A DNA stretch of 28,629 bases from a virus. Of this stretch, positions 1-28,629 are shown piece by piece. Position numbers and translations under genes: made by a program. Positions within the stretch are counted from its first letter, which is position 1. Every line of letters begins with the position of its first letter. The notes beneath the pieces are model-generated. The model had not been told where the DNA came from. It did not search any database and was given only the letters and a program-made list of their open reading frames with translations. The stretch is taken from IMG/VR virus record IMGVR_UViG_3300042302_000091, positions 1-28,629 of that record; one strand, written 5' to 3'.

Positions 1-711
1 TGATTTGCAGCGGTTAAACTCACTTGGCAATAACGGAGCCAATGCAACATCAAACATTTGGTAAAGTTGTCCGTATTCCTCTGGGGATTTTGTTTCTAAT
101 GCGAATCTTGCTTTTGCAGCTTGTGGGTATCCACCAAGGTCAGCAACGTAGGATTCGTAAGGGGAAAGGTCTATCTTATTTTGCAAAAGGTCTGGAAGGT
201 GGGATATGCCGGCGACGTAACCGAACCGTACTTCGTCTGCTTCCTGGCGGGTAATTTGCCATTGCGGGTCGGAAGGGTCTAATCCGTTTGGGATAATATG
301 TACGTTTCTATTTACCTTCTTGATTTTATCTGCTAAATACTTTTGGGTTGTCCAAACCTCATCCGCAAAGTACATAGAGTTTACTATCCTTCCTGATAAG
401 TTTATTTTATCGTATGTTGCTTTTGAGGGGTGGTCTAATGCCAGGTGCCACCAATCGTCGTTATCAATGATAACCTTCTTGCCCAGCGCTTTACAGATAG
501 CAAAGAAGTTAGAAAAAGATTCTCCGGTAAACGGCAGCGCACGGGAAAAGATAACGTGAGTAACTCCTTCCCAATCGCCCTCAGGAATTGGATGTCTATA
601 GTTAATTATCTGAAAATCTAAAAGCCCTTTCTCCTTGAGTAGAGTGAAGGGCTTGTAAATCCGGTGGTACACCACCCCGGAATCCGGGTCACCAATGCAA
701 AGGACTTTCAT
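1..711 (-). CDS. GT-B fold glycosyltransferase, 3' end cut by window edge
   Basis: The frame is open from ATG 711 to the window edge (237 codons, no stop), so the C-terminus is missing. The N-terminus (MKVLCIGDPDSGVVYHRIYK) resembles GT4-type glycosyltransferases that begin with a Rossmann strand and a conserved YHR/YYR. Further GT-B-like segments are IIDNDDWWHL, a HIIPNGLDP stretch (the usual IPNGiD) and GYVAGISHLPDL. The expected role is sugar transfer from a nucleotide sugar to an unidentified acceptor (DNA, virion protein or host glycan). It starts on an ATGA overlap with the upstream glycosyltransferase, so the two are probably translated together. Family level is likely; substrate is unknown. 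Confidence 0.75.
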   Translation of the reverse strand, partial: MKVLCIGDPDSGVVYHRIYKPFTLLKEKGLLDFQIINYRHPIPEGDWEGVTHVIFSRALPFTGESFSNFFAICKALGKKVIIDNDDWWHLALDHPSKATYDKINLSGRIVNSMYFADEVWTTQKYLADKIKKVNRNVHIIPNGLDPSDPQWQITRQEADEVRFGYVAGISHLPDLLQNKIDLSPYESYVADLGGYPQAAKARFALETKSPEEYGQLYQMFDVALAPLLPSEFNRCKS

Positions 712-1238
712 TTCAAATAGTTATAGTAACAAAGGTAGGCATCGAGCGTGTTTACATTCCACTTAGCCATTTGTTGAGCGAACAATCCATCTGCTTCGTA
801 TTCGTTTCCGAATCTTACTTCACCAATAGCATCGCAACGAACCATAAACGAGGCGGTATCGATTGTGCCTACTCTTGGCTCTTTAGTCGGGTGTAATCTT
901 GGGTGGCCATTCTTAAATACTTGCCCCCAGGTGATAACTGGGTAAAACTCGTTTTTAACGGCCTCGTACCAATCCGGGTGAATTATGTTATCATCGTCGA
1001 GAAAGTATATGTAATCGCCTCTTTTGGCCTTTAACGCCAATATAAACTCCATACCGACATTCCGTAGTGGATGCCCCCAACTACCGGATACGTTAGGACG
1101 TAGGTAGGTAATTCCGTTTGGGAAATCGCCTGTTGCTTTCTCGTCAACGACTACCGTCCAACTGCAATCCTCTGGAATGGTTTGCTTGATTGTTGAAAGA
1201 TTCTCCGGGCGTGAGCAGGGCGTAATGATATGAATCAT
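708..1238 (-). CDS. GT-A type glycosyltransferase
   Basis: A 176-residue protein starting MIHIITPCSRPENL, typical of GT2-like GT-A enzymes. It has an acidic nucleotide-sugar/metal motif FLDDDN near residues 79-84 (D81-D83), followed by HPDWYEAV, which matches the usual DDD-x(n)-p-w pattern. It is shorter than cellular GT2 enzymes, as often seen in phages. It overlaps the HNH gene upstream and the second glycosyltransferase downstream by ATGA junctions. With that neighbour it probably forms a two-enzyme sugar-modification unit. The acceptor cannot be read from sequence. Confidence 0.8.
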   Translation of the reverse strand: MIHIITPCSRPENLSTIKQTIPEDCSWTVVVDEKATGDFPNGITYLRPNVSGSWGHPLRNVGMEFILALKAKRGDYIYFLDDDNIIHPDWYEAVKNEFYPVITWGQVFKNGHPRLHPTKEPRVGTIDTASFMVRCDAIGEVRFGNEYEADGLFAQQMAKWNVNTLDAYLCYYNYLK

Positions 1239-1489
1239 TTGTTTAGCTTTTTTAGGTGTACAGCTTTTAAGAAGTCCTTGGATAGTTCAACACCAAAGTC
1301 GGCTTCGTGGTGGCACTCCCGGCACAACGCCATTAAGTTCTCTGGAGTGTCCATAAGTTTACTACCTCCCATACCACGGGGTTCGATATGGTGAATGTCA
1401 ACAGCTCTACGATTGCAAACCTCGCAAGGGATAAATTCCACAGCGGACAACCCCATTGCTTTTAGGTAAACCTTTGTATGGTTCTTCAT
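1235..1489 (-). CDS. HNH endonuclease
   Basis: An 84-residue protein with a full zinc-dependent HNH core: C22-x2-C25, DIHHIEPRGMGG (H33/H34), N51 in ENLMALC, and C56-x2-C59-H60-H61. HNH proteins of this size in phages act as homing nucleases, packaging-associated nicking enzymes or recombination nucleases. Here it is not next to the terminase, and it overlaps both neighbours by ATGA, so it is fixed within an operon of small genes and glycosyltransferases. The precise role is open. Confidence 0.85.
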   Translation of the reverse strand: MKNHTKVYLKAMGLSAVEFIPCEVCNRRAVDIHHIEPRGMGGSKLMDTPENLMALCRECHHEADFGVELSKDFLKAVHLKKLNK

Positions 1490-1602
1490 TGCCGTTCCAA
1501 GAACTTAACCCACATCTTTGCTGCTACTGCTCTGCGTTGTGGCTTAAAAGGATAGATGGACTTTAAGCGAGCCATTGCTATCCGCATAAATTGTTCTTTC
1601 AT
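1486..1602 (-). CDS. Small basic hypothetical protein (38 aa)
   Basis: The frame is open further upstream to a TTG at 1692, but that part overlaps the 70-residue gene. ATG 1602 lies one base after that gene's stop and is the better start. The product (MKEQFMRIAMARLKSIYPFK...) is Lys/Arg-rich and probably helical, with no recognised domain. It ends on an ATGA overlap with the HNH gene. Confidence 0.55.
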   Translation of the reverse strand: MKEQFMRIAMARLKSIYPFKPQRRAVAAKMWVKFLERQ

Positions 1603-1603
1603 T

Positions 1604-1816
1604 TTAGAACTTTTCGTTGTTAAATTTTTCGTTGTAGTATTGTTCCGCTTGTTGCTTGGAATAGACCTCATACGGTTCAATGCCCAAGCCATCTATATAA
1701 GCATTAACAATAACCTCTTTCTCTTTCTCCATAATTTGTTTACGAATAGTAAACCAAGTGAACTTATCCTTGGGCGTGTCCCAAAGCAAACGGAATAATT
1801 CTTCAACTGGCGTCAT
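1604..1816 (-). CDS. Hypothetical protein (70 aa)
   Basis: A 70-residue, charged, mostly helical protein starting MTPVEELFRLLWDTPKDKFT and ending with a Gln/Tyr/Asn-rich stretch (AEQYYNEKFNNEKF). No catalytic motif is visible. It lies 13 bases after the methyltransferase stop and one base before the next start, so it is an ordinary member of the early operon. Function unknown. Confidence 0.65.
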   Translation of the reverse strand: MTPVEELFRLLWDTPKDKFTWFTIRKQIMEKEKEVIVNAYIDGLGIEPYEVYSKQQAEQYYNEKFNNEKF

Positions 1817-1829
1817 TTCTCTTTGGTGT

Positions 1830-2315
1830 TTAATCTTTTATAAATGCAATCCAATGCGTTTGCATCTTAATTCCTGATTTATGGCCATACAATGGCTTAT
1901 GTTGGGTCAACTTTAATATCTCTTTTACAGGAACCCTACATTCGTTCCATTTAAAAATAAGCGTACCATTTGGTTTCAAAACTCTAAAGCACTCTTGAAA
2001 TCCCTTTCTCAACATATCTTTCCATTCACCTGAAAGAGAGCCGTATTGTTTAGTCAATAACGCATTTGGATTCTTTTGCGGAATATGGGGCGGGTCAAAA
2101 ACAATATGCCAAAACGAGTTGTCTGCTTGTTTTATATCTGTAAAGTCACCAACGATATCAGGACTTATTTTTAGCACGCACCCATTCGGGTATGCCGCAT
2201 TTGGGGCGATGTCATACTCCTCATTTCTTCTGTCAAGATACAATACTCTTTTATCGTGCTTGTTAAACCACATTCCCTTTGGGCCGCAACAAACGTCTAA
2301 TACTTTTGCATCCAT
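1830..2315 (-). CDS. Class I SAM-dependent methyltransferase with DPPH motif
   Basis: 161 residues. SAM-binding motif I is VLDVCCGPKG (residues 5-14) and the catalytic motif IV is FDPPH (74-77), a variant of the DPPY/NPPY motif of N6-adenine and N4-cytosine DNA methyltransferases. The fold continues through FRVLKPNGTLIFKWNE. It has no target-recognition extension and no cognate restriction enzyme beside it, so it looks like an orphan phage methyltransferase, possibly protecting phage DNA from host restriction. An RNA or protein substrate cannot be excluded. Confidence 0.75.
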   Translation of the reverse strand: MDAKVLDVCCGPKGMWFNKHDKRVLYLDRRNEEYDIAPNAAYPNGCVLKISPDIVGDFTDIKQADNSFWHIVFDPPHIPQKNPNALLTKQYGSLSGEWKDMLRKGFQECFRVLKPNGTLIFKWNECRVPVKEILKLTQHKPLYGHKSGIKMQTHWIAFIKD

Positions 2316-2327
2316 TTCTATTTGGTC

Positions 2328-2477
2328 TTAAATGTTTTGAAATAGTTTTTTTATTGTTACTTCAATCTCACTCAATCGCTGCTCTGCTGATAAACCGCTA
2401 TTCTCCGATTCGATTATTTGAGTGATTTCGTCCAGCATCCTGTAAAGGGCAATCAGCTCTTGGATTTGGGTTTTCAT
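2328..2477 (-). CDS. Small helical hypothetical protein (49 aa)
   Basis: This 49-codon frame lies between the methyltransferase and the 72-residue gene. It starts at ATG 2477 on an ATGA junction with the upstream stop (2474) and ends at TAA 2328. The product (MKTQIQELIALYRMLDEITQ... ending KKLFQNI) has a regular hydrophobic heptad pattern and is probably a short coiled coil. Coding is supported by the exact junction and amphipathic composition; function unknown. Confidence 0.65.
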   Translation of the reverse strand: MKTQIQELIALYRMLDEITQIIESENSGLSAEQRLSEIEVTIKKLFQNI

Positions 2478-2692
2478 TCTATGGTAAGATTATTTGCGTT
2501 AAGTAGCGAATGCAAATCTTTGCGTATCGTTTCGTAGCATTTGTATTCGTCTGGCGGCAGCTCTCCGTACTTTAAGTTAGAGCGCAACTTTTGGTCTAAC
2601 TGCCAAAGGACGTGCTTAAACATCCCTCCGTTGACGGCTTCCATAAACTCAACCTCCTCGTCGGGGAGTGTGAACTCCAATACCGCTTTCAT
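2474..2692 (-). CDS. Hypothetical protein (72 aa) of a common Bacteroidota-phage type
   Basis: 72 residues starting MKAVLEFTLPDEEVEFMEAV, with a long amphipathic helix (HVLWQLDQKLRSNLKYGEL). From memory, similar short proteins beginning with a beta strand plus 'LP(D/E)' occur near recombination genes of Bacteroidota phages, but no function is established. ATGA overlap with the upstream membrane-protein gene. No catalytic residues seen. Confidence 0.7.
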   Translation of the reverse strand: MKAVLEFTLPDEEVEFMEAVNGGMFKHVLWQLDQKLRSNLKYGELPPDEYKCYETIRKDLHSLLNANNLTIE

Positions 2693-2904
2693 AAGGTAAA
2701 GAATAATTTACCTACCATTGCAGCTACTCCGCCAACTAAAGTGTACACAACGTCCCAAACGCTATCGTTGTAATCCCTGCGGCCGTCGAGTAGGATTCCT
2801 TTTAATTCTCTGCCGAATGCTGCTGCAATAAGAATCGGCCAGCTACCCGTAACGGCAAGGATTGCCATTCCTGCCCAAAAGTGTGCGATGTGGTCTATTT
2901 TCAT
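2689..2904 (-). CDS. Small membrane protein (71 aa)
   Basis: The open frame reaches a TTG at 3054 inside the nuclease gene, but the sensible start is ATG 2904, ten bases after the nuclease stop. The product begins MKIDHIAHFWAGMAI and has two hydrophobic segments: roughly residues 10-30, and 50-70 (VVYTLVGGVAAMVGKLFF). A polar linker with GRELKG and DGRRDYND lies between them. The His/Asp pattern loosely recalls small YfiM/DUF2279-like proteins. It sits among replication genes and not in the lysis block, so I do not call it a holin. Confidence 0.65.
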   Translation of the reverse strand: MKIDHIAHFWAGMAILAVTGSWPILIAAAFGRELKGILLDGRRDYNDSVWDVVYTLVGGVAAMVGKLFFTL

Positions 2905-2914
2905 TTTGTAAGGG

Positions 2915-3694
2915 TTAAAGTTGACCGATAATGGTATAGTTGTCAAGCTCCGGGTTGTCTTTTCCCATAAAGAACTCTTTGTACAGTTTAATCGCCTCGT
3001 GCGCTTTGCGCTCACCCTCAGCAACAAACTCCGGGGATATGGTATAAATACCAACGTCCAAAGATGCTTTGTCTACGGCAATAAATATAAACTTATCAAT
3101 CGGCACTCCGAACAAGCGGGTGTAGATAAACGCCTGGAGGTCGTATCCGTATTTCTTGGCGCTGTAAGGAAACGCACGGAGGTCGGTAGTGGTTTTAAGG
3201 TCGGCAATAAAGTTGTTACCTAAAATATCCGCCTTTGCACGGAAGGGCAATCCCTCAATAACACCAACCGCTGGAACTTCAAACTCGCAACCTTGAATGT
3301 AGCCAAGGACGTGTTCGTTGCGTAGTAAGGCATCGGCAATCCTTCTGGCTTCGTTGTATTCCTTTTTGGTAATGATTTGGCCGCCTCTTGCTTTTGCATC
3401 CTTCCATATATTGGTATTCTTGCTCTGTACGTCGATAATGTCGTACTCCTCTACCAAGTGAGGTTCCAAGGCCATAAGGTGAACCAATCGCCCCACGGTG
3501 AACGCATCGGAATCCTCCTGCCCGTACTTTGTAACGTAGTGGTACGTTTTGGGTGAGGAAAGAAGCAGCTTACAAGCTGACGAGGATAATGCGTGTTTTG
3601 CAAGATGCCCGTAGTAAAACGAATCATCCTTCATCTTTTCTAAGATGGTATCCCTATCCCAGGTGCTACCGTCCAATAGTTCAATAATTTTCAT
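2915..3694 (-). CDS. RecE/exonuclease VIII-like PD-(D/E)XK nuclease
   Basis: 259 residues with the pattern of phage RecE-C-type exonucleases: LSSSACKLLLSSP (36-48), GRLVHLMALEP with the early catalytic His/Glu region (68-78), AKADILGNNFIADLKTT with D156, D165 and K167 forming the D-x(n)-D-x-K core, and YDLQAFIYTRLF with Gln187 as the late motif. Such enzymes resect double-stranded DNA to make 3' overhangs for single-strand annealing. No Redbeta/RecT-type annealing protein is recognisable nearby, so any partner is unidentified. ATGA overlap with a small gene upstream. Confidence 0.8.
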   Translation of the reverse strand: MKIIELLDGSTWDRDTILEKMKDDSFYYGHLAKHALSSSACKLLLSSPKTYHYVTKYGQEDSDAFTVGRLVHLMALEPHLVEEYDIIDVQSKNTNIWKDAKARGGQIITKKEYNEARRIADALLRNEHVLGYIQGCEFEVPAVGVIEGLPFRAKADILGNNFIADLKTTTDLRAFPYSAKKYGYDLQAFIYTRLFGVPIDKFIFIAVDKASLDVGIYTISPEFVAEGERKAHEAIKLYKEFFMGKDNPELDNYTIIGQL

Positions 3695-3852
3695 AGCATC
3701 TTTCTGATTTTATCGTGTGCTGCCATACTGCCCTTGTTAAAGGAAGTATCCAGAAGCATCGATTCGTAGTTGATTGCCTTGTCCATTTCCTCCTGCGGAA
3801 TGTCGCTACCGTACTGCTTGATAAGCAAGCGCATATATTCTACTATTGTCAT
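3691..3852 (-). CDS. Small hypothetical protein upstream of the nuclease (53 aa)
   Basis: 53 codons from ATG 3852 to TGA 3691, overlapping the nuclease start as ATGA. The product starts MTIVEYMRLLIKQYGSDIPQ and is charged and helical. The exact coupling to the nuclease and the clean amphipathic pattern make coding likely. It may be a translational-coupling partner of the nuclease; no domain is recognised. Confidence 0.65.
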   Translation of the reverse strand: MTIVEYMRLLIKQYGSDIPQEEMDKAINYESMLLDTSFNKGSMAAHDKIRKML

Positions 3853-3877
3853 AATTAAAAGTTTAGATAGTTAAAAT

Positions 3878-4180
3878 TTACCACGCAAGGTATTCGCAAT
3901 GGGCTTCCGCAAGTAAGTACAAAGGAGCAATAGTAAACTCCTCTGGGAAGTCTATTTCTCTTGGCTCTTGGATAAACCCACCGTAATAAGCAAGCCCGTC
4001 GGGGCCTTGCTCGTATGCGCCGTCCAGCTCTAAACGCCAGTCGTAGAACTCGTCTACGTTCTTGAACCCCGCCCAAGCAGCAAACGCTTCGTGGAAAGCA
4101 ATTACCGTATCAAAGTTATCCTCTGGGCCTACGTTCTGGTCAGCCGCAGTTTCCAATAGGTCAATGTATGTTACTTGCAT
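3878..4180 (-). CDS. Acidic hypothetical protein (100 aa)
   Basis: The open frame extends to 4249, but ATG 4180 is preferred because the upstream 42-codon membrane gene ends ten bases inside it. The product starts MQVTYIDLLETAADQN and is acidic and aromatic (AFAAWAGFKNVDEFYDW, LAYYGGFIQEPREIDFPEEF). No recognised domain. Very acidic early proteins can be inhibitors or DNA mimics, but nothing here specifically supports that. Confidence 0.65.
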   Translation of the reverse strand: MQVTYIDLLETAADQNVGPEDNFDTVIAFHEAFAAWAGFKNVDEFYDWRLELDGAYEQGPDGLAYYGGFIQEPREIDFPEEFTIAPLYLLAEAHCEYLAW

Positions 4181-4299
4181 ACCGCATAGATAAAAATCTG
4201 CGGAAGCAGGATTGCACAAAATAAGAATGCCGTAACAATAGCCATCCACGCAAGCGGAACGGTTACGTTAATAATGAGGTCTTGGAGTTTCTGATTCAT
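4171..4299 (-). CDS. Small single-span membrane protein (42 aa)
   Basis: 42 codons from ATG 4299 to TAA 4171. Almost the whole product after the first ten residues is hydrophobic (VTVPLAWMAIVTAFLFCAIL), predicting one transmembrane helix of about 25-28 residues. It is the first gene after a well-formed Bacteroidota-type promoter and a repeated leader 12-mer, which supports expression. It overlaps the next gene by 10 bases. Such single-span early peptides sometimes modify the host envelope, but the role here is unknown. Confidence 0.65.
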   Translation of the reverse strand: MNQKLQDLIINVTVPLAWMAIVTAFLFCAILLPQIFIYAVCK

Positions 4300-4300
4300 T

Positions 4301-4312
4301 GTTTTAGGTGTT
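4301..4312 (-). repeat. Leader 12-mer, copy A
   Basis: Reads AACACCTAAAAC on the minus strand, starting 9 bases after the -7 box at 4322-4329 and ending 1 base before ATG 4299. An exact copy lies in the same position relative to a -7 box at 8417-8428, and a third exact copy in reverse orientation at 7822-7833. Candidate operator or leader element. Confidence 0.6.
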
Positions 4313-4321
4313 TTGTTTCGA

Positions 4322-4351
4322 CAAACATATAAAAAAAAACAATACACCAAA
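4322..4351 (-). promoter_or_regulatory. Bacteroidota-type promoter for leftward early genes
   Basis: On the minus strand, a TTTG (-33) at 4351-4348 is followed after 18 bases by TATGTTTG (-7, consensus TAnnTTTG) at 4329-4322. It lies in an A-rich gap between the 130-residue gene (ending 4369) and the 42-residue membrane gene (starting 4299), the position expected of a real promoter. Predicted start of transcription is about 4315-4317. Confidence 0.65.
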
Positions 4352-4368
4352 CATTACTAAAAAAAAAA

Positions 4369-4761
4369 TTAGGGCCGTAGCCCCAACTCTTTACCATCCT
4401 TTATATGTATGAATGCAACCTCCTTGTCTACCCAGTTACGTCTACCGAACTCGGTTGTTGCTGGAAGTTTCTTTATTCCCCATTCCATCGGGATTCCTGC
4501 TATCCGGAATACCCATATCCCTTTTGGGGTTGAGTTAATATAAATCGGGTTTGTTTGGTATTTTGCAGCCCTTGCCATTAAGGCATCGTACTTTAACTTT
4601 TCAATCAGCAATTCGTCGTAGTGCGTTGTTCGGCATTTCAACTCAATTTCAAAGGCGTACTGTGCCGAAAAACAATCCCAATGCGAATACGCCTCCTCGC
4701 TCATAGTCAAGTCGGGCAAGTAGTTCGTTTTAAGGAACTCAAATAGTTCCTTCTCCCTCAT
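4369..4761 (-). CDS. Hypothetical protein, possible PD-(D/E)XK-like nuclease (130 aa)
   Basis: 130 residues. A stretch around residues 28-45 (HWDCFSAQYAFEIELKCR) has an Asp about ten residues before E-x-K on a predicted beta strand, the layout of a PD-(D/E)XK core. The following helix carries many charged residues (YDELLIEKLKYDALMARA), then a strand (KGIWVFRI). The fold suggestion is inference only. It overlaps the upstream CxC protein by 23 bases and is followed by a promoter, so it is probably the last gene of its operon. Confidence 0.55.
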   Translation of the reverse strand: MREKELFEFLKTNYLPDLTMSEEAYSHWDCFSAQYAFEIELKCRTTHYDELLIEKLKYDALMARAAKYQTNPIYINSTPKGIWVFRIAGIPMEWGIKKLPATTEFGRRNWVDKEVAFIHIKDGKELGLRP

Positions 4762-5167
4762 AGGCAGTATAAACCGAGCGTAACTCCTCTACCCATTGCT
4801 TCCATAGTTTTGGGTTGCATCCGCAGGGAACGTGGTATTGGTGGTTAAATACTCTTGCGTGGATTGTTGCTATTTCCTTGCTCTGGTCGCTGGACAAGGT
4901 GCTTCTGTATTCTTTGTAGAAATTATCCAGCCATTTGTATTCCGGCTCCTCCAGGCATTTAGGATTCTTGCTTGGGAATAATCGGTTTAACTTTTCCTTG
5001 CGTGCTTCGCAGCCGCAGTCTACTCCGGTTGCTTCTGCAAACCAATCGACTACCGCCTTGATTCCGGTGGCTTGGGTTATCTGCTCGATTCTATCCCCTA
5101 ACCCCTTTGGCTTCCGCCCACGTTTGGTACTCGTTGTCGCAGCTGGCTTTGATTTTGTCTCTTCCAT
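4739..5167 (-). CDS. AT-hook and paired CxC protein, probable nucleic-acid binding
   Basis: 142 residues. The N-terminus has an AT-hook-like RGRKPKG (residues 16-22). Two CxC pairs, C51-G-C53 and C115-G-C117, plus C71 could bind a zinc ion. The GLGDRIEQIT...VDWFAEATGVDCGC region is of a type seen in uncharacterised Bacteroidota-phage proteins. The first 26 codons overlap the sigma-factor 3' end in another frame (77 bases). DNA binding is inferred from the AT-hook and Cys pairs; no enzymatic motif is visible. Confidence 0.65.
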   Translation of the reverse strand: MEETKSKPAATTSTKRGRKPKGLGDRIEQITQATGIKAVVDWFAEATGVDCGCEARKEKLNRLFPSKNPKCLEEPEYKWLDNFYKEYRSTLSSDQSKEIATIHARVFNHQYHVPCGCNPKLWKQWVEELRSVYTAYEGEGTI

Positions 5168-5627
5168 TTTTTAACGTATTGTAAATAGACCTTAAAGAAA
5201 TCTTTGTTGCCTCGGATAACTTGCGGAGCGATACGTCTCCGTCGTGGTAAATAGTAAATAATTTGTTATCGTACCAATCCCATTTAGATACCTCGTCTTT
5301 AACAGCTTCCAGAAGTACGGTTAATGCTTGGTCGGATTCTATATTGTAAATTTCCTCCTTATCGTCAAACTCTTCTATTGATACGAATTTGATTCTTGCT
5401 CGGTTGGTCATCTCACGGAGGTACATATTCCGCAGGGTAATGTAAACGAAAAACGTGTTAACGTCGTCGTCTCCGTATTCAAGTTTCTCTGGGTTGTCAA
5501 CGTATTGATGCAACCGTAGGTACATATCCTGCACAAGGTCGTGAGCATCGTCCCGGTCAAGACCGAAGGACTTTGCCATACGCAGCCAATCGTCGTGCCG
5601 CTTTGCTAATCGGGGTAGGATTCCCAT
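5091..5627 (-). CDS. Sigma-70 family RNA polymerase sigma factor (ECF-like)
   Basis: A 178-residue product from ATG 5627; the frame is open to a TTG at 5681, but a small upstream gene makes 5627 the better start. Residues 8-75 resemble sigma region 2 (DAHDLVQDMYLRLHQY, then FFVYITLRNMYLREM, the -10 helix area). Residues 119-160 resemble region 4 helix-turn-helix (DVSLRKLSEATKISLRSIYN). There is no region 1 or 3, as in ECF factors. It would redirect host RNA polymerase to phage promoters, plausibly the late genes, which lack visible host-type promoters. Confidence 0.75.
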   Translation of the reverse strand: MGILPRLAKRHDDWLRMAKSFGLDRDDAHDLVQDMYLRLHQYVDNPEKLEYGDDDVNTFFVYITLRNMYLREMTNRARIKFVSIEEFDDKEEIYNIESDQALTVLLEAVKDEVSKWDWYDNKLFTIYHDGDVSLRKLSEATKISLRSIYNTLKNGRDKIKASCDNEYQTWAEAKGVRG

Positions 5628-5746
5628 AAAACTTCGACTAATATAAGGCCGAGGCAAATCTCCAACGTATGTACGTCGCAATCGTCAAACTCGGTCTTAC
5701 TCCAATTAGCTCCCAGCAGAAACCCGTACAACGGGTAAAAATTCAT
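5606..5746 (-). CDS. Small hypothetical protein (46 aa)
   Basis: 46 codons from ATG 5746 (one base after the DnaA-like gene's stop) to TAG 5606, overlapping the sigma-factor start by 22 bases. The product starts MNFYPLYGFLLGANWSKTEF and ends with a hydrophobic helix (TLEICLGLILVEVLW). Its position fills the gap exactly, which supports coding. It could serve to couple translation to the sigma factor. Confidence 0.5.
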   Translation of the reverse strand: MNFYPLYGFLLGANWSKTEFDDCDVHTLEICLGLILVEVLWESYPD

Positions 5747-5747
5747 A

Positions 5748-6140
5748 CTAAACCCCATTTACGAACTCTTTAAGCGTTGCCAACTTCGCTTCAAGTTCCT
5801 TTACTTGGGTGGCGAGTTTAGCATTCTGCTCAAGCAAATAATCGTAATTCATAACGCTTGTAACCATTCGGTCTTCTTCTGTTTCCTCCGGTTCTGGAAG
5901 CTCGCCTCGTAAGTTTAATGCTATTTCGAGTGCTGATTCGTAGAATTTATCCCTTGGGAATTTAAGCTTTTCGTAATGGATAATCGTTGCGTGCGTTTTA
6001 CCCATTTGATGCCCCAGTTGGGATAGGGTAAAGAAAGGGCGGAACGCCTTAACGTATGCTGCTCGGACTTTGACGTTATTCCAATCCCGTGTGCCTTTGT
6101 CGGTGTAACCGATATTCTGGCAGAATTTTTTGTAAGTCAT
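5748..6140 (-). CDS. DnaA domain IV-like DNA-binding protein
   Basis: 130 residues. Residues 25-60 (VRAAYVKAFRPFFTLSQLGH and then GKTHATIIHYEKL) match the helix-turn-helix and signature region of DnaA domain IV, where the bacterial signature is like GRDHTTVLHA. No ATPase domain is present. The C-terminus is an acidic linker followed by a coiled coil (LLEQNAKLATQVKELEAKLA). It may bind DnaA-box-like sites in the phage origin or act as a regulator. It lies between the helicase-side genes and the sigma factor in a tightly packed operon. Confidence 0.65.
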   Translation of the reverse strand: MTYKKFCQNIGYTDKGTRDWNNVKVRAAYVKAFRPFFTLSQLGHQMGKTHATIIHYEKLKFPRDKFYESALEIALNLRGELPEPEETEEDRMVTSVMNYDYLLEQNAKLATQVKELEAKLATLKEFVNGV

Positions 6141-6346
6141 CGGGTGCCGATATATTGAGCGTTGCCTCTTTGTTTTTGGATAAGGATATGGAAGTAGGGA
6201 ACCTCGTAATTCCTGCCACCTTCGTCCTCAATTAAATACCACGCACTCCACTGGCTCCAGCTTACGGGTCTCCAATAATCCAAAACTAAAAATTTCTTTC
6301 CGTTGATTGCAAACACCTCGTTTGGTGAAAAAGGAATTGGTATCAT
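6137..6346 (-). CDS. Hypothetical beta-rich protein (69 aa)
   Basis: 69 residues starting MIPIPFSPNEVFAINGKKFL, rich in Trp and Tyr (DYWRPVSWSQWSAWYLIEDE) with alternating hydrophobic strands suggesting a small beta barrel. It overlaps both neighbours by ATGA. No motif recognised. Confidence 0.6.
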   Translation of the reverse strand: MIPIPFSPNEVFAINGKKFLVLDYWRPVSWSQWSAWYLIEDEGGRNYEVPYFHILIQKQRGNAQYIGTR

Positions 6347-6660
6347 AACGTAAGGTTTTCTTTGATTTGTAAAAGCTCTTTTTTAAGGGCATCAATTTCA
6401 ATTAATCGTTCTCGATTTTGGATAAGCAAGCGGGCGTTCTCCATCCGGGCTTCGCCTATCCGTTTATCAAGGTGCCGTTTCATATTTACCATTTCGTCCA
6501 GCATCTGCGTTGCACGCCAAACGGATAACATATTATCAACGATATGCGGTTGGTTCGGGTTAGCCAAGGCCATTTCATTTAACCACCGTGTTACGTCGCT
6601 AATCTGGAGGATGCGGTCACGTACATAAATCTCCCAGGAATCTTGACTAAAATGGGTCAT
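6343..6660 (-). CDS. Coiled-coil hypothetical protein (105 aa)
   Basis: 105 residues. Residues 45-105 form a near-continuous heptad-patterned helix (MLDEMVNMKRHLDKRIGEAR... LKKELLQIKENLTL). The N-terminal 40 residues contain ISDVTRWLNEMALANPNQPH. The gene starts inside the helicase 3' end (14-base overlap), so it may be a helicase accessory protein, although no loader family is recognised. Confidence 0.6.
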   Translation of the reverse strand: MTHFSQDSWEIYVRDRILQISDVTRWLNEMALANPNQPHIVDNMLSVWRATQMLDEMVNMKRHLDKRIGEARMENARLLIQNRERLIEIDALKKELLQIKENLTL

Positions 6661-7585
6661 CAGAATAAATTATTGTTTGAATAGGTGCTTGAACATCGAG
6701 CAAGTTAAGGTTATTGTGGGTAAACCCGACATTGCCCTTCATTGAACGGATGCGGATAGGGTCTGACAAAGGCGTAGGTCTTCCCCCGGTCTCCATCTCT
6801 TTTGTTTTACGGCAATGGATTTCAGTAAAAACCCAGTCGGTTAAGTGTTGGGCGTACCGGTGAATGATTACTACCGAATCAGCACGGTTGCCCCACTTAC
6901 CACCACCCTCAATATCGGAGGTCATTGGTGGGGTTGGAAGCCCAGCGTAAGCGTGGCCGTTAGGATGCGTTCTACGCATTGCTTCGGTTACCGGATGTGT
7001 ATTTACAATCGTTGTAACTGAGTTCTTATGGGCGAAGATTCGCACCGCAGACGCTACCTCGTAATGGTATTCGTGCATACCTGACTTTCCAAGTTTTCTT
7101 TGGTCGGTTACAAGGGAGTTGTAAGGGTCAATTAGGCATCCGGTGTACTGCCATTCCTCGTGAATTTCCTCCATAATGCGAAGTAGGTCAAATGCATTGT
7201 ATAGATTGTTGCTGTCTATAAAACGAAAATGCTCATCAATGTAATCAAGGTGGCGATACATCTTGGCCTCCGTTACGTTTTGAATTGGCTCGCAGGAAAG
7301 GAACTCGATTAACTTACGCTTAAGGGAGTGTACCTCGTTCTCTGAGGAATACACAAGCCACTTCTTATCGTAATTCATTGTTTGCATAAGCATCAAATAG
7401 ATAAGCGTGTGCGTCTTACCTACGTTGGCGTGGCCAGTTACAACAACAAACTCCCCGTCTTTGAAACGAAGGAACTCATCAATTACCGGGTGGCCGAGCT
7501 TACCGGTATCGTAGTATTTTCCGCCTCTTGCTCTTTCCAAGAACGGCAATACTTTATCGTTAGAAATTAGGTCAGGGTGTTTCAT
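6647..7585 (-). CDS. RecA/DnaB-type ATPase, probable replicative helicase
   Basis: 312 residues. Walker A is GHANVGKT (51-58) in FVVVTGHANVGKTHTLIYL and Walker B is CLIDPYNSL (150-158, D153). YSSENEV (79-85) fits the post-Walker-A strand of DnaB/RadA-like proteins, and GGGKWGNRADSVVIIHR fits the later core motif. It lacks a DnaB N-terminal domain, as in many short phage helicases. The first ATG is at 7585. It is the first gene downstream of the tRNA-like element and its terminator. Confidence 0.75.
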   Translation of the reverse strand: MKHPDLISNDKVLPFLERARGGKYYDTGKLGHPVIDEFLRFKDGEFVVVTGHANVGKTHTLIYLMLMQTMNYDKKWLVYSSENEVHSLKRKLIEFLSCEPIQNVTEAKMYRHLDYIDEHFRFIDSNNLYNAFDLLRIMEEIHEEWQYTGCLIDPYNSLVTDQRKLGKSGMHEYHYEVASAVRIFAHKNSVTTIVNTHPVTEAMRRTHPNGHAYAGLPTPPMTSDIEGGGKWGNRADSVVIIHRYAQHLTDWVFTEIHCRKTKEMETGGRPTPLSDPIRIRSMKGNVGFTHNNLNLLDVQAPIQTIIYSDDPF

Positions 7586-7589
7586 AGGG

Positions 7590-7597
7590 CAAACGTA
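7590..7597 (-). promoter_or_regulatory. Possible -7 box upstream of the helicase gene
   Basis: TACGTTTG on the minus strand matches TAnnTTTG. It ends only 4 bases before ATG 7585, so a functional promoter here would give a leaderless or nearly leaderless mRNA. The nearest TTTG upstream is 15 bases away, shorter than usual. It follows a terminator, which makes a new promoter useful. Confidence 0.35.
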
Positions 7598-7628
7598 AAC
7601 AAAAAATCAATACAAAAAAACATTGGGC

Positions 7629-7653
7629 AAAAAAAAGCCCCTCCGGAGAGGGG
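7629..7653 (-). terminator. Rho-independent terminator after the tRNA-like element
   Basis: On the minus strand a 6-bp GC stem (CCCCTC/GAGGGG, loop TCCG) at 7653-7638 is followed, after a C, by eight Ts (7636-7629). It lies 8 bases after the end of the tRNA-like element and before the helicase gene. Confidence 0.85.
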
Positions 7654-7660
7654 TCTTTGT

Positions 7661-7780
7661 AGTCGGGGTAGGAATCGAACCTACAATACTCGGGTACTAT
7701 CCGCTGCCGTGAATAATCAAATTAGTAAGTATTTTATGCAGTAACCTAATTTGATGCGTTTACCATTGCGCCACCCGACT
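7661..7780 (-). tRNA. Oversized tRNA-like element (120 nt), identity unresolved
   Basis: The minus strand has a perfect 7-bp acceptor stem (AGTCGGG at 7780-7774 with CCCGACT at 7667-7661), a D-arm (GCGCAATGGTAAACGC with the GG pair) and a textbook T-arm (GTAGG-TTCGATT-CCTAC). CCA is not encoded. Between D- and T-arm lie 70 nt where about 22 are expected. They include a perfect 10-bp inverted repeat (ATCAAATTAG / CTAATTTGAT, 20-nt loop). I could not place a standard 5-bp, 7-nt anticodon arm, so this may be intron-bearing, interrupted, or a tRNA mimic. A strong terminator follows, so it is probably transcribed. Confidence 0.6.
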
Positions 7781-7785
7781 AAATT

Positions 7786-7801
7786 GCCCGTCTTTCCGGG
7801 C
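7786..7801. repeat. Short GC hairpin next to the tRNA-like element
   Basis: GCCCG-TCTTTC-CGGGC, a perfect 5-bp stem with 6-base loop, six bases upstream of the tRNA-like 5' end (minus strand). It has no T-tract on either strand, so it is not a classical terminator. It may mark a processing site. Confidence 0.4.
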
Positions 7802-7821
7802 TGTCAACCAGTCGCTACTGA

Positions 7822-7833
7822 AACACCTAAAAC
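7822..7833 (+). repeat. 12-mer copy C, inverted relative to copies A and B
   Basis: AACACCTAAAAC on the plus strand, covering the stop codon of the SSB-like gene (stop 7827-7829). It is identical to the leader 12-mers at 4301-4312 and 8417-8428 but in opposite orientation. No -7 box is seen upstream on the plus strand. Confidence 0.5.
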
Positions 7834-8255
7834 GGACTGGATTCTTCTACACGAGCTGCAAAGTGTTCTTGGTGCGTGGCTCCGTGGGTGCCAGACATCC
7901 AAGCGTTAAACTTCTCTGCTAACTCAAAGATTTTCTCAACTGGGATTGTTGACCCTTGGGCAACATAAGCTGCGGACATTTCAACAGCCGACTTCAACGC
8001 CACCTGGCGAATGATAGACGCCGAACGGTCATCGTTTGCCTTTGGTGTTGAGGGTGTCCAAGCTGGGCGGTCTCCACGTTGAATCTTAACGGTACCTTTC
8101 TCATTCTTGGTGTACTCAACCTCATCGCCTACTTTGTAGGAAGGGGTCTCGCTCTTGGCAAATGCGGTTCCAAAGTCTCCGTTATCAAAACGCAACTCTA
8201 ATTTGTAGAACTCTTGCCATTGGCCGTTGGGGGTGATGCTTGTAATTTTAGGCAT
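7827..8255 (-). CDS. SSB-like single-stranded DNA-binding protein (putative)
   Basis: 142 residues. Residues 1-60 have the alternating strand pattern of an OB-like domain (ITPNGQWQEFYKLELRFDNG, VGDEVEYTKNEKGTVKIQRG), then a flexible linker and a helical region. The C-terminus ends EESSPF, resembling the acidic tip ending in Pro-Phe that SSB proteins use to recruit partners. It sits with RusA-like, helicase and nuclease genes. No close SSB signature is visible, so the call is based on layout, tail and context. Confidence 0.55.
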   Translation of the reverse strand: MPKITSITPNGQWQEFYKLELRFDNGDFGTAFAKSETPSYKVGDEVEYTKNEKGTVKIQRGDRPAWTPSTPKANDDRSASIIRQVALKSAVEMSAAYVAQGSTIPVEKIFELAEKFNAWMSGTHGATHQEHFAARVEESSPF

Positions 8256-8409
8256 TGTGTAATTCGTTTAATAGGGTTCTTTTTAATACTTCGTTTTCTG
8301 CTTCGAGGAATTCCATCTTAGATGCCATCGCCTCGACTCGATGCTGTAAGAACTCAACCATCTGTTGAGCGGATTCTTGTGACCAGTTTGTCCGTGTTGT
8401 GTGTTCCAT
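8248..8409 (-). CDS. Small coiled-coil protein (53 aa)
   Basis: The frame is open back to a TTG at 8439, inside the promoter leader. ATG 8409 is preferred because it follows the promoter and 12-mer leader, as in the 4.3-kb operon. The 53-residue product (MEHTTRTNWSQESAQQMVEF...) is a single predicted coiled coil with a leucine-zipper-like stretch (MEFLEAENEVLKRTLLNEL). It overlaps the SSB-like gene by 8 bases. Function unknown. Confidence 0.65.
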   Translation of the reverse strand: MEHTTRTNWSQESAQQMVEFLQHRVEAMASKMEFLEAENEVLKRTLLNELHNA

Positions 8410-8416
8410 TGGATTA

Positions 8417-8428
8417 GTTTTAGGTGTT
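8417..8428 (-). repeat. Leader 12-mer, copy B
   Basis: AACACCTAAAAC on the minus strand, 8 bases after a -7 box (8444-8437) and 7 bases before ATG 8409. The arrangement is nearly the same as copy A at 4301-4312. Confidence 0.6.
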
Positions 8429-8436
8429 ACACAAGG

Positions 8437-8444
8437 CAAACATA
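8437..8444 (-). promoter_or_regulatory. -7 box of a second leftward early promoter
   Basis: TATGTTTG on the minus strand, the same eight bases as the -7 box at 4322-4329, in the gap after the RusA-like gene. At the -33 distance there is only a partial match (TTG within GGTGTTGTATG). The shared downstream 12-mer strengthens the assignment. Confidence 0.55.
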
Positions 8445-8454
8445 CGCAAAAAAA

Positions 8455-8904
8455 TTAACATACAACACCTTTACCAAAAAAAATTACTTGCCCGGTGTGT
8501 TTTTCTATTTCGTGGTCTCGGCTAATAGTAACCTTAGTTACAAAGTTAGTATTATCGTCTTGGATACCTCCCCACTTGCGTAATGCGTCCAGGGCAAACT
8601 TAATAGCCATAATACAGTTATCGTTATCATATCCGTAGTTATGGCGTAGAGTAGCTGTAATGGTTTGGAATCGGGTTTTATCGTATGCTGCTAATTGGGT
8701 AAGCACCTCCTCGGTAAATTTATCCTTGGCCTTCTTTCTAACTATCCAATGCTTAGAGGCGTAGAACTGATTAAGGGAGGGAACCTTAGATAGCGTTACA
8801 CTAATCTCTATATCCGCAGCGGGCTGCAAAGGCAGGGTCGAGCTTGTGGACTTCTTTAAGGAGGGTTTGCTCCTGGGCTTTGGCGTAGGCACGGCCTCTG
8901 GCAT
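8455..8904 (-). CDS. RusA-like Holliday junction resolvase
   Basis: A 149-residue frame from ATG 8904. The RusA domain starts near residue 31 (DIEISVTLSKVPSLNQFYAS). Catalytic residues fit the family: D93 and D95-N96 in YGYDNDN, K102, D106 in FALDALRKWGG, and D116-D117 in IQDDNTN. RusA dimers cut four-way junctions. The first 30 residues are low-complexity Pro/Ser/Lys and overlap the 61-residue gene by 104 bases. The real start may therefore be later, although no ATG, GTG or TTG occurs in frame near the domain boundary. Confidence 0.75.
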   Translation of the reverse strand: MPEAVPTPKPRSKPSLKKSTSSTLPLQPAADIEISVTLSKVPSLNQFYASKHWIVRKKAKDKFTEEVLTQLAAYDKTRFQTITATLRHNYGYDNDNCIMAIKFALDALRKWGGIQDDNTNFVTKVTISRDHEIEKHTGQVIFFGKGVVC

Positions 8905-8986
8905 CACAATTAGCGAAAAGAATCGCAACCTCCGATAGAATCAAATCTATCTGCTTCTTTACTTCGGGATTGGTGTAATACGGCAT
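8801..8986 (-). CDS. Small hypothetical protein (61 aa) overlapping both neighbours
   Basis: ATG 8986 is chosen over the GTG at 9010. The 61-residue product (MPYYTNPEVKKQIDLILSEV...) is helical and charged and ends AARCGYRD. It overlaps the DUF3310 gene by 77 bases and the RusA-like frame by 104 bases, which is unusual in this window. Codon-like composition favours this frame as real. If so, one neighbour's annotated end or start may be non-essential sequence. Confidence 0.5.
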   Translation of the reverse strand: MPYYTNPEVKKQIDLILSEVAILFANCDARGRAYAKAQEQTLLKEVHKLDPAFAARCGYRD

Positions 8987-9230
8987 AATCGTTGAGCTGT
9001 TTAAGTTCACGTTGTAGGTGGATTATTGCTTTGGTAATATCTTGCTCGGCAGGGTTGCCGTCTTTCTTTCCGGCACGGAGTAGGTAGGCGATTGCTACGC
9101 CGAGGTTGTAATTATCGTGGGCAAAGTCCTGCACCACGTCAAACGCCTCTATTCCCTTGAACTTGCCTATGTAGTAATCAGGGACGCTCGTCCCAATAGA
9201 TAAATACTTGGTGGAATCCTTGATGCTCAT
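8910..9230 (-). CDS. DUF3310 family protein
   Basis: 106 residues. Residues 18-75 match the DUF3310 pattern: YYIGKFKGIEAFDVVQDF, then LGVAIAYLLRAGKKDGNPAE (usually G-x-x-x-K-Y-x-x-R), then DITKAIIHLQREL. This family is common in phage early regions and is sometimes labelled nucleotide kinase, but its biochemical role is not established. ATGA overlap with the upstream gene. Confidence 0.75.
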   Translation of the reverse strand: MSIKDSTKYLSIGTSVPDYYIGKFKGIEAFDVVQDFAHDNYNLGVAIAYLLRAGKKDGNPAEQDITKAIIHLQRELKQLNDYAVLHQSRSKEADRFDSIGGCDSFR

Positions 9231-9415
9231 TTATTAAAGTTTTTCCTTCCTTGCTCCCAAGTGTTGTATTTTCTGAGGGCTGAGGATTCGTTTTCGCTTC
9301 TTGGGTAGTCGCAGAATCCAAAGTGGTTAAGGAAGGAGTTGGTATAGTCATTAGGAATTTGTTTTAATTCCATTGCAAGATATTTCTTGCGTCGGTCGTT
9401 TCGTTCTGTTGCCAT
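9227..9415 (-). CDS. Basic hypothetical protein (62 aa), first early gene
   Basis: 62 residues starting MATERNDRRKKYLAMELKQI, highly charged, ending EQGRKNFNK. No recognised domain. It is the first gene left of the non-coding spacer and begins 4 bases after a TAnnTTTG box, so it is likely among the earliest transcribed genes. Confidence 0.6.
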   Translation of the reverse strand: MATERNDRRKKYLAMELKQIPNDYTNSFLNHFGFCDYPRSENESSALRKYNTWEQGRKNFNK

Positions 9416-9419
9416 ATTG

Positions 9420-9453
9420 CAAACCTAAAAAAGAAAACGATAGGTCTAACCAA
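9420..9453 (-). promoter_or_regulatory. Candidate early promoter at the spacer edge
   Basis: TAGGTTTG (matches TAnnTTTG) at 9427-9420 on the minus strand, with TTG at 9453-9451 about 23 bases upstream. It points into the whole early gene block. The -7 box ends 4 bases before ATG 9415, implying a very short leader. Confidence 0.45.
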
Positions 9454-9517
9454 TGTAGATAACTAAAAAGTTATTAACATTTGTCGGGCGTATGCGCCCA
9501 ATGCTTATTTTTTACAA

Positions 9518-9596
9518 CTTAGTTAAGTTAACTAACTAACTATATAACTTAAATAACTAACTAACTATCAAGTTAACTAACTAACTTAGTTAAGTA
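9518..9596. repeat. AACT repeat cluster (iteron-like)
   Basis: Three copies of TAACTAACTAAC start at 9529, 9554 and 9574. They are bracketed by two copies of ACTTAGTTAAGT (9518 and 9584). Several self-complementary AGTTAACT elements are present. Low-melting and repetitive, as in iteron origins or multi-site operators. Confidence 0.7.
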
Positions 9597-9657
9597 GTAA
9601 AATTAAAAATAAAATAAAATCTGCATTTAGACGCATTTTATTAGTCAAGGTATACAA

Positions 9658-9693
9658 TCTATCCAATTTAGATAGATAATGCGTTAGAACGCA
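9658..9693. repeat. Two adjacent inverted repeats downstream of the spanin gene
   Basis: TCTATC-CAATTTA-GATAGA (9658-9676), then TGCGTT-AG-AACGCA (9680-9693). Both stems are 6 bp and perfect. Read from the minus strand they directly follow the last lysis gene, with T-rich sequence further on (9620-9602). They could contribute to ending late transcription or serve as operator sites. Confidence 0.45.
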
Positions 9694-9705
9694 GGAAAAG
9701 TACCT

Positions 9706-10116
9706 CTATCGCCTTATTAGGACTACGAGCAGCATACCAACTGCAAACAGCATCAGGTATTTCCCCCAATCACCTTTTGCTCTTGTTGTAATTTTGGTGT
9801 TAATGTACTTGGTTACTTGCACCGTATCCGGCAAGCACGTCGCTTGCAATCGGATTGTATCAAAGTTCTTAACAAGTTTAATGCGAATGTTGTCCTTTTG
9901 GACAACCACGGTATCAACATTGTTAAGCGTGAGCGTATCCCATAAGTTACGTTCCTTGGTTACAATTGTGGTATCCCACCTCGTTTGCCAAACATTAGCA
10001 CCTTTCTTTACGGCTTTGCGCAAATGCCATTCTGCACTACAACTACCCAGAGCAAGACTCGCAATCAGGATTATCAATAGAGCAAGTAGGGGGTGTGGGT
10101 AGTTCTTCGAGTTCAT
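9706..10116 (-). CDS. Probable unimolecular spanin (u-spanin)
   Basis: 136 residues with two membrane anchors. An N-terminal lipoprotein signal has a lipobox ending L23-G-S-C26 after a hydrophobic stretch (LLALLIILIASLALGSC). A C-terminal transmembrane helix is at about 119-134 (YLMLFAVGMLLVVLIRR). The middle is a predicted beta-rich periplasmic region with repeated D-T-hydrophobic units (WDTTIV, WDTLTL, VDTVVV, FDTIRL). This is the design of T1 gp11-type u-spanins, which bridge and fuse inner and outer membranes in the last lysis step. It lies 12 bases after the endolysin stop. Assigned by topology and context. Confidence 0.65.
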   Translation of the reverse strand: MNSKNYPHPLLALLIILIASLALGSCSAEWHLRKAVKKGANVWQTRWDTTIVTKERNLWDTLTLNNVDTVVVQKDNIRIKLVKNFDTIRLQATCLPDTVQVTKYINTKITTRAKGDWGKYLMLFAVGMLLVVLIRR

Positions 10117-10127
10117 TGAGCCAGTCG

Positions 10128-10556
10128 TTAAAATTGGACGTATTTTGTTTTTCCACCTTTCTTGATTGCTTTTAATACTTCTGATTTGTTGTTATTAACG
10201 TCGTAGGCAACGTGAATCCACTTTGGTTGTGCATCGGTACCAAACTCCCAAATGAGTTGCTTAAACGGCAGCTTTTTGCGTATGTAATTAAATACAGCAG
10301 CCATATCCTCGCATTGAATATCCGCAGCTCTACCGTGTACGTGGTCGCTTGTTGCGCTACCGCCAACAGCCGAGTTTACCCCTGGTGAACGGAATCCACT
10401 CGTTACGTTTATTACTCCGAACTTATCCCGTACCGGTTGCAGGACTTTCTGCACCAATAGTTTTAGATTGCGGATTTCGTCTTGGCTTGGATTATTAGGC
10501 AATCCGGTATCCGTATCCGTAAGTTCGGCAAGTGTAAAGTTTTCAGATAGTTTCAT
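10128..10556 (-). CDS. Endolysin, peptidase M15 (DD/LD-carboxypeptidase-like)
   Basis: 142 residues. The zinc site is seen as the M15 signature SDHVHGRAAD (SxHxxGxAxD; H72 and D79) and a later WIHVAY (H115). TSGFRSPGVN before the motif is also typical. M15 endolysins cut the peptide part of peptidoglycan. No signal peptide is present, so export through holin lesions is expected, consistent with small membrane proteins encoded just upstream and a spanin downstream. Confidence 0.88.
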   Translation of the reverse strand: MKLSENFTLAELTDTDTGLPNNPSQDEIRNLKLLVQKVLQPVRDKFGVINVTSGFRSPGVNSAVGGSATSDHVHGRAADIQCEDMAAVFNYIRKKLPFKQLIWEFGTDAQPKWIHVAYDVNNNKSEVLKAIKKGGKTKYVQF

Positions 10557-10627
10557 AACGTGTAATAAAACGCACTATTTGTAGTCATTTTGTCCCTTTT
10601 AAGCATCATTAACTACCAAAGTGCAAG

Positions 10628-10687
10628 TTAATGGTGGATAATTCTGACATTTTCCGAATTACCGCCCTTGGCCTCGATACGGTTTAC
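10628..10687 (-). other. Codon-like 19-residue frame without a start codon
   Basis: Within the 127-base gap between holin-like and endolysin genes, the minus strand reads VNRIEAKGGNSENVRIIHH then stop. It has strongly protein-like composition but a TGA two codons upstream and no ATG/GTG/TTG start. It could be the remnant of a longer gene. Nothing else supportable is seen in this gap. Confidence 0.25.
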
Positions 10688-10926
10688 TCGTCACCCTTTT
10701 GTTCTGGCTTTTTGTGTGCCGTCCGAGTTTTCTTTTGGACTTCTTGATTTTTGTTGTCTCTTGTTGCTTCGCCATCTTTGCTCATCATTAACGCAAACCC
10801 ACCCATAATAAACGCACTAAACTCCGTTAGCGACGCTTTCTCAAACCAAACGAGGATACCCCCGAATGAAATTAAGATAAGGCCGATAACGGTTGTTTTT
10901 GGATTACGGAAGATTCTATTTATCAT
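10684..10926 (-). CDS. Holin-like membrane protein (80 aa)
   Basis: The frame is open to 10965, but ATG 10926 overlaps the stop of the upstream gene (10918-10916) and gives a compact 80-residue protein. It has two hydrophobic segments, TTVIGLILISFGGILVWF and FSAFIMGGFALMM, separated by a short polar turn, then a basic hydrophilic tail (VQKKTRTAHKKPEQKG). This is the shape of a class II holin. Position directly upstream of the endolysin supports this. Confidence 0.6.
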   Translation of the reverse strand: MINRIFRNPKTTVIGLILISFGGILVWFEKASLTEFSAFIMGGFALMMSKDGEATRDNKNQEVQKKTRTAHKKPEQKGDE

Positions 10927-11077
10927 TCTTAATATCCCGATTCCAACGCCATAACGTGTACACAAACGAGGTCAGCATTACTACCATCCCTGCTATCTGG
11001 TGTACCTCGGCTATTGTTAATCCACCTACCGCTAAACTCCAAGACGTCGCTACTGCGCTTGTACTATCGTGTTTCAT
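10916..11077 (-). CDS. Small lysis-cassette membrane protein (53 aa)
   Basis: ATG 11077 forms an ATGA junction with the upstream gene and is chosen over a longer frame from 11119. The product (MKHDSTSAVATSWSLAVGGL...) has one clear membrane helix (IAGMVVMLTSFVYTLWRW) and a weaker first one (AVATSWSLAVGGLTI), then a charged end (NRDIKNDK). It could be a holin, antiholin or pinholin partner of the next gene. Confidence 0.55.
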   Translation of the reverse strand: MKHDSTSAVATSWSLAVGGLTIAEVHQIAGMVVMLTSFVYTLWRWNRDIKNDK

Positions 11078-11442
11078 ATTTCGAATGGTGGTTGGCAGTA
11101 TTCGGGATTCGCTACGCAAAACGCTTGGGCGTATTCGGTATCCAAGGTGTACCCAAAAGAGTTTACTCCTACTGGGTTAGGCCATACCAACGCAGCATCG
11201 TAAGCGGCAAGAGCCGTATCCTGCCAAACAATATCTACGGCATATAACGGGTCGGTTACTTCGCATACGGGCATACCTTCCGCATTGGTTCCCCATTGCG
11301 TACATAGGTGGCCGATTTCTACTACGCAGGAAACGAGGTCTTGGTTCCAGGTTAGTTCTGTTCCTTCGGGTGTTGTTACTTCTACTTGTATTGCTGCTTT
11401 GGCTGTTGCCCAGTCAGCAAATTGGTATTTACGGAATATCAT
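11074..11442 (-). CDS. Hypothetical fibre-associated protein (122 aa)
   Basis: 122 residues starting MIFRKYQFADWATAKAAIQV, rich in Trp and with six Cys. It includes VEIGHLCTQWGTNAEGMPVC and a repeated EYAQAFCVANPEYCQPPF end. It follows the fibre-like gene and the GIY-YIG gene and overlaps the latter by ATGA. Proteins in this position in Bacteroidota phages are usually uncharacterised; a chaperone or accessory role for the fibre is only a guess. Confidence 0.55.
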   Translation of the reverse strand: MIFRKYQFADWATAKAAIQVEVTTPEGTELTWNQDLVSCVVEIGHLCTQWGTNAEGMPVCEVTDPLYAVDIVWQDTALAAYDAALVWPNPVGVNSFGYTLDTEYAQAFCVANPEYCQPPFEI

Positions 11443-12026
11443 AGTTTTACAAAATTAAGACCCTCCCACTTGAACTTTGTTATGGGTTTGTCGTGTTTAT
11501 AGTTTGCATATACTGCTTGTTTCTGAACATCAAAGCGTTCTGCCACCTCCCAAATCTTACCAATAAAGCCAGTTGTAAGTTCCTTGATTAAAATAGCTTT
11601 ATCTTTTCTTGACTTAACACCATTCAATATTGCTTCATCAGTTGGCCTATATCCAACTTTTGATTCTTTAACCCTTTGGCAAAAGTGTTCGCTTCGTTTC
11701 TTGCCAAGCCATTTGCCCTTTTGAGCTTCGCTCATCCTTGCTCTTGATTCGTCGGTGTGTGTGGATATAAACCCATCGCCGCCCAAAGTTTTGTTGCAAA
11801 GATTTTCAATCCCTATTTCTTGAATTAAGAACTGCTCTAACTCACAAGCATCTTCTCTTGAAATATCAGAAGCAACAATCTGAACATTACGCCCATACTT
11901 GTTATAGGCATTTGTCCAGTGTGCATTTCTGCCAGTGCAGTGATAAGCCCTTTTTTTATTATTGCCGATTCCGACATAAAAAATAGAACCATCCACGGGT
12001 TTCCTATGTAGGTACACTATTGCCAT
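11439..12026 (-). CDS. GIY-YIG homing endonuclease with NUMOD-type DNA-binding repeats
   Basis: 195 residues. The GIY-YIG-like core is IVYLHRKPVDG...IFYVGIGN, with conserved basic residues (KKRAYHCTGR) and catalytic Glu in CELEQFLIQEIG. NUMOD3-like modules follow (SRARMSEAQKGKWLGKK, SEHFCQRVKESKVG), then a helix-turn-helix-like end (IWEVAERFDVQKQAVYANYK). It is inserted between the fibre gene (2-bp gap) and the next gene (ATGA overlap). Free-standing enzymes of this kind spread by cutting phages that lack them. Confidence 0.85.
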   Translation of the reverse strand: MAIVYLHRKPVDGSIFYVGIGNNKKRAYHCTGRNAHWTNAYNKYGRNVQIVASDISREDACELEQFLIQEIGIENLCNKTLGGDGFISTHTDESRARMSEAQKGKWLGKKRSEHFCQRVKESKVGYRPTDEAILNGVKSRKDKAILIKELTTGFIGKIWEVAERFDVQKQAVYANYKHDKPITKFKWEGLNFVKL

Positions 12027-12027
12027 A

Positions 12028-13707
12028 TCACAAAGTAGTCAACTCCTGCATCTCGGCGTTGGTTAGACGGGTCTTAAATAGTAGGGCTTGGTTATTAGTG
12101 TTGGTTTCGGTACCTACCTGAAGGCTAAAAATATCAATAGTAGTTGGCGTAAAGGTTGTAGTGTTGGTAGTTCCAACTTGTACGCCATTAACAAAAAACG
12201 CAGAATTTCCCGACTTGTAAGCAAGCGCACATTTGTAGCGTCCGTTTGGCTTTGCAACAGTAAAAGCAAAACCGCCCACACCTTGTACTTGTCCAGTAAT
12301 TGAGCCAGTTGTTTGTTGGTTTATGTAGATATAGGTGGTAAATGCTGCTTGGTATATGATTCCATAATTGGCGTTAACTCCAGAAACAAAGTCAAAGTCC
12401 AAAAACAAAGTCCCCTCCGTCTGCCCAATTAGCGAGCTGATGCCCGTCTTACTTGCTGCGTCTGCCCCACGGGTTGCGGATGCTGAAAGGGTTGGAATGT
12501 ACGAGGTGGCGTAGGCACCAATTTCGTGCTGAAATCCGTAAAACAAAACGTCATCTGCTCCCGTAGTGGCAACTGAAATTCCAGCCGTTACCGCAGAAAA
12601 AGTAAAGGTAAAAGTAAAGCGTTGCCATTCGCCCGTAGCGGTTTGGTCGCTTGATAATAAGGTAGCGCCATTGGCAAAGAATCTAAATTTTGCACTTGTT
12701 CCGCTTGTCGCTTTTGCGTAAACGCTTAATGTGTTTGAACCAGCAGAACCCAAACCGCTTTGAAATAACAATGCGCCAGCAGCAAGTTGTGCCCTATCGG
12801 CATTTTGATATCCATCGGGGCTAATTGCAGTATTTGCAGTAATCGTGGTGTTTGTCTTTGTCCACGCAGCATTGTCAAACGACTCCGAGAACGTGACCAA
12901 ATTTTGGCGCTGAGGTTCCAGCAACAAACGAGGACAAGAACTACCTAAATAGTCCAGGCGGGGTACGTTAGCAACTGGGCCAACACTTACCGCTGCGGTG
13001 GTGGTGGGTATGTAGTCTGTTGCGATGTCGCCTACTTCGAGTTGACCTCCCCATAAAAATAGTCCGCTTGTCCCGTTACCAGTATAGTAGGTATTAATTC
13101 CCGAATCTATAAATAGTAATTGAACTGCTCCAGCAGCATCGCCAGCAACTAAATTTTGAGAAACAGAACACCTATACCAACCATTGCCTTCGTCTACAAT
13201 AGTTGAAAAGCCTCCGCTAATGTTTTGCACAACGGTGCCAGTTGAAACATCAAAATATGCAAAAAGCTGCGCAGCAGTCATACTTCCATAGCTTGAGTTT
13301 GCAAAACCGATGCGGCAGCGAGTTCTGCTATTTGCTTTAACTGATATACTAATAGTGTTTAGTCCAGATGAAATGGCTAAAACTTGCGATACTCCGTGTT
13401 CGGCAAGGGCTGCGCTTTCAATGTTACTATCTGCGGTTGCTGTTCCATCGGGTGCTGCGGTGGCATTTGCCGTTATGGTAGAGCCAATTTTTCCCCAACT
13501 TGCATTATCAAAGGTTTGGCTTTGCAAAACCAAGTTAGTCCGCACCTTCTCAATAAGCCCCGCAGAATTTACACGAGTAGCCGTATCCCCTGTACGGGTG
13601 AACGCTAAATCCCCGCTGCCGTCTGTTGGCTTCTCGGCATATACCTTGCTTGTCTTGTATCCGCTGGGAATTACTACCAGAGAACTATCGTCGTAGAATG
13701 AACTCAT
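12028..13707 (-). CDS. Tail/head fibre-like protein with duplicated ligand-binding modules
   Basis: 559 residues. The N-terminal region (residues 1-55: PSGYKTSKVYAEKPTDGSGD, FTRTGDTATRVNSAGLIEKV) is typical of surface fibre proteins in Bacteroidota phages. Two related modules follow, starting with RTNLVLQSQTFDNASW (residue 56) and RQNLVTFSESFDNAAW (residue 267). Each ends in an E-(V/I)-G-x-(I/Y)-A-T-x-YIPT motif. A LamG/concanavalin-like domain occupies 430-559. It probably binds host surface glycans. It overlaps the 70-residue gene by one base. Confidence 0.7.
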   Translation of the reverse strand: MSSFYDDSSLVVIPSGYKTSKVYAEKPTDGSGDLAFTRTGDTATRVNSAGLIEKVRTNLVLQSQTFDNASWGKIGSTITANATAAPDGTATADSNIESAALAEHGVSQVLAISSGLNTISISVKANSRTRCRIGFANSSYGSMTAAQLFAYFDVSTGTVVQNISGGFSTIVDEGNGWYRCSVSQNLVAGDAAGAVQLLFIDSGINTYYTGNGTSGLFLWGGQLEVGDIATDYIPTTTAAVSVGPVANVPRLDYLGSSCPRLLLEPQRQNLVTFSESFDNAAWTKTNTTITANTAISPDGYQNADRAQLAAGALLFQSGLGSAGSNTLSVYAKATSGTSAKFRFFANGATLLSSDQTATGEWQRFTFTFTFSAVTAGISVATTGADDVLFYGFQHEIGAYATSYIPTLSASATRGADAASKTGISSLIGQTEGTLFLDFDFVSGVNANYGIIYQAAFTTYIYINQQTTGSITGQVQGVGGFAFTVAKPNGRYKCALAYKSGNSAFFVNGVQVGTTNTTTFTPTTIDIFSLQVGTETNTNNQALLFKTRLTNAEMQELTTL

Positions 13708-13919
13708 CAGTTAAAATTTAAGGCGTCAATTGCATTTACCAAACACTCATATCCTTCGGTGGTTCCGCTATCGGCGGCTACACGAGCAACATACGCATCC
13801 GCATACGTGTAAGCATTATTGAAGCAAGTAGGTACGTCACCTATTGCCCGTGTATTGTAGTCCTCGTCTCCCCAATTTGTAGAGCAGTAGATATTACCCC
13901 AACCGATGCTATTTGCCAT
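13707..13919 (-). CDS. Small structural-region protein (70 aa)
   Basis: 70 residues starting MANSIGWGNIYCSTNWGDED, rich in Asn, Tyr and Ala, with a helical second half (AYTYADAYVARVAAD). The GWGN motif resembles short proteins found next to fibre genes in Bacteroidota phages. It lies between the connector and the fibre-like gene, so a minor virion or fibre-attachment role is possible. Confidence 0.55.
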   Translation of the reverse strand: MANSIGWGNIYCSTNWGDEDYNTRAIGDVPTCFNNAYTYADAYVARVAADSGTTEGYECLVNAIDALNFN

Positions 13920-13963
13920 TTTCCAGGTACTTTTTTAATTTAATTAGATTCTCGGTTTTTACT

Positions 13964-14464
13964 TTATAGAACCCACGAGGCCGGGCGGGAATCTCGGTCT
14001 GGATAGATGTCTTCGTTGACGTTGGCATTGTACTCCGGGAATAAAGATTGGTTAAAAGACATATAGTCGATAAAACGCTCGGTGTAGTATTTCGCTATCG
14101 TGCGTTCCTTTTCTACTAAATAATCAATTTCGATTTTATCTACGTTTGTTGCGTTCTCGCTCGTATGCTTGTACACACCCCCGTTAGCAACCGTGTAAGC
14201 GGCAAACGGCAAGTATTCCACCATTGCAAAGTGAATAAGCATTGGCTGGATATAGTCAGTTACAAGGGATAGGTAATTACCCGCAAGCGTGTTAGCGATA
14301 ATATCCGAGGAAATCTTATCGTACAACTTTGTACCCGTGTAATTCTGGACGTGAATTTCTTGGGCAATTTTAATAAATTGGATAAATTTATCCGTATCGA
14401 CGTTGCCGGAAATAACCGTATTGCGTACAATATCCTCACGCTTGATAAAAAGAGCCGTGGCCAT
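13964..14464 (-). CDS. Head-tail connector (adaptor) protein
   Basis: 166 residues, largely helical, starting MATALFIKREDIVRNTVISG. The pattern of an N-terminal helical bundle binding the portal (DKFIQFIKIAQEIHVQNYTG, then a long YLSLVTDYIQPMLIHFAMVE helix) fits gp6/gp15-like adaptors. It starts one base inside the portal stop, the classic place for this gene. Assigned by position and helical layout. Confidence 0.65.
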   Translation of the reverse strand: MATALFIKREDIVRNTVISGNVDTDKFIQFIKIAQEIHVQNYTGTKLYDKISSDIIANTLAGNYLSLVTDYIQPMLIHFAMVEYLPFAAYTVANGGVYKHTSENATNVDKIEIDYLVEKERTIAKYYTERFIDYMSFNQSLFPEYNANVNEDIYPDRDSRPASWVL

Positions 14465-16227
14465 TATTTACGAGGTTTTAAGAATCCTTCATTGGGCATA
14501 TCCACGGGACGCTTTGCAACCTTTTCGTTGTTCGTCTCTGGCTTTACGCCTGCCTTACGTGCTTGGTTTACCGATACGTCGGCATTCGGGTTTTTAGCGT
14601 CTGGAGTTACGCCCTCCACCTTTGCCAGGTAGGTCTTACGCATCCAGAAGTGATGGCACCGTGCGCCTCCTTTGTATAACCAAATATCGTATGTTGACGC
14701 TCCGTTAGGCCCGAATCCAGCGTTAACCTCCTGCTTACGCATCCGTAGAATATCCTCCTTGCGGTAGACCTTCTTTGCGTTTACCATCAGCTTACAGAAT
14801 TGGCGGCTATTGGCCTTAGTGCTTCCGGGAGCGTAGGAATAACGAATCTTGTACTTGCGTCCGTCTTTGGTTTCGCCGTCTTGCTCACTCTTAGCGTTTG
14901 GGAACGCCTCCCCGGTCTTTGCAAATTGCAGAATAGAATCTAAATACTCCTCCTGCTCATAGTCAACGGCACGCTCGTCTACTAATTCCCAGTTATCCAA
15001 GTCCTCGTCTTCGCCGAAACCGTTTAGCGTTTCAAACATTTCGTTTAGAACTTCGTCGCTAACGTCGGCAGACATTGCGATACCGCTATCCTCTACCCCG
15101 GTAGATTCTTCCACCACCTCGGAAGGTGCAACAATTTCCTCCTTAAACTCCAACGGCTGTAACGTCTTAAAATAGATGTTTAAGGCCGCCCCGTTAAAAG
15201 ATAGCACTTGGTCTATTGCATCGAGAATAATCTCCTGTAATGGTCTAATAACCACGTTATCGAACAAGATAGAAGCCGTCTTTAACTCGTCGGCGTTATT
15301 ACCCAGTCCGCTGCTATCCTTAATGCCTAAAAGCATCGGGGACGTCACCCGGTGGCCAACCATAATCTTTTGCGTACACTCCGAGGAAAGGAACTGATAT
15401 TGCTCGCTTGCGTCGGATAATTGTACGGGTTCGATTGTTGCCGCAAGTTCCTTGTTGTCGTTGAAAGCCAAGATAAAACGGCCAGCATTCGAGCTACCAG
15501 AAAACTTATCCGCAATACGTGCCTCAATTAAGGTTTGCTCGTCCTCGGTAGGGGTTCCGTTATTAAAGTTAATCAGCATAGACGGAGCCAGCCCGTTCTT
15601 AATGTTGCTGATATGGTAATTGGCTACTTCTTCCTCCAGCTCAGCGTAAGGCAGGGAACCTTGGTAGTCTGTTGGGGCGTAATAATAGTATCCTGCTTTG
15701 TAGGGCTTGATATAAAGAATTTCAATACCCGACTTTGACATTCCGTAAGCATCAATGCGTACCGGAACCTCTTTACGTTGTGCTACCCTATCCCAGTTCT
15801 TTGCGTAGTAATAAGCAGGGATAAAACCTTCCTCGTTGCATTTTTCAGCACGCAGGGTCTCAACGGGGATATGCTCAATCTTTACGACCTTTGAATGGTC
15901 TTGGTTGTAGATAACTTGAAAGGCAGCATTGCCCATCATCTTGAAATCGCTAACAACTTTCTTAACGCAATTCTTAGTGAATAGCGACATCATCATTGCG
16001 TACTCGTCGGGCTTCTGGGATGCGTCTGTTGCAGCCAGTCCCTTGCCAAAAATCATATCAATAACACCGTTAATGATTGCGTTATTGGTAGGGCTTCCGT
16101 TGTAGCGGTCAATCAGGTACTGGAAATAATTGTTATCGTTTCCGTACTCAATCCATTGCTTTCCACTAACCTCCTTTACCTGCGGCTTAACGTAGGAGTT
16201 TAAGGCCATAAATCGTATGTTGCTCAT
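14464..16227 (-). CDS. Portal protein with C-terminal extension
   Basis: 587 residues. Residues 1-360 have portal features: KQWIEYGNDNNYFQYLIDRY, FKMMGNAAFQVIYN (stem/wing), VANYHISNIKNGLAPSM and GHRVTSPMLLGIKDSSGLGN, as in SPP1-type and Bacteroidota-phage portals. An acidic linker (365-430) leads to a second domain (450-540: RQFCKLMVNAKKVYRKEDI... GARCHHFWMRKTYL) with Cys/His. That module, to my knowledge, occurs with head-morphogenesis proteins. The portal forms the dodecameric packaging channel. It lies 10.7 kb downstream of the large terminase gene. Confidence 0.8.
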   Translation of the reverse strand: MSNIRFMALNSYVKPQVKEVSGKQWIEYGNDNNYFQYLIDRYNGSPTNNAIINGVIDMIFGKGLAATDASQKPDEYAMMMSLFTKNCVKKVVSDFKMMGNAAFQVIYNQDHSKVVKIEHIPVETLRAEKCNEEGFIPAYYYAKNWDRVAQRKEVPVRIDAYGMSKSGIEILYIKPYKAGYYYYAPTDYQGSLPYAELEEEVANYHISNIKNGLAPSMLINFNNGTPTEDEQTLIEARIADKFSGSSNAGRFILAFNDNKELAATIEPVQLSDASEQYQFLSSECTQKIMVGHRVTSPMLLGIKDSSGLGNNADELKTASILFDNVVIRPLQEIILDAIDQVLSFNGAALNIYFKTLQPLEFKEEIVAPSEVVEESTGVEDSGIAMSADVSDEVLNEMFETLNGFGEDEDLDNWELVDERAVDYEQEEYLDSILQFAKTGEAFPNAKSEQDGETKDGRKYKIRYSYAPGSTKANSRQFCKLMVNAKKVYRKEDILRMRKQEVNAGFGPNGASTYDIWLYKGGARCHHFWMRKTYLAKVEGVTPDAKNPNADVSVNQARKAGVKPETNNEKVAKRPVDMPNEGFLKPRK

Positions 16228-16559
16228 ATAATTACGAACGTATTATCTCCTGCGGTTTCTTGGTCGTACACCCCGGCATTCACGGTGAACTTCTCGAAAT
16301 TGGTTTGGTCGGTGCAGAATACCCGGCCTCTGTATATCAAATTTACGCCACTAAACACCTCTAATAGGTAAAAGTTTGCCGCCTTCAAAGTCCAAGCAGC
16401 ATTCAAGGTCATATACCCGTTTGCGCTTGTAGGTGCGATTGTTTGCGTCTGGGTGGTATTGGTAGATTCATTCGTTAACCGTGCCGATACAGAAGCAGGA
16501 AACGAGCGAGGGATAATTTGTAAATTCTGCGCTGTTGCGCTTGTAGTTAAAATGTTCAT
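16224..16559 (-). CDS. Small beta-rich virion protein (111 aa)
   Basis: 111 residues starting MNILTTSATAQNLQIIPRSF, Thr/Ser/Asn-rich with alternating strands (FYLLEVFSGVNLIYRGRVFC), suggesting a compact beta sandwich. It overlaps the portal start by ATGA and follows a terminator, so it may be the first gene of a new unit. This kind of protein is frequent in Bacteroidota siphoviruses; a head-fibre or neck role is possible but unproven. Confidence 0.6.
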   Translation of the reverse strand: MNILTTSATAQNLQIIPRSFPASVSARLTNESTNTTQTQTIAPTSANGYMTLNAAWTLKAANFYLLEVFSGVNLIYRGRVFCTDQTNFEKFTVNAGVYDQETAGDNTFVII

Positions 16560-16602
16560 CCTCTAATTAACTCAAGTCGGACGTTTTGTTTTTCTTACAA
16601 AC

Positions 16603-16624
16603 AAAAAAGCCACCCGAAGGTGGC
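16603..16624 (-). terminator. Rho-independent terminator after the tail-tube unit
   Basis: On the minus strand GCCACC-TTCG-GGTGGC, a 6-bp stem with a stable UUCG tetraloop at 16624-16609, runs straight into TTTTTT (16608-16603). It lies 25 bases after the stop of the 114-residue gene. Confidence 0.85.
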
Positions 16625-16648
16625 CTTTCTGAAATTTAATTATTTATT

Positions 16649-16993
16649 TTACTGGCCTCCGTACATTTTACGCATACCATTAATAACTTGACTCAAACGC
16701 TGAATCAATTTAATGGAATCGCCCATATCTGGGATTTGGTTATAGTCAGTAATGCCTAATTGCTTTGCGTCTGCAATAGTAAAAGACAAATCACTATCGA
16801 TTGCATCTACTCTTGCTTCTGCTGATTTTACCGCCTGCAAAAACTTCTGCTGTGCTGAATTGATGGTGCTCTCCATAGAGCGAAGTTCGTCATCAATCTT
16901 CTTCAATGAAACCAACGCTTGTGCCGGTTTGATTGCTGCTAATTCTACCTTACGAGAGTTCATCTCGTTCATAATCTTCAACGCATTTTCCAT
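16649..16993 (-). CDS. Coiled-coil protein downstream of tail tube (114 aa)
   Basis: 114 residues, almost entirely helical with heptads (LVSLKKIDDELRSMESTINS, AQQKFLQAVKSAEARVDAID), ending KLIQRLSQVINGMRKMYGGQ. It is 14 bases after the tail-tube stop and before a terminator, so the two are probably one unit. Could be a chaperone or minor tail protein; no homology recognised. Confidence 0.6.
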   Translation of the reverse strand: MENALKIMNEMNSRKVELAAIKPAQALVSLKKIDDELRSMESTINSAQQKFLQAVKSAEARVDAIDSDLSFTIADAKQLGITDYNQIPDMGDSIKLIQRLSQVINGMRKMYGGQ

Positions 16994-17007
16994 TTGTCAA
17001 AGATATA

Positions 17008-17541
17008 TTAAAAATCTGTACCTACAACGATAGTAGAAATTCCAGCAGCAGCCAAAGTGCCGTCCAAGAAGTTAGCAGGAACCGCCTCTTGTCCGTTAAG
17101 CGTCAAAGTGTAACCACTCATATCGCCCATAGCGGCACCCGTTACAATCGTTCCTCCGGTTACTTCGCAACCGTGTTCCAGGCCAGCTACAAAAAAGTTA
17201 CTGTTGCGGTCTTCAACGATTACAATCGGACGTCCGTAGGCCATCAATTTGATTTCCTTGTTAGATTGCTTGCTCAATTTGTGCAAGGTCAAGTTCAAGG
17301 TTTGGTCGAAGAACGTGGTTCCGTTATCACGGCTTGAGGTTACGGCCTGCTCAAAAGAGGAGGTTCCTTTCAAGTCGTATTTGTAAGCGGTCAATCCGCT
17401 TCCCAGAACGTCAATAGCATCCGTGTTGGTTGCATCGTAAGTAACCGTCAAGTTTGCGTAGTTCAAAAAGTAAACCGCATTCAAACCACCTACAACGTCC
17501 TTGCAGGGTTCAATGCGGCCAAGGGATAATGCACAAGCCAT
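17008..17541 (-). CDS. Major tail tube protein
   Basis: 177 residues. The N-terminus MACALSLGRIEPCKDVVGGL and the segments LTAYKYDLKGTSSFEQAV, SSRDNGTTFFDQTLNLTL, LMAYGRPIVIVEDRNSNFFV and GAAMGDMSGYTLTLNGQE follow a pattern I associate with tail tube proteins of Bacteroidota siphoviruses. It is a single beta-sandwich-sized protein, expected to stack as hexamers in the non-contractile tail. It has its own flanking terminators, fitting high expression. Confidence 0.75.
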   Translation of the reverse strand: MACALSLGRIEPCKDVVGGLNAVYFLNYANLTVTYDATNTDAIDVLGSGLTAYKYDLKGTSSFEQAVTSSRDNGTTFFDQTLNLTLHKLSKQSNKEIKLMAYGRPIVIVEDRNSNFFVAGLEHGCEVTGGTIVTGAAMGDMSGYTLTLNGQEAVPANFLDGTLAAAGISTIVVGTDF

Positions 17542-17562
17542 TTTATTTGTATTTAGTAAGTT

Positions 17563-17602
17563 AAAAAAGAAAGGGGTGGGGCGTCATTACACCACCACCC
17601 CT
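17563..17602 (-). terminator. Terminator after the major capsid gene
   Basis: On the minus strand AGGGGTGG (17602-17595) pairs with CCACCCCT (17579-17572) across a 15-base loop, followed by TTCTTTTTT (17571-17563). It lies 20 bases after the capsid stop. Confidence 0.7.
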
Positions 17603-17622
17603 ATCAGGATTTTTAAGAAAGA

Positions 17623-18552
17623 TTAAGCTCCGTAGTAAACGATGTCGCTACCGATTCCGTACTGGATACCAGCGGACATACGCATAATCAAGCGGAAGTT
17701 TTGGCTTCCGTCGATATCCGCCATATCAATCAGGCGAACCTCGTTCTTGTCGCTCAACAAGCCAGTTCCAAAGAACAAGTTTGACTTCTGTGCAGCAACC
17801 ATTTTGTTAGAAGACAAACCTTCGGCAAGAGCAACTTTGATACCATCAAAGTACAAGTCTTGTGAACCGTACCACATAGTACCTTTGTTGTCAACACCGT
17901 TAGCACCTACTCCAGCGGCAGCGAAGCCACCCAAGGCACGTACATAGGCCTTAGCGACGTTCTGAGGAACGTAGATAGTCAAGTCCTGCTTACCGTACAA
18001 AGTAGAAGGGATAGCGTCTACAACCTTACCCAATTCAGCGATTACGTTAGCAGCGGTAACAGTCGTAGCAGTTACGTCGATAACATCACCATCAGCGGCG
18101 AACAAAGTTTGGAAACCGTCAAACTGGCCAGCAGAAGCGTTAACGCCTGCCCAGATGTTTTGCTCGATACGAGCAGCAACTTTCTCAGCTGCGTAAGCAA
18201 CGATAAAGTCAGTAAAAGAGGCGGGTACATTCTTGAATGCAGAGTAACCCATCTCTACGGCCTGCCAGGTTTGCTCAAAGTCTTTTTTGCACATTTGCAA
18301 GTTAACCTGAAATTCCTCGGTGGTCAAAACACGCTCGGTCAAGGTAACGGTAGACGTTGGGTCAAAGTCGCAAGTTGCGTTCTTCAAAATATCGTCAGTA
18401 CCAACCTTTTGGATAACTGATTTGTAGTACACGTTGGGCAGAACCTCGATAAGGCCTTTGTCCAAGGTAGGTGCGCTCAAAAGAGCTGCGGCAACGTATT
18501 TACCGGCAAACTCGCCAGCATACGTTGTGGTAATTGAAGTAGTAGTAGCCAT
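17623..18552 (-). CDS. Major capsid protein (HK97-fold type)
   Basis: 309 residues starting MATTTSITTTYAGEFAGKYV. It has the length and layout of small HK97-fold capsid proteins in Bacteroidota phages: a spine-helix region (FKNVPASFTDFIVAYAAEKV, IEQNIWAG), a P-domain and A-domain (DLTIYVPQNVAKAYVRALGG), and a C-terminal strand (SQNFRLIMRMSAGIQYGIGS). It follows the scaffold-like gene by 15 bases and precedes a terminator. Assigned by composition, size and context. Confidence 0.8.
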   Translation of the reverse strand: MATTTSITTTYAGEFAGKYVAAALLSAPTLDKGLIEVLPNVYYKSVIQKVGTDDILKNATCDFDPTSTVTLTERVLTTEEFQVNLQMCKKDFEQTWQAVEMGYSAFKNVPASFTDFIVAYAAEKVAARIEQNIWAGVNASAGQFDGFQTLFAADGDVIDVTATTVTAANVIAELGKVVDAIPSTLYGKQDLTIYVPQNVAKAYVRALGGFAAAGVGANGVDNKGTMWYGSQDLYFDGIKVALAEGLSSNKMVAAQKSNLFFGTGLLSDKNEVRLIDMADIDGSQNFRLIMRMSAGIQYGIGSDIVYYGA

Positions 18553-18567
18553 TTTTTAGAATTGATT

Positions 18568-19125
18568 TTATTTGTTAAGACGTGCGAGAACTCGGTCGAT
18601 AGCAGACTCCGGGGCGTTCTGGGCGAGGTTAACTCGTGCCGGAGCGGGGGCAGCTTCTGGGTTGTGGCGGATGGGCATAGCGGCAGGCATATCGCTTGAC
18701 ATTTCCTGCTTCTTTTTGTACGCTCCCATTTCCTCCTTCATTGCGGACATTTCTGCACGCATCTCCTCAAGGATAGGCATTACTACCTCCTTGATTTTGT
18801 CCTCCATAGTAGGTTCGGCAGCTGCTTCAACTTCGACCTCTACTTCCGGGGCTTCTTCTTCTGCTTCGGCTGCTGCTTCTTTGATTTCACCGATAACACC
18901 TTCTTCAACTACAACCAAGATGCGGCCATCTTCCATTTGATATTCACCGACTGGGACTGCGATACGGTCTTCCTCTGATACGATGAAAATGGGTTGGCCT
19001 GCCTCAAATGATTCAGCTTCCAAGACGGTGCCGTTATCGAGCTTGGCTTGCGCCAACTCAACACCGGAGGTCTCAACTGCGGACAGCTCGGCAAAGAATT
19101 TCTGGAAAATTTCTGTTGCTTTCAT
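18568..19125 (-). CDS. Scaffold-like head assembly protein
   Basis: 185 residues. The N-terminal part is beta-rich (NGTVLEAESFEAGQPIFIVS, GRILVVVEEGVIGEI). A very acidic Ala/Glu linker follows (EAEEEAPEVEVEVEAA, about 85-105), then a coiled coil (MEDKIKEVVMPILEEMRAEM...MGAYKKKQ) and a C-terminal basic tail (IDRVLARLNK) that could contact the capsid protein. The order protease, scaffold, capsid is classical. It would guide capsid assembly and be removed by the protease. Confidence 0.65.
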   Translation of the reverse strand: MKATEIFQKFFAELSAVETSGVELAQAKLDNGTVLEAESFEAGQPIFIVSEEDRIAVPVGEYQMEDGRILVVVEEGVIGEIKEAAAEAEEEAPEVEVEVEAAAEPTMEDKIKEVVMPILEEMRAEMSAMKEEMGAYKKKQEMSSDMPAAMPIRHNPEAAPAPARVNLAQNAPESAIDRVLARLNK

Positions 19126-19161
19126 AATTCAAATTACTCTTTAATTGATTTTGTTACATTT

Positions 19162-19302
19162 TTATACTGGCACCTTCACGGTAACGCCTACGCCCTGCGC
19201 TTGCAAACTTCCGTCGCAGCACTTGGCAGAATAGGTGTTATCCTTACAAAGGCATCCACGCTTGCCCCCTTTTGGGGAAGAACGGCTTGGGGTCTTTTTC
19301 AT
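19162..19302 (-). CDS. Small Cys-rich protein between protease and scaffold (46 aa)
   Basis: 46 codons from ATG 19302 (ATGA overlap with the protease stop) to TAA 19162. The N-terminus is basic (MKKTPSRSSPKGGKRG), then C17-x-C19 in GCLCKDNTYSAKCCDGSLQA with C28-C29, and a short hydrophobic end. I recall near-identical CLCKDNTYS-x2-CCDG peptides in other Bacteroidota phages, so it is probably a conserved small protein. Four Cys suggest metal binding or disulfides. Function unknown. Confidence 0.75.
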   Translation of the reverse strand: MKKTPSRSSPKGGKRGCLCKDNTYSAKCCDGSLQAQGVGVTVKVPV

Positions 19303-20234
19303 AATTTACCTAATTCTTTTAATTTAGATTCTGCCCAACGCTTTGCGGCAAGTCCGCCCCATAGCAGGAAGGATATAGTACCGCACGCCTGCATATCTGT
19401 TTCGTCGTAGTATGCTTCGGCTCTTGATAGGTACGAATACATACGGGTAATGGTCTCTACGCTGATAGGACGTCCGTCGGCGAGCTGTTGCGCTCGAATC
19501 TTGCCTACTGCCGTGGCGCATTTGTTGCCGCCCTTCTCGTTTAGCTCGATTCCTTTCTTAGCATTGTTGCGTACCGCTTCCGGATAGTCGGTGTACGATT
19601 CCATTTCGATTCGCTTCTTGCTCTTTAAGCGGCCATCCTTTTTAATCTTGGCAATAATGTTAGAAAGCATAAACTCTGCTTCCTCCTCCTCGATTCGTTC
19701 CAGGTGGGATTCCATTTGCATCTTGTCAACAAAATAGCCCTCAATAGAAAAGCCCTTAACCCGTCCGGTCTTAACGTAGTTATTCCAAATATCGTCGTTG
19801 TTGACTTTCATTGAAACCATCCACGTACCCTCTGGTAATTCCATTCCGTAGATAGCCGTCTTGTCCTTTTGGGGGTCTTCTACAATCCAAGATTCTACCA
19901 CCGACAAACCGCTTAATTCTGCGGCGTGTTCTAACGTGGTATTGCCTTGGTACCCACGCATCAAAAATAACTCCGACGCACGACGTACCGTATCTTTAGA
20001 AAAGTACACGTAAAACTCCTCACCGCCTTGGTTGCGGTAGATTGTTTTGTTTGGAATAAGGGCTGCGCCCATAAGGATACGTTTCTCCTCGTCCTGCGCT
20101 TTGAACTCTACCTCATACTCTTTTGCAAGGGTAATAAAGTTCTCCTCAATCGCTGGGTGTTCAACGATAGAAATTGCATTAATGCCGTTTAGTCCTTCGG
20201 TTTCTTCGAGGACAAGTTCAATTACTTTTTTCAT
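19299..20234 (-). CDS. XkdF-like prohead serine protease with extra C-terminal domain
   Basis: 311 residues. Residues 1-175 fit XkdF-type prohead proteases: a GAALIPNKTIYR strand, H103 in TTLEHAAE, VVESWIVEDPQKDK, and S163 in KGFSIEGYF, the probable catalytic His and Ser. Residues 215-311 form a second domain (YPEAVRNNAKKGIELNEKGG, KCATAVGKIRAQQLADG, YSYLSRAEAYY, LLWGGLAAKRWAESK) often attached to head proteins of Bacteroidota phages. It would process scaffold and capsid during prohead maturation. TAATG junction with the tape-measure-like gene. Confidence 0.75.
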   Translation of the reverse strand: MKKVIELVLEETEGLNGINAISIVEHPAIEENFITLAKEYEVEFKAQDEEKRILMGAALIPNKTIYRNQGGEEFYVYFSKDTVRRASELFLMRGYQGNTTLEHAAELSGLSVVESWIVEDPQKDKTAIYGMELPEGTWMVSMKVNNDDIWNNYVKTGRVKGFSIEGYFVDKMQMESHLERIEEEEAEFMLSNIIAKIKKDGRLKSKKRIEMESYTDYPEAVRNNAKKGIELNEKGGNKCATAVGKIRAQQLADGRPISVETITRMYSYLSRAEAYYDETDMQACGTISFLLWGGLAAKRWAESKLKELGKL

Positions 20235-21805
20235 TATCCGAATGTTGCTGTTCTTGCTCTGCGTCTTGCCAACTGTTGTGCGTTTGTAACTTGGCCTGCT
20301 ACCACGTATGCTTGAATGGGTTGTTGGTTTCTTGCGTTTACTGAATCCGCTAATTGATTGATTCCAGAACGCCCAACGATATTAAATTGTGGGGACATCT
20401 GCGATTGTGCAGGTGCGCCCGTGCCACCGCCGCCACTTGAACTAATGTTTGTATCTGGGGACTCAAATTGTGTTCTTGAAATTGACGCAACTTGCGCCAA
20501 GCTAAACGCCGCAGCAAGTCCTGCTTGTACATACGGGTAGCCGGGGAAGGCAGCAGTATATGGAGACTTTTGTGCGGTCGTATATGCATTCTGTACCGCT
20601 TCAATACCAGAAATAACCGCAGTTGCAAGGGATAATTTCTTTTGGAACTCAAACTGGCGTTTCTTAGACGCTTCATCGTCTCCTGCAAACGCTGCTGATA
20701 ATGCACTTATTGCGGCAAGTCCGTCTTTTGCCATTTGAAATTTTGCAGCAGACACCTCCTGGTCAAGTGTTTTACTATCTCGTGCGTACTGAACCTCTGC
20801 TGCATTCTTATCGTCAAGCAGTTGCAAATAAGCATCGTAAGCCTCTTGTTGTGCTACTGTTCCCTCTGCTGCGTTTTGCAGACGTTGCTTTGCGATTGCC
20901 AGCTCTGTATCAAGAATCTTAACTTGTTGATTGTATTCAATCTCAAGTGCTTTGCGGCGGTTCTCCTCGATGCTTGATATGGTTACATACTCACCTTGAA
21001 TAACCTCTCCGTTCTTTTGAATTAATTCGTTGTAGGTAATCATTTCCCGGTTAAGAGCCATTTGATTCATTAAGAACTCGGAACGCTGGCCCGCAACTCT
21101 TTCTTCAATATCGGTTAACTCGGTTCTTGCTTGAATTAAGGCAATCTCATTTTCAATGCTTGGTATCTTCTCGTATTGCGCTGCTGCACCGGCAACAATC
21201 TGGTCAACAAGTCCCTTTTCTTTCTCCAGCTGCTCGGTTAGAATCTCATTCAAAAGTGTATTTGCCTCAACCCTGGATTCGATACTTCTATATTCATCGT
21301 CCCGCATTTGTCGGGCTTCTTCGGCAAGTAACTGATATGATAATTGAACCTCGGTACGCCGGGCGGCGGCTAATGCACCCTGCTTCTCTAATTCTACAAT
21401 CTCCTTTGAATCGGAAATAACACTACCAAGATTTAAGGCGGTACCCTTTGTAAGGGAATCAAATATACGGGATACGGTCAACTGAACTGCTCCAAGTGCT
21501 GTATTGAAAACGTCTACAACACCTTGGTTGGCCATAAACGATTCCTTGGCGGCGTCGATGGCAATTGATACAAGCGCAAAGCTCTTAGCACTATTGGCCA
21601 GCTCCTTGAAAGAATTACTTGCTTTCTCCGTTTCTTTCTGAACTCCCTCTACACCCTTTTCTGTTTTCTCGAATGCTTTTTTACTTTCGTTACCAAACTT
21701 TTTTACGCTATTGTTAAGCTCAACAACATTGTTATTAAGGTTCTCAATAGTGCTTTCAAGGTTCGTTCCGTCCCCTTGTATCCTTATAGTTTCGACAATC
21801 GCCAT
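20234..21805 (-). CDS. Probable tail tape measure protein (short)
   Basis: 523 residues. The N-terminus is coiled-coil (LESTIENLNNNVVELNNSVK...), followed by a hydrophobic segment (FALVSIAIDAAKESF), long Glu/Ala/Gln helices (residues 140-385) and a second hydrophobic stretch (YVQAGLAAAFSLAQVASI). The end is flexible and basic (QQLARRRARTATFG). This fits tape measure proteins, which set tail length. At about 0.15 nm per residue a tail near 80 nm would be expected. No lytic domain is visible. A different internal tail protein is possible. Confidence 0.65.
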   Translation of the reverse strand: MAIVETIRIQGDGTNLESTIENLNNNVVELNNSVKKFGNESKKAFEKTEKGVEGVQKETEKASNSFKELANSAKSFALVSIAIDAAKESFMANQGVVDVFNTALGAVQLTVSRIFDSLTKGTALNLGSVISDSKEIVELEKQGALAAARRTEVQLSYQLLAEEARQMRDDEYRSIESRVEANTLLNEILTEQLEKEKGLVDQIVAGAAAQYEKIPSIENEIALIQARTELTDIEERVAGQRSEFLMNQMALNREMITYNELIQKNGEVIQGEYVTISSIEENRRKALEIEYNQQVKILDTELAIAKQRLQNAAEGTVAQQEAYDAYLQLLDDKNAAEVQYARDSKTLDQEVSAAKFQMAKDGLAAISALSAAFAGDDEASKKRQFEFQKKLSLATAVISGIEAVQNAYTTAQKSPYTAAFPGYPYVQAGLAAAFSLAQVASISRTQFESPDTNISSSGGGGTGAPAQSQMSPQFNIVGRSGINQLADSVNARNQQPIQAYVVAGQVTNAQQLARRRARTATFG

Positions 21806-21939
21806 TCCTTTATTCCTTCTTGGATTTTATCTTCCGTAAACTTATACGTTCCTTTTGCAATTTCGATTTCGTGACTAACGCCAACGTATGGTTGGCTATC
21901 TAACACCTCAATCAAATAACTCAAATAAGATTCCCTCAT
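21784..21939 (-). CDS. Small protein upstream of the tape measure (51 aa)
   Basis: 51 codons from ATG 21939 (ATGA with the stop of the 674-residue gene) to TAA 21784, overlapping the tape-measure-like start by 22 bases. The product starts MRESYLSYLIEVLDSQPYVG and ends IQEGIKEWRLSKL. The exact junctions at both ends support coding. It sits where some phages encode tail chaperones, but this phage has its frameshifting chaperone elsewhere. Confidence 0.65.
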   Translation of the reverse strand: MRESYLSYLIEVLDSQPYVGVSHEIEIAKGTYKFTEDKIQEGIKEWRLSKL

Positions 21940-23960
21940 ACATTGTTTAATAACTCGAATTCTGCCTTGCCCGTTGTAAGGTTAATCTGCACGTTGTTGA
22001 CTACCCACTTCTGCCCGTTCCAAAGTAACTTGTTTTTTAGGTCGAAGTTTAGAATCTTGCCCAAAGGCAATATAGCAGGAATACGCACCAATCTACGGGA
22101 AGGGTCGTACAAGTCCGTAATATAGTCTTGCCAATATACATTGTATAGTGAATTATTTACTGATTGTAACATATACGGGTCAAGGTCTGCCCCGTAGTTC
22201 AAGGAGTAGGTAGAAGCAGCATTAAACTCCTGATTTGATGCGTTGGCGTAAACCACTTGCGTAACTGACACCGACTTATGCCCGCTAATAATTGTTTGAG
22301 TAGGGTCGATAAACGACAACACCGCAGGGTTAATCGTTATTGGCGTGCTAACATAAAATATAAACGGCTGGCCTAAATAGGTTTCCAGCTCACGAGTTAC
22401 CGCATATCCTGCCAGCAATTTTGTTAACGCTCCACCGTCTTGGTCGGTTAACCGGGTAAATAGCATCTGGTCGAATTGCGGTTGCACAACCAACTCCTCG
22501 TCCGTATCAAACACAAACTCCGAGCGTAAATCACCGTACCCAATATCGTTAGTTAATCGGTACTGCTCCCCGGTAATTGCGCCCGTCTCGTTGTATTGGA
22601 ATTGAATCTGCTTGTAAAGTTGCGGACGTTCTACTTGACTTTCTGTTATATCGAAGTATTGAGACAAGTCAACATCCGAGCCAAAGGCATACCAATCGTC
22701 AAGAGGCAAAAGGTCAAACTCTGTGCTGCTTGTCGGAATGATTACCAAGTTGAACATTTTGCAAAGCGAAGCCAAGAAGTCGGTTATCTTCTGCTCTGGC
22801 ATCAAAGAAGGTATGTCGATAGTGCCGGATATGTTTTGCGTCGAGGTGTTATATGCACTGGCCCTAACAACCGAGGTTGCTGCATCTTGTATATCAATAG
22901 CCCCAGCAAATGTAACCGATTCATTTGTAGAAGGTTGTATAGCATAGTAAGCCTCATTGTTCCTATACATTACAATATCCTCAAAAGTTGTGGTGGTTGT
23001 TCCGTTTAATGTTTTTTGCGCTATTAAAATGTCATTAACGAATATACCTACATTGTAATCACCCGTATAAGCTCCTACATTTATGGATATGTAGAAATCA
23101 TAAAGTGTAGCTACAAATGCCCCAGGTACTAAATTGGAGAACGTGCTGGCTGTGTAATCCCACCAATCAGGCGTAATTGGCACAAGAGGGGTCGGGGCAA
23201 GGATTTTTGTCCAAGGCATTGCGTTTGGAATATCCTTGTACATATAGCCAGCGTGGCGGTGACACCATATATGCAACTTGTTGTAGTCGCGAATGCCGCT
23301 TACATTAATAGTGATTCCATATTTATCTTCTATTGCTGCGACTACTTTATTAATTTCAATAGCGGGTTTTAAGTCGTAGTATTGAACTCCGTGGGTTTGG
23401 TTTTGATTATGGTAGTATATATTGTTCGGGTCGTTTTGCGTATTATTGCTTTCATAGAACCAAACGTCCTTTGCTGTAATTAGCGGGAATACAATAGAGT
23501 TTAACCCAAGCGATACCAACCCAGTGTAAACATTGTTGGGGGTGTAATCTAAATTGTAAGCCGACAAGCCATCAAGGTCATATAAATAGTCCTCACCGAA
23601 TAAGTCCGTAAGGTTTACCAGAAGTCCGTAGAACGTAATATCGTAAGCGTAGGGAGCGTTTTGGCGCATCTGTACACCTTCCAGTTCAATAGACCCGTAA
23701 CGGAATACCAGGCCGTTAATTTCGATATACCCTTCGGCACGCAATCGGTAGTCAGCGCCACCAACAATATCCGTGCGGTAGTAATGCTCAAAGATTGCGT
23801 TGTTACGTGGCGAAGCAGGAACGCTGAAACCCTGGGTGAAGTCGGTAAAGACCTTGCTTATATCTTGAATGTTTTGAACGGATAGGTTAATTACAATATC
23901 CTCATCCCCGAACATATCAAGCTCTTGGTCTCCTACAAATATCGTTACCTTATTTTTCAT
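21936..23960 (-). CDS. Large tail/baseplate structural protein (674 aa)
   Basis: 674 residues. The N-terminus (MKNKVTIFVGDQELDMFGDE, INLSVQNIQDISKVFTDFTQ, GFSVPASPRNNAIFEHYYR) matches a family I know from Bacteroidota siphoviruses, generally called a structural or minor tail protein. Beta-rich throughout, with aromatic and Asn-rich segments in the middle (residues 170-370). Large size and position between the 416-residue tail protein and the tape measure suggest a distal tail or baseplate component. ATGA junctions on both sides. Confidence 0.7.
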   Translation of the reverse strand: MKNKVTIFVGDQELDMFGDEDIVINLSVQNIQDISKVFTDFTQGFSVPASPRNNAIFEHYYRTDIVGGADYRLRAEGYIEINGLVFRYGSIELEGVQMRQNAPYAYDITFYGLLVNLTDLFGEDYLYDLDGLSAYNLDYTPNNVYTGLVSLGLNSIVFPLITAKDVWFYESNNTQNDPNNIYYHNQNQTHGVQYYDLKPAIEINKVVAAIEDKYGITINVSGIRDYNKLHIWCHRHAGYMYKDIPNAMPWTKILAPTPLVPITPDWWDYTASTFSNLVPGAFVATLYDFYISINVGAYTGDYNVGIFVNDILIAQKTLNGTTTTTFEDIVMYRNNEAYYAIQPSTNESVTFAGAIDIQDAATSVVRASAYNTSTQNISGTIDIPSLMPEQKITDFLASLCKMFNLVIIPTSSTEFDLLPLDDWYAFGSDVDLSQYFDITESQVERPQLYKQIQFQYNETGAITGEQYRLTNDIGYGDLRSEFVFDTDEELVVQPQFDQMLFTRLTDQDGGALTKLLAGYAVTRELETYLGQPFIFYVSTPITINPAVLSFIDPTQTIISGHKSVSVTQVVYANASNQEFNAASTYSLNYGADLDPYMLQSVNNSLYNVYWQDYITDLYDPSRRLVRIPAILPLGKILNFDLKNKLLWNGQKWVVNNVQINLTTGKAEFELLNNV

Positions 23961-25207
23961 CGAATGTTGTTCCTAATGTTCCAGGCAATCTCAAACGTCA
24001 AGTTGTAACTAATCATTTTGGCGTTAATCTGCTTAAAGTATTCAACACCTCCGGCGGTTGGGTTGGCCGTAAACTCCTGCCCATCGTAAAGAAGCGATAC
24101 CTTCTCGCTCATAAGCAACTCACGGATAACATCGTCGTAATTCTCGTCTACCCACCCGGTATTAACCGTAATGGTCTCTCGGCTGTTGACATCAAAGTTA
24201 CGGTACTGCAACTGCTGCGTTACGTCGTAGGAAGTAGGCAACTGCGGCATATAACTTTCCCGTGTGAACCCACCGCTTCGGGTGGAAACCTTAAAGCAAG
24301 TTAGGTAGTCGCTAACTCCGTACCGGTTAATGAAGGTAACACGTACCGGGGTGTATTTAGGTTCGCATACCAATTCGTAATTGTAATCGGTAGCGTTTTC
24401 CTCGTATCCCAGTTCCGCAAGTGCTGCACGTAGGCAAGCAAACCCCTCGCACGTACCGCCGTCGGCTTCTACCCGTGCTTTGTAGTTGACTGCTGCGCTA
24501 TCACTAATCAATGAAATAGTGTAATCCTCAATAGGTTCAACACCCAAGAAAGAATCCACGCTATTAGGGCCAGCGGGAATATAGATAATCTTTTGCGTTG
24601 ACTGGGTGCTTGTGTTTGAGAATCCCAGCTCGTCGGATAGCACGTAAAAATAGTCGGTTCCGTTTACGTTGTACAGCACGCCGTTAAGGTCGGTGTTTGC
24701 ATCGTACAAAGCGGGCAAGGACTGCTCGTATCCTTCCATTACTTGAATGGTGCGGTTGGTGATTAAGCCAGCACCCGCAACGATACCCCCTGATTGCGTA
24801 GTAAACGGCAACCAGCCGTCAGTACATAGGAACGATTGATTGTTTTGAATTAAGCCGCTACCTGGGGTTCCCGCATTCACGTAGTTAGACGATAAAGAAA
24901 ACTTACACCATACGTCTTCAGTTGTTGCATTCTCCCAATCGCTAATAGGGTCGTTCTTTAATACGGTGGTAATCTTCTCACGTATTAACTCGCTGATTTC
25001 AAATACAATAGGTTCGTCGTTAATAGAGCTTTTGGTTAACGTGTAATCCGCCGTTGGGCTGCTTGCGCTGCTACCTTGGAAAATACGCAGGGTAAGCGTA
25101 GCGTCAACAAGGCCGTCGTTAACGGCTGTGCCTTTGGTTAAGGTGATAAATATCGGAGACCTTGTAAATTGCAACGAGGTCGGAAAGCTGGCTATTGGTA
25201 GTCCCAT
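23957..25207 (-). CDS. Tail structural protein (416 aa)
   Basis: 416 residues, beta-rich, starting MGLPIASFPTSLQFTRSPIF and ending with a WNIRNNIR tail. Segments such as LTLRIFQGSSASSPTADYTL, IVFEISELIREKI and RVTFINRYGVSDYLTCFKVS suggest several beta-sandwich domains. It is coupled to the HK97 gp10-like gene (TAATG) and the 674-residue gene (ATGA), so it belongs to the tail module; a distal tail or tail-tip component is likely but not proven. Confidence 0.65.
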   Translation of the reverse strand: MGLPIASFPTSLQFTRSPIFITLTKGTAVNDGLVDATLTLRIFQGSSASSPTADYTLTKSSINDEPIVFEISELIREKITTVLKNDPISDWENATTEDVWCKFSLSSNYVNAGTPGSGLIQNNQSFLCTDGWLPFTTQSGGIVAGAGLITNRTIQVMEGYEQSLPALYDANTDLNGVLYNVNGTDYFYVLSDELGFSNTSTQSTQKIIYIPAGPNSVDSFLGVEPIEDYTISLISDSAAVNYKARVEADGGTCEGFACLRAALAELGYEENATDYNYELVCEPKYTPVRVTFINRYGVSDYLTCFKVSTRSGGFTRESYMPQLPTSYDVTQQLQYRNFDVNSRETITVNTGWVDENYDDVIRELLMSEKVSLLYDGQEFTANPTAGGVEYFKQINAKMISYNLTFEIAWNIRNNIR

Positions 25208-25713
25208 TATTTACGTGTGAATGCTTGGAAGTCATCGGGCGTAAGCTCAAACGCCTGGACTATTTCTTGTGGAAGTTTCTTAAAGTTGACTTTGAATGGT
25301 GCGCTAAAAAAGTAACTCGGTTTAATACCATTGTTGTACACCGACTTTGCTATTGCCCATTGCAAGCTCTTGCGTGGGATAAATCTTCCGTTCTTATCCC
25401 GGACACCTTCTAACCCTTTACGCACTACCCAGTTTGCAAACGCCTTGGGTGGTGGCATCTTATTGGTGTATTTGTATGGCGTGTTGAACTTTCTTTTCAC
25501 ACCGCTTACACCTTTGTCTTGAAACTCCCCGTACGGTTCCATTGAGAACGTAAGGGAGAACGAGTTAGGGCCAACCGCCAAGTCGTAGTCAAGAGAATTG
25601 TACAGCTCCTTTGTGCTGTTCTTTTTCTTCTTGGTGAGGTTCTGCCTTGCTTGTTGAATTACACGCTTTGCAAACTTCGTTAATGCGGCTTGTACGAGTT
25701 GTTGGCGGGACAT
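25207..25713 (-). CDS. HK97 gp10-like tail completion protein
   Basis: 168 residues. Basic N-terminal helix (FAKRVIQQARQNLTKKKKNS), then STKELYNSLDYDLAVGPNSF, EPYGEFQDKGVSGVKRKFNT and APFKVNFKKLPQEIV. The Y-G-x-F-x-D-K-G motif is the common signature of gp10-like neck proteins that join head and tail. Neighbours (tail terminator upstream, tail protein downstream) agree. Junctions on both sides overlap by one base. Confidence 0.65.
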   Translation of the reverse strand: MSRQQLVQAALTKFAKRVIQQARQNLTKKKKNSTKELYNSLDYDLAVGPNSFSLTFSMEPYGEFQDKGVSGVKRKFNTPYKYTNKMPPPKAFANWVVRKGLEGVRDKNGRFIPRKSLQWAIAKSVYNNGIKPSYFFSAPFKVNFKKLPQEIVQAFELTPDDFQAFTRK

Positions 25714-26180
25714 CAGCAGATAGATATTTCCGTATTAGGCACAATCAAGTCAAAGGTCAGGTTCCACCCGGTAAGCAAACTTTCAAAGCGCTCCGTAAAC
25801 GGCTCACAAATAATATCACCTTCGATTTCGTACTTCTCCGTGTACAACGTACCACGGCGTAACTGTGATTGCAATCCGTTTAGAATTGCCAAGGTGGTAT
25901 TCAAAATATCTTGTTGGTTATCTACGCCAAAGAACGGCTCGTTCTGGTCTCTAATATCCTGCTTGGTCTCATCCACAATATCCATACATAACACCGATAC
26001 GTTGAATCGTATTACGTGGTCTGCGAATGTTGCTTGGTTAACCATAATATGCGCCAACGGGAATATGGTCTGCTTGTTAAGGTCAACGTCGAATATATCC
26101 CCAAAGGTTACAACCTTCACCAAAGGGTGCGAGGATAGGTATTCGTTTATCTTTTCGGTGGCAAGGTAAAAGCTTCTCAT
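25713..26180 (-). CDS. Tail terminator-like protein
   Basis: 155 residues, alpha/beta, starting MRSFYLATEKINEYLSSHPL. The FPLAHIMVNQATF and VIRFNVSVLCMDIVDETKQD strands and a C-terminal GWNLTFDLIVPNTEISIC fit small tail terminator/completion proteins of the gpU/gp17 type. Its ATG is embedded in an ATGA junction with the frameshifted reading frame of the upstream chaperone gene, which argues that the frameshifted product is really made. Confidence 0.6.
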   Translation of the reverse strand: MRSFYLATEKINEYLSSHPLVKVVTFGDIFDVDLNKQTIFPLAHIMVNQATFADHVIRFNVSVLCMDIVDETKQDIRDQNEPFFGVDNQQDILNTTLAILNGLQSQLRRGTLYTEKYEIEGDIICEPFTERFESLLTGWNLTFDLIVPNTEISIC

Positions 26181-26901
26181 TTTTTTATCATTGAAATTTC
26201 AATATCGTTTTTCTCTTTCTCGAATGTTAAGTATGTCAACGCTTGGTTTATTGGAAGTTGAGTAACGTCTCCAAATTTGAGGACATCTCCTTGAGCAAGC
26301 GCATAGATTGATTGATACCATCCCCATCGCTGTCCGAATTGGGCTTCTCTGGTGTATGGGTTTTCAGTTCTTTCTCCAAAGAGCGCAGGGTATGCGCTGC
26401 CAATACGTTCCCTAAACGATAAAAAAAAACCAGCGCCCCAAGCACTACCGAAGCGGGCATCTGCTTCATTATTTCGTCTCGCTCGTCTGTTGCTTCGTAT
26501 TTCTCAATATCGTAACGCTCACCTTTCTCCTTTACAACCGGACGATATAGTACAGCCATTGCACGGTGCATAGTTGCCCAATCGGATAAGTAAGAATCAA
26601 GGTCGACAAACTCACCGAGGGAAATTTCGTTGAGTGCTGGAATGAATCCGTATTTAACTTCGTTGAGTTCAAAGAATTTAGTTAATCCGGGCTTCTCGGA
26701 TAGGGTCTTAGTCAGGCGTTCCAATACGCTTACAGCATCTACCAAACGGACATTCGGCAGCTCTGAAAATGGAACCCCGCAGAAGATTTCAAGCATCTTC
26801 ATTTGTTTGAACTCACCCTCGCCCTCAATACGAGCGAATCGCTGGTATTGTTCAAGCGTGATTTCATCAAGCGAAGTTGGTACTACTAATTTAAGTTCCA
26901 T
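26177..26901 (-). CDS. Tail assembly chaperone, long form by -1 frameshift (241 aa)
   Basis: Translation from ATG 26901 for 160 codons, then a -1 slip in the T9 run (26429-26421), gives 81 further codons ending at TGA 26177. The extra part (LSFRERIGSAYPALFGERTE, then FGQRWGWYQSIYALAQGD, LPINQALTYLTFEKEK and IEISMIKK) is clearly protein-like. Its stop overlaps the tail-terminator start as ATGA. This is the layout of the lambda G/GT chaperones that deliver tape measure and tube protein during tail assembly. The slip itself is inferred. Confidence 0.75.
26248..26901 (-). CDS. Tail assembly chaperone, short form (217 aa)
   Basis: The unshifted product starts MELKLVVPTSLDEITLEQYQ and is helical throughout, ending in LLKEMSSNLETLLNFQ. 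The open frame begins at a TTG at 26916 overlapping the terminase stop, but ATG 26901 gives the usual 'M-x-L-x-(I/V)-P-T-S-L-x-E-I' start of this Bacteroidota-phage family. The tail after the slip site (YRLGNVLAAHTLRSLEKELK...) is also protein-like, as expected if both products are used. It sits directly after the large terminase, well away from the tape measure. Confidence 0.75.
   Translation of the reverse strand: MELKLVVPTSLDEITLEQYQRFARIEGEGEFKQMKMLEIFCGVPFSELPNVRLVDAVSVLERLTKTLSEKPGLTKFFELNEVKYGFIPALNEISLGEFVDLDSYLSDWATMHRAMAVLYRPVVKEKGERYDIEKYEATDERDEIMKQMPASVVLGALVFFYRLGNVLAAHTLRSLEKELKTHTPEKPNSDSDGDGINQSMRLLKEMSSNLETLLNFQ
26421..26429 (-). promoter_or_regulatory. Slippery T9 frameshift site
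   Basis: Nine consecutive Ts on the minus strand in GTT-TTT-TTT-TAT. The zero frame runs on to 26248. The -1 frame is open from here to 26177, where its stop forms an ATGA with the next gene. T-runs allow both tRNAs to re-pair after a -1 slip. Confidence 0.7.
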
Positions 26902-26912
26902 AGATAAATAAC

Positions 26913-28070
26913 TCAACGGATAGAATACCTACCGTAGTTTGGTTTAGAAAGTTTATTAAACACGGCATAACGTGCAGCATCGAGGGCGTGATTCATTACG
27001 TCTATTGGCTTATTAAGCAGGTTGCCGTTCTTATCCTCCGTCCATTTGTAGTTCTGCAATTCTTTAATTAGATTGTTGCTCCGTGCTGTTGCAAATATCT
27101 TATGCCGTTTGAGAATATCAATACCTGCGTTAATCGAATCTTGGCCTTTGGCTGTTGGCTTAATGTTCCAGCCGAATCGGTGCAGCTCTTCAATTGATTT
27201 CGGTTCTGCGCTATCCGCAAAGATTTCGTCCCTCCGGTCAAGCCCTAACGATTGCAAATGGTGGTGCAGGTCTCGGTTGGTCATCCCGGTACGGTATAGC
27301 AATTCGTCCAAGTAAAGGTTATCCCCGTGCTGGTAGATTGCCACGATTGCAGACGGGTCGTTTGTAAAACCAAAGTCAAGGCCATAGGAAAGTAGTTTTG
27401 CTTCTTGTGGGATTTCAGCCGTTCCAAATTGGAATACAGTCGCTCGTGACATACCACGCTCCCCAAGGCCGTAGATACGCCAATAGTCTTCGTCGGTGTA
27501 TTGTAGCCGTTCAATTTCTTGCTTAATCTTCTCGTCAAGGAACGGGTTATCCCGGTAGGTGGTTTGGTAAAAGTCGCAATCCTCACGGGGTATTACCCTA
27601 TCATAAATCCAATGGAAAGATTCGGAAGGGTTGTAGTCAAGAATAATACGCCCATCGGTACGAAAGATAAGCTGCTGCCAATCCTCGTAAAACAATTCGT
27701 TTGCCTCGTTAATGTAAAGTAGGTTCCGTTTGCGGCCCCGTATCTTTTGAGGTTGGTCTAACGATATAAACTCAACAAGGTTACCGTTAAGGTGGTACTC
27801 GTGGCTGGACTTGTTATGGAAGTCCTCCCGGTATAAATCGTGTTCACGCAAAATATCAAAGAAGTCCCGCATAACCGAAGCCCGCAGGGACGGGAACGAC
27901 TTACGGCAAATGGTTATGGTCTTGGCTGTGTTGCGTTCGGTGTAATAAAAAATAAGCCAGAGCAGGATATTGTAAGTTTTCCCGCTCCGTGTACCGCCTT
28001 GCTCAACGATAATACGCTTATCGCTTTTGATTAGGTGGTTAAATACCTTATTGGTCTGTATCGTTGCCAA
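26913..28070 (-). CDS. terL: Terminase large subunit (TerL)
   Basis: 385 residues. ATPase domain: Walker A GGTRSGKT (25-32), Walker B LLYINEANE (117-125) with the catalytic Glu. Nuclease (RNase H-like) domain: D232 in YGLDFGFTNDPS, D286 in IFADSAEP, and D364 in NHALDAARYAV. This is a PBSX/Terminase_3-like packaging motor, which cuts concatemers and pumps DNA through the portal. The gene overlaps the small-subunit 3' end by 23 bases. Confidence 0.92.
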   Translation of the reverse strand: MATIQTNKVFNHLIKSDKRIIVEQGGTRSGKTYNILLWLIFYYTERNTAKTITICRKSFPSLRASVMRDFFDILREHDLYREDFHNKSSHEYHLNGNLVEFISLDQPQKIRGRKRNLLYINEANELFYEDWQQLIFRTDGRIILDYNPSESFHWIYDRVIPREDCDFYQTTYRDNPFLDEKIKQEIERLQYTDEDYWRIYGLGERGMSRATVFQFGTAEIPQEAKLLSYGLDFGFTNDPSAIVAIYQHGDNLYLDELLYRTGMTNRDLHHHLQSLGLDRRDEIFADSAEPKSIEELHRFGWNIKPTAKGQDSINAGIDILKRHKIFATARSNNLIKELQNYKWTEDKNGNLLNKPIDVMNHALDAARYAVFNKLSKPNYGRYSIR

Positions 28071-28395
28071 GAACTTCTATTTGGAACATCTTGCCCGTAG
28101 ATACGTCTAACTCCTGCCGTTCTACATAACCACGCTTCTTACCTTTGGTTTTAAGAAAGAAAATAGTAGCGGTTGAATTACCGTCCTTTATTTGTTTATG
28201 CAACTGGCTTTCAGCAAAGTCAAGGGCAACGTCTGATAGTGAATCGACTGCTGCTTTGTATTCGGGGTCGCTATCCATCCAAAGGTAATGCGTAGTTCTC
28301 CCAATGCCTACCGTCTTGCAAGCCGAGGTTACAACTCCGAGGGATTTTTCCAATGCATCGAGCATTGCCTTTTTATGCTGTTCAGTTTTGTCCAT
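28048..28395 (-). CDS. terS: Terminase small subunit
   Basis: 115 residues. An N-terminal helix-turn-helix of the phBC6A51/homeodomain-like type (MLDALEKSLGVVTSACKTVG, then GRTTHYLWMDSDPEYKAAVD), a central oligomerisation helix (VALDFAESQLHKQIKDG) and the SATIFFLKTKGKKRGYVER segment common in small terminases. It recognises the packaging site and loads TerL, encoded directly downstream. The start ATG at 28395 has an A-rich leader. No host-type promoter is seen on this strand upstream. Confidence 0.85.
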   Translation of the reverse strand: MDKTEQHKKAMLDALEKSLGVVTSACKTVGIGRTTHYLWMDSDPEYKAAVDSLSDVALDFAESQLHKQIKDGNSTATIFFLKTKGKKRGYVERQELDVSTGKMFQIEVLGNDTDQ

Positions 28396-28418
28396 ATCAT
28401 ATCTTTGTTTTATATTTG
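28387..28418 (+). promoter_or_regulatory. Bacteroidota-type promoter for the plus-strand tRNA
   Basis: TTTG at 28387-28390, 20 bases, then TATATTTG at 28411-28418, which matches TTTG / TAnnTTTG with standard spacing. A second -7-like TATCTTTG lies at 28400-28407. Predicted transcription start (about 28424) falls just before the tRNA 5' end at 28427. The -33 part lies inside the small-terminase 5' end on the other strand. Confidence 0.65.
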
Positions 28419-28426
28419 TTTCAACT

Positions 28427-28497
28427 GCGAGGAAAGTGTAATGGTTGCACGCTTAATACTCCAATTAAGAAGTGGCGTTCGAATCGACCTCCTCGCT
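28427..28497 (+). tRNA. tRNA-Gly(UCC)-like gene with apparent 8-nt anticodon loop
   Basis: 71 nt on the plus strand. Acceptor stem GCGAGGA/TCCTCGC is perfect and the discriminator is T73, as in bacterial tRNA-Gly. D-arm GTGTAATGGTTGCAC resembles that of tRNA-Gly(UCC). Anticodon stem CTTAA/TTAAG encloses TACTCCAA, eight nucleotides with a candidate UCC. A 6-bp stem with a 6-nt loop is the alternative. T-loop GTTCGAATC is canonical but its stem has two mismatches. CCA is not encoded. A promoter precedes it and a terminator follows. Identity as Gly is tentative; Trp (CCA) was considered but the stem does not fit. Confidence 0.6.
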
Positions 28498-28629
28498 CAA
28501 AGTAGCCCTCCTCTCTTGGAGGGTTATTTTTTGACCCTTATACATACCAGCTCCAAGTTCGTCTATTTTGCTAAAAGGAATTATTGGTACGGTTATAGTG
28601 CAAGACTTGTCTATTAAATAAATATATTT
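28465..28629 (-). CDS. Possible partial reading frame at right edge
   Basis: Minus-strand frame open from the window edge to TAA 28465 (54 codons), including VPIIPFSKIDELGAGMYKGQ. It is moderately purine-rich at first codon positions, but its end runs antisense to the terminator and the 3' half of the tRNA-like gene. It could be the 3' end of an upstream gene or an accident. Nothing else supportable is seen between the tRNA terminator and the edge. Confidence 0.25.
   Translation of the reverse strand, partial: KYIYLIDKSCTITVPIIPFSKIDELGAGMYKGQKITLQERRATLSEEVDSNATS
28506..28532 (+). terminator. Rho-independent terminator after the plus-strand tRNA
   Basis: CCCTCC-TCTCTT-GGAGGG (6-bp stem at 28506-28523) followed by TTATTTTTT (28524-28532). 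It is U-rich only on the plus strand, so it serves the tRNA-like gene. Confidence 0.8.

What the first reader, a model, noticed from the sequence alone, without database searches (positions are those of the whole stretch)
26177..26901. Programmed -1 frameshift in the tail chaperone gene, supported by an ATGA junction in the shifted frame
A T9 run (26429-26421) is followed by an 81-codon -1 frame with clear protein character (WGWYQSIYALAQGD...) that ends exactly in an ATGA with the tail-terminator start. The zero frame ends 68 bases before that gene. A standard gene caller reports only the 217-residue form. It is also unusual that the chaperone follows the large terminase and is separated from the tape measure by five genes.
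Basis: partly seen in the sequence, partly recalled or inferred. Interest (0 to 1): 0.72.

Follow-up and report, generated by a model that had tools for sequence, protein, structure and literature searches.

The report
T9 frameshift gene with overlapping tails
A family of viruses of aquatic Bacteroidetes-type bacteria uses a never-broken run of nine T's to read one tail gene in two frames, so that one stretch of DNA encodes two different protein ends that are both kept by selection; the trick resembles the known tail-chaperone frameshift of phage lambda, but the doubly coded stretch is about five times longer than usual.

Summary
On the minus strand the 217-codon zero frame (26901-26248) contains T9 (26429-26421, heptamer T_TTT_TTT). 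An 81-codon -1 frame follows, ends in ATGA with the next gene, and has no start codon before its conserved domain. In 440 related loci holding both halves the run is T9 in 439 and T10 in one, never shorter; this spans 67 clusters at 70% identity and includes cultured Nonlabens phages. Profile comparison shows that Duneviridae and other phages encode the same fused protein as ONE unshifted ORF, without the T9 run. The -1 extension is therefore the protein's normal C-terminus. The zero-frame tail (median 186 nt past the slip) is also selected: synonymous change in the overlap falls to 0.40 of the upstream rate and recovers after the zero-frame stop, and in 28 of 31 lineages that frame stays open longer than chance gives. 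No RNA structure or Shine-Dalgarno-like signal is conserved, so transcriptional slippage on T9 is a serious rival to ribosomal slippage. A lambda gpG/gpGT-like role is likely but unproven: gene order and slip position differ from lambda, and no convincing homology to known chaperones was found. New variant of a known kind.

The parts
26248..26901 (-). Zero-frame ORF, 217 aa (gpG-like product); PHROG 32199, unknown function
26421..26429 (-). T9 run, phase G|TT TTT TTT T|AT
   Evidence: T9 in 439 and T10 in 1 of 440 loci
26422..26428 (-). Slippery heptamer T_TTT_TTT
   Evidence: sequence; slip-site Phe codons TTT 134:0 against 403:167 upstream
26177..26422 (-). -1 frame extension, 81 codons and stop (WGWY domain)
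   Evidence: conserved in all relatives holding both halves; no start codon before WGW; matches the C-terminus of single-ORF homologues
26248..26420 (-). Dual-coding overlap: zero-frame tail and -1 extension
   Evidence: synonymous rate 0.40 of upstream in the overlap beyond codon 18; zero frame open longer than chance
26177..26180 (-). ATGA junction of the -1 frame stop with the start of the next gene
   Evidence: ATGA in 43 of 67 clusters
25713..26180 (-). Tail-terminator-like gene, 155 aa (name by inference; PHROG 30964, unknown function)
   Evidence: homologue 3' of the frameshift gene in 67 of 67 clusters
26913..28025 (-). Large terminase gene just upstream
   Evidence: Pfam PF04466 and PF17288
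20234..21805 (-). Tape-measure candidate, 523 aa
   Evidence: PHROG 21537 virion structural protein; tape-measure role inferred
17008..17541 (-). Major tail protein candidate, 177 aa, by inference only
   Evidence: PHROG 19091, unknown function

Best explanation
A tail-module gene makes two proteins by programmed -1 recoding at T_TTT_TTT inside a T9 run. Unshifted reading gives a 217-aa protein with its own conserved 57-residue tail. A fraction of reading slips by -1 and gives a 241-aa protein with the 81-residue WGWY domain, which is the normal C-terminus of the homologous single-ORF protein of other phages. Shown here: the conserved slip run, selection on both tails, the lack of an internal start in the window, and the single-ORF homologues. 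Inferred: the slip is made mainly by the ribosome (about 0.6, against 0.35 for RNA polymerase), and the two proteins work like lambda gpG/gpGT, chaperoning the tape measure and recruiting tail subunits in a set ratio (about 0.65-0.7).
For: T9/T10 in 440 of 440 loci; 258 unique genes in 67 clusters, dual-coding signature; zero-frame openness; no alternative start; fused product aligns with unshifted homologues, probability 98.2, score 98.5, through the junction, zero-frame tail does not; homologues lack the T9 run; tail-terminator-like gene adjacent in 67 of 67; weak fold match to an annotated tail assembly chaperone, E 0.043, prob 0.98.
Against: No product has been seen. No downstream structure and no conserved upstream Shine-Dalgarno-like signal. 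The gene is not between major tail protein and tape measure. No sequence similarity to lambda G/T, no Pfam or PDB match. The apparently unshifted homologues show that a short form is not needed in all phages.
Confidence: 0.6

Rival explanations
1. Transcriptional slippage: RNA polymerase adds one U on the T9 run, so ordinary translation of a U10 message gives the same 241-aa protein; U8 messages stop within about three codons.
For: The run is never shorter than nine, a length at which selection against slippage appears in many bacterial genomes (PMC1088944), although a ribosomal heptamer needs seven; no ribosomal stimulator found.
Against: The two extra T's lie in codons for hydrophobic residues, which the protein can explain. 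Phase fits a standard ribosomal heptamer, and known chaperone frameshifts are ribosomal (PMC5009743).
Confidence: 0.35
2. The recoding is real but the protein is another tail or neck assembly factor, not a chaperone of the gpG/gpGT type.
For: The gene always lies next to a terminator-like gene and not between tail tube and tape measure; single-ORF versions exist; no convincing homology to known chaperones.
Against: A -1 frameshift giving two C-termini in a tail cluster is the hallmark of tail assembly chaperones; weak fold match; in Ingeline the homologue lies three genes before the tape measure.
Confidence: 0.3
3. Sequencing error or recent indel that splits a single ORF.
For: Homopolymers are error-prone; phage 6H shows such a break in its homologue.
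Against: The same run and phase in 440 loci from many contigs and in cultured phages; purifying selection on both frames.
Confidence: 0.01
4. The -1 ORF is a separate gene translated from its own internal start.
For: Nonlabens phage annotators called it so; 26 of 67 clusters have some ATG/GTG/TTG at or before the slip in the -1 frame.
Against: No ATG before WGW in 61 of 67 clusters and none of ATG/GTG/TTG in 38 of 67; none in the window; homologues are fused.
Confidence: 0.02

Closest known systems
Lambda gpG/gpGT-type tail assembly chaperone frameshift (reviewed in PMC5009743)
   Same: A -1 shift on an X_XXY_YYZ heptamer in a tail-cluster gene; two products with a shared N-part; the extension meets the next gene.
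   Different: Slip lies 171 nt before the zero-frame stop here (median 186 nt) against averages of 26 and 36 nt (PMC10885494); both frames are selected; gene follows the terminase, not the major tail protein; no sequence similarity found.
PHROG 25418 single-ORF tail-region protein of Duneviridae (6H, FPSV, laban, Ingeline), Leef_1 and Microcystis phage Mea-Yong924-1
   Same: Homologous over 217 aligned columns including the extension; also next to a small gene of terminator-like size.
   Different: One continuous reading frame, no T9 run, no long alternative frame.
Transcriptional slippage on 9A/9T runs (IS elements, Thermus dnaX; PMC1088944)
   Same: Run of nine, alternative C-termini from one gene.
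   Different: No RNA evidence here; the phase also fits a ribosomal heptamer.

Membership tests
Lambda-type tail assembly chaperone (G/GT) | Two products with a common N-part through a -1 frameshift | tested here: met
   Comparative evidence only; products not seen
Lambda-type tail assembly chaperone (G/GT) | X_XXY_YYZ slippery heptamer in phase | tested here: met
   T_TTT_TTT in all loci with both halves
Lambda-type tail assembly chaperone (G/GT) | Slip close to the end of the zero frame (tens of nt) | tested here: not met
   Median 186 nt against 26/36 nt
Lambda-type tail assembly chaperone (G/GT) | Gene between major tail protein and tape measure | tested here: not met
   After TerL, four ORFs before the tape-measure candidate; terminator-like gene 3' in 67 of 67
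Lambda-type tail assembly chaperone (G/GT) | Detectable relation to known chaperones | tested here: inconclusive
   No Pfam or PDB match, no lambda G/T similarity; one weak fold match, E 0.043
Lambda-type tail assembly chaperone (G/GT) | Binding to tape measure and tail tube protein; fixed product ratio | not testable with these tools
   Needs experiments
Transcriptional slippage gene | Homopolymer of about nine A or T | tested here: met
   T9 or T10 in 440 of 440
Transcriptional slippage gene | mRNAs of different run length | not testable with these tools
   Needs RNA from infected cells
PHROG 25418 single-ORF protein | Profile similarity along the fused protein | tested here: met
   hhalign probability 98.2, score 98.5 over 217 columns
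PHROG 25418 single-ORF protein | One uninterrupted reading frame | tested here: not met
   The window and its 440 relatives need a -1 shift

The most novel reading that the evidence does not exclude
An ancestral single-ORF tail protein was split by a T9 slip site that then became fixed, and its zero-frame read-through was turned into a second, de novo (overprinted) functional tail, with the product ratio set by RNA polymerase slippage on a run of nine T's rather than by a stimulated ribosomal site.
Probability: 0.25. Interest if true: 0.75.

Novelty: new variant of a known kind. Interest (0 to 1): 0.52.

Why it matters
It adds a frameshift-dependent tail gene shared by a large, mostly uncultured group of aquatic phages, whose two halves sit in databases as separate unknown families (PHROG 32199 and 38404). 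It offers a natural comparison: the same protein with and without recoding. It also gives a long dual-coding overlap under selection on both frames in a dsDNA phage, and a nine-T site suited to testing ribosomal against transcriptional slippage in bacteria whose translation rarely uses Shine-Dalgarno signals (the last point from general knowledge).

Tried and rejected
Sequencing error and independent initiation were rejected. Downstream stem-loop: none over 31 lineages; upstream Shine-Dalgarno-like signal: not conserved. T9 against T7 as the constrained length: undecidable, since the flanking T's sit in hydrophobic codons. No solved structure related by fold. The PDB sequence hit of the extension profile, CroV Crov588, has no stretch that passes on its own and was set aside. 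Lambda G/T: no profile similarity. The A7 before the -1 stop, which could slip into the terminator-like gene, is found in 0 of 67 clusters, so chance. Bacterial genomes: 1 of 395 phylum members has the T9 form, and that one, G001, was the centre of the search; 2 of 395 have the phrog_25418 form. Scans of viral contigs for more single-ORF relatives found only laban6-1 itself. No prior description of this site turned up in the papers searched; the library lacks most subscription journals.

Full report
OBSERVATION. Every sequence coordinate in the finding checks out: minus-strand zero frame 26901-26248 (217 aa), T9 at 26429-26421 in phase G|TT TTT TTT T|AT, an 81-codon -1 frame ending at 26177 in an ATGA with the next gene. 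A run of nine is not rare by itself here (4 matches, 2.97 expected); the others are intergenic. The number of ORFs before the tape-measure candidate is four, not five.

CONSERVATION. Scans of viral contigs, a genome scan and cultured phages gave 440 loci with both halves. The run is T9 in 439 and T10 in one (L248, where the preceding codon is TTT), and the relation is -1 in all but L057, which has an upstream indel. Many loci overlap; they reduce to 258 unique complete genes, 67 clusters at 70% and 20 at 50% protein identity, minimum 21%. Upstream Phe codons are 403 TTT to 167 TTC, yet all 134 slip-site Phe codons are TTT; the preceding codon is always NTT. The naive probability is 7e-21; lineages are not fully independent, so this is indicative only.

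NO INTERNAL START. In the window the -1 frame has no ATG, GTG or TTG before the conserved WGW; 61 of 67 clusters have no ATG there and 38 of 67 none of the three. In some lineages the -1 frame opens only four codons before the slip, which pins the shift to the T-run.

SINGLE-ORF HOMOLOGUES. A fold search hit a Flavobacterium phage 6H protein, weakly (E 0.0012). Its relatives in Duneviridae (FPSV-F7, laban6-1, Ingeline), Leef_1 and a Microcystis phage encode one 259-301 aa ORF. Profile-profile comparison aligns the FUSED (-1) product with them along residues 6-235 of 241 (probability 98.2, score 98.5). The zero-frame product scores less (75) and the zero-frame tail alone does not match, while the extension alone finds their C-terminus at E 0.0013. 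At the homologous junction three of the five have TTT TTT followed by G, FPSV-F7 has TAT TTT G, and Leef_1 reads ACT TAT; none has a long alternative frame (0-38 codons). The extension is therefore the protein's regular C-terminal domain.

DUAL CODING. The zero frame runs on 16-88 codons past the slip (median 186 nt), against averages of 26 and 36 nt reported for known chaperone frameshifts (PMC10885494). In 108 disjoint sequence pairs, four-fold synonymous differences are 0.354 upstream of the slip, 0.052 in the first 18 overlap codons, 0.142 in the rest of the overlap (0.40 of upstream, bootstrap 0.35-0.46), and 0.299 after the zero-frame stop (0.85, 0.67-1.02) (smaller first set). Re-drawing synonymous codons for the -1 protein leaves the zero frame open as long as observed with p<0.05 in 28 of 31 lineages. 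The exceptions are L067 and the Inhavirus-like pair L157/L242, which have short zero tails. Both tails are thus under selection. A cis-acting RNA signal could add to the very low rate next to the slip, but no folding signal was found there.

MECHANISM. Phase and sequence fit tandem tRNA slippage on T_TTT_TTT. The run is never shorter than nine, which is also a threshold for transcriptional slippage in many bacteria (PMC1088944), and no stimulator was found. The protein made is the same either way. I favour ribosomal slippage about 0.6 to 0.35, because the flanking T's can be explained by hydrophobic codons.

FUNCTION. A tail-terminator-like gene lies 3' in 67 of 67 clusters and TerL lies upstream in 42 of 67. 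The architecture works like lambda gpG/gpGT (PMC5009743), but gene order and slip position differ, and similarity to known chaperones is at best weak. I therefore do not file it as a proven member; I put a chaperone role at about 0.65-0.7.

VERDICT. Real, conserved recoding; a new family and a new variant of a known kind, remarkable mainly for the long selected dual-coding overlap, the invariant run of at least nine T's, and the homologues that need no frameshift.

Noticed in passing
L306:10352-10400 (Flavobacterium phage 6H, KC959568): 6H's 191-aa ORF is cut short relative to the 293-aa ORF of close relatives such as FPSV-F7; probably a small indel or sequencing error in the record.
   Followed up: partly
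window 26180-26186: A7 directly before the -1 frame's TGA; a further -1 slip there would run into the terminator-like gene. Not conserved (0 of 67 clusters), so probably chance.
   Followed up: yes
window 4331-4368: A9 and A10 tracts close together in the gap between genes 3878-4249 and 4369-4761.
   Followed up: no
window 14464-28395: Genes are ordered terminase, tail genes, tape-measure candidate, then protease, capsid candidate and portal: tail genes come before head genes.
   Followed up: partly
L157:6001-6695 (Nonlabens phage P12024L, CDS 40 and 41): The two halves of the frameshifted gene are annotated as two separate hypothetical proteins and sit in two separate PHROG families.
   Followed up: yes
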